DNA of 64,000 nucleotides from Algisphaera agarilytica (lineage in GTDB: Bacteria; Planctomycetota; Phycisphaerae; Phycisphaerales; Phycisphaeraceae), in NCBI RefSeq assembly GCF_014207595.1, contig NZ_JACHGY010000001.1:2176836-2240835 (forward strand), in the 5' to 3' direction. A program made the position numbers and the translations under genes. Below the pieces are notes generated by a model, which saw nothing but the letters and a program-made list of their open reading frames with translations, did not search any database and had not been told where the DNA came from. Of the stretch, positions 1 to 64,000 are shown piece after piece (within the stretch, counting starts at the first letter, position 1; each line of letters opens with the position of its first letter).

Positions 1-978
1 TTTAGCGGGAACCGCGTTGTCACCTCGTTGCCCGTGTCGTCGGTGCAGTGCAAGAACCTGCGTCTGCCCATGATGCCCGCGGATGAGTTGGACTCGGCGG
101 TGAAGTGGGAAGCCCAAGACCGCTTCCGTATGGGCAAAGGCCAGTGCTGCGTCCAGCACATGCACGCGGGGAACGTCAATCAGGGCGATGAGGTCCGTCA
201 GGAACTGATTCTGCTCGCCGCGAAATTAGATCAGGTGGAAAGCCACGTCGCTGCGGTCACCGACTGCGGGTTGCGTCCCGTGGCGATCGACGCGGTGCCG
301 TCGGCGCTCGCTCGCCTGTCGGCGATGCGCCAAACCCTTCTATCCGCCGAGTCGAACGGGTCCGAGGTTCAGGTGATCCTGGACATCGGGCAGAGCGCGA
401 CCAAGGTATTGATCGCCCTGGATGGCCAGGTGCGGTTCTACAAGCCGATCGAGATCGGCGAAGGCACGTTTGATTCGGTCTTGTCCGGAGCAATGTCGAT
501 TTCGCTCGACGAGGCCCGCGAGCTACGTCGCGGCATCGCCGCAATGGCCGGTGACTCCGAAGACCCGTCTGATTCCCCGAACGCAGAACAAAGCGCCAAA
601 GTCATGGAAGCCTTGCAGCCCACGTTGAGCGAGCTCTCGCGTGAGGTCGGCCTGTGCTTGCGTTACTACGGCGTGACGTTCCGAGGTGCTCGGCCCGGTC
701 ACGCCGACCTGGTCGGCGGGGGGGCGACGCCCTGGCTGGTGTCGGCCCTCGGCGAGTCGGCCGGTCTATCGCTGAGCCTGGATCAACCCCTGGGTGGCGT
801 CGATCTTTCGGCCGTCCGTGACGTCATCAAGCCCGGAACCGAAGGGGCTTGGGCGGTCGCAGCGGGCCTGTCCATCCGCGACCACATGCAGCAGTTCACG
901 GCGAATCCCGGGGCTGACCAAGACGAAGAATCTTCGGTGTTCACCGAAAACGCAACGACGAAGGAGGTGGCAGCATGA
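1..978 (+). CDS. pilM: PilM-like type IV pilus assembly ATPase, 5' end outside window
   Basis: The reading frame is open to the first base of the window, so the N-terminus is missing; a TTG at 28 is only an internal codon. The visible 325 residues have the actin-like PilM layout: a conserved VTSLP segment and a WEAQDRF stretch near the start, a DIGQSATKVLI phosphate-binding loop around window codon 125, and a LVGGGATPWL motif towards the C-terminus. PilM is a cytoplasmic actin-fold protein that binds the PilN tail and links the inner-membrane PilN/PilO platform to the motor. The stop overlaps the pilN start (ATGA at 975-978), indicating translational coupling in a pilMNOPQ operon. The family is clear; whether the machine makes pili or works as a secretion system is not shown by this gene. 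Confidence 0.85.
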   Translation, partial: FSGNRVVTSLPVSSVQCKNLRLPMMPADELDSAVKWEAQDRFRMGKGQCCVQHMHAGNVNQGDEVRQELILLAAKLDQVESHVAAVTDCGLRPVAIDAVPSALARLSAMRQTLLSAESNGSEVQVILDIGQSATKVLIALDGQVRFYKPIEIGEGTFDSVLSGAMSISLDEARELRRGIAAMAGDSEDPSDSPNAEQSAKVMEALQPTLSELSREVGLCLRYYGVTFRGARPGHADLVGGGATPWLVSALGESAGLSLSLDQPLGGVDLSAVRDVIKPGTEGAWAVAAGLSIRDHMQQFTANPGADQDEESSVFTENATTKEVAA

Positions 979-1655
979 CACGGGTCGACTTCCTTCCCGA
1001 ATCGTATCACCGCGTCCAGCAGCGGCGTGGCCGGTTGTTCAGGCAGGTCATCCTGCTGGGCGCGACCGTCGGCTGTCTCGCGGTGGCGACGATTGGCCTC
1101 AAGGCACACACCGCCAATCAGCTGCGGACCGCTGAACGCTTAGAAGAAACCGTTGAAGCCGAGCGCGCGGCGCTGGGGCTGATCACGGGCCTGGACCACG
1201 AACGCCAGGCCCTGCAGAAGTCGTTTGATCTCAAGCGTGAGCTCGATCCCCCGCTGACCTACGCCCAGGTCTTGGCGGCGTTTGGCCACGCCTTGCCCGA
1301 AGGTGTCGCGGTGTCCGAGCTGGCGATGACGTCGGTCCGCCCCGAGCCCGAGCGGATCACGGCCGAGGAATCCAAAGGACGTAAGCAAAACAAAGAAAAG
1401 GCAGATGAAAAGCGAGAGCCTCATCTGATCGGTCTGGAGCTCCGCGGGTTGGCGCCCGACGACCTGACGGTCGCGCAGTTGGTGTCGGCCCTGGATGAAC
1501 ACCCGATGTTTGGACGCGTCACCATGCGTTTCAGCGAAGGGGTCCAGATGCAGGGGCTGATCGCCCGTGAGTTCAGCCTGACCGCGACGGTGGACCTCGA
1601 CCGCGAGTTCCGCTGGACCAGCGATGTGACGGAGGAGGTGGCCCATGCAGATTGA
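975..1655 (+). CDS. pilN: PilN-like inner-membrane assembly protein
   Basis: A 226-residue protein that starts with the family-typical short cytoplasmic segment MTRVDFLPESY, which in PilN docks into PilM. One transmembrane helix follows at about residues 25-42, then a coiled-coil-prone Glu/Ala/Arg-rich region at 50-85 and a ferredoxin-like periplasmic domain. A basic/acidic insert rich in Lys, Glu and Arg around residues 130-150 is unlike the flanking domain and may be a linker. It overlaps pilM by 4 bases and pilO by 11 bases. Its place between PilM and PilO supports the call more strongly than sequence identity, because PilN proteins diverge widely. Confidence 0.8.
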   Translation: MTRVDFLPESYHRVQQRRGRLFRQVILLGATVGCLAVATIGLKAHTANQLRTAERLEETVEAERAALGLITGLDHERQALQKSFDLKRELDPPLTYAQVLAAFGHALPEGVAVSELAMTSVRPEPERITAEESKGRKQNKEKADEKREPHLIGLELRGLAPDDLTVAQLVSALDEHPMFGRVTMRFSEGVQMQGLIAREFSLTATVDLDREFRWTSDVTEEVAHAD

Positions 1656-2199
1656 TAAATCGCAATGGATGGTGATGGGGGCGATCGGCTTCATGCTGGC
1701 CGCGTTTGCCTTGGGCGTTTGGTTGCCCGAGAGCAAGAAGGTGGCGGGCTATCAGGAACGGATCGCCAGCGCCGAGGAAGAGCTGGGCCCCAGCTTTTTC
1801 GAGCCGGCCATGATGGACCAGCGCGTCAACGAGGTTGAAGCGCTCAAGCAGGAGCTCAGCAACGCGACGCGCTACGTGCCTAACCGGCCTGAGCTCGCGT
1901 CGGTGCTGCGTAGCCTGAGCCAGGCCGTGGAATCTCAGGGCGTGTCGGAACAGAGCCTGCAGACGCGGGAAACCCGCCGCCACCTGCACTACTCGGAGAT
2001 CCCGCTCACCCTGGAGTTTGAAGACACCTTCACCGCTTCCTACGGCGTGTTGGAACAGATCGAGTCGTTGCCCCGCCTGGTTCGCGTGGACGCGATGAAT
2101 ATGCGGGTGTTGGACCGTGACGGCTCGGAGCAGACCTCGCCGGTGATGCAGACCACGCTGCGATTGAGCAGCTTCTATACCGGCGCGGAGGAGAAATAG
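1645..2199 (+). CDS. pilO: PilO-like inner-membrane assembly protein
   Basis: A 184-residue bitopic protein: a short N-terminus, one transmembrane helix at about residues 9-27 (MVMGAIGFMLAAFALGVWL), a coiled-coil stretch, and a periplasmic ferredoxin-like domain at about 80-180 resembling PilO. PilO pairs with PilN to form the periplasmic alignment complex between the inner-membrane platform and the secretin. The ATG lies inside the 3' end of pilN (11-base overlap) and is preceded by GGAGGAGG, a strong ribosome binding site. Identification rests on size, topology and gene order, as PilO is poorly conserved. Confidence 0.75.
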   Translation: MQIDKSQWMVMGAIGFMLAAFALGVWLPESKKVAGYQERIASAEEELGPSFFEPAMMDQRVNEVEALKQELSNATRYVPNRPELASVLRSLSQAVESQGVSEQSLQTRETRRHLHYSEIPLTLEFEDTFTASYGVLEQIESLPRLVRVDAMNMRVLDRDGSEQTSPVMQTTLRLSSFYTGAEEK

Positions 2200-2201
2200 C
2201 T

Positions 2202-2732
2202 GTGAAAGAAAAGCTCAACGACTTGCTGGAATGGTGCAAGCGCGACAAGAAACAGACCGGGATGGTCCTCGGGCTGATGGCGGTGGGCATGCTGCTGTGG
2301 GGTCGATTGATCCTGAAGCAGGCGCCCCAAACGGCCTCGGCGGACGACAAGCCCGCCTGGCTGGTCGAGGCCGAAGCCGACATGAACTCGGGCCCCAAGG
2401 AGGTCATCACGCTGGCCGAGCCGCCGAAGCTCGAGCGTGACCCGTTCATATTGGACCCTAATCGCTACAAACGGACGTTATCGGAACAGGATTTGGTAAG
2501 TGGGGCAAAGTTAGATGAAGGCTTGACCGATGAAGCCAAGCGGATGGCGGTCGTGGATGCGGCCGCGGAGCTACAGCTCCAAAGTGTCACGCTGGGGGAT
2601 GTCCCCGCGGCTTTCATCAACGGCAGGTTGATCCGAATCGGCGAAAGCATTGAAGGCTTTGAGCTACTGACCTGCGACGAACGATCCGCGGTGCTCGAGA
2701 AACAGGGCATCCGAGTCCGACTGGGGATGTGA
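2202..2732 (+). CDS. PilP-like / GspB-like pilus assembly protein
   Basis: A 176-residue protein with a GTG start two bases after the pilO stop; a GGAGGAG sequence lies upstream. A single transmembrane helix at about residues 20-37 is followed by a Pro/Glu-rich linker and a small beta domain at about 115-175, containing LQSVTLGDVPAAFING, like the periplasmic beta domains of PilP, GspC and GspB that contact the secretin. A classical PilP is a lipoprotein with a lipobox Cys; this one has an uncleaved-looking membrane anchor and no lipobox. Position immediately before the secretin gene fits a PilP role. Family assignment is inferred from context and the short C-terminal domain. Confidence 0.6.
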   Translation: MKEKLNDLLEWCKRDKKQTGMVLGLMAVGMLLWGRLILKQAPQTASADDKPAWLVEAEADMNSGPKEVITLAEPPKLERDPFILDPNRYKRTLSEQDLVSGAKLDEGLTDEAKRMAVVDAAAELQLQSVTLGDVPAAFINGRLIRIGESIEGFELLTCDERSAVLEKQGIRVRLGM

Positions 2733-2799
2733 ACCCCGAAACGTAACCACCTTACCCTTTGATTCGAACACGCTTTGAGGCAGAGCAAGGAGCATCGCC

Positions 2800-4842
2800 A
2801 TGACCTCTCGAGACAATGACAAGATCAAGCAATTTTTGATGGCCGCGGGCCTTGGGGTTGCGTTTAGCCTCACCGGCGCGTCTTACGCCCAAGCCGCCGA
2901 AGGCGACGAGCCCATCGGCTTGTTCGACGAGAACGCCCAGAGCCTCGAAGGCCAGGACGTCGCCGTCGACTCGCTCGGCCAGATCGACATCACCGTGAAA
3001 GACCTGGAGATCGCCAAGGTCCTCCAGCTGCTCTCCATCCAGAGCCAACGCAACATCGTGGCCAGCCGCAACGTCTCGGGCAAAGTGTCCGCCGACCTCT
3101 ACGGCGTCAGCTTCAACGAAGCCCTCGAAGCCATCCTCACCCCCAACGGCTACGGCTACGAGGAAAAAGGCAACTTCATCTACGTCTACACCGCCGCCGA
3201 ACTGGAAGAACGCCAGAACGCCATGCGGAAGACCGTCACCAAGGTGGTCCGCCTGAACTACATCAGCTCGGCCGACGCCTCGGCGTTTGTCACCCCGCTG
3301 CTCTCCAGCAACGGCTCGATCACCGCGACCGGCGAAGTCGACGCGGGTTTCCTGCCCAGCCAATCCGACGGTGGTGAAAACTCCTTCGCCCACGCCGACA
3401 CGCTTCTGATCCGCGACTACGAAGAAAACGTCGAAGAGATCGAAACCGTGCTGAACGAACTGGACGTGCGCCCCAAGCAGGTGCTCGTTGAAGCGACCAT
3501 CCTGCAAGCCACGCTGACCGAACAGAACGCCTTCGGCGTCGACTTCTCGGTCGTGGCCAACTTCGATGCCCTGGCCGACTTCACCAACCCGCTGGGCGTG
3601 GTTGATCAGATGATCAACGGCACCAACACCGGCGGCGGCGGTACCGGCGTCAGCAGCACCGTCGGCAACACCGCCACGGGCAACGCGGGCATCAAGGTCG
3701 GTGTCACCGGCTCCGACGCCTCGGTCTTCCTGCGTGCCCTGGATCAGGTCACCGACACCACCGTCCTGGCCAAGCCCAACATCCTTGTGCTCAACCGCCA
3801 GAAGGCCGACCTGCTCGTCGGTGAACGTCTGGGTTACCTCTCGACCACCGTGACCGATACCTCGGAAACGCAAACCATCGAGTTCCTCGATGTCGGTACC
3901 CAGCTGAGCGTCCGCCCCTTCATCAGCGAAGAAGGCAACATCCGCCTCGAACTGCGTCCTTCGGTCTCCGACGGTACCACCCGTCTCGAAGGCGGCTTCA
4001 TCATCCCTGATGAAACCACGCAGGAACTGGTCACCAACATCATCGTTGAGTCCGGCCAAACCGTGGTGCTCGGCGGCCTGTTCGTCGAAGACACCCAAGT
4101 CGGCCGCAACCAAGTGCCCGGACTGGGCGACCTGCCCTTCGTCGGTGCGGCCTTCAAGGGCCACGACGACGAGATGCGTCGCAGCGAAGTCATCTTCATG
4201 GTCAAGACCACCGTCATGGACCACGTCGACCTGGCGATCCTCGGCGAAAAAGCCAGCGACCGCGTGATGGACGCCCGCATCGGTATCCGCAACGGCCTGC
4301 TGCCCTGGTCGAACGACAAGCTCGTTAGCGCCCACCTGCTGGACGCCCAGAAGCACCTGGACGCGGGTAACACCAAGAAAGCCCTGTGGAGCGTGAACCT
4401 CGCCCTGCACCTCGCCCCGACTTCCAAAGACGCCATCACGCTGAAGGAAGAAATCACCGGCGAACCCATGCCCTACTACGACCAGACCTTCTTCGGTTCG
4501 CTGGGCGACGACATGATCGACGCCGAGATCGAACAGCTCCCCGCTGAAGAAGAAGTGATCATGCTCGAACAGTCGCTCGGCTCGACCGAACCGGCCGAAG
4601 AAGAAACCTCCACGTTCGTCGCCCCCGTCGCCGGCTTCACCGAGGCCGATAAGTCCGAGGCCGCCGAAAACGATGCCTCCACCACGATCGTCGTCGATAT
4701 GTTCGATGAGTTGACCGTCGAGGGCGAAGTCGCTGATGCGTCGACTCCGGAATCCGAAGCCCAAACCCCTTCGGAATCTGAAGAGTTCGAGGCCGCCGTG
4801 GCTGAAGTGGAAGTCGACTTTGTGGTCGGCCCCACCGACTAA
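2800..4842 (+). CDS. pilQ: PilQ-like secretin with long acidic C-terminal extension
   Basis: Outer-membrane secretin of 680 residues with AAGGAG eight bases before the ATG. A signal peptide (residues 1-32, likely cut after AQA) precedes an STN domain (about 58-130, with the ITVKDLEIAKVLQLL pattern), an N1/KH-like domain (about 145-225) and the secretin barrel (about 228-472). Hallmarks are GQTVVLGGL (419-427) and VPGLGDLPFVGAAF (439-452). Residues after about 475 do not belong to a standard secretin: a TPR-like helical segment (about 505-550) is followed by an acidic low-complexity tail to residue 680. The channel would let a pilus or pseudopilus cross the outer membrane. Co-transcribed with pilMNOP. 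Confidence 0.9.
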   Translation: MTSRDNDKIKQFLMAAGLGVAFSLTGASYAQAAEGDEPIGLFDENAQSLEGQDVAVDSLGQIDITVKDLEIAKVLQLLSIQSQRNIVASRNVSGKVSADLYGVSFNEALEAILTPNGYGYEEKGNFIYVYTAAELEERQNAMRKTVTKVVRLNYISSADASAFVTPLLSSNGSITATGEVDAGFLPSQSDGGENSFAHADTLLIRDYEENVEEIETVLNELDVRPKQVLVEATILQATLTEQNAFGVDFSVVANFDALADFTNPLGVVDQMINGTNTGGGGTGVSSTVGNTATGNAGIKVGVTGSDASVFLRALDQVTDTTVLAKPNILVLNRQKADLLVGERLGYLSTTVTDTSETQTIEFLDVGTQLSVRPFISEEGNIRLELRPSVSDGTTRLEGGFIIPDETTQELVTNIIVESGQTVVLGGLFVEDTQVGRNQVPGLGDLPFVGAAFKGHDDEMRRSEVIFMVKTTVMDHVDLAILGEKASDRVMDARIGIRNGLLPWSNDKLVSAHLLDAQKHLDAGNTKKALWSVNLALHLAPTSKDAITLKEEITGEPMPYYDQTFFGSLGDDMIDAEIEQLPAEEEVIMLEQSLGSTEPAEEETSTFVAPVAGFTEADKSEAAENDASTTIVVDMFDELTVEGEVADASTPESEAQTPSESEEFEAAVAEVEVDFVVGPTD

Positions 4843-4874
4843 ACCCGGCCCGCTTCGAAATCTAAACCTTACCG

Positions 4875-4902
4875 CCCGCCCTCTGGAACCCCGGAGGGCG
4901 GG
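4875..4902 (+). other. Intercistronic GC-rich hairpin between pilQ and the TPR gene
   Basis: Arms cccgccctc (4875-4883) and gagggcggg (4894-4902) form a perfect 9-bp stem with a 10-base loop. No run of T follows, so this is not a standard terminator. It may be a processing or mRNA-stability element that sets pilQ apart from downstream expression. Confidence 0.5.
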
Positions 4903-4931
4903 TTCACAGTCACGCCAAGGAATTCCGAGCC

Positions 4932-6137
4932 ATGCCCAGCCAGCGCACCCGTCAACGCCAAGTCCTGAGCCTCGCCGCATTCATGCTCTGTGCCACCTCC
5001 CTGATCGGCTGCACCAACAGCCACCAGGAATGGATGGACAACGCCGAGACCCGGTGGAACGGTATCCGCTCGGCCGCCATGCTCGATATGGCGAAGGGTC
5101 AGTTCGAAGCCGGTGCTTTGGACCAGGCCGAGAAGACCATCAACGAAGCCGCGGCCGTCGACGCGTCGAACCCGCAGCTCCACCTGATGGCGGGGCGGAT
5201 CTGCCTCGAACGCGGCCAACTCGAACGCGCCTACCGCCTCTTCGAGCTATCCAAAGAACTCGACGGCAACAACGCAGAAACCTACTACTACCAGGGCGTG
5301 GTGCTGCAGCGTTGGCACCAGCACGAAGCCGCGCTGGATGTATACAAGAAGGCTTACGAGCTCGAGGCCGACAAGGCCAACCGCATGCTCGCGGTGGCGG
5401 AAACCTACGTCGCGCTGGACCGCCCCGAAGACGCGATCGCTCTGCTCGAAGAAAAGAAGTTCTACTTCGACCAGAACGCAGGCCTGCGGGCGATGCTCGG
5501 CCACCTCTACAGCATGAAGAACGAGCACCGGCTGGCGGTTGAAAATTTCCGTCAGGCCACCATGCTCGATCCCGAAAACATCCGTTATCAGGAAGAGTTG
5601 GCCCTCGCCCAGGTGGCGGCCAATGCCCACGCCGACGCGGTGCACACCCTCAAGCTCCTCCTGGATCGCCCCGAGTACTCGGACCGCAACGACCTGAAGC
5701 GTTCGCTCGCTTCGGCTGAAGCAAGCCTGGGCCGTCTCGATGCGGCCCGCCAGATCTACATCGGCCTGACCCGTCAGGACCCGACCAACACCGCCGACTG
5801 GATCCGTCTGGGTGAGATCTGCTGGAAGACCGAAGACCTGGGCGGCGCCCTGATCGCCGCCAACCGTGCGATCACGCTCGCCCCGCAGCGTCACGAGGGA
5901 TACCTCCTCTCGGGGCTGGTGTGGCAGAAGCGTGAGAAGTTCGAGAACGCGCTGGAGATGTTCGACCGGGCCGCGGAGTTGGCCCCGCAAGACAGCACGC
6001 CGCTCATCCTGCGTGGCATCTCCCTCCAGAAAACCGACCGCAAAGCCGCAGCGGCCGAAGCCTACACCGAAGCGCTCAAGCGCAACCCCGAGGACGTCCG
6101 GGCCCAGCGGCTCCTCGCTCAGATCGATACGAACTGA
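4932..6137 (+). CDS. TPR-repeat lipoprotein of the pilus operon
   Basis: A 401-residue protein with a lipoprotein signal peptide: charged N-terminus, hydrophobic core, and lipobox LIGC with the Cys at about residue 27. The remainder is nearly all alpha-helical tetratricopeptide repeats (about nine units from residue 45 to 395; clear TPR signatures such as A..AYRLFELSKELDG and AAEAYTEALKRNPED). A lipidated TPR protein beside a secretin is reminiscent of PilF/PilW pilotins, which assemble secretin multimers, but those have six TPRs and are shorter; this one is larger and may have a scaffold role. It lies 89 bases after pilQ and is followed by an intrinsic terminator, so it closes the first transcription unit. 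Confidence 0.75.
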   Translation: MPSQRTRQRQVLSLAAFMLCATSLIGCTNSHQEWMDNAETRWNGIRSAAMLDMAKGQFEAGALDQAEKTINEAAAVDASNPQLHLMAGRICLERGQLERAYRLFELSKELDGNNAETYYYQGVVLQRWHQHEAALDVYKKAYELEADKANRMLAVAETYVALDRPEDAIALLEEKKFYFDQNAGLRAMLGHLYSMKNEHRLAVENFRQATMLDPENIRYQEELALAQVAANAHADAVHTLKLLLDRPEYSDRNDLKRSLASAEASLGRLDAARQIYIGLTRQDPTNTADWIRLGEICWKTEDLGGALIAANRAITLAPQRHEGYLLSGLVWQKREKFENALEMFDRAAELAPQDSTPLILRGISLQKTDRKAAAAEAYTEALKRNPEDVRAQRLLAQIDTN

Positions 6138-6170
6138 TCCAGAGCGATTAAAAAAACGTTTCAATCCAAA

Positions 6171-6199
6171 CGCCACGCGGTCGAACGCGTGGCGTTTTT
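6171..6199 (+). terminator. Rho-independent terminator after the TPR gene
   Basis: A perfect 9-bp stem cgccacgcg (6171-6179) / cgcgtggcg (6186-6194), a 6-base loop, and a T tract at 6195-6199. It lies 34 bases after the TPR stop codon and separates pilM-TPR from the HD-GYP/pilB transcription unit. Confidence 0.85.
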
Positions 6200-6528
6200 A
6201 TTGGGTGTTGTTCACGGGACCCCGGCCGCTCCGATAACTCTTGCCGTGAGGGCGCCTCTGGGTTGAAATCCCCAGCCGTCACGCCGCGCCCACGCGGTAA
6301 ATCGATACAGACCGCACAGTTAATTGCATTCCGGGTTTGGCCGAAAAATATTGTGTGTACGGATTTGCATGTAGGGCATCCGTATGCATTGGCGTCGTGC
6401 GCGCCGCAATACTGCCCAGGGAACCGAATGTTTGATCCGCGTTTCAATATGAAATCTCACGCTGCGTCGTGTGCCCAGGCACCGGCCGGCGTTGGCACGG
6501 GAGCCCGCGCTTCGGATGGAGGTGCGCG
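6200..6528. other. Gene-free leader region before the HD-GYP gene
   Basis: About 330 bases without a credible coding region. The central part (6310-6400) is AT-richer than its surroundings and contains an inverted pair acggat (6359-6364) / atccgt (6378-6383). This is where a promoter for the HD-GYP-STAS-pilB-pilC unit would be expected, but no convincingly spaced -35/-10 pair is visible. Confidence 0.4.
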
Positions 6529-8166
6529 ATGACCCCGACCCAAGCCAACCCCGCACCCCACCGGCTGGCCGATCGCATCGAAGCGATGGGTCTGTCGCTG
6601 CTGAATCTGAATGCCGAAGGCTCGGCCACGTTCGTCTGTGGCGGATCGTGGTTTGAGAAGACGTTGGTCGAATCCAACATCTTCCGCCGCGCGGTGAAAT
6701 CTCAGTTCAACGTGCTGTGCGACGGCGAGTCGTCGTTGATCACGTTGTTCCCCTGCGTGTACCTGGCCAAGCTGAAAACAGAACCCGTGTCCGCCGAAGG
6801 TCAGACCTGCGAAGCGGTGTTGATGCTGGGGCCTGAACTGCTCAAGGGCGAGATGCTCCACCGCCTGTTGGATGAAGCGAAACTCGACCATCAGGCAACG
6901 ATCAGCCGGATCGAATCCGATCGGCTGGTGAACGAGGCCGAGGCGAACCGTATCGCGTTGACGCTGGGGTGGATGCACAGCGACAGCGAAGTGCTTTCGC
7001 TTCGTCGCCGTGAACTCCACCACCTCAGCGAAGAGCTCGCGGACAACTACGAAGAACTGAGCCTGCTGTACAAGCTGTCCTGCAGCATGTCGCTGGACCA
7101 GCCGCCGACGCACTTCTTTAACGAGGCTTGTGCCGAGTTGCAGGAAGTCAGCGGCTTGGGCTGGATCGCGTTGCAGATCACCGAAGAGCAGCCGCGGCTG
7201 CAGCAACTCCGCGGCGCAATCTACACCGCCGGTGCCATCGATTCCGCCCGGCCGATCCGTCAGCTCGGCCGCGAGCTGATGCGCGATTACGGCGGCACCA
7301 CCGACACGACGATTATCGACGACACCGCCAAGATGCCCGGCGTCGCTTCCCGGGTCGGCAGCAATCTGCTGATCGTCCCCCTGGTGCGTGACGGCCAAAC
7401 GCTCGGCGTGTTGTTCGGCGGCGATCGGACCGACCACGAGCACATCGATTCGGTCGATGCCAAGCTCTGCGCCTCGTTGTGCAACACGCTGGCGATCTTC
7501 CTGGAAAACCTCATGTTCCTGGAAGACGCCCAGTCGATGTTCCTGGGCACGCTGCACGCGTTGACCAGCGCGATCGATGCCAAAGATTCGTACACGTTTG
7601 GTCACTCCGAACGCGTCGCGCTGCTGTCGGAGATGCTCGCGCGGGCGGCCGGGATCGACGAGGCGACGGTCGAGCGCATCTACCTGGCGGGTCTGGTCCA
7701 CGACGTGGGCAAGATCGGCGTGCCGGAGCGCGTCCTGTGCAAGGCGGGCCGGCTCACCGACGACGAGTTTGAACTGATCAAGATGCACCCGGGCATCGGC
7801 GCGAACATGCTCCGCGATATCCGTCAGATGGAAGACCTCATCCCCGGGGTGTTCTACCACCACGAACGGTGGGACGGCTCGGGCTACCCCGAGAAGCGAG
7901 CGGGACACGACATCCCGCTGTTTGGCCGGGTCATCGGCCTGGCCGACGCGTTCGACGCGATGAGCTCGGACCGCACCTACCGGTCCGCGTTGCGTATCGA
8001 AGAAGTGCTCGCCGAGATCGAGCGGTGCATGGGGTCACATTTCGATCCCGACCTGGCCGAGGTGTTTCTGAACCTCGATTTCGAACCCTATTTCAACATG
8101 ATCCAAAACCACCACGCCGCACGGAGCTTCGGCTCGGACTCGGTGAAGGGCAGTACCTCGTCATGA
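6529..8166 (+). CDS. HD-GYP cyclic-di-GMP phosphodiesterase with GAF-like sensor region
   Basis: A 545-residue cytoplasmic protein; the ATG at 6529 is chosen over an upstream in-frame codon because GGAGG sits 6 bases before it. The first 150 residues are unassigned, residues about 185-330 look like a GAF sensor, and residues about 340-530 form an HD-GYP domain. The HD pair (His391-Asp392 in HDVGKIG) and the HHERWDGSGYP block (about 444-454) with the GYP triplet are intact, so catalysis is expected: hydrolysis of c-di-GMP to pGpG or GMP. The gene overlaps the STAS gene by four bases (ATGA) and is followed by pilB and pilC, which ties c-di-GMP turnover to the pilus motor. What the sensor region binds is unknown. 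Confidence 0.85.
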   Translation: MTPTQANPAPHRLADRIEAMGLSLLNLNAEGSATFVCGGSWFEKTLVESNIFRRAVKSQFNVLCDGESSLITLFPCVYLAKLKTEPVSAEGQTCEAVLMLGPELLKGEMLHRLLDEAKLDHQATISRIESDRLVNEAEANRIALTLGWMHSDSEVLSLRRRELHHLSEELADNYEELSLLYKLSCSMSLDQPPTHFFNEACAELQEVSGLGWIALQITEEQPRLQQLRGAIYTAGAIDSARPIRQLGRELMRDYGGTTDTTIIDDTAKMPGVASRVGSNLLIVPLVRDGQTLGVLFGGDRTDHEHIDSVDAKLCASLCNTLAIFLENLMFLEDAQSMFLGTLHALTSAIDAKDSYTFGHSERVALLSEMLARAAGIDEATVERIYLAGLVHDVGKIGVPERVLCKAGRLTDDEFELIKMHPGIGANMLRDIRQMEDLIPGVFYHHERWDGSGYPEKRAGHDIPLFGRVIGLADAFDAMSSDRTYRSALRIEEVLAEIERCMGSHFDPDLAEVFLNLDFEPYFNMIQNHHAARSFGSDSVKGSTSS

Positions 8167-8498
8167 AACTATCACACGAAGACCAACACGAACTCACCGT
8201 TCTGACGCTTCAGGGAGACCTGGCGAACGACGAAACCGACCGCTTCCGCCGTGCCGCGTTGGAGCGGATCGACGCGCGGATCCGTGACTTCGTCCTCGAC
8301 CTCGAGGGGCTGGAAGGCATCGATTCGCAGGGACTCGAGTCGCTGCTTTGGTTGCAAGAGCAATGTGATGAACGGCTCGGGCAGGTCCGGCTGGCGGGTT
8401 GTCAGGAGCACATGAGTGCGGTGTTGAAGATGACGCGTTTGGATAACCGCTTCGAGTGTTGTGAGGACGTCGAGTCCGCCATCAAGAGTTTGGGATAA
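8163..8498 (+). CDS. STAS-domain protein (anti-sigma-factor antagonist type)
   Basis: A 111-residue single-domain protein with the STAS fold: beta-strand TVLTLQGDL, then DFVLDLEGLEGIDSQGLESLL around residues 40-60, which matches the conserved segment carrying the Ser that is phosphorylated in SpoIIAA-like antagonists. Here the position reads DSQGLE, so the phosphorylatable Ser is present. STAS proteins usually partner with an anti-sigma kinase or act as phosphorylation switches; no kinase is visible nearby. The start ATG overlaps the HD-GYP stop codon, and pilB begins 5 bases after its stop, so it is firmly inside the pilus/c-di-GMP unit and probably regulates it. Confidence 0.8.
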   Translation: MKLSHEDQHELTVLTLQGDLANDETDRFRRAALERIDARIRDFVLDLEGLEGIDSQGLESLLWLQEQCDERLGQVRLAGCQEHMSAVLKMTRLDNRFECCEDVESAIKSLG

Positions 8499-8503
8499 TT
8501 ACC

Positions 8504-10255
8504 ATGACCGCACTGAATTCCAATCAATCGTCTCCTCAGACCAACGCCGCGCCCGCCCCGCGTGTGGGCGATCTGCTGCTGGAAAAGGGGCTGATCACCG
8601 ACGAACAGATCGAGCAGGCCCTGGCGTTTCAGAAGAGCCGGGGGCACAAGAAGCTCCTGGGCGAGGTCCTGGTGGAGATGGAGTTTGTCACCACCCACCA
8701 GGTGATGGAAGCGCTGGCGGATGCCTACGGCGTCCCCTTTGCCCGCCTGACGTCGAAGATGGCCGACCCGAAGGTCGTGGGTCTTCTCGAGCGCGAGTTC
8801 CTGGAGTCCCAGACCCTGCTGCCGTTGTTCCTGGTGCAGGGTAAGCTGACACTGGCGATGGCCGAGCCGACCAACGTGTTTGTGGTCGACGAAGTCGAGC
8901 GGATGACCGGCCACACCGTGCAGGTCGTCGCGACCACGCCCCAGGACATCGAAGAAACGCTGAAGTCGGTCCTGCCCGACGGCAACGTGTTCGTCATCGA
9001 CGACATGATGGACGTGAGCGATTCCGACTTGTCGGTGGTCGAGAAGCAGATCACGGACCTGTCCGACCTCGAAAACTCGGCGTCCGAATCGCCGGTGATC
9101 AAGCTGGTGAACTACATCGTCTACGCCGCGGTGAAAGACGGGGCGAGCGATATCCACATCGAGCCCGACGACGGCAACCTACGCGTCCGCTACCGAGTCG
9201 ACGGCCGGCTGTTTGAAAAGCTGTCTCCTCCGCACCAGATGCTGGCCGCGGTGGTCAGCCGGATCAAGATCATGGCCGGCCTGGACATCTCCGAACGCCG
9301 GGTGCCCCAGGACGGCGGCATCACGATCGTGATCGACAAACGACAGATCGACCTGCGGGTCTCGACCTGCCCCGGCAAGTTCGGCGAGAAAGTCGTCATC
9401 CGGATCATCGACACCCGCAACGCGATGACCAGCCTCGACAAGCTCGGCTTCGGCTACGAGATGCTCGAAAGCTTCCGCTCGACGATCCACGAGCCCAACG
9501 GCGTGTTCCTCGTCACCGGCCCCACGGGTTCGGGTAAGTCGACCTCGCTCTACGCCGCGCTCAACGAGATCAACAACGAAGCGATCAACATCTCCACGGT
9601 CGAAGACCCCGTGGAATACAACCTGTCGGGCGTGAACCAGTTCCAGGTCAACGAGAAGGCGGGCTTCACGTTCTCCGGCGCGCTGCGGTCGCTGCTGCGT
9701 CAGGACCCGGACGTGATCATGCTCGGTGAGATCCGCGACCAGGAGACCGCCAAGATCGCCACCCAGGCCGCGCTCACCGGCCACATGGTGCTCTCGACGC
9801 TGCACACCAACGATGCGCCCTCGGCGATCACCCGGCTGTACAACATCGGCGTTGAGCCCTATCTCGTCGCGGCGTCGATCCGCGGCGTGCTGGCCCAGCG
9901 CCTGGTCCGCAAGATCTGCAAGCACTGCAAAGAACAAGTCGAGATGACCCACACCTTGGAGCGCACCATCGAGCGATTGGTGCCCGCGGGTGAGGCGCCG
10001 CTCGAGACCGTGTACCACGGCACCGGGTGTCCGAAGTGCCGCGAGACCGGTTACGCCGGGCGTCTGGGCATCTACGAACTGATGATTCCCGACGACGAAT
10101 GCCTCGACCTCATCAGCCGCGGGGCGGGGCTTCAGGAGCTGCGCCGCCACGTCGAAGCGGGGAACGGCTACACCACCCTGCGTCAGGACGGCCTGGAAAA
10201 AGTCCGTGCCGGCCTCACCACCCTCGAAGAGTTATTCAAAGCTACCGCGGGTTGA
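8504..10255 (+). CDS. pilB: PilB/GspE assembly ATPase with MshEN-type N-terminus
   Basis: A hexameric traffic ATPase of 583 residues that powers pilus or pseudopilus extension. The N-terminal 20-150 region has two repeats of the L-x-E/K-x-G/E-...-L-x-x-A-L pattern (residues 20-43 and 51-76), typical of MshEN c-di-GMP-binding domains. The catalytic domain carries Walker A GPTGSGKST (339-347), an Asp box with STVEDPVEY (about 364-372), Walker B-like VIMLGEIRD (404-412) and the His box around STLHTNDAPS (431-440). A zinc tetracysteine follows (Cys472, Cys475 and CPKC about 500-503). Length and domain order are normal. It lies between the STAS gene and pilC. No retraction ATPase PilT is seen in this window. 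Confidence 0.93.
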   Translation: MTALNSNQSSPQTNAAPAPRVGDLLLEKGLITDEQIEQALAFQKSRGHKKLLGEVLVEMEFVTTHQVMEALADAYGVPFARLTSKMADPKVVGLLEREFLESQTLLPLFLVQGKLTLAMAEPTNVFVVDEVERMTGHTVQVVATTPQDIEETLKSVLPDGNVFVIDDMMDVSDSDLSVVEKQITDLSDLENSASESPVIKLVNYIVYAAVKDGASDIHIEPDDGNLRVRYRVDGRLFEKLSPPHQMLAAVVSRIKIMAGLDISERRVPQDGGITIVIDKRQIDLRVSTCPGKFGEKVVIRIIDTRNAMTSLDKLGFGYEMLESFRSTIHEPNGVFLVTGPTGSGKSTSLYAALNEINNEAINISTVEDPVEYNLSGVNQFQVNEKAGFTFSGALRSLLRQDPDVIMLGEIRDQETAKIATQAALTGHMVLSTLHTNDAPSAITRLYNIGVEPYLVAASIRGVLAQRLVRKICKHCKEQVEMTHTLERTIERLVPAGEAPLETVYHGTGCPKCRETGYAGRLGIYELMIPDDECLDLISRGAGLQELRRHVEAGNGYTTLRQDGLEKVRAGLTTLEELFKATAG

Positions 10256-10282
10256 TCCCGCTCATCGCGATAGAGCATTGCC

Positions 10283-11509
10283 ATGCCTGATTTCGTCTAC
10301 AAAGTCCGAACCGCCGCCGGGGAGCTGACCACCGGGATGATCACCGCCGCGTCCATCGCGGATGCGGGGGGGAAGCTGCGCAGCGACGGCATGTTCATCG
10401 TGAAGCTCGATCCGAGCCGCGGCGCGAAGTCCAAAGAAGCGGGCAAAGCCAAGACCGCCTCGGCCAGCACCCGTGTGCCCCGGCCGCTGATCATCGCCTT
10501 TGCCCACCAGCTGGCGGTGATGGTGGACACCGGCGTACCGATCAGCGAGGCGTTGCACTGCATCGCGGACCAATGCGACTCGGCCGAGTTCAAACTGATC
10601 CTCGAAGACGTTGCGTCGCAGGTCGAAGCGGGGGGCGAGCTCTCGACGGCGCTGGGCCGCTTCCCCAAGGTGTTCCCCACGATCATGGTCAGCCTCGTCC
10701 GTGCTTCGGAGGTCTCCGGCACGATGGGCGTCATGCTCGAACGCATCAGCAACTACATGGGCAAGGAATACCAGACCCAGAAAAAGATCAAGGGCGCGAT
10801 GACCTACCCGGCCGTGATGCTGGCGATGGTGTTGACCGTCACGGTGGGTCTGCTGGTGTGGGTGTTGCCCCGCTTTGCCACGATCTTTGAATCCAAGGGC
10901 GCGGCGCTGCCGCTGCCGACACGGATGTTGATGTTCATCAGCGATTCGTTGATGCTGCACTGGTATCTGTGGGTCGGGGGAACCGTGGCGCTGGTGGTCG
11001 GTTTTGTGGTGGGGATGCGGACTCACGCGGGGCGCCGCGTGTTCGACCGGGTCAAGCTGTCTTCGCCGATCTTCGGCGACTTGTTCTCCAAGCTGTATGT
11101 GACGCGCTCCACGCGCACGATGGGCACGATGATCAACGCCGGGGTGCCGGTGCTGGACATGATCGCGATCGTGAAGGACGTGACCCGCAACGCGCTGTAC
11201 GAAGACCTGTGGGAAACGGTCGACGATCGCCTGCGGCAAGGGGCCCAGCTGTCCGACGCCTTGTTCGATTCGCCGCTGATCCCGCGTTCGGTTGCGCAGA
11301 TGATCTATGCGGGCGAGAAGTCGGGGCGGCTTGGCCAGACCATGGAAAAGATCGCCGGCTTCACCGAAGAAGAATTCGACGAACAGATCAAGACGACCAC
11401 CAACCTGATCGAGCCGACGATGGTCGCGATCATGGGCGGGATTGTCGGCTTCGTCGCGATCGCGCTGCTCCTGCCGATCTTCTCGGTGAGCAGCGTGGTG
11501 GGCAGCTAA
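10283..11509 (+). CDS. pilC: PilC/GspF inner-membrane platform protein
   Basis: A 408-residue polytopic protein with two T2SSF domains (about 65-190 and 270-395), each starting with the conserved LA.ML..GVP...AL pattern; the first reads HQLAVMVDTGVPISEAL. Three transmembrane helices are visible: about 172-192, 218-240 and at the C-terminus 375-400. PilC is the inner-membrane rotor on which PilB acts. It follows pilB by 27 bases and ends only 12 bases before the converging topoisomerase B gene, leaving no room for a conventional terminator. Confidence 0.92.
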   Translation: MPDFVYKVRTAAGELTTGMITAASIADAGGKLRSDGMFIVKLDPSRGAKSKEAGKAKTASASTRVPRPLIIAFAHQLAVMVDTGVPISEALHCIADQCDSAEFKLILEDVASQVEAGGELSTALGRFPKVFPTIMVSLVRASEVSGTMGVMLERISNYMGKEYQTQKKIKGAMTYPAVMLAMVLTVTVGLLVWVLPRFATIFESKGAALPLPTRMLMFISDSLMLHWYLWVGGTVALVVGFVVGMRTHAGRRVFDRVKLSSPIFGDLFSKLYVTRSTRTMGTMINAGVPVLDMIAIVKDVTRNALYEDLWETVDDRLRQGAQLSDALFDSPLIPRSVAQMIYAGEKSGRLGQTMEKIAGFTEEEFDEQIKTTTNLIEPTMVAIMGGIVGFVAIALLLPIFSVSSVVGS

Positions 11510-11521
11510 GCGGCAACCGAT

Positions 11522-13429
11522 TCAGACGTCGATTTCCTCGGCGTCCTCGGCCCGTTCCATGATGAAGCGGAAGCGTGCCGAGGGGTCTTTGCCCATCAGG
11601 TCGCTCATCACGCGGTCGGTTTCGAGTTGGTCGGCGATCTCGACCCGCAGGAGTTTGCGCGTCTTGGGGTTGAGCGTGGTTTCCCACAGCACCTTGGGCA
11701 TCATCTCGCCCAAACCTTTGAACCGGGAGATTTCCGGTTTCGCGCGGCCGTTGGCTTCTTCGAGGATGCGGATGCGGTCTTCTTCGTCCGCGGCCCAGTG
11801 CGTCTCCTTGCCGATGTCGATGCGGAACAGCGGGGGCACGGCGATGTAGACCCGGCCGTCATCGATCAATGGCTTGAGGTGGCGGTAGAAGAATGTCAAC
11901 AGCAGTGTGGTGATGTGGTGGCCGTCGGAGTCGGCATCGGCGAGCAGGATGATGCGCTGGTAGCGGAGCTTGCTCGCGTCGAACGCCGGGCCGATGCCGC
12001 AGCCCATCGCGGTGACGAGGTCGGACAGCTCTTTGTTGTCGAGCACTTTCTTGAGGTTGGCGCTCTCGGTGTTGAGCACCTTGCCGCGCAGCGGGAGGAT
12101 GGCTTGGTGGGCGCGGTCCCGGCCCATCTTGGCGCTGCCGCCGGCCGAGTCGCCTTCGACGATGAATAGTTCCGAGTCACCACGGCCACTGGAGGAGCAG
12201 TCGCTGAGTTTGCCGGGCAGAGTGAGCTTGTTGGTCGCGCTCTTGCGGGAGATCGACGCCGAGGCCGCTCGGCTCGCAGCGCGTGCCCGGCTGGCGGCGA
12301 TGATGCGGGCCACGATTTGCTCGGCGACCGAGCTGTTGTTGTTCAACCACTGCTCAAGGGCTGGACGCAGCGCCCCGTCGACCATCGCTTGCACTTCGGG
12401 GTTGTTCAGCCGGTCCTTGGTTTGACCCTGGAATTGCGGGTCGGCGATGAACACCGAGAGGATGCCGACGAGCCCTTCGCGGATGTCGTCGTGGGTGATC
12501 TTGACGCCACGCGGGGTGAGCTTGTGGGTGTCGATGTAGTTGCGGACCGCTTTGGTCAGGCCGGCGCGGAAGCCGTTTTCGTGCGAGCCTCCCGCCGCGG
12601 TGGTGATGCCGTTGACGTAGCTGCGGATGTGCTCGTCGGTGGACTCGGTCCACTGCAAGACGAGTTCGACGCGTTCGCCGTTCTCTTTCTCGAAGCCGAA
12701 AGCGGCGTCGTGGATCGGCCGGGCGTTACGCTCCTTGAGCACCTGGTTGAGGTAATCCGCAATGCCGTTGTGGTGCTGGAACGTGGCCTTGTTGCCGTTG
12801 ACCTCGTCGACGAAGTTCACCTTCACGCCCTTGTGCAGGAAACTGACGGTTTCGAGCCGGCCCTTGAGCGTTTCGGGGTTGAACTGGGTCTTGGGGAAGA
12901 TGGTCGGGTCGACGGTGAAGGTGATCGTGGTGCCGGTGCCGCGGGTGGCGCCCTTCTTCTTGAGCAGCTTGGTGGTGGGCTTGCCCTTGGCAAACTCCAT
13001 CTTGTATTCGTTGCCGTCGCGCTTGACCTGGGCGGTGAGCTTTTTGGACAGAGCGTTGACGACGGACGCGCCGACACCGTGGAGGCCGCCTGAGGTTTTG
13101 TAGTTGCCTTCGCCGTCGTTCTGGAACTTGCCGCCGGCGTGGAGTTCGGTGAGGACGAGTTCGAGGCCGGTCTTCCCGGTCTTGCGGTTCTTGTCGACGG
13201 GGATGCCCCGGCCGTTGTCGGCCACGCTGACGGTGTCGCCGGTCTTGTGCAGGGTGAGGGTTATCTCGGTCGCATGGCCGTTCATGGCCTCGTCGACCGA
13301 GTTGTCGAGCACTTCCCAGGCCATGTGGTGTAGGCCGGCAGAACTCACGCCGCCGATGTACATGCCGGGGCGTTTGCGCACGGCTTCGAGGCCTTGCAGA
13401 ACGTCGAGTTGGTTGGCGGTATAGGCCAT
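11522..13429 (-). CDS. Type IIA topoisomerase subunit B (GyrB/ParE family)
   Basis: A 635-residue ATPase subunit. The GHKL domain has DNSVDEA (42-48), the DNGRGIP loop (71-77) and GGLHGVG; a transducer domain contains QTKDRL; and the C-terminal TOPRIM has EGDSAGG and DADSDG motifs followed by the FKGLGEM block. Several C-terminal features (LPGKL, RIDIGKE) are shared with ParE, but the length and ending also fit short GyrB proteins, so gyrase versus topoisomerase IV is left open. It starts 11 bases after the A-subunit stop with GAGGT upstream. The two subunits together pass DNA duplexes to relieve supercoils or decatenate chromosomes. Confidence 0.92.
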
Positions 13430-13440
13430 GGGGTTCTACC

Positions 13441-15897
<2,457 letters not shown>

Positions 15898-15997
15898 CGA
15901 TCAAGCCCTCCGTGGCTTGCGGGGTGAGGCGATGAAATACACGAATCAGCGGGCGGGGCTCGGCCTTGCCCGGGGGGAATGAAATAGACTATCACGC

Positions 15998-16498
15998 ATG
16001 GCCGAAGGATTCACCCGCGTGTTGGGCATCGACCCCGGGCTGCGGCTCACGGGCTACGGCGTGGTCGATCTGCACGACGGCACCCTCGAACCCACCCTCG
16101 TCGAAGGGGGCGTCATCCGCCTCGACGCCAAGCAGCCCATGGAACACCGTCTGCTGCAGCTCCGCAATGAGCTGTCCGAGCTGATCGCTCAAGTGAAGCC
16201 CGACCGCATGGCCGTGGAACAGCTCTACGCCCACTACGCCCACCCCCGCACCGCGATCCTTATGGGACACGCCCGCGGGGTCATCCTGCTCTGCGGCACC
16301 GCGGCGGGTCTGCCCACCGAGCACCTCGCCGCCACGGAAATCAAGAAGTCACTCACCGGCAACGGCCACGCCACGAAAGAGCAGATGCAGCTCTCGATCC
16401 AGGCCCAGTGCCGCCTTGCCGAACCACCCAGCCCGCCGGACGTTGCGGACGCGATCGCGATCGCGCTATGCCACGCCCGAAGGATCGCCACGGGATAA
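15998..16498 (+). CDS. ruvC: Crossover junction endodeoxyribonuclease RuvC
   Basis: A 166-residue Holliday-junction resolvase. The RNase H-like fold is marked by GIDPG with Asp12, the VEQLY block with Glu74, and a C-terminal acidic pair Asp148/Asp151 in DVADAIAIA, matching the four catalytic carboxylates of the family. The length is typical. It would act with the RuvAB motor to cut four-way junctions; ruvA and ruvB are not next to it in this window. The small downstream membrane gene begins three bases after its stop, so the two are probably co-transcribed. Confidence 0.95.
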   Translation: MAEGFTRVLGIDPGLRLTGYGVVDLHDGTLEPTLVEGGVIRLDAKQPMEHRLLQLRNELSELIAQVKPDRMAVEQLYAHYAHPRTAILMGHARGVILLCGTAAGLPTEHLAATEIKKSLTGNGHATKEQMQLSIQAQCRLAEPPSPPDVADAIAIALCHARRIATG

Positions 16499-16501
16499 CG
16501 C

Positions 16502-16822
16502 ATGACGTTTATGGATGTACTGGTTTACGGATTCGGGGGGTTGTCGGCCCTCGTATGGGGCGTAGCGTTGGTGATCAATGCCGTGGTCTTTGTGCAGCGG
16601 GTGGTGAGAGACAAGCCCAGTCGGCTGGAGCCGGTGGGGTTTGTGAGCCTGATCGCGGGGATCTGGGCCTACTTCGCGGCCCGTTCGGTCTGGCCGACGC
16701 TGGGTTGGGTGGGGATGGCTTTTGTGTTGCTGCCGCTGGTTTTGGCGGTGATGGCCAAGGGCGTCGACTACCCCGGGCCCAACTCGGACGCTCCCATGGA
16801 TTCCGATAATCCGAACTCCTGA
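16502..16822 (+). CDS. Small membrane protein of unknown function
   Basis: A 106-residue protein with three likely transmembrane helices (about residues 5-28, 46-64 and 66-84), a short basic cytoplasmic loop around 33-42, and a polar Asp/Asn/Ser-rich tail. It begins three bases after ruvC, with an ATG and a plausible upstream purine stretch. I do not recognise the family. Membrane-protein composition and tight spacing argue that it is real and not a chance frame. Confidence 0.6.
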   Translation: MTFMDVLVYGFGGLSALVWGVALVINAVVFVQRVVRDKPSRLEPVGFVSLIAGIWAYFAARSVWPTLGWVGMAFVLLPLVLAVMAKGVDYPGPNSDAPMDSDNPNS

Positions 16823-16916
16823 TCGCGTTGGCATCCACGCCAACCCTCCACCGATACACCTTGCGGCGTCGGCGTGGCCGGCGGCTTTTGGTCCCCCGCC
16901 CCGAGGTGTAGACGAG

Positions 16917-17762
16917 ATGACGAGCGAACGCGAAGCAAAGGTTTGGATGGTGGCGGCAGCGGTCATGCTGGCGTGGGCGTGCATCATGGTGGGATGCACA
17001 ACCTCGACCACCGTGGGCTCGATCGCACCCGTCGTCTCTCCCTCGGTAAGCGAGAACGGCCCGGTGTGGACCGAGTCGACGACGCTGACCCTCTCGCCCG
17101 ACGCGTCGTCGATCACGACCCCGGATCAACCGGCAGGTTCGATCGAGTCGGCGTCGCTGTTCACCGTCGAGACCGAGCCCGCCGCGCCCCAGCCCGTTGA
17201 TGATGCGTCGCCCGTGCGTGACATCGATCTGCGTGGGCTGTCGATCGCTCAGCCGCTGGTGCTGGCCAAGCGTTTGATGATCGCCTCGGCCGAGCTGCTG
17301 CCCGAGACCACGCCCGATTGGGCGTCGACGATCTCGGCAGCCACGCCCGCCGACTTCCTGGCCCAACCCGTCGCCGCGTCGACCGTCTGGGCCCAGCGGC
17401 TGGGTTACGACCGCCCGGCCTCGGAGTCCGGATCGGCGGTCCTGGGCTGGGCGGCGCTGGAACGCAGCGCCGTGATGCTGCAGCCGTGGGAGAGCGACCC
17501 CACGCCGACGCCCAACGCCGCCGCCACGCTGACCGCCGAGGACGCCAAGTTCGACGCGGCGGGGATGGTGGCCCTGGTGATCGGCGCGATGGTCCTGCTC
17601 TTCGGCGGCGAGGCTGTGGTGGTGTGGGCCCTCAACCGACGCGGCCAATCGGTGCGGGTGATCGAGACGCCCGTGACGGCCGAGCAAGTGGAAGACTCGA
17701 TCTTCCGCTTCCCCGAGCCGATCGAAGACGACGCCGACGAGTCGTACTCCCGGGCCGCGTAA
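16917..17762 (+). CDS. Hypothetical lipoprotein with C-terminal membrane helix
   Basis: A 281-residue protein with an N-terminal hydrophobic segment ending in a lipobox-like IMVGC (Cys about residue 27). A Ser/Thr/Pro-rich extracytoplasmic linker (30-100) follows, then a helical region, a second transmembrane helix (about 214-236) and an acidic C-terminal tail. A lipidated N-terminus together with a C-terminal membrane helix is unusual; alternatively the first segment is a plain anchor. No family recognised. Confidence 0.65.
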   Translation: MTSEREAKVWMVAAAVMLAWACIMVGCTTSTTVGSIAPVVSPSVSENGPVWTESTTLTLSPDASSITTPDQPAGSIESASLFTVETEPAAPQPVDDASPVRDIDLRGLSIAQPLVLAKRLMIASAELLPETTPDWASTISAATPADFLAQPVAASTVWAQRLGYDRPASESGSAVLGWAALERSAVMLQPWESDPTPTPNAAATLTAEDAKFDAAGMVALVIGAMVLLFGGEAVVVWALNRRGQSVRVIETPVTAEQVEDSIFRFPEPIEDDADESYSRAA

Positions 17763-17775
17763 TCCGTTTGCTGCG

Positions 17776-17808
17776 TTAGCCGCGGGGCTTGGCCCCGCGC
17801 GTCTCCGA
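17776..17808 (+). repeat. REP-like palindrome, family A copy 1
   Basis: An 8-bp perfect stem cgcggggc (17781-17788) / gccccgcg (17792-17799) with a 3-base loop, framed by ttagccgcgg on the left and tccga on the right. The same frame recurs in inverse orientation at 41809-41838. It lies 14 bases after a stop codon and before the HAD gene. Confidence 0.6.
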
Positions 17809-17875
17809 ACCGCAAGTCGATATCGCTACACATTCCAGCGCCCCTCAACGCGTTCGCCGGATAGACTCATCCAAC

Positions 17876-18583
17876 ATGGACGACCTGCCCCGCGCGATCC
17901 TCTTCGACCTCGACGACACGATCCTCGACACCACGCTCAGCGCCACCCGCGTCTGGCGGGAGACCGCCAAGGCGTTCGAGTCTGAGATCGGCCAACCCGC
18001 CGAGGTCTTCGACCCCATCCTCGACGCCTCGCGCATCTGGTACTGGTCCGACCCCAAGCGCAACCACGAGGGCCGGCTCGACGTGCAGAAGTCACGCATC
18101 GAAGTCACCCACCACGGCCTGCTCGAACTGGGCATCGACAACTACGACCTCGCCACCCGCTTCGCCGACTACTACAGCGACCACCGCGTCACGTCGATGC
18201 GGCCCTTCCCCGGCGCGATCGAAACCCTCGAACACTTCGTCGCCTCGGGTGTGCCCATGGCGCTGATCACCAACGGCGACGCCCAGGGCCAACGCGACAA
18301 GGTCGCCCACTTCGACCTCACCCAGTATTTCCAGGCGGTGCTCATCGAGGGCGAGCTCGGCTTCGGCAAGCCCGACCCGCGCGTCTTCCAACAGGCGCTG
18401 CGCGCCTGCGACGCCCCCGCCGAGGATTCATGGTGCGTCGGCGACAACCTCGCCTGGGAAGTCGCCGCCCCGCAGTCCATGGGCATGCAAGGCATCTGGA
18501 ACGACTGGGAAGGCAAGACCCTGCCCGAAGACAGCGAGATCATCCCCGACCGCGTCATCACCCGCATCGCGGAGTTGGTCTGA
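17876..18583 (+). CDS. HAD-superfamily phosphatase
   Basis: A 235-residue HAD hydrolase. The ATG at 17876 is chosen because motif I, LFDLDDT with nucleophile Asp11 and Asp13, then falls at the usual distance from the N-terminus; an upstream in-frame TTG would add 29 residues that overlap a palindromic repeat. Motif II is the ALITNGD region, the motif III lysine lies in FGKPDPR, and motif IV is the GDN of CVGDNLAWEV. A four-helix cap sits between motifs I and II. It resembles YjjG/phosphoglycolate-phosphatase-like enzymes; the substrate cannot be assigned. It converges with the DJ-1/PfpI gene across a hairpin element. Confidence 0.85.
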   Translation: MDDLPRAILFDLDDTILDTTLSATRVWRETAKAFESEIGQPAEVFDPILDASRIWYWSDPKRNHEGRLDVQKSRIEVTHHGLLELGIDNYDLATRFADYYSDHRVTSMRPFPGAIETLEHFVASGVPMALITNGDAQGQRDKVAHFDLTQYFQAVLIEGELGFGKPDPRVFQQALRACDAPAEDSWCVGDNLAWEVAAPQSMGMQGIWNDWEGKTLPEDSEIIPDRVITRIAELV

Positions 18584-18592
18584 GAAGGATCA

Positions 18593-18658
18593 GGCTCGGA
18601 TTTTTCGGATGGATGCGGATCAAGGCATCAATCCGATTTCATCCGAGACATCCGAGCC
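18593..18658. repeat. Palindromic element, family B copy 1, at a convergent junction
   Basis: Outer arms ggctcggat (18593-18601) and atccgagcc (18650-18658) pair perfectly, and the inner segments (18605-18620 with 18631-18646) pair at about 13 of 16 positions. A related element sits at 30694-30776, also between converging genes. It may be a bidirectional terminator or REP-like element. Confidence 0.6.
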
Positions 18659-18664
18659 AAACTT

Positions 18665-19198
18665 CTAATTCATCATCATCGCAATCAACGCCGCCATGAA
18701 CGCCGGCAGGTCGTCGGGCCGGCGGCTGCTGACGCGTTGGTGCTTCTCATCCACGCAGACTTCCTGATCCACCCAGACCGCGCCGGCGTTCGTGAGGTCG
18801 TCGGTGAGCCCCGGCGTGCTGGTGTAGGTCACGCCCTTGACGATGCCCGCCGAGATGTCGATCCACGGGCCGTGGCAGACGCTGGCGATGGGTTTGCCCG
18901 CGTCGGCGATGGCTTTGGTGATCTGCTTGACCTCGTCGTAGCGTCGCAGCTTGTCGGGCATCCACCCGCCGGGCACGACCAGCGCGTCGAAGTCGTCGGC
19001 ACTCAGGTCACGCACCGCCGCGTCGCTCTTCTGCGGGTAGCTGTACTTGCCCTGGTACACCACGCCCGCTTCGAGGCCGGCGATCGTCACCTCGGCCCCC
19101 GCTTCACGGAGGCGGTACTTGGGGTATTGCAGCTCCTGGTCTTCGTAGTCGTCGCCCACAAAGATCAGGACGCGTTTGTTTTCGAGCGGTTTGGTCAT
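18665..19198 (-). CDS. DJ-1/PfpI family protein
   Basis: A 177-residue class I glutamine-amidotransferase-like protein. The nucleophile elbow ASVCHGPW puts the reactive Cys at residue 108, followed by the His109 typical of PfpI/YhbO-like proteins; an acidic residue near 19-22 (EDQE) could complete the site. Members act as proteases, deglycases or glyoxalases, and the sequence does not decide which. The length is normal. The M48 protease gene lies 30 bases upstream on the same strand, so the two may be co-transcribed as a protein quality-control pair (inference). Confidence 0.88.
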   Translation of the reverse strand: MTKPLENKRVLIFVGDDYEDQELQYPKYRLREAGAEVTIAGLEAGVVYQGKYSYPQKSDAAVRDLSADDFDALVVPGGWMPDKLRRYDEVKQITKAIADAGKPIASVCHGPWIDISAGIVKGVTYTSTPGLTDDLTNAGAVWVDQEVCVDEKHQRVSSRRPDDLPAFMAALIAMMMN

Positions 19199-19228
19199 GG
19201 CGGTTGCTTCGGCGGTTGGTGGGGGTGG

Positions 19229-20092
19229 TCAGCGGATCAGGCCGCTCGGCACGCCGTTGGGGAACATCTGTTTGATCTGTTGCTCGACGAGGCCGACACG
19301 TTCTTCGGGGTGGGGGTGGGTCGAGAGCATCTCGGGCGGGTGAGCGCCGCCGGACGCCTCGGCGAGGATCTGCAGCAGCTCGACCATGCCCTGCGGATGG
19401 TAGCCCGCCTCGACCATGTAGTGCACCCCGTGGTGGTCGCATTCACGTTCGTGCTCACGGCTGTAGCCCTTGCCCAGCACATCGAGAAACTGCGCCGCGA
19501 TCTGCGCCCCGGTGACATCGCCCGTCGCCATGCCCGCGGCGCCGCTGAGCTGCTGGAAGAACTGGCCCTGGGCCATCTGCTGGGCGCCGTGGCGTTGGAT
19601 GACGTGGGTGATCTCGTGGGCCATGACCGCGGCGAGCTGCGAGTCGCTGAGCTGGTCGTGCAGCACGTCGGTGATGAACGTCTGCCCGCCGGGCAGGGCG
19701 AAGGCGTTGACGACCTGATCGTCGGCGAGCAACGTGAACTCGAATTCGTACGGGCTCTCGGCGGTGCCGTGGTGGCGCTTCGCGGCTTCGACGAGTTCAC
19801 GTCCGATGCGGTCCAGCCGGGCCTGCGCTTCGGGGTCGGGCTCCACGCCGCCGAACTGCTGGGTCAGGCTCGGCACCGCTTGCAGCCCCAGCGCGACTTC
19901 GTCGGCGGGCGTCAATCCGACGCGTTGTTGCTGGCCGGTGAACGGGTTGGTGCTGCTGGTGCTCAGGTAACTGATCAACGCAAACCCCGCGATCACCAGC
20001 GCGATCACCAACCGTATCTTGAACGACCCCATCTTCCCGCCCCGGCGGGGACGGCGGCGGTTTGATCCGGGCATGGGCAGACGAATAGGCAT
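19229..20092 (-). CDS. M48-family membrane-anchored metalloprotease
   Basis: A 287-residue zinc protease. AGGAGG lies 5 bases before the ATG. A basic N-terminus and one transmembrane helix (about 26-44) precede the peptidase domain with HEITH (159-163) as the HExxH zinc site and a downstream glutamate in the REHERECDHHG segment as third ligand. An STHPHPEERV motif near the C-terminus is typical of the BepA/LoiP/YcaL branch. It probably acts at the periplasmic face on outer-membrane or misfolded proteins. No TPR domain is present, unlike BepA. Confidence 0.88.
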   Translation of the reverse strand: MPIRLPMPGSNRRRPRRGGKMGSFKIRLVIALVIAGFALISYLSTSSTNPFTGQQQRVGLTPADEVALGLQAVPSLTQQFGGVEPDPEAQARLDRIGRELVEAAKRHHGTAESPYEFEFTLLADDQVVNAFALPGGQTFITDVLHDQLSDSQLAAVMAHEITHVIQRHGAQQMAQGQFFQQLSGAAGMATGDVTGAQIAAQFLDVLGKGYSREHERECDHHGVHYMVEAGYHPQGMVELLQILAEASGGAHPPEMLSTHPHPEERVGLVEQQIKQMFPNGVPSGLIR

Positions 20093-20224
20093 AGCAGGTC
20101 CTCCTGATCGCAGCCCCTATTCTATCCGCGTTGTCGATCGACCTTGCCACGCTTTACGGCGAGTTCACAACCCGCGGTGCCAAAGCTCGGGCGCAAGCCG
20201 TTGCGCCGCTCGCGCCATACCCAC

Positions 20225-21028
20225 TTACGCCGACTGAGCGACTTCCGCCTCGGCGTCCGCCGGTTGCTCCACGGCCTGCCCCAACAGCCCTTCGGTCCGG
20301 CCAAGCTTCCACGTGTAGTCCATCGCCGCGACCCGCGTCGCCAACTCGAACCGCACATGCTCCGACTGGCCAAACTCTTCAAACAACCCGAACTCCGCCA
20401 CGTCCACCGATACCGGGGTCTCGGCCCACGCCGCTTCGTCCCGCTGGACCTCGGCGATACGCAGCCGCCGTCGGCCCTCTCTCCCGGTGACCGCCAAGGC
20501 GTAGGGCTGATACTTCAAAAACTCCTGCGCATCCTGCAGCGTCGGGAAGCAAGAACCCATCTCCAGCCGGGGCGGACGACCATCCAGGCGAAGCGTCGCG
20601 TCGGCCCGACCGTCGGCGGTACGAACCCCGAGCGTGTAGGTGTCTGGCTCCGCCGCCAGCGCCATCTCCGCCGCGTGGAACTTGAAGTCGGTCGTCCAGT
20701 TGCCCACCGCCCCGAGCACGCGTGCATCCGCATCGCTCCGGACGAAGTACAAACCTTTACGCACGTCCGCCCGGTCGGTCATCGCCTGCACCAAAAGCCG
20801 ATACGCCACGTGGTGGTAGGTCACGCCGAGCGCCGCCGGCGCATCCACCGCCCCCGGAAACGCCGGCCGCATCCCTTCGACCCGGCAGGCGACGATATTC
20901 CAAAACGCCCAAGGCCCACGCGTCACGAGCTCCAGGCCCTCGGGGATCAACCCCGCCACCGTCTCGGCGGGCGTGCGGTAAGAAAGCAGCACACAGTCGG
21001 TCAGTCGGCCGGTCATGGTGAGGTTCAT
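20225..21028 (-). CDS. DUF2071-like (YqjF/acetoacetate-decarboxylase-fold) protein, second copy
   Basis: A 267-residue protein starting MNLTMTGRLTDCVLLSYRTP, with GGAG upstream. A much longer in-frame extension exists but runs antisense-like through two other genes and is not coding. The sequence has the beta-rich layout of DUF2071/YqjF proteins: an N-terminal strand with LIPEGLEL, a central VTYHHVAYRLLV segment, and a C-terminal FGLFEEF segment. It is the last gene of the regulator-DUF2071-membrane protein-DUF2071 operon and overlaps the preceding stop by four bases. The biochemical function is unknown. Confidence 0.7.
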   Translation of the reverse strand: MNLTMTGRLTDCVLLSYRTPAETVAGLIPEGLELVTRGPWAFWNIVACRVEGMRPAFPGAVDAPAALGVTYHHVAYRLLVQAMTDRADVRKGLYFVRSDADARVLGAVGNWTTDFKFHAAEMALAAEPDTYTLGVRTADGRADATLRLDGRPPRLEMGSCFPTLQDAQEFLKYQPYALAVTGREGRRRLRIAEVQRDEAAWAETPVSVDVAEFGLFEEFGQSEHVRFELATRVAAMDYTWKLGRTEGLLGQAVEQPADAEAEVAQSA

Positions 21029-21510
21029 ATCATTTCTCCGAGCAAATAAGTGATCGCGAGGATGGCGATCAATGATCCGTTCATTAATCCCCACCAGTGC
21101 ATCGCCGCCTGCCGTGGGGTTTGGTCGACGCTGGGCGCGAGTCCGATGTACACCTTGCCCATGACAAGGTCGGCCAGCACAAGCCCGCCAAGCGCCGGCA
21201 GGCCGCCGAACCAACTGCACAGCGCCCAGACAGGCAGCCACGCGGTCAAGGCCAGGCTTCCCGTGGTCATCGTCCACAGCGCACGGTCGCACCGGGCCTG
21301 CCGCATCTCCGCGGGGCTGTTGCAGCACGTGCCGAGCAGGAACACGACCCAGAGCAAGCCGGCGGAACCCATCAGCATCGCCGCATAAACTCCCAAGTCT
21401 TCGCAGAGCGCCATTGCGTAAAACACGGTGATGGCGATCGAAAGCACAATCCCCGCGCCGCGGAGGTGATTCGCTTCGGGGTGCCAGGCTTGGTACGTGG
21501 AGTGTGTCAT
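21025..21510 (-). CDS. Four-helix membrane protein in the DUF2071 operon
   Basis: A 161-residue polytopic protein with about four transmembrane helices (residues 20-40, 43-63, 84-108 and 135-157). The start at 21510 is supported by GAGGAGGTGG just upstream and by a four-base ATGA overlap with the preceding gene; an in-frame upstream extension is poorly coding. Cys pairs (CC at about 62-63) lie at a membrane border. The family is not recognised with confidence; it may be a DUF4166/DoxX-neighbour-like membrane protein. Translational coupling on both sides ties it to the two DUF2071 genes. Confidence 0.7.
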   Translation of the reverse strand: MTHSTYQAWHPEANHLRGAGIVLSIAITVFYAMALCEDLGVYAAMLMGSAGLLWVVFLLGTCCNSPAEMRQARCDRALWTMTTGSLALTAWLPVWALCSWFGGLPALGGLVLADLVMGKVYIGLAPSVDQTPRQAAMHWWGLMNGSLIAILAITYLLGEMI

Positions 21511-22370
21511 GCCGCCACCTCCTCGGCGTGGGGATGCGTGGAGAAGCCGTGCGTATCGCGAATGCGTTTGGGGCCGCCCAGCCAGACGCCATGGACGCCG
21601 GGGCTGTAGTGAGCGGCGATGGGTTGGGCGGTGTCGTGCCACGGGCCGGTGCATTGCGCAAGGCGGTCGTCGATGAGGTCGAGGTCATCGATGCGCTGCT
21701 GCGGCCAGGGCTCGTGCCAGATATCGAATCGCCTGCGCACCCGGCCGCGTTCGGTGAAGGCGGTGTAGCGCTCCAGCACAAACTCGTCGAGCGTGTCGCG
21801 CTCGGCCGGGGCGAAGTCATCGAGCGGCGGACCGTCGTACCGGTAGTGCAGCGGGGCGGTCTCGTCGTGGGGCTCGACACGGCCGTGCAGTTCGCCGGTT
21901 TCGTGATGGTGTTGGTAATCGAGTGCGCCGTGGCGGTAGGGCAGGCCGTACATCGGCGGCCCCAGCAGGATCGCCAGGCGATTGGGCAGCCACTCCGCCA
22001 GGAAATAGATTCCCGTGTCGCGACCGACACGGACGTAGGTGCGTACGTTCAGGAAGCCGTGCTCAGAGACCGGCCGCATCAGCGTTTGAAACACCGCGGG
22101 CAGCGCCTGTGGACGCAGCTTGCGGAGCGTGAACGCCACCAGGCTGACATACGCCTTGCCCTCGTGCAGATCCAAAGGGAAGGGGATCTGCGGCTGAAGC
22201 TCATCGGGATCGACTTCGTAGTGGATCATCAGGGTTCGGTCCCAATCGCTCAACATGAGTGGCGTTTCTCGGCGTTGTTTCCACTTCGCCAACGAACGAT
22301 CGCTGAGAACAGTTCGGCGTGGCGTGGCGGTTTGAGGTCGTTCAGCGGCGAGCGGGGGCATGACAAACAT
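21507..22370 (-). CDS. YqjF/DUF2071 family protein, first copy
   Basis: A 287-residue protein with clear YqjF/DUF2071 features: a WDRTLMIHYEVDPDELQPQIPF start, the FLNVRTYV strand (usual form E.NVRTYV), GIYFLAEWLP, and a C-terminal SPGVHGVWLGGPKRI. YqjF proteins are small soluble beta-barrel proteins of unknown activity. The first 35 residues are more variable, so translation may begin at a downstream codon. The gene lies 33 bases after the GbsR/MarR gene and before a membrane protein, and is likely controlled by that regulator. Confidence 0.8.
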   Translation of the reverse strand: MFVMPPLAAERPQTATPRRTVLSDRSLAKWKQRRETPLMLSDWDRTLMIHYEVDPDELQPQIPFPLDLHEGKAYVSLVAFTLRKLRPQALPAVFQTLMRPVSEHGFLNVRTYVRVGRDTGIYFLAEWLPNRLAILLGPPMYGLPYRHGALDYQHHHETGELHGRVEPHDETAPLHYRYDGPPLDDFAPAERDTLDEFVLERYTAFTERGRVRRRFDIWHEPWPQQRIDDLDLIDDRLAQCTGPWHDTAQPIAAHYSPGVHGVWLGGPKRIRDTHGFSTHPHAEEVAA

Positions 22371-22403
22371 CCGGAAAAAAGTGGGGTAGTGAGGAACGTG
22401 GAG

Positions 22404-22934
22404 TTAACCAGTCAGCCCGAGGACCTTGCGGACCTTTGAGCCCATCTTCACAAACTTGATCACGGCACCCGTCGGCAGGGCGCGGATCTGGGTGTACCAC
22501 TGGGCCAGGTCGTCGATTAGGCCGTGCAGTTCACGCAGCCGACGGCGGGTGTGGTCGGACTCGCTTTCGGCGGCCTCGGCTTCTTCGACACACTCGCGGA
22601 GGATCGCCAGCGTCGGGTCGATCTCACGCTTCTTCCGCTCGTCGAGAATGATCTGGAACATCTCCCAGACATCCGCAGTGGTGATGAAGTGGTCGCGGCG
22701 CTCGCCGAGGACCGGGGCGGTGTGGACGATGCCCCAGCCCTGGAGTTCTTTGAGGCTGGTGGAGATGTTGCTGCGGGCCACGCCGAGCGTCTCGACCAGG
22801 TCGTCGGCGTTGAGCGGCCGGTCGGCGAGGTAGAGCAGGGCGTGGACCTGGGCGACGGTGCGGTTGACGCCCCAGCGGGTGCCCATCTCGCCCCAGTGGA
22901 GGATGAATTTCTGTTGGACGGCGGAGAGTTTCAT
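22404..22934 (-). CDS. GbsR/MarR-family transcriptional regulator
   Basis: A 176-residue winged-helix regulator. The DNA-binding part (about 20-90) includes ALLYLADRPLNADDLVETLGVARSNIS..LKELQGWGIV, the GbsR-type helix-turn-helix; the C-terminal helices (about 95-160) would dimerise. It heads a minus-strand operon with two DUF2071 proteins and a membrane protein. A perfect palindrome TTTCTGT-N4-ACAGAAA lies 22 bases upstream of the ATG, suggesting autoregulation. The inducer is unknown. Confidence 0.85.
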   Translation of the reverse strand: MKLSAVQQKFILHWGEMGTRWGVNRTVAQVHALLYLADRPLNADDLVETLGVARSNISTSLKELQGWGIVHTAPVLGERRDHFITTADVWEMFQIILDERKKREIDPTLAILRECVEEAEAAESESDHTRRRLRELHGLIDDLAQWYTQIRALPTGAVIKFVKMGSKVRKVLGLTG

Positions 22935-22955
22935 GACGATCGGTCCATTCGGTTG

Positions 22956-22973
22956 TTTCTGTCTGTACAGAAA
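22956..22973. promoter_or_regulatory. Candidate operator for the GbsR/MarR regulator
   Basis: The dyad TTTCTGT (22956-22962) / ACAGAAA (22967-22973) with a 4-base spacer also contains the shorter palindrome ctgtacag. It sits in the only AT-rich stretch upstream of the regulator, where the promoter should be. Confidence 0.6.
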
Positions 22974-23091
22974 TTATCGTCAAAAACAAAGGCCAGTCAA
23001 TAGCGCATCGAAAAAATTTCGACCAGGGAGGGCCGAGAATTGCGCAAGCGTATGCTTTGGCTTTGTTTATGATTGAAAAAACGAATGGCCG

Positions 23092-23280
23092 TTAGGAGTC
23101 CGCGTGGCTCTTCACCGCGACCGCCTGCTGGGCGTTGCGGAACAGGCCCAAGCCGATGAGTCCCATGCCCACCAGGGCGAGCGGGTTGCCCCACAGCGCT
23201 CCGAACTTCGGATGGATGGCGGTTGCGGTGATCGCGGTGAGCAGCGTGGTCGCCGCGGTCAACTGAATCATGTGTTTCAT
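23092..23280 (-). CDS. Small two-helix membrane protein
   Basis: A 62-residue frame with two hydrophobic helices (about 8-24 and 33-48) and a short polar tail. ATG start with GAGGC seven bases upstream. No family recognised. The composition suits a membrane peptide, but the short length leaves the call uncertain. It lies alone between the GbsR promoter region and a palindromic gap. Confidence 0.45.
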   Translation of the reverse strand: MKHMIQLTAATTLLTAITATAIHPKFGALWGNPLALVGMGLIGLGLFRNAQQAVAVKSHADS

Positions 23281-23487
23281 GGTTTGCCTCGTGACTGACC
23301 ATCGTCCGAAGCGTCGCGTGGGCTGAGCGTTGATTTTGGAATCGCCGCGAAAAAGTGGGGCGGGTGGTAAGCCGAGCCGGATCGCCGGGCGGGGCGCGTT
23401 GTAACGATTGGCTCGTCTCCGCGGGTTAAGCCCGTTGCACCCGCTGGGTGGTTTCGAGCCCGCCGCGCTAAGACGGTCGCGTGGTGC

Positions 23488-24225
23488 TTATTCAGGATCG
23501 TTGCTTGGCGGAGCGAGGTTGTTGTCCACTAGCGGGAAGTGCTGCTGCCGATACTCGGTCCAGGCCACATCGAAATCAGGCGTGAGGCCAAACTCGGGGA
23601 AGGCGTACATCGCGCCCAACGCGTTGCGATTGGCCAGCGGGATCTCGATATCCAGGCTCTCGCCGTTGCGTTGCACGGTGAGCGTCAGGGTGTCGCCGGC
23701 TTGGTAAAGCCCCATCAGGTCTTCAAAACGCTGGTTCTGGTTGGCTGCACCCAAGAGCTGCCCGTCCAGCGCGACCACACGGTCCAGCGGGTGGAGTCGG
23801 CCGGACGCGGGGAACCCTTCCAGCACCCGCGTCACCAAGGCAAACGTGTTCGTCGTCCGGTTGCGCTGAGCCTTGGGGTCGGCGTCGATCGGCGGGGGTT
23901 CGATCTGCATCGACTGCACCACGCCGATGGAACCCGGACCCTCGGCGGGAAACGTGTCGAGCCGCATCTGGCGGAGGAAGTGATGCCGGGCCACGGCCAG
24001 CAGACGCTGCCGCACCTCGGGCTGCTCGGCCTGAGCGTACCACCCGACAAGCTGTTCGGTGCTCAGCGTTTCGTCGAGATACAGCGCATCGCTCGCCTCC
24101 TGCCGGATCTCGAAATCTTCGGCGGCCAGGTCAACGAGCGGGTTGTGCTCGGGCTGCGCGACGGCCGGGCCGCCCACGGACAGCAACACGACCGACACAA
24201 CGGCTAAACACGCTAGGGCTTTCAT
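23488..24225 (-). CDS. Secreted PDZ-like protein of unknown function
   Basis: A 245-residue protein that begins with a signal peptide (residues 1-23, cut after AVA) when translated from the ATG at 24225; the longer in-frame extension upstream is a shadow of the kinase gene. Residues about 25-95 are helical, and residues about 110-200 resemble a PDZ domain (ALVTRVLEGFPASGRLHPLDRVVALDGQ, then GDTLTLTVQRNGE), a pattern seen in secreted planctomycete proteins. No protease domain is attached, so it is probably a peptide-binding or scaffold protein. Follows the kinase gene by 26 bases and may be co-transcribed. Confidence 0.7.
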   Translation of the reverse strand: MKALACLAVVSVVLLSVGGPAVAQPEHNPLVDLAAEDFEIRQEASDALYLDETLSTEQLVGWYAQAEQPEVRQRLLAVARHHFLRQMRLDTFPAEGPGSIGVVQSMQIEPPPIDADPKAQRNRTTNTFALVTRVLEGFPASGRLHPLDRVVALDGQLLGAANQNQRFEDLMGLYQAGDTLTLTVQRNGESLDIEIPLANRNALGAMYAFPEFGLTPDFDVAWTEYRQQHFPLVDNNLAPPSNDPE

Positions 24226-24251
24226 GCGACGAGACTCCCGACGGGTGGAGG

Positions 24252-25469
24252 CTAGTTTTCGATCGAAGCGATCAGGTTGTCCGCGTTGGACTGGAGCCAG
24301 CGCACCTTGCGTTCGACCATCGGCAGGAACTTGCCCCCGGACATCCGGCCGAACATCCCGGTCGCCGCGATCGGGATCACACTCTCGGCGATCAGCGCCT
24401 CGATCATCAGGTACGGCATCACTTTCAGCTCCGCCCGACTCAGGACCGCGTCCGGCACCGAATCGTAGCCGCGGATGAACCGCTTGAACCGCGACTCGTC
24501 CAGATAGTCCGGCCAGTCGGTCGGGTTGTCGCCGCCGCCGATGATGGAGAACTGCAAGGCGCCGTTGGCCACGTCGATGATGCGTTGCTGCAGCCGGGCC
24601 GCGTCGTAGTCGATCACCGCGACCACCCGGGGCCCGCGGAACAGCATGTTCCCGGGGTGCCAGTCCGAGTGGGCGATCTGCAGCGGCCACTTGTCGAGCC
24701 CGGCGTCTTTGACGCGCTTGGCCGCGGCCTGGTACGACTCGTGGAGGAACTGAACCACCCGGCCGATTTCTTTCCGATCCAGCTCCGGCTCGGTCTTCAT
24801 CAGCGTGGTCGGGATCGCGTTGCTGGACGACGCGACCGAACGCGACGCGTGGTACGAGCCGCGGGGCGCATCGAATTTGGGTTTGTGGTCGGCCAGCAGC
24901 TTGTGGAACAGCGCGACGGTTCGCCCGGCCTCGGTGGTGGCTTCGAGGGACTGGTCGTAGCTGTTGCCCTGGATGAACTCGAACAGCTCGTAGGTCGAGC
25001 CGTTCCACTTGAGCATCGAGTTGTTGTCCTGCCGGGTCCCGATGAGGTGGGGCAGGGGGAACTGCCGATTGGCCAGGTGCATCTGCAGGCCGTGGCAGAA
25101 CGCGACTTTGTACGGGTCGTCACGTCCGCGGGCACGGCGCTTGAGCAGGTAAAAGTTTTCGGGGGTGCCCACGATCATCTTCGGGGCCTTGCGCGAGCCG
25201 CGTGGGAATTCCTTGAGCTCGGACAGCACGCCCAGGTCGTAGTGGGACAGCACCACCGCGAGTTCGTCGGCGGCGAAGGTTTGTCGGCCACCCGCGCCCG
25301 AGCCGAAGCTGGAGACGCCCGTGGCGGACATGCCCGCGGCGGATATCCCGGAACGCCGTTTGACCGCCTCCGTCGCGACATCCGCGGCGGCGGGGTTGGT
25401 CATCGTGGCAGGGCGTGGGGCGGAAGGCATGGGCACGTCGATCACAAAACAAAGCGGGCGGTGATACAT
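24252..25469 (-). CDS. Aminoglycoside-phosphotransferase-like kinase (CotS/HSK2-like)
   Basis: A 405-residue APH-fold small-molecule kinase. The catalytic loop HSDWHPGN (267-274) with Asp269 and the metal-binding VIDYDAA with Asp287 are intact; a Lys in the YLLKRR strand (about 110) fits the ATP-binding lysine. The first about 60 residues are low-complexity Ala/Ser/Gly-rich and unlike the family, so the start may be one of the internal Met codons (13 or 23). Members phosphorylate homoserine, choline, sugars or antibiotics; the substrate cannot be told from sequence. Resistance is not implied. Confidence 0.8.
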   Translation of the reverse strand: MYHRPLCFVIDVPMPSAPRPATMTNPAAADVATEAVKRRSGISAAGMSATGVSSFGSGAGGRQTFAADELAVVLSHYDLGVLSELKEFPRGSRKAPKMIVGTPENFYLLKRRARGRDDPYKVAFCHGLQMHLANRQFPLPHLIGTRQDNNSMLKWNGSTYELFEFIQGNSYDQSLEATTEAGRTVALFHKLLADHKPKFDAPRGSYHASRSVASSSNAIPTTLMKTEPELDRKEIGRVVQFLHESYQAAAKRVKDAGLDKWPLQIAHSDWHPGNMLFRGPRVVAVIDYDAARLQQRIIDVANGALQFSIIGGGDNPTDWPDYLDESRFKRFIRGYDSVPDAVLSRAELKVMPYLMIEALIAESVIPIAATGMFGRMSGGKFLPMVERKVRWLQSNADNLIASIEN

Positions 25470-25487
25470 GATACGCCGAATCCAGGA

Positions 25488-26393
25488 TTATTCGACGTTC
25501 TGGACCTGCTCTTTGATTCGGTCGATGCGGCTCTTGATCTCCACCACGGCCCGGCTGATCGGGGTGTCGTTGCTCTTGCTGCCGATGGTGTTGGCCTCGC
25601 GGAGCATCTCCTGGGCGATGAAGTCCATCGTTCGGCCGGCGGGCTCGTCGCCCTTGCCCGGCGAGCCGGTCTGGATGATCTCGGTGAACTGATCGAGGTG
25701 GCCGTTCATTCGCGACAGCTCTTCGCTGATGTCGGCCCGGTCGGCAAAGACCGCAACCTCGCGGAGGAGGTCATTTTCGTCGACCTTCAGCTTGGCCTTG
25801 GCCATGAGTTCGTCGACCCGGGCGGTGAGGCGTTGGTGGTATTCCTGTACCACGGCCGGGGCGCGGTCGGCCACGATCTTGATCTGCCCACGGATATGCT
25901 CGACCTGGCCAATCAGGTCGTCGGCGAGGGCTTTGCCTTCGGTGGTACGCATCTCCAGCAATCGATCGAGCGCATCGCTCAGCAGCTGCGGCAACACCTG
26001 CTTGGCTTTGGCCAAGAGGGCGTCGTCGTCGGTCTGGGGCTGCAACACACCCGGCAGGGCGAGTAGCTGGGTCAGGTCGATCTGCACCGACTCGTCCTGG
26101 ACTTTCTCGCGGACCGTCTCGAGGTGATCGAGGTAGGTCATGAGCGCCTGGTCGTTGATGGAAGATGTCGCCGCCGCATCGGAAACCTTGACCTTCACGG
26201 CCAGCGAGAAGCTGCCGCGGCTCACGCGCTTGCGGAGCGCGCTTTCGAGCAGGGCTTCCATCCCGGCGATCTCGTCGGGCAGCCGGGTGGCGGCTTTGAA
26301 GTAGCGGTTGTTGAGGCTGCGCAACTCGAGGCTGAACTGCACGCCGTCGTGTTCCGCCGAGGCACTGCCATAGCCGGTCATGGATCGGATCAA
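25488..26393 (-). CDS. yicC: YicC-family endoribonuclease
   Basis: About 301 residues. The TTG at 26393 is preferred because it yields the conserved N-terminus MIRSMTGYG and has GGAG upstream; a second TTG at 26426 would add 11 non-conserved residues. The N-terminal YicC domain contains ELRSLNNRYF, and the C-terminal DUF1732 domain (about residues 215-301) ends with the conserved GKGDEPAGRTMDFIAQEM...EANTIGSKS...VEIKSRIDRIKEQVQNVE pattern, shown here in parts. YicC is a stress-associated ribonuclease in E. coli. It lies 42 bases after secG on the same strand. Confidence 0.92.
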   Translation of the reverse strand: MIRSMTGYGSASAEHDGVQFSLELRSLNNRYFKAATRLPDEIAGMEALLESALRKRVSRGSFSLAVKVKVSDAAATSSINDQALMTYLDHLETVREKVQDESVQIDLTQLLALPGVLQPQTDDDALLAKAKQVLPQLLSDALDRLLEMRTTEGKALADDLIGQVEHIRGQIKIVADRAPAVVQEYHQRLTARVDELMAKAKLKVDENDLLREVAVFADRADISEELSRMNGHLDQFTEIIQTGSPGKGDEPAGRTMDFIAQEMLREANTIGSKSNDTPISRAVVEIKSRIDRIKEQVQNVE

Positions 26394-26435
26394 GCGGGGG
26401 CTCCGGTCAGAGAGTGAAGGAATCAAGGCGGCCGA

Positions 26436-26924
26436 TCACTCGGCGGGGGCTTCCGTGGGGGCGTCTTCGGTCACGCTTTCGACGGCGTCTTCGGCAAGCT
26501 CTTGGGCTTGTTCGGCGGTCTCGGCCACCTCATCGGCGGCTTCTTCGGCCGTTTCGGTGGCGTCTTCAATGAGGTCGGACGCTTCGCCGGCCATGCCGGT
26601 CTCGGTTTCAGCGGGAGCGCTGACCTGCGCGTCTTCCTTGGCCTGGTTCTCGGTGGGGTTGATCTTCCAGGTCAGCGCCATGGCCAACCCGAGGAAGAGC
26701 AGGAAGCAGACGACGGTGACGATGGTCAGGACGTCGCCGACCTTCGCGCCCACGAACGAGGATTCGCCGCCGCCCGCTCCGCCGAAGGCGCCGCTGAGGC
26801 CGCCGCCCTTGGGCTTCTGGATCAGGATGATCATCATCATGAACAGGCAGATGAAGACGAAGGCGATCGCCAGAACGATAACGCTCCAGGAGATCTCGGC
26901 GAGCAGGGGGGTGAGGTGTTGCAT
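26436..26924 (-). CDS. secG: Preprotein translocase subunit SecG with acidic tail
   Basis: 162 residues. Two transmembrane helices (about 13-34 and 62-84) flank the conserved loop with the LIQKPKGGGLSGAFGG signature, which identifies SecG of the SecYEG channel. Usual SecG is 75-110 residues; here about 75 extra residues follow the second helix and are rich in Ala and Glu, probably a helical, strongly acidic periplasmic or cytoplasmic tail. It sits between tpiA and yicC on the same strand; tpiA-secG adjacency is common in bacteria and supports the call. Confidence 0.93.
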   Translation of the reverse strand: MQHLTPLLAEISWSVIVLAIAFVFICLFMMMIILIQKPKGGGLSGAFGGAGGGESSFVGAKVGDVLTIVTVVCFLLFLGLAMALTWKINPTENQAKEDAQVSAPAETETGMAGEASDLIEDATETAEEAADEVAETAEQAQELAEDAVESVTEDAPTEAPAE

Positions 26925-26946
26925 GGGTTGAAAAGTTTGGTTCGGT

Positions 26947-27714
<768 letters not shown>

Positions 27715-27913
27715 GGGGGTACTCCAAAATGGCGTCGCGGGACAGCGATCGGGCTCAAGGCCCATTCAGCGGGCCCCAGCGGACCGAAGAGTATAACGAA
27801 TCACCCGCCCCGCAGCGCTGCGACCCGACGGGGGCATCGGTCCCATCTGTGGGGCCTGCTCAAACGGGCCCGCCACACGGGAGGCTTTACGAGAAATGTC
27901 GGTTGGGCGGGGG

Positions 27914-29062
27914 TTATTCCGCCAGGACGCGGTCGCCCGCGGGGGGCGGAGGCGATTGGAAGCCGTGGATCGGGGAGGGGGTGCTCTGGGGGGCCTCGCT
28001 GGGCGGGTTGGAGCCGGGGTGTTCCAGAATGCGGGCTTTGGCGGCCTCGGCCAGGATTTCCTTGGCCCCTTGGTTCAGGAGGTCGGTGGTGACCTGCTTG
28101 ACCACGCGACGCAGCTCCGAGGTCTTGCATTTCTCGTCGGCTTCGAGGGTCGTTTGGCCGTCGGCCGAACACAGCCGGACGCGGAGGCGGAACCAGTGCG
28201 AATCGGCGTTGCGCTTGGCCTGGGTCTTGGCGGGGTCGATCGGCTGAGCCAGCACCGCGATCGGCGAGTAGCAGTCGGCCCCGAGCAGGCGGACGACTTC
28301 GCGCTCGTGGGTCACGGCGGTCGACGTCGACGCCGCGTTCAGCGGGAGGCAGCGTGTCAGCGTGACGTGGTCGGTCGCCCGGCAGCGGATGCCCAGCGCG
28401 CCCTGGCAAGCCGAGGGCAGCATCTCTTCGATCGACAACGGGCGATCCGCGTGCTCACCCAGCCCGAGACGTTTGAGCCCGGCAGCGGCCAACACCGCCG
28501 CGTCGAAGTGCGGCCCGTCATCGGACAAGACTTTATTAAGACGCGTGTCCACGTTGCCCCGCAGCAGCCGGATATCCAGGTCGGGGCGGACTCGGCGGAT
28601 CTGTGCGGCGCGGCGTGGGCTGCTCGTGCCGACGATCCCGCCCTGGGGCAGGTCGGTCAGGCTGCCGTAGCGCTTGGCGCTGACCAGGCAGTCTTGAACC
28701 GTGTGACGTTTGGGGGTGGCGGCGAGCGAAAGGCCCGACAACGCCTCGGCCGGATCGACCGGCAGGTCCTTGAGGCTGTGCACCGCGAGGTCGGCCTTCT
28801 CATCGAGAACGGCCTGATCGACACGCCGGGTGAACAAGCCCTTCCCGCCGGCCTCGGCCAACGAGCCCTTGGTGATCTGATCGCCTTCGCTTTCGACCCA
28901 GTGGAAGCCCACCTCGACCGGGTGGAGCTTGCGCAGCGCTTTGGCCACCAACTCCGCCTGCACACGAGCCAGTCGGCTGGTACGCGAAGCAATCACAATC
29001 GGGCGTCGGCTACGTCTCAACCGGTAAGGCCCCTTCCACCAGGGTTTGAATTCAGAGAACAA
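27914..29062 (-). CDS. hemC: Hydroxymethylbilane synthase (porphobilinogen deaminase)
   Basis: A 382-residue haem-pathway enzyme that joins four porphobilinogens into hydroxymethylbilane. Key residues: HSLKDLP with catalytic Asp99, GTSSPRR (145-151), and Cys264 in GADCYSPIAV, which would carry the dipyrromethane cofactor; the usual neighbour is GC rather than DC. The C-terminal about 40 residues are Pro/Ser-rich and extend beyond the usual end. The TTG start at 29062 gives about 20 extra N-terminal residues relative to most homologues; a GTG at 28996 is an alternative. Confidence 0.93.
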   Translation of the reverse strand: MFSEFKPWWKGPYRLRRSRRPIVIASRTSRLARVQAELVAKALRKLHPVEVGFHWVESEGDQITKGSLAEAGGKGLFTRRVDQAVLDEKADLAVHSLKDLPVDPAEALSGLSLAATPKRHTVQDCLVSAKRYGSLTDLPQGGIVGTSSPRRAAQIRRVRPDLDIRLLRGNVDTRLNKVLSDDGPHFDAAVLAAAGLKRLGLGEHADRPLSIEEMLPSACQGALGIRCRATDHVTLTRCLPLNAASTSTAVTHEREVVRLLGADCYSPIAVLAQPIDPAKTQAKRNADSHWFRLRVRLCSADGQTTLEADEKCKTSELRRVVKQVTTDLLNQGAKEILAEAAKARILEHPGSNPPSEAPQSTPSPIHGFQSPPPPAGDRVLAE

Positions 29063-29227
29063 CTCAGAAAAGACAGGACTTTTCTAAAACACCATCTCGC
29101 CGCTTAGTCATTCAAAGCAACCCAATCAATATAGCGAACCCTAGCGGCTTTGTGGTGGGGCTTTTACGCTAATTTTCTCCTGCCGCTCTTCTTATGGTCT
29201 GGTATAAACAGTCTTAATAGTAAGTCC

Positions 29228-30673
29228 ATGAACCAAGCCAACGAACCCCATCCCACAAGCTCAGCCGCGCTGCCCTGGCGTTGGCCGTTGCATTGGCAGG
29301 TCCTCCTGGGGCTGGTGATCGGGGCGTTGGTCGGCCTGACCATCGGGTCGTGGGCGATCGACCAACTCCCCACCGACACCCCCGCCGAGCAACGCGGGGC
29401 GCTGGCGGGCAAGGCCGCGACCGCGAGCATCGCCTACCTCGTCTTCGATCTCATCGGCGACCTGTTCATCCAGGGCCTCAAGCTCATCATCGTCCCGCTG
29501 GTCACCAGCTCGATCATCCTCGCGATCGTCGGCATCGGTCGCGGCGCGGGCCTCGGCCGACTCGGCGGCAAGACGCTGCTCTACTACGGCTGCACCTCGC
29601 TGATTGCCATCCTCATCGGGCTCACCCTCATTAACTTCGTCAGCCCCGGCGTCAGCGACGGCCAGGGCATCCTCGTCGGACAAGACCTCTCGGCCTTCGA
29701 AGACGCCCAGGAAAAGGTCGAGGACAAAACCGGCGGCAAATCCGCGACCGACTTCCTCGACGTCTTCCGCACCATGGTCCCGCCCAACCTGGTCAAGGCC
29801 GCGTCGGACGGGTCGCTGCTCGGGCTCATCGTCGTGTCCCTGTTCGTGGGCTACTTCCTCGCCCGACTCGACACCGACAGTCAACCCGTCCTCGTGAAGT
29901 TCACCCAGGGCGTCTACGACATCACGCTCAAGATCACCGACGTCGTGCTCAAGCTCGCGCCCATCGGCGTCATGGGCCTGCTCGCCGCGACCGTCGGCGA
30001 ACAGTACGCCAAGCTCCGCCCCGACGGCCGATTCGAAGCCTTCCTCACCGGCATCCTGCAATTCGCCGGCGTCGCACTTGCCGCGCTGCTGCTCCACCTG
30101 CTCGTGGTCATGCCGCTGATCCTGATGCTCGTCGCCCGGGTAAACCCATTGCGACACTACAAAGCCATGGCCCCGGCGCTCATCACCGCGTTCAGCACCG
30201 CGAGTTCCTCCGCCACGCTGCCGCTGACCATGGATTGCGTGGAGAAACGGGCCGGCGTGTCCCGCAAGACCACCAGCTTCGTCCTGCCGCTCGGCGCCAC
30301 CGTCAACATGGACGGCACCGCGCTCTACGAATGCGTCGCCGCGATCTTCATCTGCCAGGCCTTCGGCATCGAGCTCTCCTTTGCCCAGCAGTTCATGATC
30401 GTGATCACCGCGCTGCTGACGAGCATCGGCGTCGCCGGCGTGCCCTCCGCTTCGTTGGTCGCGATCGTGGTCATCCTTACTGCGGTCGAAAAACAACTCC
30501 AGCCCGGCTTGCTGCCCGAGGGCGCGTCCCTCGTCGCTGGCATGGGCCTGCTCTTCGTCTTCGATCGTCCGCTGGACATGTGCCGCACGGCCGTGAACAT
30601 CTTCAGCGACAGCGTCGGAGCCGTAGTGCTCGCCAAGACCGAGGGTGAGACAGACATCTTGCGGCCTGCCTAA
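29228..30673 (+). CDS. Dicarboxylate/amino acid:cation symporter (DAACS, GltP/DctA type)
   Basis: A 481-residue transporter of the glutamate-transporter family. ATG at 29228; the frame upstream is open but non-conserved. It has eight membrane helices and two re-entrant hairpins; diagnostic motifs are the serine-rich AFSTASSSATLPLT hairpin, GATVNMDGTALYE (the NMDGT Na+/substrate motif), and GVAGVPSASLV. It would import C4-dicarboxylates or acidic amino acids with Na+ or H+. The large loop around residues 130-190 is longer than in GltPh. It is divergent from hemC across an AT-rich 165-base gap and converges with the RNHCP gene. Confidence 0.92.
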   Translation: MNQANEPHPTSSAALPWRWPLHWQVLLGLVIGALVGLTIGSWAIDQLPTDTPAEQRGALAGKAATASIAYLVFDLIGDLFIQGLKLIIVPLVTSSIILAIVGIGRGAGLGRLGGKTLLYYGCTSLIAILIGLTLINFVSPGVSDGQGILVGQDLSAFEDAQEKVEDKTGGKSATDFLDVFRTMVPPNLVKAASDGSLLGLIVVSLFVGYFLARLDTDSQPVLVKFTQGVYDITLKITDVVLKLAPIGVMGLLAATVGEQYAKLRPDGRFEAFLTGILQFAGVALAALLLHLLVVMPLILMLVARVNPLRHYKAMAPALITAFSTASSSATLPLTMDCVEKRAGVSRKTTSFVLPLGATVNMDGTALYECVAAIFICQAFGIELSFAQQFMIVITALLTSIGVAGVPSASLVAIVVILTAVEKQLQPGLLPEGASLVAGMGLLFVFDRPLDMCRTAVNIFSDSVGAVVLAKTEGETDILRPA

Positions 30674-30693
30674 CTCAAAAGGCGATCGAGATC

Positions 30694-30776
30694 GCTCGGA
30701 TGAATCGGATTTTGTCGGATTCAAGACCAACGGGGTTCTCTTCGTCTTGATCCGATCCCATCCGATTCATCCGAGC
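30694..30776. repeat. Palindromic element, family B copy 2, at a convergent junction
   Basis: Perfect 17-bp outer arms at 30694-30710 and 30760-30776 (gctcggatgaatcggat and its complement) enclose a second near-perfect stem, tcggattcaagac (30715-30727) with gtcttgatccga (30744-30755). The element spans nearly the whole gap between the symporter and the RNHCP gene and resembles 18593-18658. Confidence 0.75.
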
Positions 30777-30798
30777 TGAAATACAGCCCAGCCGACGC

Positions 30799-31158
30799 TC
30801 ACACCGGCAGGTGATCCAACGGGAACGGCGGATTACTCAGCGGTTTCAACACCAACTGCAACAACGCCAACTCGCGGTCGTCGCCCGCGATGCGGTTGAC
30901 CTTGATCACGCCGCAGCCGGTGCAGCGGTGGATGATGGACCACTCGCCGTCGTCTTTGGTCTCGATGCCGATGGGCTGCATCTTCGCCCCGCAGGCGCTG
31001 CGTCGATCACCCGGCGACTCGTCGACGTGACGGGACCAGAGGCAATACGGGCAGTGGTTGCGGTGCCGGGTACCGTACGAACGGGCGTCGACGTACTGGC
31101 CGCAATGGATACAGGTGAAGCTGTCGGCCTCGTGCCGACGGGAACGTTTGGAAGCCAT
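30799..31158 (-). CDS. RNHCP-domain zinc-binding protein
   Basis: A 119-residue protein named for its RNHCP motif: R33-N-H-C-P-Y-C39, preceded by a CxxC pair (Cys16, Cys19) and followed by an HRCTGCG pair near residue 78. Four Cys plus a further CxxC suggest one or two zinc ribbons and a nucleic-acid-binding role, which is not established for the family. The ATG at 31158 is chosen because it opens the basic MASKRSRR segment; an upstream in-frame codon exists. It has an unusually long upstream region with a strong hairpin (31312-31349). Confidence 0.8.
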   Translation of the reverse strand: MASKRSRRHEADSFTCIHCGQYVDARSYGTRHRNHCPYCLWSRHVDESPGDRRSACGAKMQPIGIETKDDGEWSIIHRCTGCGVIKVNRIAGDDRELALLQLVLKPLSNPPFPLDHLPV

Positions 31159-31311
31159 ATAAAAACTCACGCTTGTGGAGCGGGAACAAATCAAAACAAA
31201 AGCAAGCGGAGGGCAACCCGACGCCGAGAAGGGCGTGCAGCGATCAAGTGCGATGAGCTACACGAGAGGAGCCGGGTTGTTAAGAAGCAGTGGCCATACA
31301 AGTCCCCATCA

Positions 31312-31349
31312 GTGGGTGATGCCCAAAGCATAACGCGGCATCACCCCAC
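31312..31349 (-). other. Strong hairpin in the long leader of the RNHCP gene
   Basis: A perfect 10-bp stem gggtgatgcc (31314-31323) / ggcatcaccc (31337-31346) with a 13-base loop. It lies about 155 bases upstream of the RNHCP start. Further upstream on the minus strand (about 31385-31408) is gctctttgaaaac, which resembles rRNA-leader boxA-type sequence. A regulatory leader is possible. Confidence 0.4.
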
Positions 31350-31486
31350 GACCAAGAAGAAAAAGCTGGGTACTTAATCCGTAAAGGTTTTCAAAGAGCG
31401 GGTATCAGACTCCCCGCCGCACCTCGATCCCCGTCCGTCTCCGGTTGCGGGGCACGCTATGGCACGCGTGGTGCGGTGGGTGGGAG

Positions 31487-31657
31487 GTTGTTTGCCGCAG
31501 ATTTCACAGATTTCGCGGATTCAAGGTAAGCAGCATCCACAGATAAGCACGATCAACATGATGAAAGCCAATTGATCAATCATGCTTGTCGTGCCCTATC
31601 TTTGGATTCATCGCTTTAATCAATCTGCGTCATCTGCGTAATCTGCGGCAAAACAAC
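31487..31657. repeat. Long imperfect inverted repeat (CTGCGGC-type element)
   Basis: Outer arms gttgtttgccgcagatt (31487-31503) and aatctgcggcaaaacaac (31640-31657) pair with one bulge. Central arms (about 31533-31561 with 31580-31608) are also complementary over about 28 bases with a few mismatches. The whole 171-base block could fold as one long interrupted hairpin. It encodes no convincing protein. Confidence 0.7.
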
Positions 31658-31988
31658 ACCCGAATCCAAACCCACGACCGCCTTCCCGTCACGGCTCCGA
31701 CCTTGAGAGATCCCGGCAAGGTGGTATCTCAAGCATCGCCACGTCCGCTCGGGCCATCAGCCCGGAGTCCTCGGGTATGGGTGGGCTTGGCGCCTTGCCT
31801 GTGCAACCTTCACACCTGGAATGCCACCGAGGTCCGACACTGGGGGCTGCGACGAAAGGGGTGTCGCACCGAAAGGTCGTTCGGATGATCAGCACGCTTG
31901 CAACTTCAGCAACGGCAACAGATGAAATTCTTTGAACCCACAGCTGTTTTCTTTGAATCCATGCGACATCTTGTGCGCATGATTCGGT
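31658..31988. other. Gene-free gap; possible structured RNA, unrecognised
   Basis: About 330 bases between two inverted repeats. Short frames of 68 and 100 codons exist on the two strands but lack ribosome binding sites and recognisable domains. On the minus strand cttgaga...tctcaag (around 31703-31735) and several GC-rich complementary segments (31755-31800) could fold. I do not recognise a known RNA family here. Confidence 0.3.
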
Positions 31989-32056
31989 CGTAGGTCAGGT
32001 CTTCGACCTGACGCGGAGCAGAGGTGGAGGGTGTCGGGTCGAAGACCTGACCTACG
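31989..32056. repeat. 24-bp inverted repeat downstream of dnaE
   Basis: Arms at 31989-32012 and 32033-32056 are reverse complements over 24 bases with one mismatch. Each arm is itself partly palindromic (gtcaggtc-ttc-gacctgac). It starts 10 bases after the dnaE stop; no T tract follows on the dnaE strand, so it looks like a REP-type element, not a simple terminator. Confidence 0.75.
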
Positions 32057-32065
32057 TGTGGAGGG

Positions 32066-35000
32066 TCAGTTATCTAGCCGGTCGATCGACATCCCGCCGT
32101 CGTCGTGCATGGCGAAGGCGAGGTCGCCTTCGGACTTCACTTCGCCGTGGCGTTCGATGGAGCGGCGGCGGTTGATCTTGGGGGCGCCGTGGAGTTCGCA
32201 GCGAGCCGTTCGGCCGGGCAGGCCTTTCATGATGGTTTCGGCACTGGCGAGCAGCATGTCGTCCGGGCTGACGCGTAGGCCGTTGAGGCGGAGTTCGACG
32301 ACGGTGCCTTCCTGGTGCAATTCAAGCACGACCTCGGCGGCGCTGCCGTTGGCGCGCATCGCGCCCTGGCGGAAGACCTCGCGGAGCTTGTTGAGCTGTT
32401 GTTTGGACTCGCCGTTGAGGTCACAGTCGGGGGTGTCTTCGATCACGACCTTCACCGTGCGGGTGAGCTTGAGGTGGGCCTGGTCGATGGGGATGACCTT
32501 GTCGACGATGATGTTGGGTTCTTCGCGCCTTCGGTCGACCTTGCCCTGCAGGAACACCACGGCGTCCATCTCCAAGGCGTTGCTGCAGGTCGCATAGGTG
32601 TCGGCGAAACACACCGCGTCGATCTTGTTGGACTTGCTGTCTTCGAGGGTGAGCATCGCCATCTTGCTGCCGGCGGATCGACCGTTCTTCACCATGGTCG
32701 GGCGGACGCGGCTGAGCATGCCGCCGACGATGATTTCTTGTTGGGCGGGCAGGCCGTAGATATCGGGGATGGAGGTTTGGCTGAACCGCTCGAGTTGCTC
32801 GGCGTATTCCTGCAGCGGGTGGCTCGAAACATAAAGCCCCATGACTTCCTTCTCGAAGTCGAGGCATTCCTTCTTGGTCCACTCCGGGCACTCGGCCAGG
32901 GTCTTCACCGGCTGGGTTTTTTCTTCTTCCTTGCGCTGCGCATCCACGTCGCCGAAGAGGAAGCTGCCGCTGGAGCGGAGCTCGGCTTCTTGTGCGCCTG
33001 ACTTCATGGCTTCTTCGATCGAGGCGACCATGGCCGAGCGTTTCTCGATGCCGTGCAGGGCGTCGAACGCGCCGCATTTGATGAGCGCTTCGACGGAGGA
33101 GCGGTTGATGACTTTGCTCGACACGCGTTCGCAGAAGTCGTAGAGCGAGGTGAACGGGCCGTTGGCGCGGCGTTCGTCGATCATCGACTGGATGGCTTTG
33201 ACGCCCAGGCCTTTGACGGCGCTGAGCCCGAAGCGGATGTGGCCGTGGTTGGGGTCGCGTTTTTCGCCGGGGGCGTAGACGACGGTAAAGGCGACGTCGG
33301 ACAGGTTGATGTCAGGCGGCTTGACCTCGACGCCGCGCTGGCCGTTGGGCAGCAGGACCTTCTTGCATTCGTCGATGTACTCGACGACTTTCTCGGTGTT
33401 CACCGATTCGTAGGTGAGCACCGCGGCCATGTACTGGATGGGGAAGTAGGTCTTGAGGTAGGCCGTCTGGTAGGCGACGATCGCGTAGCCGGTGGAGTGT
33501 GACTTGTTGAAGCCGTAGCCGGCGAACTTGAGGATCAGGTCGAACAGGTCGCCGGCCTGCTTCTCGCTGACGCCCTTGTCGCCCGCGCCCTTGATGAAGT
33601 CGGCGCGGGCGGCGTTGATGACCTTTTCCTTTTTCTTCGAGATCGCCTTAATGATCGAATACGCTTGGCGGAGCGGGATGCTGCCGAGCTCGTTGAGCAC
33701 GAGCATGACCTGCTCCTGGTAGACCATGATGCCGTAGGTCTCTTCGGTGAGGCGGTCGACGATCTCGTGGACCTTGGGCACGGCTTCGGTGCCGTGCTTG
33801 CGGTGGTTGTAGTTGGGGATGAGCTCCATCGGGCCGGGGCGGTAGAGCGCGTTGGCAGCGATGAGGTCGGTGAGGCGGTCGGGCTTCATCGACATGAGCA
33901 GGCCGCGCATGCCGCCGGATTCGAACTGGAACACGCCGGCCGTTTCGCCGCGGGCGAAGAGCTCGAGGACGCGGGCGTCGTCGTACTCCAGGCGTTCGAG
34001 GTCGAGCGGGTCGTCGGGGCTTTCGGGGTCGGCCCCGACCGACTCGAGGATCATCTCTTCGCTGAGCGACTGCTTCACGAGCAGCTTGCCGCGCTCGATG
34101 ATCGAGAGGGTGCGCAGGCCCAGGAAGTCCATCTTGAGGAGGCCGACTTTTTCGCAGGTCGGGCCGTCCCACTGGGTGACGATGGTGTCTTCGCCGCCCG
34201 AGCCCTTGCTGCCGGGGGCTTTGTAGAGCGGGACGATGTTGTCGAGGGGCTGGGTGGCGACGATGACGCCCGCGGCGTGGACGCCGGCGTGGCGGGCGAG
34301 GCCTTCGAGGCGCTGGGCGGTCTGGTAGACGTCGTTGATCTGCGGCTGGTCTTCGCAGAGCTTGCGCAGGTCGGGCTCTTGTTCGAGGGCGCTGTCTAGG
34401 GTGGTCTTCAGGCCGTCGCCGATGAGCTTGCAGACCTTGTCGACGTCGCCGAGCGGGAGGTCCATCACCCGGCCGACGTCGCGGATGGCGGCGCGGGCTT
34501 TGAGGGTTCCGAAGGTGATGATCTGGGCGACGTGGCCGTATTTGTCGCGGACGAACTTGATCAGGTCGCCCCGGCCGTCCTGGCACATGTCGATATCGAT
34601 ATCGGGGTATTCGGTGCGGTCCGGGTCGGTGAAGCGTTCGAACAGCAGGCCGTATTCGACCGGGCAGGCGTTGGACAGGCCCAGGCAGAACCCGGTCATG
34701 GTGCCGACGCCGGAGCCACGGGCGAGCACGGGGATGTCGCGGGCACGGGCTTCGTTGGTGAAGTCCCAGACGATCATGAAGTACGCCGAGATGAGCTTGT
34801 CCTTGAGGACCTTGAGCTCACGCTCCATCCGGGCGCGGTGTTCTTCCTGCAGCGGGTCGGCGTTCCAGTCTTCCGGCGCACCGTAACGCCAGATCGCGCC
34901 GGCCTCGGTGAGCAGACGCAGCGCCCCGTCGCACTGCTCTTTCAGGTCGTCTTCCGAGTCGGTGTCGTTCTCGCTGTCGAACGGCTCGACGCGGATCGTC

Positions 35001-36058
35001 TCGCAGAACTTCTTGTACCACGCGGTCGAGCCGGCGGGGTGTTCGCAGGTCTTGCTGAACCGCTCGATGACTTTCAGAGCGCCCTTGCTCTCGGTGGGTA
35101 GCGTGGGCAGGTCGGTCTCGATGCGGACAACCGGCGCGTGGTTCGCATCAAAGTCGATCTCGACCTCGCAGCGGTCGGCGATCTTGCGGGTGTTGTGGAT
35201 CGCCTCGGGGTGCTTCTCGCCGAAGTGGTCCCACATCTCGTCGGCCGACTTGACGTAGAGGTCTTTGGGGTAGTGCAGCCGGCTGGGGTCGGACTTGATC
35301 TTGCCCATCGAGATGCAGCACAACGAGTCGTGGGCGTCCCAGTCGTCGGCGGTCATGAAGTGCGCATCGTTGTCACACACCAAGGGCAGGCCGAGCTCTT
35401 CCGCAAGGCGGGCGATGTGCGGGTTGAGGTCGCGCTGCAGCTGTTCTTCGTGGTGCTGCATCTCCAGGAAGAAACGCGGCTCGCCCTTGTCGTTGGGCTT
35501 GAAGATGGATTGGTGCCACTTGGCTTCCGCGACCGCGTTCTTCCAGTGCGACGGGTCGTTGGTCTGGTGGAACTGCTTGAGGTGGTAGGCGAGCGACGAG
35601 CCGAGGTGGCCGTTGATCGCGATGAGGCCATCGGACCAATCGGTCAGGGTCGACTTGTCCATCCGCGGCTTGAAGTAGAAGCCGTTGAGGTAGGCGTCGG
35701 ATGAGAGCTTGAGCAGGTTCTGCCAGCCCTGTTGGTTTTCCGCGAGGAGTACGAGGTGGAACCCGCCGTCGGACACGCCGGTGAACTCGCGGTTGGTCCG
35801 GTCGCTGGGCTTGCCGTTGACGTCCGGGGCGACGTACGCCTCGATGCCGAGGATGGGCTTGATGCCTTCCTTCTTGGCGAGGTTGTAGAACTCCACGGCG
35901 TTGTGCAGGTTGCCGTGGTCGGTCACGGCGACGGCGTCCATGCCCAGCTCCTTCACACGCTTCACCAAGCGGTCCAGCCGGTTCGCGCCGTCGAGCAGCG
36001 AGTACTGGCTGTGCAGGTGCAGGTGAACGAAGGAATTGGGGCTGGGGGCTTTGGCCAT
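32066..36058 (-). CDS. dnaE: DNA polymerase III alpha subunit
   Basis: A 1330-residue replicative polymerase. The N-terminal PHP domain opens with FVHLHLHSQYSLLDG; the polymerase palm has the catalytic-aspartate motif PDIDIDMC near residue 485; further conserved blocks include GVHAAGVIV, the fingers/thumb region with VYQEQVM, and FNKSHSTGYA. The C-terminal third contains helix-hairpin-helix motifs and an OB-fold region (KNGRSAGSKMAMLTLED). It is longer than E. coli DnaE (1160), partly from inserts around residues 300-400 and 1030-1050. It synthesises both strands at the replication fork. It appears monocistronic and is followed by an inverted repeat. Confidence 0.97.
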   Translation of the reverse strand: MAKAPSPNSFVHLHLHSQYSLLDGANRLDRLVKRVKELGMDAVAVTDHGNLHNAVEFYNLAKKEGIKPILGIEAYVAPDVNGKPSDRTNREFTGVSDGGFHLVLLAENQQGWQNLLKLSSDAYLNGFYFKPRMDKSTLTDWSDGLIAINGHLGSSLAYHLKQFHQTNDPSHWKNAVAEAKWHQSIFKPNDKGEPRFFLEMQHHEEQLQRDLNPHIARLAEELGLPLVCDNDAHFMTADDWDAHDSLCCISMGKIKSDPSRLHYPKDLYVKSADEMWDHFGEKHPEAIHNTRKIADRCEVEIDFDANHAPVVRIETDLPTLPTESKGALKVIERFSKTCEHPAGSTAWYKKFCETIRVEPFDSENDTDSEDDLKEQCDGALRLLTEAGAIWRYGAPEDWNADPLQEEHRARMERELKVLKDKLISAYFMIVWDFTNEARARDIPVLARGSGVGTMTGFCLGLSNACPVEYGLLFERFTDPDRTEYPDIDIDMCQDGRGDLIKFVRDKYGHVAQIITFGTLKARAAIRDVGRVMDLPLGDVDKVCKLIGDGLKTTLDSALEQEPDLRKLCEDQPQINDVYQTAQRLEGLARHAGVHAAGVIVATQPLDNIVPLYKAPGSKGSGGEDTIVTQWDGPTCEKVGLLKMDFLGLRTLSIIERGKLLVKQSLSEEMILESVGADPESPDDPLDLERLEYDDARVLELFARGETAGVFQFESGGMRGLLMSMKPDRLTDLIAANALYRPGPMELIPNYNHRKHGTEAVPKVHEIVDRLTEETYGIMVYQEQVMLVLNELGSIPLRQAYSIIKAISKKKEKVINAARADFIKGAGDKGVSEKQAGDLFDLILKFAGYGFNKSHSTGYAIVAYQTAYLKTYFPIQYMAAVLTYESVNTEKVVEYIDECKKVLLPNGQRGVEVKPPDINLSDVAFTVVYAPGEKRDPNHGHIRFGLSAVKGLGVKAIQSMIDERRANGPFTSLYDFCERVSSKVINRSSVEALIKCGAFDALHGIEKRSAMVASIEEAMKSGAQEAELRSSGSFLFGDVDAQRKEEEKTQPVKTLAECPEWTKKECLDFEKEVMGLYVSSHPLQEYAEQLERFSQTSIPDIYGLPAQQEIIVGGMLSRVRPTMVKNGRSAGSKMAMLTLEDSKSNKIDAVCFADTYATCSNALEMDAVVFLQGKVDRRREEPNIIVDKVIPIDQAHLKLTRTVKVVIEDTPDCDLNGESKQQLNKLREVFRQGAMRANGSAAEVVLELHQEGTVVELRLNGLRVSPDDMLLASAETIMKGLPGRTARCELHGAPKINRRRSIERHGEVKSEGDLAFAMHDDGGMSIDRLDN

Positions 36059-36239
36059 CCGTGGCGGCTTTCGCGGGGTTGGAGGAGGCGGAGGTGTCGG
36101 GCGGACACACAGGAGTCAACCACCGAGGTCGTAACGAGATTTTAGCAAGCTTCGTGGTATGAAATAGGGGGTTAAGAACCCTAAGTTTTTCAGGGTTTGG
36201 AGGCCAAGTAATGTGGAAAAAGTGTCGGCTGTTGGCGCA

Positions 36240-36267
36240 AGAAAAAACCCGCTCGATATGAGCGGGC
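36240..36267 (-). terminator. Rho-independent terminator of the YHS gene
   Basis: On the minus strand: a 7-bp stem cccgctc / gagcggg (36260-36266 with 36248-36254), a 5-base loop, and a run of six T (36242-36247 read in reverse). It lies 35 bases after the YHS stop codon. Confidence 0.85.
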
Positions 36268-36301
36268 TTAGTGGGTTCGTTGGCGTGACGGGGAGTAAGA
36301 C

Positions 36302-36784
36302 TTACTCGCCGTTTTCCTTGGCCCAGAACGCGTCGGCCTTCTGGGTGAACTCGGCTTCGTCCTTGCTATTCCAGAGCTCCAGGGCGTTGGCTTCGTCGTT
36401 CTGGAGGAAGAGGAAGACGCGGCCGTCGACGATTTTGTAGAGGGTCGGGTCGACGGGGAAGTATTGGTCGACGGCCATGCCGAAGGCGCACCAGCCGCCG
36501 TAAGCGGGAGCGTACTTCTCGGGGTCGCCGTTGAAGGTGCTCAGTTCCTCGGCGTTGGCGAAGAAGTAGGTCACGCCCTCGTGCTCCGCGGAGAACTCGG
36601 GCGAACCGAAATGGGGGCCGTCTTCAGAGAAGTACGACACGGGCGAGTAACCCTGCAGGCCCAAGGCAGTGGTCAGGGGCTTGGCACCGTGGTCATGGTC
36701 ATGTCCGTCGCCGGCGAAGGCGGTGGGCAGGGCAAAAACGGTCAGGGCGAGAGCGGCGGCGGCGATGGTTAGGTGGAACTTCAC
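36302..36784 (-). CDS. Exported YHS-domain protein
   Basis: A 160-residue protein with a GTG start behind GAGGAG and a signal peptide (1-24, cut after AFA). A short His/Asp-rich stretch GDGHDHDHG follows and may bind metal. The rest is a YHS domain: LQGYSPVSYF, then FFANAEELSTFNGDPEKYAPAYGGWCAFGMA with a single Cys, the usual form in periplasmic YHS proteins of unknown function. These domains occur in metal-transport proteins; here the role is likely metal or haem binding in the periplasm (inference). It has its own terminator. Confidence 0.85.
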   Translation of the reverse strand: MKFHLTIAAAALALTVFALPTAFAGDGHDHDHGAKPLTTALGLQGYSPVSYFSEDGPHFGSPEFSAEHEGVTYFFANAEELSTFNGDPEKYAPAYGGWCAFGMAVDQYFPVDPTLYKIVDGRVFLFLQNDEANALELWNSKDEAEFTQKADAFWAKENGE

Positions 36785-36883
36785 GTTTGATCTCCTCGAT
36801 CGGGGGCCGGGTCGGGGGTTAATCGCCCGGTAGACTGGGGGGCTAGGTCAGGCCGACGTCGGCCTGCGATGATTGGACAACTG

Positions 36884-36900
36884 GTATACCGATCTGTCTA
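36884..36900. promoter_or_regulatory. TetR-operator-like site upstream of recQ
   Basis: tataccgatctgtcta (36885-36900) contains ACCGATCTGTCT, the exact reverse complement of AGACAGATCGGT found upstream of the TetR gene at 39830-39841. It sits 40 bases before the recQ ATG. It may be a second target of that regulator. Confidence 0.45.
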
Positions 36901-36940
36901 TTTCGTGGTTTCGATTTTTTTTGCCCCGCCGATCTCGCTT

Positions 36941-38464
<1,524 letters not shown>

Positions 38465-38502
38465 CACGCTTCGAGGGCCAGGGGTTGGGGTCGTTTGGAG
38501 GC

Positions 38503-39048
38503 TTACGCGGCCAGGGCTTTGTGCGACGGCAGCTGGTTCAGCACGGCGTGGCCGAAGGCGTTGAGTTCCCGGCGGCGGAACCAGGTCACCGTCGCGGCCA
38601 TCGCGGCGATCGCCAAGGCCAGGGCGAAGAGCGTGCCGCCATCGGTTTCGATGCTGCCCGGGGCGACGGGGATCACGATGCCGATGATCAGGAGGTGGGT
38701 GGCGATCGCGCCGCCGATGACCATCAGGCTGAAGGCGGCGCCAATGGCGCTGGCGTAACCCACCCAGCCTTTGAAGTCGGTCCAGCCTCGGATCTCACGG
38801 GCCGAGCACGCACACGACGGATCGATCCGCGTCAGCCACCCGGCGGGGACCAAGAGCAGCACGGCCGCGACGAGTTCCGCGAAGGCGGTCAGCGTGGCTG
38901 CGGGGCGTCCGCCGATGGATTCAAAGATCACCTGGGTCTGCGGGGTGTAGGTGAGTTTGAAAAACAGTGTCTGCAGCAGCAGAACCGCGATGGCGACCTG
39001 AAACAGCCAAGTGATACCTGCGATCCAGCCGGGGTGTGTGGACTTCAT
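38503..39048 (-). CDS. DoxX/MauE-like membrane protein
   Basis: A 181-residue membrane protein; the ATG at 39048 has GGAG seven bases upstream. Four to five helices: about 8-27, 45-66, 96-120, 122-145 and a possible fifth. The region TLFFKLTYTPQTQVIFESIGG resembles the DoxX signature (L...RF.....K......A). A CACS cysteine motif and a short charged loop lie between helices two and three. DoxX proteins are linked to redox and stress functions; function here is not established. It has its own terminator inside the end of recQ. Confidence 0.7.
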   Translation of the reverse strand: MKSTHPGWIAGITWLFQVAIAVLLLQTLFFKLTYTPQTQVIFESIGGRPAATLTAFAELVAAVLLLVPAGWLTRIDPSCACSAREIRGWTDFKGWVGYASAIGAAFSLMVIGGAIATHLLIIGIVIPVAPGSIETDGGTLFALALAIAAMAATVTWFRRRELNAFGHAVLNQLPSHKALAA

Positions 39049-39234
39049 CTTTGCTCCAAGGGTTGGGAGTACGGTGTTTTGTGGTGGCTCGGGGGTACAA
39101 CCGGCCCCGGGGCGTGAGTATTCCGGCGGAGCGGTTTTTCTGAATCGCGGATGAAACAAAAAGCCGCACCCCACGCAGGGACGTGGGGTGCAGCCGGGGT
39201 GAGTGTCATGGGATGGAGGTCGCCGTCGAGCGGA

Positions 39235-39780
39235 TCACACGGTTTCGGGGATCTGGACTTCGGGGAAGTCGACCGTCGTCTCGGCGATGTGGTTGATGTA
39301 GTTGGTGAAGATGTTGAACACGGTCACGGCGATGATCTCCACGATCTGCTGATCGCCGAAGCCCGCGGCTTTGACGGCGGCGAGTTGGTCGTCGGTGACG
39401 AAGCCTTCGCGGTCGAGGATGGCCCGGGCGAAGGTGATCGCGGCCTGGGCCTGGGCGTCGTCGGCCGAGCCGGCGAGTGCGGCCTGGGTTTGATCGTCGG
39501 TCAGGCCGTTCATCTTGCCGATCGCGGTGTGGGCCGCGGCGCAGTAGTCGCAGCGGTTAGCCCCGCCCACGGCCAGAGCGATCTGCTCACGCAGGGCACC
39601 GGAGAGCGAGGTTTCGCCGAGGGTGCCGGTTGCGTCGAGCGCGCCTTTGAGCACGGCGGGGGCTTGGGCCATGGTGGCGTAGATGTTCGGCACACGGCCG
39701 AGTTTTTGCTGGAGGCCGTCCAACAGCGGGGCGGCTTCGGCGGAGGGCTGGTCAACGTCAACGGGTTGGATGCGGGGCAT
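39235..39780 (-). CDS. AhpD-like (carboxymuconolactone decarboxylase fold) protein
   Basis: A 181-residue protein. The ATG at 39780 has GGAGAAG upstream. The CxxC redox centre with downstream His is present in NRCDYCAAAHTAIG (about 75-88), the signature of AhpD-type peroxidase-linked proteins; N-terminal PLLDGLQQKLGRVPNIYATMA is also typical of the peroxidase-related branch. It probably serves in peroxide defence as a thiol-based reductase. It is divergent from a TetR gene, with a shared 125-base promoter region that contains an operator-like site, so induction through that regulator is likely. Confidence 0.88.
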   Translation of the reverse strand: MPRIQPVDVDQPSAEAAPLLDGLQQKLGRVPNIYATMAQAPAVLKGALDATGTLGETSLSGALREQIALAVGGANRCDYCAAAHTAIGKMNGLTDDQTQAALAGSADDAQAQAAITFARAILDREGFVTDDQLAAVKAAGFGDQQIVEIIAVTVFNIFTNYINHIAETTVDFPEVQIPETV

Positions 39781-39827
39781 GGTCTTCTCCAGAGAAGGGG
39801 GAGGGTTCGGGTTACGTTGATCACAGA

Positions 39828-39845
39828 ACAGACAGATCGGTCTAT
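39828..39845. promoter_or_regulatory. TetR-type operator between the ahpD-like and tetR genes
   Basis: cagacagatcggtcta (39829-39844) is an imperfect palindrome centred on GATC: AGACA-GATC-GGTCT. It lies about 48 bases upstream of the AhpD start and 60 upstream of TetR, and its 12-base core recurs upstream of recQ. Confidence 0.6.
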
Positions 39846-39904
39846 CTATTTCCACCGGTCTGAAATATTCTCGTTTGGCCATCCGCTAGACTCCCGGAGC
39901 ACCC

Positions 39905-40474
39905 ATGCCTTCAACCAAGCAAGAACAACTCGTGGAATCCGCCTTGGGCCTGTTTGACCGGCTGGGGTTTCATGCGGTCGGCATCGACCGGGTTCTGGCC
40001 GAGGCGGGCGTCGCTAAGATGACGCTCTACAACCACTTCCGCTCGAAAGAAGAGCTGATTGTGGCGACCCTGGAGCTGAAGGACCGCCGGTTCCGCTCCT
40101 GGCTGATGACCGAGGTGGAGAAGAGGGCCAGTGAGCCGCGGGACCGCTTGCTAGCGATTTTTCCGACCCTGAGTGACGAGGTCGACAAGCCCGGGTTTTC
40201 CGGCTGCATCTTCGCCCGGGCCGCGGCGGAGTTCGGCGAGATGGACCACCCCGTGCACCAGGCGGCGGCGGAACACAAACGCCTGGTCCGTCAGTACATC
40301 TCGACCCTCGCGGCCGCGGCCGGCGCCGCGGAGCCCCATCGGCTGGCGTTCCAGCTCGGGGCGTTGATGGACGGGCTGATGGTCAACCAGCAGATCGGTG
40401 GGTGCGAAGTCCTGTGCGACGCGGTGCACGAGTCGGCCCGGAAACTCATCGACGACGCGATCCCCGTAAAGTAG
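39905..40474 (+). CDS. TetR/AcrR-family transcriptional regulator
   Basis: A 189-residue repressor. The N-terminal helix-turn-helix (about 8-55) has the classical pattern LVESALGLFDRLGFHAVGIDRVLAE followed by AGVAKMTLYNHFRSKEELI, and the C-terminal helical ligand-binding domain fills the rest. It is encoded divergently from the AhpD-like gene, a common regulator/target layout, and the intervening operator is described separately. Ligand unknown; an electrophile or oxidant is plausible given the AhpD target (inference). Confidence 0.92.
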   Translation: MPSTKQEQLVESALGLFDRLGFHAVGIDRVLAEAGVAKMTLYNHFRSKEELIVATLELKDRRFRSWLMTEVEKRASEPRDRLLAIFPTLSDEVDKPGFSGCIFARAAAEFGEMDHPVHQAAAEHKRLVRQYISTLAAAAGAAEPHRLAFQLGALMDGLMVNQQIGGCEVLCDAVHESARKLIDDAIPVK

Positions 40475-40519
40475 TCGGCTGTTTGATCCCCCGACCACAC
40501 CCCGCACCCGCCACCACCC

Positions 40520-41404
40520 ATGCCCATCCAATGGTTCCCCGGCCATATGAACACGACCCGGAATCAGCTCACCGAGCTGATGCCCCGGACCGACGTGGTC
40601 ATCGAACTGCTCGACGCCCGCCTGCCCGGCTCGTCGAGCAACCCGTTGTTGGATGAACTCCGGCGGAACGTCCCGGGCAAAGGCCCCGAAGGCCGGCCCG
40701 GCGATGTGCCCTGCATCACGCTGCTGACCAAGGATGACCTGGCCGACCCCGAGGCGACCGCGAAGTGGCGGGACGAGTTCCACAACCGACGCGGCGTGCA
40801 GACCCTGGCGGTGAACCTCAGCGACAAGCGGGCGACCAAGAACATCCCTAAGCTGATCCGCCGACTCGCGCCGCAGCGCGTCGAGAAGAACAAGCCGGTG
40901 CGGGTGACGATCGTGGGCATCCCCAACGTGGGCAAGTCGACGCTGGTCAATATGCTGCGCGGCAAGTCGGTGGCCCGGACCGGCGACGAGCCGGCGGTCA
41001 CCAAGGGGCCGCAGGAGATCAAGCTCGACCGCGACATCGTGCTGACCGACACGCCCGGCATCCTCTGGCCGAAGTTCGATGACGAGGCCATCGGCCTGAA
41101 CCTCGCGGTCAGCGGCGCGATCAAAGACACCGCCACCGATTACGACCTCCTGGGCCCGCACGCGGCGCGATACCTCTTGGCCCAATACCCCGATCGTTTG
41201 ATCGAGCGCTACAAGATCAAAGACCCCGCGGACCTGCCCGACCCGGAAGACGAGAACGCGCCGTTTGCGTTCATCGAGTTGATCGGCCGGAAGCGTGGGT
41301 GTTTGATCGCGGGGGGCGAGGTGGAAATGTCCCGCGCGAGTGAGCTATTGTTGCGTGAACTGCGGGGCGGCAAGCTGGGACGCGTGAGCCTGGAACTGCC
41401 GTGA
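40520..41404 (+). CDS. rbgA: RbgA/YlqF-type ribosome-biogenesis GTPase
   Basis: A 294-residue circularly permuted GTPase: motif order G4-G5-G1-G3. MPIQWFPGHM at the N-terminus is diagnostic; G4 is TKDD (70-73), G1 is GIPNVGKS (133-140), and G3 is DTPG (177-180). The C-terminal RNA-binding helical domain (about 200-290) completes a normal-length RbgA, needed for 50S subunit maturation in Bacillus. It follows tetR by 45 bases on the same strand but probably has its own role. Confidence 0.93.
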   Translation: MPIQWFPGHMNTTRNQLTELMPRTDVVIELLDARLPGSSSNPLLDELRRNVPGKGPEGRPGDVPCITLLTKDDLADPEATAKWRDEFHNRRGVQTLAVNLSDKRATKNIPKLIRRLAPQRVEKNKPVRVTIVGIPNVGKSTLVNMLRGKSVARTGDEPAVTKGPQEIKLDRDIVLTDTPGILWPKFDDEAIGLNLAVSGAIKDTATDYDLLGPHAARYLLAQYPDRLIERYKIKDPADLPDPEDENAPFAFIELIGRKRGCLIAGGEVEMSRASELLLRELRGGKLGRVSLELP

Positions 41405-41423
41405 TCGATTGGCGTTTTGTTTG

Positions 41424-41765
41424 ATGGAGTTTGCGGTGGTTGTGCCGAGCGGATTGATGCGGGTGTTGCGGACGGTGGGTCTGATCGAAGGCGTGTCGAC
41501 CTTGCTCTTGTTTTGCGTCGCGATGCCGATGAAATACAAGGCTGGGATGGATTGGGCGGTGTCCTACGTCGGCATGGCCCACGGCCTGCTTTTCATCTTG
41601 CTCTGGCTGTTGTGTGCCGCGGCGTGGGCGAAGGGCCTGCCGACCAAGCTCACGCTGATGACGATGATCGGGGCGATCCTGCCGGGCGGGCCGTTCTTCA
41701 TGGATTTCAAGCTCAAGCGGTACGAAACCGAAACCGCGGCGGCCGCAAGTCATCCGGTGGTTTAG
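41424..41765 (+). CDS. DUF3817-family membrane protein
   Basis: A 113-residue integral membrane protein matching the DUF3817 layout: LRTVGLIEGVSTLLLFCVAMPMKY at the start, then a VGMAHGLLFILLW helix and a third helix with MTMIGAILPGGPFFMDFKL. Three helices are expected. The ATG at 41424 is preferred, though one at 41457 would also keep the first helix. Homologues are often near transporter or stress genes; function unknown. Confidence 0.75.
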   Translation: MEFAVVVPSGLMRVLRTVGLIEGVSTLLLFCVAMPMKYKAGMDWAVSYVGMAHGLLFILLWLLCAAAWAKGLPTKLTLMTMIGAILPGGPFFMDFKLKRYETETAAAASHPVV

Positions 41766-41767
41766 CG

Positions 41768-41838
41768 GGCGATCGGAGATCGCCGTTCGTGTTGGTGGCG
41801 TTGTGGTGTCGGAGCGCGGATCTACGATCCGCGGCTAA
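41768..41838. repeat. Two 3-base-loop hairpins at a convergent junction; includes family A copy 2
   Basis: The first hairpin is ggcgatc-gga-gatcgcc (41768-41784). The second is gcggatc-tac-gatccgc (41816-41832). The second, read on the minus strand with its flanks (41809-41838), shares TTAGCCGCGG...CCGCG...TCCGA with 17776-17808. Between DUF3817 and the barrel gene. Confidence 0.6.
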
Positions 41839-41874
41839 ACGATTGTTTGATCGAAGCGTGGGTCGTGTGCCGTT

Positions 41875-42531
41875 TTAAAACGAAATGCGCAGCCCGATGT
41901 CGACGGCGTGGGACTCGAGGTCGTCGAGTTCAAAGTCGCCGAAGTCGATTTCCGTGGAGGCCCAGTAGCGGTAGCCCGCGGTGATCTGGAGGTTGCGGGT
42001 GAGTTCGTAGGCGACGCCGGCTTTGAGTTGGTAGGCGAAGCCGTAGCCCGCGTCGTCGAAGTCGGCGGTGCCGAGGCTGCCGGTGCCGGTGGCGTCGCCG
42101 TCGAACATGACCACGCCGATGCCGCCGCCGGCGAAGAGCTCGAAGCCTGCGGGGAGCGGGAGGTCGGCGTAGATGTTGGTCATCAGGCTGATGTTGTCGA
42201 AGCTGCCGCTGCCCGCGTCGGCCGAGGGCGGGTCGGTCCGCAGCAGGACGCCTTCGGTGTCACGGAAGGTGAGTTCGAGTTCGTTGCGGAGGAGGCCGCC
42301 GTCGATACCGATCGCGCCGTAGAAGGCGGTGTTGGTGTCGAGGTCGAACTCGAAGTCGGTGCCGGCTGCGTCGTCATCGAACAGCGTGGCGGGATCGTTG
42401 CTGGGGAATCCGACGCCGAGGTCGAGGTAGATGAACGCCGAGGCGGAAGGGGCGGCGAGGGTGCACGACGCCGTCAACATGCATAGGGTCGGGCGGACCA
42501 GTCGGGTCAGGCAAAGGGGCGAACTGTTCAT
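41875..42531 (-). CDS. Outer-membrane beta-barrel protein (OmpW/OmpA-barrel type)
   Basis: A 218-residue exported protein with a signal peptide (1-32, cut after ASA). The rest alternates hydrophobic residues in short strands separated by Gly/Asp-rich turns, and ends in an aromatic residue (…LRISF), the C-terminal Phe signal for outer-membrane insertion. About eight strands are likely; GYRYWAST is a strand often seen in OmpW-like and other small barrels. Function unknown. It lies alone between a hairpin pair and the GH16 gene on the same strand. Confidence 0.75.
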   Translation of the reverse strand: MNSSPLCLTRLVRPTLCMLTASCTLAAPSASAFIYLDLGVGFPSNDPATLFDDDAAGTDFEFDLDTNTAFYGAIGIDGGLLRNELELTFRDTEGVLLRTDPPSADAGSGSFDNISLMTNIYADLPLPAGFELFAGGGIGVVMFDGDATGTGSLGTADFDDAGYGFAYQLKAGVAYELTRNLQITAGYRYWASTEIDFGDFELDDLESHAVDIGLRISF

Positions 42532-42705
42532 CGTGGGGTCTCCGCGTTTTAGAGTGAATCACCGCTTGAGCCGGGGCATGGGCGTTCTTTTTCATCGACG
42601 GGAGGCGGGATGCTTTCGTCGGCGTCGGGCTATCGGACGGCCAGGCGCATGGGATATCGGGCGTCGGCTCGACGCTCTTCACGGGAGGCGATCATGCGAT
42701 GGGGT

Positions 42706-44304
42706 TCAGTCGAGCCCGAGGTCTTTTTCGTACTGGCGGATGAACCGGGTCACGTCGGTTTCGCCGGTGCGGTGCGGCCGCCATGGTTTCTCGAGCGCGG
42801 GTTTGTACGTCCCGGCGTTCTTCCAGGCGCGGACGTAGCGGATGCTGAAGGTCGAGGGCAGGTCTTCGGGCTCGGGCCAGCCGAGCCAGTTGGTCATGGT
42901 CTCGGAGTCGAAGAGCATGTACTGCGGGGTGTGCCAGTGGGTGTTGGGCATCCGGCGGACCAGAACGCCGTTAACGTAGTACTTGATGTGCTCGGGCGTC
43001 CACTCGAGGCCGAAGACGTGGTAGTCGTCGGCGAAGCGGAAGGGCGCTTTCCACTTGCCGCCCTTGTTCCAGTGGTTCTTGCCGTCTTCGGGGGTCTCGA
43101 AGATGTGGGCGTTCATGTTGTAATTGTATTCGTGGCCGATGGCTTTGCCGCCGAGCTCGAAGACGTCGATCTCGGTGCGGGAGGTCTTGCCCTGGGCGTT
43201 GCGCATCGAGCTGCTGAACCACCAGGCGCTGGAACCGGCCGAGTCCATGGCCTTGGACTCGATCTCGAAGTAGCCATACAGCACAGGTTCGACGCTGCGG
43301 ACCGAGGCGGAGCTGTAGTTTTCGTAGAGCGAGTCGCGGTACTGGGTGACCTTGGGGTAGTCGGGGTCGTAGCGCATCGTGAGGTGTAGTTCACCATCGG
43401 CGACCTCAACGTTACTCGGGAGAAAGAGTGCGGGGACCCGGCCGTACCAGTTGGGGTTGTGGTCGTGCCACTTCTTGGCGTTGAGGCGTTTGCCGTCGAA
43501 GGCGTCGGTCATCTTGGGGTAGCGTTTCCAGTTGCCTTCGTTGTTTTGGTCGGAGAGCGGGAGCTTGTCGGTGATGCGCTCGGGCGTTTCGCCGAGGGGG
43601 CGAGCGCGGGTCCAGTCGTCGCGGGGATCTTCGACGACGCCCCACTTCGCGGCGAGGTAGTTCTGCACGTCGGCGAACTGTTCATCCACGAGGAAGCCCC
43701 GGTCGTAGATGAGGATCTCGGCGATGTCGCCCTGGAGGCGTTCGTTGCCGCTGAGCTGGTTGCGGCCGAGGGTGAGCGGGCCGCGGTGACGGCCGCTGAG
43801 GCTGGCGGTGAAGATCCGGGCGCGCATGGCGTCGGCGGTGCCGTTGGTGTCGCGGAAGACGCTCTTGCCCTTGGTGTCGTTCTTGCTTTGGCCGTCGTGG
43901 GCCGAGAGCAGGCGTTGCCAGCGTGAGCCGCCGGCGAGGTCGGCGTCGCGCTTGAACACGATGAAGATGGTGAGGCTGCCCGGGCCCTGGGCCAAGGCGT
44001 CGGTGTCGAACCAATGCTGCCCTTCGAAGCGCAGCGCGGGCCGGCCTTCGCCGAAGGCGTCGCCCACGAGTCGGGGGGCCGAGTCGGCCGCGGCCCGGGC
44101 TTTCACCTTGGCGGGCGAACGGCTGTGCCATTCCACCACACGGCCGTTGTTGTCGGTCTTGAGCGTGTCGGGCTGCGATGCGTCGAGCCAGACGATCAGT
44201 CCGTTGGAATTCGGGGCGTGGGTCGTGTCGTCCGCCAGCGTCGTGGCTGACAGCGAGGCAACGCAAAAAAAGGCCAGAACGCTAGAGATGAAGTACTTGA
44301 CCAT
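42706..44304 (-). CDS. Secreted GH16-family glycoside hydrolase with N-terminal LamG-like domain
   Basis: A 532-residue enzyme. The signal peptide covers about 1-24. Residues about 30-220 look like a LamG/concanavalin-like domain (GLIVWLDASQPDTL...FTASLSGRHRGP), and residues about 255-500 a GH16 domain with the catalytic ExDxxE motif EIDVFE (Glu378, Asp380, Glu383). GH16 includes beta-agarases, porphyranases, laminarinases and carrageenases. The motif context, WNKGGKWKAPFRFADDYHVFGLEWTPEHIKYYVNG in parts, suits a beta-agarase or related red-algal galactanase, but specificity is an inference. No PEP-CTERM or dockerin is attached. Confidence 0.88.
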   Translation of the reverse strand: MVKYFISSVLAFFCVASLSATTLADDTTHAPNSNGLIVWLDASQPDTLKTDNNGRVVEWHSRSPAKVKARAAADSAPRLVGDAFGEGRPALRFEGQHWFDTDALAQGPGSLTIFIVFKRDADLAGGSRWQRLLSAHDGQSKNDTKGKSVFRDTNGTADAMRARIFTASLSGRHRGPLTLGRNQLSGNERLQGDIAEILIYDRGFLVDEQFADVQNYLAAKWGVVEDPRDDWTRARPLGETPERITDKLPLSDQNNEGNWKRYPKMTDAFDGKRLNAKKWHDHNPNWYGRVPALFLPSNVEVADGELHLTMRYDPDYPKVTQYRDSLYENYSSASVRSVEPVLYGYFEIESKAMDSAGSSAWWFSSSMRNAQGKTSRTEIDVFELGGKAIGHEYNYNMNAHIFETPEDGKNHWNKGGKWKAPFRFADDYHVFGLEWTPEHIKYYVNGVLVRRMPNTHWHTPQYMLFDSETMTNWLGWPEPEDLPSTFSIRYVRAWKNAGTYKPALEKPWRPHRTGETDVTRFIRQYEKDLGLD

Positions 44305-44386
44305 GCCCAAAGGATAGGCCTGTGGGCCAGAAAACGCAGCCTTATCGGGGAATTACCTAGGTCGGCCTGACTAAGCCAAGCCCGTT

Positions 44387-45337
44387 TCAGGACTTGGGGG
44401 TGGCGGACTTGATGCGTTTGAGGGCTTTTTTGCGGTAGTCCGGCGAGAGCTCGCAGCCCAGCCAGTCTCGGCCGAGCTTGTTGGCGACGGCCAGGGTCGT
44501 GCCGCTGCCCGCGAACGGGTCGAAAACCAAGTCGCCGTCGTTGGATGAGCACCGGATGATCCGCTCCAGCAACGCCTCGGGCAGCTGGCAAGGGTGCCAC
44601 TGCTCGCGCTCCTTGAACGTGCCGGCCAGTCGCGACTGGTACCACGTGTCCCACCCCGCATCGAACGCGCCTTCGTGGGCGGCGTCCTGCGGGCGGACGT
44701 GCCAGTTCTCCATCGCGGGGAACTTGAGTACCCACGTGTCGTCGGGCAGCTTGCCCTTGGGGTTCTGGCGGGTGTCGTTGTAGGTGGTCATCCGGGCGCT
44801 GGGCACGGCGACCTCGTCGTAGTGGAACGTGAAGGGGGTGTTCTTGGTCAGGTTGCTCTTGGGCTTGCCGGTCTTCTTGTTCACCGCGGCGCTGCCGACG
44901 CAGTAGAACAGGTGGGCGTGGCTGCGGTTGAACTTGATCTTGCAACGCTGGCCGAAGGTGTAGTGCCAGACGATCCAGTTGCGGAAGAGCAGCTTGCCCT
45001 CGCGCTGGAGCTTCTTGAGGTGGACGCGGGTCTCGGCGGCGTACTCGTCGCCGATGAGGATGTAGAAGCTGCCCGTGGGCTTGAGTAGGTCGGCGGCGGC
45101 ATCGATCCAGTCGTAGGTCCACTGGAGGTAATCGTCGTCCGGCCGTTGGTCGACGTAGTGGCCGTCGTACTCGAACCCGATGTTGTACGGCGGGTCGGCG
45201 AAGATCAGGTCCACCGACCCGGGGTCCGCCTGGGCCCACGTCTTCATCTGCTCGATGCAGTCGCCCTGGGCAATGGTGTTGCGTGGCGGCGTGGCGGGGG
45301 TTCTCGCGGGCCTGGATTTCCGAGTCTTGGTGGGCAT
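44387..45337 (-). CDS. Orphan beta-class DNA methyltransferase (N6-adenine or N4-cytosine)
   Basis: A 316-residue methyltransferase with motif order IV - target region - X - I, the beta class. Motif IV is DPPY (48-51), the amino-methylating signature; motif I is DPFAGSGTT (273-281). The target-recognition region (about 110-250) has no obvious match. No restriction endonuclease gene lies next to it, so it looks like an orphan, possibly a CcrM-like epigenetic regulator, but the C-terminal domain of CcrM is not seen. Confidence 0.88.
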   Translation of the reverse strand: MPTKTRKSRPARTPATPPRNTIAQGDCIEQMKTWAQADPGSVDLIFADPPYNIGFEYDGHYVDQRPDDDYLQWTYDWIDAAADLLKPTGSFYILIGDEYAAETRVHLKKLQREGKLLFRNWIVWHYTFGQRCKIKFNRSHAHLFYCVGSAAVNKKTGKPKSNLTKNTPFTFHYDEVAVPSARMTTYNDTRQNPKGKLPDDTWVLKFPAMENWHVRPQDAAHEGAFDAGWDTWYQSRLAGTFKEREQWHPCQLPEALLERIIRCSSNDGDLVFDPFAGSGTTLAVANKLGRDWLGCELSPDYRKKALKRIKSATPKS

Positions 45338-45400
45338 GAAGCGGGCAGTTTAGCAGGCGCGCGTTCTTCGCGCTAGAACACGGCTTGGTACGCTGTGGGC

Positions 45401-46351
45401 ATGAAACCCAAAGTGCTGATTACCGAACGGCTGGATGAGGAATGCGCCGCCTGGCTCGGCGAGCGGGCCGAGGTGGTGTGGGTGGCGCACGACGATCCCG
45501 CGGCGATGGCGGAGCATCTCCCCGGGGCACAGGGCATGGTGGTGCGGACCTACACGCAGGTGGACGCGGCGCTGCTGGCCCAGGCCCCGGAGCTGAAGGT
45601 GATCGGCCGGGCGGGGGTAGGGCTGGACAACTTCGACCTGCCGGCGTGCGAGGCGGCGGGGGTTCGGGTCGTGTACACACCCGACGCGAACACCCAGGCG
45701 GTGGTCGAGTATGTCACCGGGCTGATGATCGACCACGTCCGGCCCAAGACGCCGTTGCCCGGCGGGGCGGACGACGCGGTGTTCCACGCGATGCGCAAAA
45801 CCGAGGTCGGCACCCAACTCGACGAGATGACTCTGGGCATCCTCGGCTTCGGCCGAATCGGCAAGCGGTTGGGTCAGGTGGCACACGCGATCGGGATGAA
45901 TCTGCACGTCTGCGACCTGCTTCCCGAGGCGGAGATGCGCAAGGCGGTGGACTACCCGTTTACCTACTGCAGCCACGAAGAGCTCTACGCCGGGTCGGAT
46001 GTGGTGAGTGTGCACGTGGATGGTCGGCCGGAGAACCGGCAGATGATGGGCGCCTCGGCGTTCGCCGCGATGCGAGAACACGTGGTGTTCATCAACGCCG
46101 CGCGGGGGATGCTGGTGGACCACGACGCCCTGGCGGCATGGGCGGAGGCTTCCCCGAGGGCGTCGGCGTTCCTGGATGTCCACGACCCCGAGCCCCCGAG
46201 CGCCGATTCTCCTCTGCACGGGCTAGGGAACGTCACGCTCCTGCCCCACCTGGCCTCGCGGACGGGGACCGCTCTCAAGAACATGAGCTGGGTGGTCCGG
46301 GATGTTGATGCGGTTTTGGCGGGTAAGGAGCCGAGCTACCCCGCGTTTTGA
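45401..46351 (+). CDS. D-isomer-specific 2-hydroxyacid dehydrogenase
   Basis: A 316-residue NAD-dependent dehydrogenase. The Rossmann motif GILGFGRIGKRLG is at about 147-159; substrate-side residues include the AGVGLDNFD segment, NAARG (about 227-231) and a late Pro-His (LLPHLASRT) that supplies the catalytic acid. Family members include SerA-like, glyoxylate and lactate enzymes; there is no ACT domain, so it is not a full-length SerA. ATG at 45401; a GTG two codons upstream is equally possible. Confidence 0.88.
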   Translation: MKPKVLITERLDEECAAWLGERAEVVWVAHDDPAAMAEHLPGAQGMVVRTYTQVDAALLAQAPELKVIGRAGVGLDNFDLPACEAAGVRVVYTPDANTQAVVEYVTGLMIDHVRPKTPLPGGADDAVFHAMRKTEVGTQLDEMTLGILGFGRIGKRLGQVAHAIGMNLHVCDLLPEAEMRKAVDYPFTYCSHEELYAGSDVVSVHVDGRPENRQMMGASAFAAMREHVVFINAARGMLVDHDALAAWAEASPRASAFLDVHDPEPPSADSPLHGLGNVTLLPHLASRTGTALKNMSWVVRDVDAVLAGKEPSYPAF

Positions 46352-46580
46352 GGGGGTTGGATAAACGCACCGGCGGGGACTTCAGCGCGGTCGGTGCGCC
46401 TAGGAAAATGCCTGATATGCACCGGCCCCGGGCAAGTCAATGCCTGTTTTTTAAACAGCCCCCAGAACCCTGTTCAAAACATCAACTTTCGCAATTCTGC
46501 AATGCTGCAATGTGAGGCAGTAATTGATCCTAAGTCGTTTAAATACCTTAAGATAAATGCAAAAAAAGATGAAAAAAGTC
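46352..46580. other. AT-rich gene-free gap with alternative hairpins
   Basis: About 230 bases, clearly AT-richer than the rest of the window from 46440 onward. Three GC arms, gcaccggc (46367-46374), tcggtgc (46391-46397) and gcaccggcc (46419-46427), can pair in two exclusive ways. A 64-codon frame at 46394-46588 has no ribosome binding site or family resemblance. Confidence 0.35.
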
Positions 46581-46608
46581 TTGGCTGATCTAACAAAAAA
46601 GATACAAT
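46581..46608 (+). promoter_or_regulatory. Candidate sigma-70-type promoter for a small RNA
   Basis: TTGGCT (46581-46586) and TACAAT (46603-46608) are separated by 16 bases, with an A-rich spacer. It is the best-spaced promoter match seen in the window, and no coding start follows; an intrinsic terminator does, about 90 bases later. Confidence 0.5.
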
Positions 46609-46614
46609 GTGTCT

Positions 46615-46733
46615 GTTGAAGAGCGAGTCATCGATCATCAACGTTGAAAATTAATCGCCCCCACCCGCGTGGCATGCAACGTGCCATGCAACCCTCTCTA
46701 GCGGTCAGGCTCCCCCACCTGGCCGCTTTTTTT
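46615..46733 (+). ncRNA. Candidate small RNA of about 120 nt, family unknown
   Basis: Between the promoter at 46581-46608 and a strong terminator at 46700-46733 lies a 119-base segment with no plausible coding frame. It could fold into a 5' hairpin (gttga at about 46616-46620 with tcaac about 46638-46642), a small stem tggca/tgcca (around 46671-46687), and the terminator stem. It does not contain the conserved motifs of SRP RNA, tmRNA, RNase P RNA or 6S that I can recall. Transcription is inferred, not shown. Confidence 0.45.
46700..46733 (+). terminator. Strong intrinsic terminator with no upstream gene
   Basis: A 10-bp stem agcggtcagg (46700-46709) / cctggccgct (46718-46727) with one G-T wobble, an 8-base loop, and seven T ending at 46733. 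The nearest upstream plus-strand gene ends 350 bases earlier, so it likely serves a small transcript. Confidence 0.85.
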
Positions 46734-46775
46734 ATGCGCGTATTGTCCTGATTGCTCGACCCGTCCCGCGGGCCG

Positions 46776-47969
46776 TCATTTCGGGGCAGATTCGCCCGGC
46801 TGGACCTCGTATTTCAGATCGACCCAGACCAAGCGGTGGTCCGAGGCATCGATCCATCCGTGGCCGGTCTCATCCGGGGCGGGCCAGAAGACGCCGGCGT
46901 CGACCACCGTCCAGTCGTGGGTCGGCAGGACGTAGTCGACCCGCAGGTTGCCCGAGCCACGCGGCGGCTGGTCGCCCCAGTCCGCGGTGTCGAGGGCGGG
47001 GTCGGTCTGGTGCTCGGCGTTGATCCCGCCGTCGGCGAGCGCCTTTTCGACGCCGCCACGGCTGCGGGGCTGTGGGTCGGTGAACCGCCGGTTGTCCAAA
47101 AGCTGATCGATCGCCCCGGGGATCGATTCGCCATCGTTCGGGTCGGCGTTGAGGTCGCCCATGACCACGATGGGGCGGTGGAACTGATCGACGCTGCGGT
47201 TGCAGACCAAGGCGATCGCGCTGATCTCATCGAAGTTGCGTTTGCCGTTGCGGTCTTCGGGGCCATCAAACACCGGCGGGGTGGGGTGGCTGATGAATAC
47301 GGAGAACGCGGTGTCTTTGACGGTGAGCTGGAGCAGGACGTGGTTCTTCGAAGACAGCCGCAGCGTCTTCTGCGCCTCGACGGGGTAGTAGTCGTCGGGG
47401 AATGAATTCTTGGGGAACCGCTTCCACGGCCGGGTCTGCAGGTCGGTGACGACTTTGGCTTCGTCCTGGGCCTGGGAGAGCAGCAGCATGCCGTACTGCC
47501 CGGGGTACTCGCCCCAGCCGTGGGCGTCGGGCGCACCGCCGATCGTGCCGTCGCCGTTGAGGTCGAGGCCGGTGGGCAGGCCGGTGTTCACCTCGGGGGA
47601 ATAGGCGTGGGCAAACGTGATCGGCTCGGCCCCGTGTTGGGCCACGCCCAGGTAGTTCTTCTGGAACTGCTCGGCGAGTTGGCCGGTGGGGTCGTGATCG
47701 AACTCGTTGATCAAAAGCACATCCGGGCGGACCGTTTGGATGATCGCCGCGACCTTCTTGAGCTTCTCGTCATCCGGCGTAGACAGCCGTTGGGAAAGCT
47801 CTTCCGCGGTTTCGCCGGAGAGCGCCGCGTTGAACGTGGCGAAGCGGATGACCTCGGCGGGGTGTTCTTGGGTGGTTTGGGCCTGGAGGTCTACGCCGCA
47901 GAGGCTTGAGGCCAGAACCGAAAGCGAGCAGGCGAAGATCGCGGGCAGCGGCTTACGCGGGTTTCTCAT
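46776..47969 (-). CDS. Exported endonuclease/exonuclease/phosphatase-family protein
   Basis: A 397-residue protein with a signal peptide (about 1-30). The EEP fold is marked by RFATFNAAL (about 42-50), LLINEFDHD with the metal-binding Glu, VVMGDLNADPND (about 268-279), and the closing ASDHRLVWVDL. A calcium-loop-like DLNGDGTIGG insert occurs near residue 137. EEP proteins cleave nucleic acids, phosphoesters or phosphoinositides; exported versions may act in phosphate scavenging. The start overlaps the mscS stop by 17 bases. Confidence 0.88.
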   Translation of the reverse strand: MRNPRKPLPAIFACSLSVLASSLCGVDLQAQTTQEHPAEVIRFATFNAALSGETAEELSQRLSTPDDEKLKKVAAIIQTVRPDVLLINEFDHDPTGQLAEQFQKNYLGVAQHGAEPITFAHAYSPEVNTGLPTGLDLNGDGTIGGAPDAHGWGEYPGQYGMLLLSQAQDEAKVVTDLQTRPWKRFPKNSFPDDYYPVEAQKTLRLSSKNHVLLQLTVKDTAFSVFISHPTPPVFDGPEDRNGKRNFDEISAIALVCNRSVDQFHRPIVVMGDLNADPNDGESIPGAIDQLLDNRRFTDPQPRSRGGVEKALADGGINAEHQTDPALDTADWGDQPPRGSGNLRVDYVLPTHDWTVVDAGVFWPAPDETGHGWIDASDHRLVWVDLKYEVQPGESAPK

Positions 47970-49866
47970 CGTCTTTCTCGGGGTCGAGGGTTTCGTTGCC
48001 GGCCTCGTCGAGCGGGGTCGGGCCGACCTGGCCGTAGGTTTGCGGGCCGGGGATTTCGGTCTGCCAGGACTGGTTGGCGATGACCGCCTGGGCGGCGCGG
48101 ATGCCGCTGATCATGGACCGGCGGTCGGTCATGGAGGTGGGCTTGTCGTGCGTGGGCTGGTGCTCCTCGCCTTCCTGCAGCTTGGGCGGGTGCTCTTCCT
48201 TAAATAGATGCACCGTTTGCGTCGGGAAGGCGAACTTCACGCCGAGCGTGTCGGCCAGGCGGACGATGTCGATGAACAGCCGTTCGCGTTCGCGCAGCTC
48301 GGTGTTCCAGTCGGGCACCTCGAAGAACATGTAGAGCAGCACGTCCATGCTGCTGGCCGACCACTGGTGCATCCAGACCTGGTAGTAGTCTTTGCGGGTG
48401 TAGGGGTGGGTGCGGATGAGCTCGCGGATGCCTTCGGTGAAGGCTATGAGCTTGTCGGGGGGCGTGTCGTACTGGACGCCCAGGTGGGTTTTCCATCGGC
48501 GGTACTGGCGGCGGCCGTAGTTGTCGACCTTGGCGCGGACGAGCGTGGAGTTGGGCACGGTGACCTGCGAGTTGTAGAACGTCCGGATCCGGGTGCTGCG
48601 GAAGCCCACGTCTTCGACGGTGCCCTCGACGTCGTCGATGACCACCCAATCGCCGACGCCGAAGGGGCGGTCCAGGAGCACCGCGACGCTGCCGAAGAAG
48701 TTCTCGATGGTGTCTTTGGCGGCGAAGGCGAAGGCGATTCCGCCGATGCCCAGCGACGCGATCATCGGGCCGATGGGGATGCTCAGGGCCTCGGCGCCGT
48801 AGATCGTGCCGATGACGATGATGAAGATCTTGATGGCCCGGCGGATGAGCGGGATGAGGATGTCGTCGAACTTGGTCTTGGTCCGCCGGGCGCGGGAGGC
48901 GACGATTTCCGCCACGAGATCGACGATCCGCCACGCCGCCCAGGTGCCCGCAAGGACAGTCCATACCGCGGCGGCTCCGTAGAGGAGTTCGTGGGCGTCA
49001 TTGGGCAGGCCCAGCAATCGCATCGCCAGCAGCCAGATCAGACCCGCCACGAACAGACCAACCGGGCGGCCGGCGACGGCGATGGAGTCGGCGTGTTCCT
49101 GCCCCCGGCGTCGGCCGATCTGTTGCACCACGATCACGCGCCAGCCGACCCGCAGAATGCGGTCCACCACGACCCCGATCAGGATCAGGACGAGGATGCC
49201 GATCCACTGCCAGTACTTGATCCGCAGCCACTGCTGGCTGACCAGCGAGGCGGGGATGTAACGCTCGAGCACCGAGCTGTAGGCGTTGTCCACCGTTTGG
49301 AGCCGGCCCTTGGCGACCGCTTTGCGGTGCAAGGCGGGCAGCTGTCGCAGGGTGTCGGCACTGAATAGCCAATCGCCCGAGGCCACGCGGTCGAAGGTGA
49401 TGTTCTCGGATTCGAGCTCGAACTTGCGGGCGAGGTTGGCGTCGTCTTCATTGAACGGGCGGGGGAAGAAGACCGAGCTGACTTGGCCAGGCTCGATGGA
49501 CTCGGCGTCGTCGAGGGTGGCGAACTCCACCCAGCGGACCCGGTCGAGTACCTCAAGCAGTTGCTCGGCCCGCTGCTTGGCGGCGTAGTCGTCGGCGCGG
49601 AGGTCGGCCGCCTCGAGATCGAAACACGCCAAGACCGTGGGCCAGTACTCGTTCGACCCGTCGCGCACCGCGTGGATCGCGCCGAGGTAGGTCTGCATCG
49701 TCGCCCGGGGTGAGTCGTAGGCGACCGGCACGGGGCCGTTGGCCGTGGGGATGGTGTTTACGGCGGGTGGGGCGGTCGTTTCCTGCGGCTGCGCCGGCAA
49801 GGTGGAGACCACGACGCAGCACCAGCAGCCGATCAGCCACCAGAGTGTTGGGCGAGACAGTTTCAT
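47953..49866 (-). CDS. MscS-family mechanosensitive ion channel, large type
   Basis: A 637-residue channel. The ATG at 49866 opens a signal peptide (about 1-26); a periplasmic region (about 30-215) precedes four or five helices and the MscS core (about 390-590): IASLGIGGIAFAFAAKDTIENFFGS, the pore helix TM3, then the beta domain with VIDDVEGTVEDVGFRSTRIRT. Larger size than E. coli MscS (286) puts it in the YbdG/MscK-like range. It protects against hypo-osmotic shock. It overlaps the EEP gene by 17 bases, so the two are probably co-translated. Confidence 0.9.
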   Translation of the reverse strand: MKLSRPTLWWLIGCWCCVVVSTLPAQPQETTAPPAVNTIPTANGPVPVAYDSPRATMQTYLGAIHAVRDGSNEYWPTVLACFDLEAADLRADDYAAKQRAEQLLEVLDRVRWVEFATLDDAESIEPGQVSSVFFPRPFNEDDANLARKFELESENITFDRVASGDWLFSADTLRQLPALHRKAVAKGRLQTVDNAYSSVLERYIPASLVSQQWLRIKYWQWIGILVLILIGVVVDRILRVGWRVIVVQQIGRRRGQEHADSIAVAGRPVGLFVAGLIWLLAMRLLGLPNDAHELLYGAAAVWTVLAGTWAAWRIVDLVAEIVASRARRTKTKFDDILIPLIRRAIKIFIIVIGTIYGAEALSIPIGPMIASLGIGGIAFAFAAKDTIENFFGSVAVLLDRPFGVGDWVVIDDVEGTVEDVGFRSTRIRTFYNSQVTVPNSTLVRAKVDNYGRRQYRRWKTHLGVQYDTPPDKLIAFTEGIRELIRTHPYTRKDYYQVWMHQWSASSMDVLLYMFFEVPDWNTELRERERLFIDIVRLADTLGVKFAFPTQTVHLFKEEHPPKLQEGEEHQPTHDKPTSMTDRRSMISGIRAAQAVIANQSWQTEIPGPQTYGQVGPTPLDEAGNETLDPEKDDEKPA

Positions 49867-49909
49867 GTTGGTTGAGGTTACCGGATCACGCCGGCTGGGC
49901 AACGTTGGG

Positions 49910-50206
49910 TCAGCGCTGCATGACCCGCACGTTCTCGCGGAGCTCGTCCCCGGGCATGGCGGGCTGTTTGCTGGAACCTCCGCCCAGGCCGGCGAACCAC
50001 CCCCCGATACCGGCAATCACCGAGGCCACGGCATACACCACCAACCCCACCGCCAGACCCGCCAGCAGAGCCAGAACCACCGGCACCACGACCACCAGGG
50101 CTCCACAGAACAGGGCGGCCATGGTCGGCCAGGCCGGCTTGCCGCCGACACGCTCGTAGACGCTGCTGAAGCGGGGGTCCTGATTGAGGAAGACTTTCCA
50201 GCTCAT
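49910..50206 (-). CDS. Small two-helix membrane protein
   Basis: A 98-residue protein with an N-terminal cytoplasmic segment, a long hydrophobic stretch (about 28-70) that would cross the membrane twice, a Gly-rich loop and a polar tail. It lies 43 bases upstream of mscS on the same strand. No family recognised. Confidence 0.6.
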   Translation of the reverse strand: MSWKVFLNQDPRFSSVYERVGGKPAWPTMAALFCGALVVVVPVVLALLAGLAVGLVVYAVASVIAGIGGWFAGLGGGSSKQPAMPGDELRENVRVMQR

Positions 50207-50429
50207 GCAGCCATCGTAGACCCCGTTCGTACGCCTCTCAAGCCCGATTCGCAGATTTGAGTTTGCTCAAACTGACGGTTGGGCCGGTTGTGACGGCAGG
50301 GTTGCTCCGGAAATCCCCGAGACGGGGCCGCGGGGTTAATTCTTCGACAGCGGGCGTCGATACCTCAGCCAGAGAGTCCAGGCCCTCGGTTCGGGTCTGG
50401 GAGCTCCTCGGAAGAGAGGAAAGATCCAT

Positions 50430-51368
50430 ATGTCACAAGCATCCGCCGATACCGAACTCACCCCCAAGGCTCCCGAGGGCGCTCCCGCCGGCTCGGCCGA
50501 TACCAGTTCGGCCGCCGCCATCCAGGAAAACGTCCAGTCTGCGATCAAAGAGATCAGCCACATCGCCACCCTCCCCGAGGTGACGATGAAGATTATCAAG
50601 CTGGTCGAAGACCCCGACTCCACCGCCCAGGACCTCAACAAGGTCATCAGCAACGACCCCGCGCTGGGTGCCCGCATCCTCAAGGTCGTGAACTCCGCGT
50701 TCTACGGCCTGCCCGGACAGATCGGCAGCATCAACCGCGCCATCGTCCTGCTGGGCCTTAACGCCGTGAAGAATATCGCCATCGCCGCGTCGCTGGCCAA
50801 GCTGTTCCGCGGCGGCAAGATCAGCAACAACTTCGACGCCCGCGACCTGTGGCAACACTCGATCGCCACCGCCGCCGCGACGCGTCTGCTCAGCAACAAG
50901 TGCGGCCTGGGCCTGCCCGACGAGGCCTTCCTCGCAGGCCTGATCCACGACATCGGCATCATGGTCGAGATCCAAGCCCGCCGTCCGAAGTTCATCGAAG
51001 CGCTGGCCATGGTCGAAGAACAGGGCTGCACCCTGCGTGAAGCCGAGTTCGCCTGCATCGGTGCGACCCACGAGATGTTCGGGGCCGGCCTCTGCAAGCT
51101 CTGGAAGTTCCCCGTGTCCTTCCAATACGTCACCGGCTTCCACCACCACCCGATGGACCTGGCCGAGAACAACCGCACCCTCGCCTGCCTGACGCATGTG
51201 GCCGACCACATCGCTGGCAAGATGGAGCTGGGCTTCGCTCACGACGTGAAGCTCGACGCCCCCATCTCCAGCGAGATCATGCAGCACCTGAACCTGAACG
51301 CGACCGACATCGACGAAGTCGCCGAACAGCTCCCCGAAGCCATGGACGAAGCCCAAGGCATTTTCTAA
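50430..51368 (+). CDS. HDOD-domain signalling protein
   Basis: A 312-residue protein dominated by one HDOD domain (about 45-250), a non-catalytic HD relative. Hallmarks: LPEVTMKIIKLVEDPDSTAQDLNKVISNDPALGARILKVVNSAFYGL and the GLIHDIGIM segment that aligns with the HD motif. It starts behind AGAGGAA. HDOD proteins act as scaffolds in c-di-GMP or chemosensory pathways in several bacteria; no catalytic signalling domain is fused here. A terminator follows. Confidence 0.92.
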   Translation: MSQASADTELTPKAPEGAPAGSADTSSAAAIQENVQSAIKEISHIATLPEVTMKIIKLVEDPDSTAQDLNKVISNDPALGARILKVVNSAFYGLPGQIGSINRAIVLLGLNAVKNIAIAASLAKLFRGGKISNNFDARDLWQHSIATAAATRLLSNKCGLGLPDEAFLAGLIHDIGIMVEIQARRPKFIEALAMVEEQGCTLREAEFACIGATHEMFGAGLCKLWKFPVSFQYVTGFHHHPMDLAENNRTLACLTHVADHIAGKMELGFAHDVKLDAPISSEIMQHLNLNATDIDEVAEQLPEAMDEAQGIF

Positions 51369-51432
51369 GTCAGCCTTGGCGGCAAGACCGCAGGTTTCGC
51401 CCCCCAACCCCGATCTCTCTTTTCCCTCCGGG

Positions 51433-51461
51433 CGACGGCACGCAAGTGTCGTCGTCTTTTA
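51433..51461 (+). terminator. Rho-independent terminator after the HDOD gene
   Basis: A 9-bp stem (one G-T pair) cgacggcac (51433-51441) / gtgtcgtcg (51446-51454), a gcaa loop and a T-rich tract from 51455. It lies 65 bases after the HDOD stop. Confidence 0.85.
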
Positions 51462-51659
51462 TTATGCGCGGTTATCAAACGGACATCAATCACCCAGGCG
51501 CGGCCCCGACTGACACATTGCTTGCGAACTATTCAAAATCGTTTAACGCGTTGTTTGCATGATCGCGACAGTCGATCCGTATCTTTTCAGTCAACATGAA
51601 TTCGGTGGGTGGTTTCGTCGGTCTAACGTCACGTTTGAGTTTGTGATTGAGGGTACGAG

Positions 51660-52046
51660 GTGTTGACGCCACTTGATTATGGGGTCGAGGATGGGGACCA
51701 CACGCCGCTGTGTGTGGGTCGGATCACGGTCCACCCCGAGAGCTACGAGGTCTACGTGGACCGCGAAAGGGTCGAGCTCACGCTGACCCAGTTCCGCCTG
51801 ATCCACGCGATGGCCAAGCGCCCCGGCTGGGTGGTCTCGGCCGAGCAATTCAACCGCCGATTCGGCCAGCCCTCTCGAGAAGCCCCGGCGACCAACGCCA
51901 ACATCAAGCATCACATCGCCGCACTGAGGCGGAAGCTCGGCCCCGGGGCCGTGCAAGTTCAGACCGTCCGCGGTCAGGGTTATCGATTGACCGAAAGTTC
52001 CCCGACGCATCGCGGAGAGATTCACGCCGATCAATCGGATTCGTAA
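51660..52046 (+). CDS. DNA-binding-only winged-helix regulator (OmpR/PhoB C-terminal type)
   Basis: A 128-residue protein made of a single Trans_reg_C domain: a four-strand sheet (residues 17-38), LTLTQFRLIHAMAKRPGWVVSAEQF (helices 1-2), the recognition region NANIKHHIAALRRKL, and wing VQTVRGQGYRL. It lacks a receiver domain, so it cannot be a normal two-component regulator; it may act with ToxR/CadC-like logic or under unknown control. GTG start. It directs the downstream pseudopilin and PEP-CTERM genes by position only (inference). Confidence 0.85.
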   Translation: MLTPLDYGVEDGDHTPLCVGRITVHPESYEVYVDRERVELTLTQFRLIHAMAKRPGWVVSAEQFNRRFGQPSREAPATNANIKHHIAALRRKLGPGAVQVQTVRGQGYRLTESSPTHRGEIHADQSDS

Positions 52047-52128
52047 TTCAACGCTAGCGTCTCTGCGACCATCGAGCATAACACTGTGCCTTCACCCGAT
52101 ATTTCCCTTATACCTGGAGCCCACGCCC

Positions 52129-53157
52129 ATGCTGGCGACCCGTAACTCGAACCGTTTCCACGCATTCACTTTGATCGAATTGCTTGTTGTTATTTCGATT
52201 ATCGCACTTTTGATCGGAATTCTCCTTCCCGCCTTGGGGGGTGCTCGTAGCGAGGCGCGTGCGATCGCGTGTGCCTCGAACATGCGCCAGGTTGCGATTG
52301 CCATGCAGGGATACACCGTCGAATCCAAGGAGTATCTTCCCGCTTCTTACTACTACCCACCCAACCCGTGGGACGGCGGGGAAACGATGTCAACTGACTG
52401 GAACCTTGTCGAGCAGGCTGGATCAAATCCTGCAGAAGGTTATATGCACTGGTCATATCTGCTGCTTGCCAGCTCCGGCGGATCGCTTGCTCTGGAGGCA
52501 TTTGCGTGCCCGGAGATGGAAAGGCGCGGCCACCCCGCTACCAACGCAAGGGACGGCGCATCTACTCCAGGCGGATACACCCCCGCCTATGCAGGAACCG
52601 TGGACCGGCAGGTGGATGTGCTGGCATACACCGCTAGCGAAATCGTGATCCCACGTAATAAATTTTTTCCTGCCGGCTCGGCTCCAATGCAGAGTAATCG
52701 ACAGGTCCGCGCTTCCGAAATTATCTCGGCAAGTGAGACCATCATGGTGACAGAATTCGTTGATAGCTACACCGGCATCTCGGATGCATCCGGTATCTCC
52801 AAGAGCCACCGTCCTGTGAACCCGGTGAACGGCGCATCAAGCGGAACCCTGGGGGCTGGTGATTCGGTTGCCGCGTTGGCGGGCGATGTCTTCAACGGCA
52901 AATTGCTCTGGTCCGATACGTCGAACTTTGGTCTTACCGACGAGGCAACGCACCTGAATCCGGGCGGCTTCCTTGAGGGGCCGAACCAAGTGGGCCGCCA
53001 CCACCCCGGTGGGGATGAATTGGGGGGGACGGCCAACTTTGCTCGTGTTGACGGCAGTACTTTCCGTGACACGATTGCGGAAAAGCAATGGGGCGCGAAG
53101 TTCTATGCCGCGACGGGCTCTCCGGAGTTCTCTTTCCTGGGGGCCGATTTCGAATAA
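52129..53157 (+). CDS. Pseudopilin with prepilin-type cleavage site and H-X9-DG-like motif
   Basis: A 342-residue protein. The prepilin signal is RFHA|FTLIELLVVISIIALLIGILLPAL, shown here in parts, with Glu at +5 but Ala instead of the usual Gly before the cleavage point. After the helical stalk comes a C-terminal domain with RHHPGGDELGGTANFARVDGS, similar to the H-X9-DG motif of planctomycete pseudopilins. GGAG lies upstream. Codon usage is less GC-biased than in neighbours. It would be processed by a prepilin peptidase and assembled or secreted by a type II/IV machinery such as the one at the left end of the window (inference). Confidence 0.88.
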   Translation: MLATRNSNRFHAFTLIELLVVISIIALLIGILLPALGGARSEARAIACASNMRQVAIAMQGYTVESKEYLPASYYYPPNPWDGGETMSTDWNLVEQAGSNPAEGYMHWSYLLLASSGGSLALEAFACPEMERRGHPATNARDGASTPGGYTPAYAGTVDRQVDVLAYTASEIVIPRNKFFPAGSAPMQSNRQVRASEIISASETIMVTEFVDSYTGISDASGISKSHRPVNPVNGASSGTLGAGDSVAALAGDVFNGKLLWSDTSNFGLTDEATHLNPGGFLEGPNQVGRHHPGGDELGGTANFARVDGSTFRDTIAEKQWGAKFYAATGSPEFSFLGADFE

Positions 53158-53252
53158 CCGTTCGGTGCTTTATTCATCACTGCGGTCGGTGTGTGCCGGC
53201 CGGATAAATGTTGTTTGTGATCAAGTGTTTGATTGATGGAGGCAGGATAATC

Positions 53253-55832
53253 ATGCAGAAGTATCGTATCGTCAAGTTCAGTACGGCAGCTCTTTTGGCC
53301 GCTGTATTCGCATCTGAATCTTCGGCCCAATTCAGCATTGGGACCAAGACCAATGAAGTCAACACCACCGGCGCTACCCTGTTCCGTGGCTTTTTCGAAG
53401 CCAATGCTCAGGGTAACGACGCGATCGATCTCGATGGCGATGGTGTTGTTACCGACCTCTCGGTCCCCACCCTCGATAACGTGTTCGGCTCGACCTTTAA
53501 CGTGCAATCCCGTGGTATCGGCTCGGGCAACGGCTTCCAGGAACTCGTTGACTTAGGTTACAACAACGGCGCGGGCGCAGCCTGGTCCAGCGGCAACTAC
53601 AACTCCAACGACTACGCGACCCTTAACTCCGTCGCGGCGACCCCCAGCTCGTCGTTCACCGGCGATGTCTACTTCGACATGTCTGCGGTCGACGTTCCCT
53701 CGGCTTGGTTCGTGACCGACACCCGCGCCGGCGCGAAGTGGGACAATTCGCCTTTCGATAACACGGGCAACGCTCCCCGTGCCGGTTACGGCAACAACGC
53801 GATCCAATCCAACATCAACATCTTCTCCGAAGGCGGAACGGGCGCTGCGGGTCAGAGCCAGAAGCTCAAGAGCCTGACCCCCACCGGCGGTGGCGGCACG
53901 ACGCTCAACCTCAACCAAGGCAACCCCGACGCCCAGACGCTGTTCGACACCGAAATCGCCTGGACCCCCATCGGCGTGTTTGCCAACTACGGGGCTCAAG
54001 TCGACTCGAACGGCTCCGCCGCCGGCGGTGAAGGTGAAGTCCGCAAGACCACCCTGCAGCACGGCTACGTGACCGGCCGAACCGAAACCGGTGAAAACCT
54101 CGGCTTCGTCGCTCGTGACTCGGGTTCGGGTACCCGCAACGGCTTCGCCAACTCGATCGGTGTCGACCCCTCGTGGGCCGGCGGAGACAACGTGGGGCAA
54201 AAGAACGGCTCGGGTGATTCGCAATTCGACCGCCTCGGCCCCGAATTCCAACCGACCCACAAGGGCGGTTCGTCGCGGATGGAAGGCACCGTCCAGAACT
54301 TCCGTCTCGCGGTCGGCTACTCCGGCCTCGCCGACGGCCTGGGCAGCAACAGCCGCGCCGGGGACGACTCGGTCGACGGCGATTACCAGCTCCTCGCCGT
54401 GGGTAACGACACCATGGCCGACTGGCTCAACAGCTACGTGTTCCCCAAGCTGGGCACCTCGGTCGCGAACGCCTCGTCCAACAACGTGGTCTTCAACGGC
54501 GACCCCAACGCCGCGCTGGCCGGCACGCCCGGTGACTTTCTCGCCCAGTCGTTCGCTCTGGTTCCCGCGGTGGAAGCTCTTCCCGATACCTCGGATACCG
54601 ACCAGTTTGTCGCCAACGGTGACTTCAGCCCGGCCCTGTCCGGCCCCGGCGGTGTCTACGATCTCGACCCCAGCCTGCTGCCCACCGACAACATCACCAC
54701 CGGGTACGGCCCGACCGCCAGCAACGGCAACCGTTACGGCAAGTATTCTGACCGCACCGACATCTCCGGCGGCGGCTTCAGCGTCACCACCTACACCGAC
54801 GGCACCGACGGTACCGTGGGCTACATCGCCAACGACGGCACGGTCCTGACCGAGGGAGGCTCGATGTTCGCGGGCAACGCGTATGCCGACCGCAACGCGA
54901 TCGCGGGTGACTTCGACGACGACGGCGACCGCGACAAGGACGACATCGCTTCGATGGTCAACGCTTACGAAAACAGCGGCGCTAAGGGTGCGGCGGCTGC
55001 TGTGGACGCCTTCGGCAACACCATCAACAGCCGCGATGCTCTGGCGGCTGGCGACGCCGAAGCCTCGCTGGAATTGCTCGGCGACTTCAACGGCGACGGC
55101 AGCTTCACCGCTGAAGACGTCCGCTACGGTGCGGACGGCCTCTTCAACCAGGGCCGCAGCGGTGAGCAACTCGATCGTAAGCAGAACTTCATCGATGTTG
55201 ATAACGCTTCGACTTCCGGCAACCTCTTTGCCACCACCCTCGCCACCGGTAAGGCTTACGCCGCCGGTGACAGCCGTGGTGACGTAGCCGGCAGTGGCTT
55301 CCAGGCTCGCGGTTGGGCCCCCCAAGGATTCGACGGCACGGTGGATGCCCAGGACATCGACTACGTCTTCGATCAGTTTGTGGGTAACAGCTTCGTGACC
55401 GATGGCGTTGCGAACTGGGCCGACCTGGATGAAGCCGCGGGCTTCGATCTCTCGGCCGACATGGACGGCGATCTCGATGTTGACCAAGACGACGTGACCG
55501 AACTCGTGACCGAAATCCTCGGCACGTTCTTCGGCGACGCGAACCTCACTGGTGAAGTCGACTTCCTGGACGTCAGCATCATCTCGGCGAACTTCAACCA
55601 GACCGGTGTGGGCTGGGCACAGGGTGACTTCAACGGCGACGGTGTCGTTGACTTCCTGGACGTCAGCATCGTGTCAGTGAACTTTAACGCGGGTGTCGGT
55701 GCCGCGGCCGAAGCGTTTGCTTCGTTCGGCATCGACGCATCGTCGGTCATCCCCGAACCCACCACCTTTGTCTTCACCGCCCTGGGCGGTCTGACCCTGA
55801 TCGGTCGTCGTCGCTCGTCGCGTCGCGCCTGA
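53253..55832 (+). CDS. PstS-like binding-protein fold fused to dockerin-like repeats and PEP-CTERM
   Basis: An 859-residue exported protein; the ATG at 53253 follows GGAGG and opens a signal peptide (1-25). Residues 35-380 match, in order, PstS-type binding-protein landmarks: GATLF (40-44), GIGSGNGFQELV (88-99), a ligand-loop DSGSGTRNGF (289-298) and AVGYSGL (353-359). The later part holds calcium-loop (dockerin/EF-hand-like) motifs at about 551, 610 and a pair at 762-810, including an exact 21-base duplication. The end VIPEPTTF - helix - RRR is a PEP-CTERM sorting signal (from residue 833). Ligand-binding is inferred from the fold; phosphate is only one possibility. Confidence 0.7.
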   Translation: MQKYRIVKFSTAALLAAVFASESSAQFSIGTKTNEVNTTGATLFRGFFEANAQGNDAIDLDGDGVVTDLSVPTLDNVFGSTFNVQSRGIGSGNGFQELVDLGYNNGAGAAWSSGNYNSNDYATLNSVAATPSSSFTGDVYFDMSAVDVPSAWFVTDTRAGAKWDNSPFDNTGNAPRAGYGNNAIQSNINIFSEGGTGAAGQSQKLKSLTPTGGGGTTLNLNQGNPDAQTLFDTEIAWTPIGVFANYGAQVDSNGSAAGGEGEVRKTTLQHGYVTGRTETGENLGFVARDSGSGTRNGFANSIGVDPSWAGGDNVGQKNGSGDSQFDRLGPEFQPTHKGGSSRMEGTVQNFRLAVGYSGLADGLGSNSRAGDDSVDGDYQLLAVGNDTMADWLNSYVFPKLGTSVANASSNNVVFNGDPNAALAGTPGDFLAQSFALVPAVEALPDTSDTDQFVANGDFSPALSGPGGVYDLDPSLLPTDNITTGYGPTASNGNRYGKYSDRTDISGGGFSVTTYTDGTDGTVGYIANDGTVLTEGGSMFAGNAYADRNAIAGDFDDDGDRDKDDIASMVNAYENSGAKGAAAAVDAFGNTINSRDALAAGDAEASLELLGDFNGDGSFTAEDVRYGADGLFNQGRSGEQLDRKQNFIDVDNASTSGNLFATTLATGKAYAAGDSRGDVAGSGFQARGWAPQGFDGTVDAQDIDYVFDQFVGNSFVTDGVANWADLDEAAGFDLSADMDGDLDVDQDDVTELVTEILGTFFGDANLTGEVDFLDVSIISANFNQTGVGWAQGDFNGDGVVDFLDVSIVSVNFNAGVGAAAEAFASFGIDASSVIPEPTTFVFTALGGLTLIGRRRSSRRA

Positions 55833-55847
55833 TGACATCGCAAACAT

Positions 55848-55878
55848 GCCGGGCGGCCGATTGGCTCGGCCGCCCGGC
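55848..55878 (+). other. Strong intercistronic hairpin between the two PEP-CTERM genes
   Basis: A perfect 13-bp GC-rich stem gccgggcggccga (55848-55860) / tcggccgcccggc (55866-55878) with a 5-base loop. A T tract does not follow directly. It may limit read-through or stabilise the upstream message, giving different expression levels of the two exported proteins. Confidence 0.65.
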
Positions 55879-55914
55879 CCACTTAGTTAACCCCTTTATT
55901 TGGAGAGAATGGAT

Positions 55915-56475
55915 ATGAAGTCTATGTTTAAAGCCGGTGCACTCGCCCTGTCGTTCGCGGTCTCCGGTGCTGCCTATGCTCAGCCCCAAATCACGGTGAC
56001 CCAAGACGTCTCGACGGGCGGAAACGCGCTGTTTACCTTCGAGATCAACGCCAACGGCGTCAACTACGACACCATCAACTTCACCACCACCGCGACCGCC
56101 GGCCAGTTCCTGCAGACCGAGACCGCGGTTGGCGTGTACAACTTTGTTGCCGGTAACGATGACTCGGACATCCTGGGTCTTCCCACGATCGGCTCGGGCC
56201 TCTCGGTGCTTGGCAATGTCGATACCACCTCGGAAATCGCCGGCACCATCACCACCTTCGGTGGCGCTCCCACCACCTCGCTGAACGGCGGCTTCGCCCA
56301 AGTCGTCTTCGCCGATGGCGAGCCCGGTGCCGGTCAGTACCAGGCCCTGTTCGCTCTCAACGGTGATCAAGTGGCTGCGGTCAACGGCAGCTACGTGATC
56401 CCCGAGCCCGCCTCCCTGGCCCTGGTTGGCCTCGGTGGCCTGGCCATGGCGGCCCGCCGCCGGCGCCTCGCCTGA
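55915..56475 (+). CDS. Small PEP-CTERM protein
   Basis: A 186-residue exported protein. ATG at 55915 sits seven bases after GGAGAG (a nearer ATG at 55909 is too close). The signal peptide ends after AYA (about residue 22). The mature part is beta-rich and acidic with few charges and no Cys, and ends with VIPEPASLALVGLGGLAMAARRR, a textbook PEP-CTERM signal. The ligand or partner is unknown; the proximity to a dockerin-like protein makes a cohesin-like fold worth testing, but I cannot show this. Confidence 0.85.
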   Translation: MKSMFKAGALALSFAVSGAAYAQPQITVTQDVSTGGNALFTFEINANGVNYDTINFTTTATAGQFLQTETAVGVYNFVAGNDDSDILGLPTIGSGLSVLGNVDTTSEIAGTITTFGGAPTTSLNGGFAQVVFADGEPGAGQYQALFALNGDQVAAVNGSYVIPEPASLALVGLGGLAMAARRRRLA

Positions 56476-56520
56476 TCCCGGATCGTTTGATCGGATCGAC
56501 AATTTAGACAGACAGCAAAG

Positions 56521-56551
56521 GCCCGGAGCTCCTCGTGACTCCGGGCTTTTT
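56521..56551 (+). terminator. Rho-independent terminator after the PEP-CTERM pair
   Basis: An 8-bp stem gcccggag (56521-56528) / ctccgggc (56539-56546), a 10-base loop and five T (56547-56551). It closes the 51.6-56.5 kb cluster. Confidence 0.88.
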
Positions 56552-56660
56552 CGTGGTTTGGAGCGGAGATGAAGCTTGCGGGGGGGTGTGGTATCGTGTG
56601 GGATTCGCGGCCGGTTTGGCCGTGTGAATGCCTGTTTTACATCCCCGTTAGGAACCTCCG

Positions 56661-57902
56661 ATGGCCGCTTCGTCCGACCCCAAGAAAATCGTCCTCGCCT
56701 ACTCCGGCGGGCTCGACACCTCCGTCATCCTGCCCTGGCTCAAGGGCCGTTACCCCGGCGTGAAGCTGGTCTGTTTTGCCGCGGAACTCGGTCAGGGCGA
56801 TGAGCTCGACGGCATCGAGAAGAAGGCCTACGCCAGCGGCGCGGACGAAGTCGTCGTGAAGGACCTGCGTAAAGAGTTTGCCGAGCAGTACTGCTTCCCG
56901 ATGATCCGGGCCCACGCGGTGTACGAGTCGGACTACCTGCTGGGCACCTCGATCGCCCGGCCGCTGATCGCCAAGCACCAGGTCATGGTCGCCAAGCAGA
57001 CCAAGGCCGACGCGGTGGGCCACGGCGCGACCGGCAAGGGCAACGACCAGGTCCGCTTCGAGCTGACCGCCCGGGCGCTTAATCCCAAGCTCAAGATCAT
57101 CTCGCCGTGGAAAGACCCCGTGTTCATCGAAGACGGCCTGACCGACCGCGAGACCGCGATCGACTACGCCAAGAAGCACAAGATCCCGATCGACCAGACG
57201 ACCAAGAAGATCTACTCGCGCGACCGCAACCTCTGGCACATCAGCCACGAGGGCGCCGAGATCGAAGACCCCGCCACCGAGCCGAACTGGAAGAACTGCC
57301 TGGTCATGTCCGTGCCCGTCGAGAAGGCCCCGGCCAAGGCGCAGTACGTCACCGTCACCTTCGAGAAGGGCAACCCCGTCGCGGTGGACGGTAAGGACTT
57401 CAAGGGCGCGGGCCACGAACTGATCGCCCGGCTGAACAACATCGGCGGCCAACACGCCGTCGGCCAAACTGTGCTCACCGAGAACCGCCTGGTCGGCATG
57501 AAGTCGCGCGGCGTGTACGAAACGCCCGGCGGAACGATCCTCTACGAAGCCCACAAGGCCCTCGAACAGCTCTGCCTCGAACGCGACCTGTGGCACGAGA
57601 AGATCCGCCTCGCCACGCGGTACGCCGAGCTGACCTACAACGGCCAGTGGTTCCACCCGCTCCGCGAAGCGCTGCAGTCCTTCATGGACGAGGCGAACAA
57701 GGTCATCACAGGTACCGTGAAGGTCAAGCTGTATAAGGGCACCGCGATGGCCGTCGAAGCCGACAGCCCGCAGAGCCTGTACGACCCCGAGCTCGCCAGC
57801 TTCGCGATGGACGGCTACGACATCACCGCCGCCCGCGGCTTCATCGACCTCTACGGCCTGCCCATGCAGGTCCGCGGCATGCGGCAGAAGGTCAAAAAGT
57901 AA
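56661..57902 (+). CDS. argG: Argininosuccinate synthase
   Basis: A 413-residue arginine-biosynthesis enzyme that joins citrulline and aspartate with ATP. The ATP-binding P-loop AYSGGLDTS (13-21) and the conserved YAS..DE...KDL stretch are present; HGATGKGNDQVRFE and SRGVYETPGGTIL are family hallmarks. Normal length; AGGA lies 9 bases before the ATG. Other arg genes are not adjacent. Confidence 0.96.
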   Translation: MAASSDPKKIVLAYSGGLDTSVILPWLKGRYPGVKLVCFAAELGQGDELDGIEKKAYASGADEVVVKDLRKEFAEQYCFPMIRAHAVYESDYLLGTSIARPLIAKHQVMVAKQTKADAVGHGATGKGNDQVRFELTARALNPKLKIISPWKDPVFIEDGLTDRETAIDYAKKHKIPIDQTTKKIYSRDRNLWHISHEGAEIEDPATEPNWKNCLVMSVPVEKAPAKAQYVTVTFEKGNPVAVDGKDFKGAGHELIARLNNIGGQHAVGQTVLTENRLVGMKSRGVYETPGGTILYEAHKALEQLCLERDLWHEKIRLATRYAELTYNGQWFHPLREALQSFMDEANKVITGTVKVKLYKGTAMAVEADSPQSLYDPELASFAMDGYDITAARGFIDLYGLPMQVRGMRQKVKK

Positions 57903-57929
57903 ACCCGCTGTCTGACGGAGTGGTTCTGC

Positions 57930-59045
57930 TTGAACACGTCTGTGACTCCCGGCTCTGAACCCGTGCATGTGCTCATCGGCTCGTACACCGAGCGGTTGGG
58001 GCACAGCGTGGGCGGTGGGCCGGGCGTGATGCTGGTGCGTGTCGATGCGGACGGCCGACTGTCTCCCGTGGGCGAGCCGGTCATGGTGCGCAACGCGTCG
58101 TATGTCAGCGTGAACGCTGCGGGCGACCGGGCGTACGCCAGCAGCGAGATCGTGGATTTCAACGGCACCGACGATGGCTGCGTGACCGTCCTCGAAGTCG
58201 ACGCAAAGAACGGCTCGCTCCGCACGCTGCAACAGGTCGGCTCGCAAGGCGTCGGGCCGGCGTGGACGCGGCCGACGGCGGATGGGCGTTACCTGCTCAC
58301 CGCCAACTACCTCGCGGGCAACGCGGTGGTGTCGGCGTTGGGTGTCGACGGACGCGTCGGCGAACCTACGGCCATCCTGCCTCACGTCGGCACCGGCCCG
58401 GACGCGTCACGTCAGGAAGGACCGCACCCCCACGCGGCGCTAACCAGCCCGGACGGCCGATGGCTGTACGTCGTGGACCTGGGCATCGACGAGGTGGTGG
58501 GTTATCAACTGGACGCGGATGGCAGAGCCAAACGGGTTGATGCGGCGGGGGCGACGCTGCCCGCGGGCACCGGGCCGCGCCACGCGGTGTGGTCACGTGA
58601 CGGCAACTTTATGTATGTCGACCTCGAACTCAGCAGCGAGATCGCGGTGCTGCGGTATCAGGCCGAGGACGGCGGGCTGTGGGTGGAGCAGGTGATCTCG
58701 TCGCTGGCCTCGCCGGATATGCACGCGGGGCAGGCGAGTCACCCGTCGGAGATCGCGGTCTCGCCGGACGGGAAGTATGTGGTGGTTGGCAACCGTGGGC
58801 CGGACGTGCTGTCGAGCTTTGCGGTGGACGAGGCGAGCGGGAAGTTGTCACCGATTGCGGATACGCCCACGGGCAAGACGCCGCGCAACTTCGCGTTTTG
58901 CGGGCCGTCATTGGTGGTCCTGGCCGAGCAGGATGCGCACCGCCTGACGAGTTTCCACTTCGACGCCGATACAGGCATCCTCGAACCCACCGGCCAACGC
59001 CTCGACGTCATGAGCCCGTGTTTCGTCTGCCCGCTGCCGGGCTGA
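57930..59045 (+). CDS. Lactonase-family seven-bladed beta-propeller protein
   Basis: A 371-residue propeller of the 6-phosphogluconolactonase/YbhE branch. Recurrent blade motifs include IGSYTERLG, SPDGRWLYVVDLG, DGKYVVVGNRG and PRNFAF. TTG start at 57930 with GGAG nine bases upstream; a GTG a few codons later is a possible alternative. Some members open 6-phosphogluconolactone, others muconolactones or unknown lactones. No signal peptide, so cytoplasmic. Downstream of argG by 27 bases. Confidence 0.82.
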   Translation: MNTSVTPGSEPVHVLIGSYTERLGHSVGGGPGVMLVRVDADGRLSPVGEPVMVRNASYVSVNAAGDRAYASSEIVDFNGTDDGCVTVLEVDAKNGSLRTLQQVGSQGVGPAWTRPTADGRYLLTANYLAGNAVVSALGVDGRVGEPTAILPHVGTGPDASRQEGPHPHAALTSPDGRWLYVVDLGIDEVVGYQLDADGRAKRVDAAGATLPAGTGPRHAVWSRDGNFMYVDLELSSEIAVLRYQAEDGGLWVEQVISSLASPDMHAGQASHPSEIAVSPDGKYVVVGNRGPDVLSSFAVDEASGKLSPIADTPTGKTPRNFAFCGPSLVVLAEQDAHRLTSFHFDADTGILEPTGQRLDVMSPCFVCPLPG

Positions 59046-59074
59046 GTGGCGATCGCATCGGTTACGATGACCGC

Positions 59075-60067
59075 ATGAAAGTTCTCTACGTCGGCGGCAC
59101 GGGGCAGATCAGCTTCGATTGCGTCCACGAGTCGGTGCGGGCGGGCTACGAGACGTGGGTGCTCAACCGCGGCAACTCCAACGCGGGGCTGCCCGCCGAG
59201 ACGAAATTCATCACCTGCGACTTCGAAGACGACTCGGCCTACGCCCAGATCGCGGACATGGGTTTCGATGCTGTTTGCCAGTTCCGGGTGTTCGGCGTCG
59301 ACAAGCTGAAGCGCGACATCGATCTGCTCACCGGTAAGGTAGGGCAGTACGTCTTCATCTCGACCGCGTCGGCCTACCACAAGCCGGTGTGGGTGCAGTT
59401 CATCACCGAGGACGTGCCACTGATCAACCCGCACTGGGAGTACAGCCGCAACAAGGCGGACTGCGAGGCGTTGCTGCGTGATTCGCAGGGATTGCCCTGG
59501 ACGATCTTGCGTCCGAGCCATACCAGCCGTGACATGTTGATCACCGCGATGGGCGAGGGCGACTTGCTCGCGTCGCGGATGGAGCGGGGCTTGCCGGTGG
59601 TGGTGCCGGGGGACGGGACGAGTTTGTGGACGGTGACCGCATCGACCGATTTCGCCCCGCCGTTTGTGAAGCTGCTGGGCAATGCGAAAGCGATCGGCGA
59701 AGACTTCCACCTCACCAGCGATCACGCGTATGCGTGGAACACGCTGTACGCGGCGCTGGGTGAGACGCTGGGGGTGACGCCGGACGTGGTCCACGTGCCG
59801 ACCGATACGCTGGTGAAGTTCAATCCCGACTGGGACGGCCCGCTATGGGGCGACAAAGTCTGGTCCGCCCAGTTCGACAACCGCAAGATCAAGTCGGTCG
59901 TGGGCGATTTCGGTTGCGACACGCCGTTGGATCAATTCATGGCCGACCGCGTCGCGGCGTATCGCGAGCGGGTTGCGGGGGCGGGTGGTCCGAAAGCCAT
60001 CGTCGCCCCCGAGCGCGACGCGTTGTACGACCGCATCGCCGCGGCGCAGCGATCCCTGGGCGGGTGA
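59075..60067 (+). CDS. NAD-dependent epimerase/dehydratase (extended SDR)
   Basis: A 330-residue protein. The ATG at 59075 puts the Rossmann loop at the N-terminus as VGGTGQISFD, a slightly altered GxxGxxG. The SDR catalytic region is degraded: ISTASAYHK supplies a Tyr, but the usual YxxxK reads YSRNKADCE further on (Tyr and Lys spaced as Y-S-R-N-K). C-terminal substrate domain is present. Like plant CSP41-type atypical SDRs, it may bind sugar nucleotides or RNA. Follows the lactonase by 29 bases. Confidence 0.78.
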   Translation: MKVLYVGGTGQISFDCVHESVRAGYETWVLNRGNSNAGLPAETKFITCDFEDDSAYAQIADMGFDAVCQFRVFGVDKLKRDIDLLTGKVGQYVFISTASAYHKPVWVQFITEDVPLINPHWEYSRNKADCEALLRDSQGLPWTILRPSHTSRDMLITAMGEGDLLASRMERGLPVVVPGDGTSLWTVTASTDFAPPFVKLLGNAKAIGEDFHLTSDHAYAWNTLYAALGETLGVTPDVVHVPTDTLVKFNPDWDGPLWGDKVWSAQFDNRKIKSVVGDFGCDTPLDQFMADRVAAYRERVAGAGGPKAIVAPERDALYDRIAAAQRSLGG

Positions 60068-60184
60068 GCTGAACGCGGTTTCCGCTCAACCCGCTTTTAC
60101 ATACTGCTCACGCAATCACAACAGCACGCTTGCACGGGCGGCGTATCTTCCGGCCTCCACTTTTTCACCCCCATGGAGGTCAGG

Positions 60185-61843
60185 ATGCAACGACAGGTCA
60201 AGGCAGCTTTCGCAACGGGAACCCTCGCCGCGGGTTTGGTTTTTGGTTCGGCGGCTCAGGCTCAGCTCGGCTTGACGGTGATCGGCAGCTACGGCTCCGG
60301 CGTCTTCGATAGCTCGGCCGCGGAGATCCCCGCCTACGACGCCGCGAGCCAGTGGCTGTTTGTCACCAACGCCGCAAGCGGCGAGGTGGATGTCCTGGAC
60401 CTGTCCGACCCGACCATGCCCAGCAAGATCGGCTCGATCAGCCTCGCCGGCTCGCCCAACAGCGTCGCGGTGTACAACGGCCTGGTCGCCGTGGCCGTCG
60501 AAGCCGCCACCGTGACCGACCCCGGCCAGGTGCAGTTCTTCAACGCCGGCGACCTGACCTCGGCCGGCTCCGCGGTGACCGTCGGCGCTCTGCCCGACAT
60601 GCTCACCTTCACGCCCGACGGCTCTAAGCTGCTGGTCGCCAACGAAGGCGAGCCCGACGGCGGCGTCGACCCCAACGGCTCGGTCAGCATCATCGACACC
60701 AACACCTTCGCGGTCTCCACCGCCGGCTTCACCGCCTTCACCGACGCCAACACCGCGACCACCGCGACCCTCGGCAACACGCCCACCAACGCCGTCCGCC
60801 GTGACCCGGGTGTCGCCACCCTCGCCGCCGACGTCGAGCCCGAGTACATCGCGGTCAGCGAAGACGGCACCACCGCGTTCGTCACCCTGCAGGAAGCCAA
60901 CAGCGTGGCCGTGGTCGACATCGCCACCAGCACCGTCACCTCGATCCATGCCCTGGGCACCAAGGACCACAGCGTCGCGGGCAACGAGCTCGACGCCTCG
61001 GACCGCGACGGCGGCATCAACATCACCACCGAGCCGGTCAAAGGCATGTTCATGCCCGACGCCATCGCCACCTACAACGCCGGCGGCGTCAACTACTACA
61101 TCACCGCCAACGAAGGCGACGACCGCGGCGAAGACGAACGCATCAAGGACCTGACCCTCGACGCCACCGCCTTCCCCAACGCCGCCACCCTGCAGCAAGA
61201 CGGCGAACTCGGCCGGCTGGGCGTCTCGACCTGGGACGGCGACACCGACGGCGACAACGACTTCGACGAGCTGTTCAGCTACGGCACCCGCTCGTTCTCG
61301 ATCTTCGATGAAAACGGCAACCTCGTCTTCGACTCGGGCGACGACTTCGAAACCATCACCGCCAACACCGCCGGCGTGGTCTTCAACTCGACCAACGACG
61401 AAAACGATTCGGAAGAAGGCCGCTCCGACAACAAGGGCCCCGAGCCCGAAGGCGTGACCCTCGGCGAGATCGATGGCAAGACCTACGCCTTCATCGGCCT
61501 CGAGCGTGTCGGCGGCATCATGGTCTACGACGTCACCGACCCCAACGCCGTGAGCTTTGAAGAGTACATCAACCCCCGCGACTTCAGCGTGGATGATGCC
61601 GACCTCGCCACCGCGGTCGCCGCCGCGACGGGCACGCTCACCTCGGACCTGGGCAGCCTCGACCTGGGCCCCGAGGGCCTGCTGTTCATCGCCGCGGGTG
61701 ACAACGCTCTGGGCATCCCGCTGCTGGTCGTCACCAACGAAGTGAGCGGCACCACCACCATCTACGCCGTGCCCGAGCCCGGCACCGCCGCCGCTCTGCT
61801 CAGCGTCGCGGGCCTCGGTCTGCTGCGTCGCCGGAAGGCCTGA
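60185..61843 (+). CDS. Choice-of-anchor-I family PEP-CTERM protein
   Basis: A 552-residue exported protein; the ATG at 60185 follows GGAGG. The signal peptide ends near residue 26 (AQA). The body is a beta-propeller-like choice-of-anchor-I domain: ANEGEPDGGVDPNGSVSIID, GNELDASDRDGGINI, ANEGDDRGEDERI and the closing GPEPEGVTLG...YAFIGLERVGGIMVYDV are its hallmarks. It ends with VPEPGTAAALLSVAGLGLLRRRKA, shown in parts, a PEP-CTERM signal. Some related proteins are alkaline-phosphatase-like or esterase-associated; activity not assigned. Confidence 0.88.
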   Translation: MQRQVKAAFATGTLAAGLVFGSAAQAQLGLTVIGSYGSGVFDSSAAEIPAYDAASQWLFVTNAASGEVDVLDLSDPTMPSKIGSISLAGSPNSVAVYNGLVAVAVEAATVTDPGQVQFFNAGDLTSAGSAVTVGALPDMLTFTPDGSKLLVANEGEPDGGVDPNGSVSIIDTNTFAVSTAGFTAFTDANTATTATLGNTPTNAVRRDPGVATLAADVEPEYIAVSEDGTTAFVTLQEANSVAVVDIATSTVTSIHALGTKDHSVAGNELDASDRDGGINITTEPVKGMFMPDAIATYNAGGVNYYITANEGDDRGEDERIKDLTLDATAFPNAATLQQDGELGRLGVSTWDGDTDGDNDFDELFSYGTRSFSIFDENGNLVFDSGDDFETITANTAGVVFNSTNDENDSEEGRSDNKGPEPEGVTLGEIDGKTYAFIGLERVGGIMVYDVTDPNAVSFEEYINPRDFSVDDADLATAVAAATGTLTSDLGSLDLGPEGLLFIAAGDNALGIPLLVVTNEVSGTTTIYAVPEPGTAAALLSVAGLGLLRRRKA

Positions 61844-61885
61844 GTCTCGACTCAACCCAACTCGACCCTCTAAAGGGAGAAAGAC

Positions 61886-61912
61886 GGCCCGGCTTATGCC
61901 GGGTCTTTTTTT
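61886..61912 (+). terminator. Rho-independent terminator after the choice-of-anchor-I gene
   Basis: A stem cccggc (61888-61893) / gccggg (61898-61903) with a ttat loop and a wobble extension, followed by a run of seven T from 61906. Confidence 0.85.
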
Positions 61913-61983
61913 GTCGGTAATCCGCTTGAGATTCTGTGTTGCGATTGCGTCCGGATGCGTTCGTGGTCATCTATACTTTCGCC

Positions 61984-63711
61984 ATGACCACAACCTCCAC
62001 CCCGCCTGCCCGTCACTTTGTCGCCGCTGATTTCGACCCCGCCGATTGGGCGCAGGTTGAGCCGTACTTCAAAACGCTGATCGAACGTGAACTCGAATCA
62101 GCTGAAGCCGTCGAGCAGTGGCTGACCGACTACTCCGAGCTCTCCGCAGTCATGAGCGAGTACGGCAGCCGTCGCAACATCGACCACGCCTGCCACACCG
62201 ACGACGAAGCGATCGAAAAAGCCTACATGCACTGGGTCGAGAACATCGCCCCCAAGCTCGCCCCCTTGGGCAACGAGCTGAAGAAGAAGTATCTCGATGC
62301 CCCGGGTTTGGCGGGCCTCAACCCCGAGCGTTACGACATCCTCACCCGCGAGTGGAAGGCGTCGTTCGAGCTGTTCCGCGAGGCGAACGTACCGCTGTCC
62401 ACCGAGGTGACCAAGCTCAACAGCGAGTACGACAAGACCATCGGCGCGATGCTCGTCGACTACGACGGCAAGACCCAGACCCTGCAGCAGCTCGCCCGCT
62501 ACCAGGAAGAGACCGACCGCGCGGTCCGGCAGGAAACCTGGGAGCTCTCGGCCAACCGCCGCCTCGAAGATCGCGAGAAAATCGACCAGATCTTCCAGGA
62601 CATGTTCGAGCTGCGCGAGCAGATGGCCAAGAACGCGGATTGCGAGAACTACCTCGAGTATTCGTGGAAGAGCTGGCAGCGTTTCGACTACACGCCCAAA
62701 GATTGCGAAGACTTTGCCGACGCGATCGAGTCGGTAATCATGCCCCGCATTGCCGAGCTGGACGAACAGCGGAAGGCGGCGCTCGGCGTGGATACGCTTC
62801 GGCCGTGGGACGGCTCGGTGGATGTGAAGGGCCGTTCGCCGCTCCGGCCGTTCCCCGAGGACGACGCGGGCGCGATGGTGAGCGGGGCCAAGGATATCTT
62901 CAGCAAGATCGAGCCTTCGCTCGCCAAGGACTTCGCCACGCTGAAGTTCGGCCGCAACCTCGACCTCGACAGCCGCAAGGGCAAGCGGGCCGGTGGGTTC
63001 CAAGCATCTTTGGCGGAATCGAAAGAGCCGTTTATCTTCATGAATGCCGCGGGCACGCAGCGGGACGTGGACACGATGCTGCACGAGGCGGGCCACGCGT
63101 TTCATTACATGTGGGCCAGCCAGGCCGAGCCGTTGACGTTCATGCAGCACGCGCCGATCGAGTTCTGCGAAGTCGCCTCGATGTCGATGGAGCTGATGGG
63201 CTGCGACCACTACGGCGTGTTCTACGACCACGAAGAAGAAGCCGCCCGCGCCAAACGCAAACAGCTCGAAGGCATCATCCGCTTCTTCCCGTGGATGGCG
63301 ACCATCGACATGTACCAGCACTGGCTCTACAGCAACCCCGGCCACGACATCGCGGCGCGGACCGTCGCCTGGAAGCAGATCGCCGGCCGATTCACCAGTC
63401 CCGTGCTCGATTACACCGGCTACGACGACGTCGTCGCCCACCGCTGGCACGCCCAGCTGCACCTGTTCCACATCCCGTTCTACTACGTTGAGTACGGCAT
63501 TGCCCAACTCGGCGCACTGCAGCTCTGGCTGAAGTACAAGAACGACCCCGCGTCCGCCCTCCAAGGCTACCGCGACGGCCTAACCCTCGGCGGCACCAAG
63601 CCGCTGCCCCAACTGTTTGAAGGTGCGGGCATCAAGTTCGATTTCACCAAGGACACCCTCGCCCCGCTGATTGATGCGGTGGCTGATGAGTTGGAAAAAC
63701 TGCCCGAATGA
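61984..63711 (+). CDS. pepF: M3-family oligoendopeptidase F
   Basis: A 575-residue cytoplasmic zinc peptidase that degrades short peptides. The ATG at 61984 is supported by family length; the upstream frame is not conserved. The HExxH zinc site is HEAGH (367-371), with a downstream glutamate in EFCEVASMSMELM as third ligand, and a C-terminal HAQLHLFHIPFYYVEYGIAQLGALQ block typical of PepF. The N-terminal helical domain is complete. It is monocistronic with its own terminator. Confidence 0.95.
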   Translation: MTTTSTPPARHFVAADFDPADWAQVEPYFKTLIERELESAEAVEQWLTDYSELSAVMSEYGSRRNIDHACHTDDEAIEKAYMHWVENIAPKLAPLGNELKKKYLDAPGLAGLNPERYDILTREWKASFELFREANVPLSTEVTKLNSEYDKTIGAMLVDYDGKTQTLQQLARYQEETDRAVRQETWELSANRRLEDREKIDQIFQDMFELREQMAKNADCENYLEYSWKSWQRFDYTPKDCEDFADAIESVIMPRIAELDEQRKAALGVDTLRPWDGSVDVKGRSPLRPFPEDDAGAMVSGAKDIFSKIEPSLAKDFATLKFGRNLDLDSRKGKRAGGFQASLAESKEPFIFMNAAGTQRDVDTMLHEAGHAFHYMWASQAEPLTFMQHAPIEFCEVASMSMELMGCDHYGVFYDHEEEAARAKRKQLEGIIRFFPWMATIDMYQHWLYSNPGHDIAARTVAWKQIAGRFTSPVLDYTGYDDVVAHRWHAQLHLFHIPFYYVEYGIAQLGALQLWLKYKNDPASALQGYRDGLTLGGTKPLPQLFEGAGIKFDFTKDTLAPLIDAVADELEKLPE

Positions 63712-63715
63712 TTGA

Positions 63716-63747
63716 GCGAATCGCGGCATACCCGCGACGCTTCTTTT
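63716..63747 (+). terminator. Rho-independent terminator after pepF
   Basis: A stem gcg-aa-tcgcgg (63716-63726) with ccgcgacgc (63732-63740), a 5-base loop and a 2-base bulge, then ttctttt (63741-63747). It starts 5 bases after the stop codon. Confidence 0.75.
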
Positions 63748-63794
63748 GACAATGGTGTGAATTATATGAAGCGCCGCGGCTTCGCCGCGTTACG

Positions 63795-64000
63795 ATGAAA
63801 CCGATGCTCCGGGTCATCGCCTATCACATGATTCTTTCCGCGTACGGGTTCTGGCTCCCCAATGACCCGCGTGGATCGTGGTCAACAACCGTTCGGCGTT
63901 ACGAATTGGCGGCGTTCGGGCCCGCGACGAAGACAGACTCCACCCAATCGGTGGCACATATCCCACACGATCAGGTCTCCCGGAGAGCAGCGAAGGATGC
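63795..64000 (+). CDS. RAYT/IS200-like Y1 transposase, 3' end outside window
   Basis: An ATG at 63795 opens a frame that stays open to the window edge (68 codons). The start HMILSAYGFWLPNDPRG, followed by a GSWS-type segment and a FGPATK stretch, matches the N-terminus of REP-associated tyrosine transposases common in planctomycetes. The HUH motif and catalytic Tyr would lie beyond the edge. A small palindrome cgcggc-ttc-gccgcg (63775-63789) lies 5 bases upstream, the kind of REP these enzymes act on. Domesticated or mobile status cannot be judged from the fragment. Confidence 0.75.
   Translation, partial: MKPMLRVIAYHMILSAYGFWLPNDPRGSWSTTVRRYELAAFGPATKTDSTQSVAHIPHDQVSRRAAKD

Follow-up and report, generated by a model that had tools for sequence, protein, structure and literature searches.

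What task can a protein resembling the phosphate-binding protein PstS perform when it is encoded directly behind a single pseudopilin gene, with no transporter beside it, and when it ends in calcium-loop repeats and a PEP-CTERM-like sorting signal? The question is raised by a locus of four genes in the window, by which we mean the whole stretch of 64,000 nucleotides of Algisphaera agarilytica that was analysed. The sequence-only reading of this DNA had listed a stand-alone regulator, a pseudopilin, a PstS-like protein of 859 aa and a PEP-CTERM protein, and all four genes are indeed present where it had placed them (Table 1). Genes were called with a codon-usage caller, with which errors at single loci are possible (the strand is wrong in locus L044, and the pilin of the window was missed). 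The family of the window is Phycisphaeraceae. The HDOD gene and the argG-like gene (argG being the name that we assume for it) also enclose the locus in G043 and G044, two genomes of one genus of this family, and because the argG-like flank is common to all three, the locus is taken to be vertically inherited in them.

Table 1. Features of the locus and of its flanks, in positions of the window
Feature	Position	Strand	Evidence or remark
HDOD protein, conserved flank	50430..51368	+	PF08668 E 7.4e-57; outside proposed function
Stand-alone OmpR/PhoB-type winged-helix DNA-binding protein, 128 aa	51660..52046	+	PF00486
Dedicated pseudopilin, 342 aa	52129..53157	+	N_methyl + DUF1559
Signal peptide and PstS-like domain of the 859-aa protein	53253..54890	+	Profile, hhalign, orthologue structure
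Calcium-loop (dockerin-like) repeat region of the 859-aa protein	54891..55742	+	PF00404 sub-threshold; structure model
PEP-CTERM-like C-terminal sorting signal of the 859-aa protein	55743..55832	+	Sub-threshold
Small PEP-CTERM protein, 186 aa, accessory	55915..56475	+	PF07589 27.0 bits
argG-like flank	56661..57902	+	83% identity to G043 and G044 copies

The PstS-like protein

The 859-aa protein has a signal peptide, recognised by eye, and reaches 22.2 bits with Dockerin_1, just below the cut-off of 22.9. Its first 500 residues were recognised neither as PstS nor as anything else by the models of Pfam and NCBIfam or in a single-sequence search of the PDB, and for ten members of its family no PstS model appeared at E ≤ 1 in Pfam or NCBIfam; since no curated PstS model matches, we name the protein only "PstS-like". 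The motifs GATLF, RGIGSGNG, DVP and RDSGSGTRN are found in its domain; ten near full-length members conserve GATLF, DVP, RD.GSGTRN and R..GS, and the R, G, S, G and T of R..GSGT are invariant in all 45 aligned domains. These are the residues which, in a PstS-type fold, presumably bind phosphate; a literature search on phosphate-binding residues gave nothing useful.

When the profile of the 45 domains was compared with 177,635 PDB sequences, four matches were obtained at E ≤ 10, all of them phosphate-binding proteins (E 0.014, 0.017, 0.1 and 0.14), and the R..GSGT of the family aligns with the same stretch of 4ecf, 4q8r and 4gd5, while 4exl has GSGS there. Against eight canonical PstS proteins from these genomes, hhalign returned E 1.9e-4 and a probability of 48% with the 45-sequence profile, and E 0.016 and 2.8% with a 10-sequence profile; at the level of sequence, neither comparison alone would settle the likeness to PstS.

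The predicted structure of the window protein has a mean pLDDT of 50.2, with values below 50 nearly throughout the binding domain; its repeat region is mostly well predicted (ten-residue means of 68–92 except in two blocks), and Foldseek gave only two matches, both dockerin-related (a double-dockerin and a cohesin-dockerin, E 2.7 and 9.4). Because this model is poor in the binding domain, the domain of an orthologue (L048) was modelled, with a modest pTM of 0.66 and mean pLDDT of 58. All 21 Foldseek matches of the orthologue model at E ≤ 0.001 are phosphate-binding proteins, and it superposes on PstS1 of Streptococcus pneumoniae (4lat) with Z 15.7 over 246 residues at 3.8 Å; in the VIA alignment, phosphate-binding proteins fill rows 1 to 38, and LysR-type domains come next at approx. 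Z 10. On this predicted model, the PstS-type fold of the orthologue's binding domain is confirmed. The fold that had been proposed from the letters of the window is therefore borne out on the orthologue model and by the family profile, the window protein's own model being poor.

The copy in the window has one peculiarity. It lacks 53 alignment columns at approximately residue 420, which are filled in all 44 other aligned members and fall inside the modelled fold, and its reading frame is intact. The missing segment may be a real deletion or an assembly fault; since a segment of the fold kept by 44 of 44 relatives is absent, the window allele may be altered or impaired.

As regards attachment, dockerin-like repeats occur in the PstS-like family, and no Pfam cohesin match was found in the window genome at E ≤ 0.001; on this search, cellulosome-like attachment was rejected. 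The PEP-CTERM signal of the 859-aa protein scores 12.5 bits against a cut-off of 20.7, and the same cut-off is passed by the 186-aa protein. By pattern, such an end is present in 13 of the 87 PstS-like homologues with a complete C-terminus and absent in 74: it is found in nine of nine in the window's family, in four of four in family f14 and in none of the 74 elsewhere. The PEP-CTERM end that had been proposed is thus seen, by pattern, in all nine complete homologues of the window's family, but it does not define the PstS-like family as a whole.

Pairing with the pseudopilin

The pseudopilin of the window matches N_methyl with 28.1 bits (cut-off 21.2) and DUF1559/SBP_bac_10 with 30.8 bits (cut-off 23.3). 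It has a prepilin N-terminus, a DUF1559 region with the motif RHH..GGT.NF..DG and a C-terminal tail of the WG..FYS.TG type, as seen in a family alignment of 14 sequences.

The family-level search found near full-length PstS-like proteins in 9 of 50 genomes besides that of the window; a contig scan, based on two short patterns and therefore blind to some of the relatives, gave 15 loci assigned to Phycisphaera, Phycisphaeraceae, Phycisphaerales, Phycisphaerae, Sedimentisphaerales or Planctomycetota; and in the class-level search the gene was matched in 97 of 397 genomes. Outside the class nothing was found in a phylum sample, whose matches (9 of 392 genomes) all fall in the window's own order. 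Carriers of the pair are described as aquatic and soil bacteria.

For the neighbourhood analysis 90 loci were used, namely the window, nine loci of the family search, of which five recur in the class sample, and a further 80 from that sample, with 11 of the 97 class matches, weak or fragmentary, left out. In 87 of these loci, the PstS-like gene is preceded on its own strand, at a distance of no more than 485 bp, by a homologue of the window's pseudopilin (E 2.4e-66 or better). The three exceptions are L167, which is at a contig edge, and L098 and L157, which have no adjacent pilin; the genomes of the latter two (G268 and G347) carry a pilin of the paired subfamily elsewhere. According to their coordinates, nine of the 11 matches left out also have the pilin on the same strand, approx. 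1 kb or less upstream, while in two it is on another contig. At the level of genomes, a pilin at E ≤ 1e-40 is present in 96 of the 97 with a PstS-like gene vs. 11 of 300 others (Fisher p 2.6e-78, uncorrected for kinship). Throughout the class as sampled, the pseudopilin gene and the PstS-like gene thus stand side by side and are inherited together.

Each of the genomes listed has tens to hundreds of pilin candidates at first look; with the five best scored per genome, the paired subfamily gave a single match in 100 of the 107 genomes in which it occurs and two or three in the other seven. With this strict pattern of one match and one partner, the paired pilin is therefore a dedicated subfamily. 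A wider rule, under which each pseudopilin would adjoin a secreted PEP-CTERM or dockerin cargo, was tried on 39 of the 62 prepilin signals counted in the window genome, with the module, clustered and pilus-gene-adjacent ones left out, and found no support: of the 28 pilins with a same-strand neighbour within 500 bp, 4 agreed with it, vs. 6 of 90 genes in a background set to which the module's genes also belong (Fisher p 0.25).

Regarding the four-gene order which had been expected to recur in relatives, the inner pair recurs more strictly than expected (87 of 90 loci) and the whole set less so, a relative of the small PEP-CTERM gene having been found beside the module in 3 of the other 89 loci. 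We take the core of the module to be two genes, for the dedicated pseudopilin and for the presumably secreted PstS-like protein with its calcium-loop repeats, to which the regulator and the small PEP-CTERM protein are accessory. The adjacency indicates a link of the pilin with the PstS-like protein and falls short of proving that the pilin exports its partner.

Phosphate genes and the regulator

It had been observed that no transporter is present, which is correct locally; canonical pstSCAB and a phoB-phoR-type pair sit at distant places of the window genome. In the relatives, neighbouring genes were clustered without families chosen beforehand, and recurrent neighbours were ordered by the number of bacterial families in which they occur. 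The pilin comes first, followed by a cluster of ABC ATPases (14 loci, six families; not all are PstB), Pst permeases and canonical PstS (nine loci and five families each), PhoB-type regulators (eight loci, four families; these include the two with an extension, from G043 and G044), a kinase cluster containing PhoR, and PhoU (six loci and three families each).

Altogether, the pair has pst or phoU genes in its neighbourhood in 11 of the 90 loci, from eight genera and five families and in several orientations (L088, L089, L091, L094, L097, L118, L121, L127, L131, L164 and L167; L089 is included on the strength of a single PstS-cluster gene, named by similarity). A single pst cluster placed at random in approx. 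4.3 Mb would give about 0.4 such loci; at an assumed Poisson mean of 0.8, the probability of at least ten is 1.4e-8 and of at least seven 2e-5, and at an assumed mean of 1.6 these values are 7e-6 and 1.3e-3. The names are firmest in L131, where PhoU, PstB, PstA, PstC and PstS exceed the NCBIfam cut-off; L094, L097 and L164 have one gene each above cut-off, and the other names come from similarity. In L131 a single strand carries, in this order, phoB, phoR, the pilin, the PstS-like gene, canonical pstS, pstC, pstA, pstB and phoU. The link to phosphate, which had been offered as one example of a solute, is supported by these neighbours.

In our reading, which we rate at somewhat better than even, the module would provide a secreted protein that captures phosphate, is linked to the Pho system and has a pseudopilin of its own; it would resemble the Hxc/DING arrangement in its working and belong to another family. 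The surface location, the binding of phosphate and the joint function of the pair are what we infer from these data.

The same context bears on the rivals. A phoB-/phoR-type pair precedes the module on the same strand in L088, L089, L097 and L131; the regulators of L131 and L088 have PhoB as their best NCBIfam match, below cut-off, and their kinases match the PnpS and PhoR models, while the genes of L089 and L097 are named by clustering only, and in L088 a phosphatase-like gene stands between these genes and the pair. Together with the constancy with which a single pilin subfamily accompanies a single binding protein, this placement would also suit a pseudopilin which forms or caps a filament bearing the PstS-like protein, so that external phosphate is gathered or reported and none of the protein is secreted free; nothing found indicates a contact between the two proteins, and we consider such a display unlikely. 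A reading still further from our expectation, and a rather improbable one, is that an old phosphate-binding fold now serves adhesion or the matrix, in a surface or biofilm protein stabilised by calcium, its pst linkage being inherited from its origin. It would agree with the dockerin-like repeats of the family, with the PEP-CTERM ends in 13 of 87 homologues, with the fold segment missing from the window copy and with the 79 of 90 loci, the window included, in which no pst gene was found within the stretch examined. However, adhesion alone would not demand that R..GSGT be invariant in 45 of 45 domains, and the pst/phoU linkage recurs in five families in differing orientations. Finally, the PstS-like protein might be an alternative periplasmic binding protein feeding PstCAB directly. 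In favour of this, some relatives have its gene immediately ahead of canonical pstS-pstC-pstA, in the same direction. We nevertheless hold it to be very improbable: canonical PstS is found in 9 of the 11 Pho-linked loci, so that the PstS-like protein comes in addition to it, canonical pstSCAB is also present in the window genome, and the protein has approx. 850 aa or more with surface-type repeats.

Control by the Pho system was sought as an E. coli-type box (CTGTCAT-N4-CTGTCAT; a different box may operate in this class) within 300 bp ahead of 86 pilin genes, and the mean best score of 8.76 out of 14 equals that of shuffled sequence (8.71) for practical purposes. The sole strong site is a candidate of 12/14 upstream of the pilin in L041, a score reached by none of 40 shuffles; a site of 10/14 lies ahead of the regulator of the window.

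This regulator matches Trans_reg_C (PF00486, E 2.5e-13), and no receiver or any other Pfam match was found in it at E ≤ 1. In the window's family, 7 of the 10 loci have the regulator directly ahead of the pilin; those of G043 and G044 have an N-terminal extension of approx. 165–200 aa with no Pfam receiver match, which, read by eye, looks like a degenerate receiver. Two proteins with this DNA-binding domain were found in the window genome, the regulator itself and the PhoB-type one. In BLAST, after its own orthologues come PhoB-type domains (E 1.7e-16 to 1.1e-13), and the other OmpR-type domains that were compared follow at 2e-8 or weaker; a tree does not resolve its position, at least one row (the slot of G135) being in the wrong reading frame and four intended rows missing. 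Since the nearest domains outside its own group are of the PhoB type, a PhoB origin of the regulator is plausible.

Working of the module and comparison with known systems

In the capture reading, the PstS-like protein would be exported through the pilus/T2SS-like machine, which in the window genome comprises a secretin, an ATPase, a platform protein and PilM/N/O, with the help of the dedicated pseudopilin. Outside the cell it would be retained by its calcium-loop repeats and, in the window's family, also by the PEP-CTERM signal, presumably cut by an exosortase (three exosortases are above cut-off in the window genome). There it would concentrate phosphate, to be taken up by the separate canonical PstS-PstCAB system, and in the window the receiver-less PhoB-type protein has probably taken over local control of the pair. 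Such a module points to a possible surface phosphate-scavenging step in these bacteria, and the metabolic context of the paired pilin in several lineages is a testable handle on what such pseudopilins do.

A bolder version is held tentatively, at less than even chances: the pair would be a class-wide undescribed device for acquiring phosphate, in which a cargo-specific pseudopilin loads or displays one PstS-like protein on the cell surface in the phosphate-starvation response, the window's regulator having lost its receiver and its binding domain a segment. If this were true, the large pseudopilin families of planctomycetes would include adaptors for the export or display of specific nutrient-related proteins.

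How far the system is undescribed has to be divided. The pair is not named in the titles and abstract openings returned by our literature searches, while a functional analogue, Psp, is known, and secreted PstS-type proteins dependent on type II secretion are therefore not new. Psp of Pseudomonas fluorescens SBW25 is a DING exoprotein whose secretion under Pi limitation depends mainly on the Hxc T2SS, and it has been proposed to gather extracellular phosphate for Pst (PMC2225411). The module shares the PstS-type fold with these proteins (DING structures match the orthologue model at Z 10.5–11.3), and like them it is extra to canonical PstS, Psp being secreted and its gene linked to secretion genes (PMC2225411). 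Unlike DING proteins, the window protein and nine relatives have, by eye, no DINGGG N-terminus (motif as given there, PMC2225411). Psp is linked to a whole T2SS cluster, whereas our module is linked to one dedicated pseudopilin gene; in addition, it has calcium-loop repeats and sometimes a PEP-CTERM end, and in several relatives it lies in or near pst clusters.

In BLAST, PhoB-type domains are the nearest to the DNA-binding domain of the regulator after its own orthologues, and the window regulator differs from PhoB in having no receiver domain. With canonical PstS (TIGR02136) the PstS-like protein has in common the fold and the R..GSGT-type motif, but its domain of approx. 500 aa has long insertions and is followed by repeats, and it is usually found beside canonical PstS rather than replacing it. 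The pilin has the N_methyl and DUF1559 parts of the DUF1559 pseudopilins of Planctomycetota, of which 74 genes are reported for Rhodopirellula baltica (PMC2754498). Planctomycete genomes hold dozens of pseudopilins, and the subfamily described here goes, with very few exceptions, with one partner gene whose product has a recognisable fold; what surprises most in the system is that a pilin subfamily should be coupled so strictly to one partner.

The window's PstS-like protein and pseudopilin

The PstS-like protein of the window (53253-55832) lacks 53 conserved alignment columns that are filled in all 44 aligned relatives, and the gap is either an in-frame loss or else an assembly fault. The adjacent pseudopilin gene (52129-53157) was scored under threshold by a codon-usage gene caller trained on neighbour genes, a hint that its codon usage may be atypical.

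Variation in relatives' loci

In two genomes of the window's family (G043 and G044, one genus), a second pseudopilin and a PEP-CTERM protein of 620-630 aa, with a dockerin match in the G043 copy, separate the module from the argG-like gene; these two genes are a further pilin/secreted-protein pair. In the relative's locus L057, the homologue of the PstS-like protein has, in place of a PEP-CTERM end, the tail ..PEDQDV.DFFNVLAGG.CP, which is shared by the ends of two neighbouring genes and is possibly a different surface-sorting signal.

In four loci with pst/phoU genes near the pair (two families), the canonical PstS is flanked by a gene judged porin-like by eye; at E<=1e-5 the L088 copy of this gene matched no NCBIfam model. 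Near the module in L088, L118, L127 and L132 (four loci, three families) there is also a low-molecular-weight phosphatase/arsenate reductase-type gene.

Features located in the window and in relatives' loci (L)
Feature	Location	Strand	Remark
Gap site in PstS-like protein	window 54500-54560, ~residue 420	+	alignment gap count
Second pseudopilin and PEP-CTERM protein	L041:5564-8459; L042:4786-7557		genomes G043, G044
PstS-like homologue and neighbours with shared tail	L057 7917-16212		..PEDQDV.DFFNVLAGG.CP
Porin-like gene (by eye)	L088:4277-5596; L118:18932-19999; L167:4202-5335		beside canonical PstS
PilM, PilN, PilO, secretin, T2SSE ATPase, T2SSF	window 43-11509		resembling type IV pilus / T2SS genes

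Pilus-like machinery and other pilins of the genome

Genes resembling those of type IV pili / type II secretion systems are also present in the window, 40 kb away from the module. The window's own genome (4.2 Mb) carries 62 prepilin signals, and several of its single pilins are adjoined by genes that, by eye, are sulfatase-like, transporter-like or hydrolase-like.
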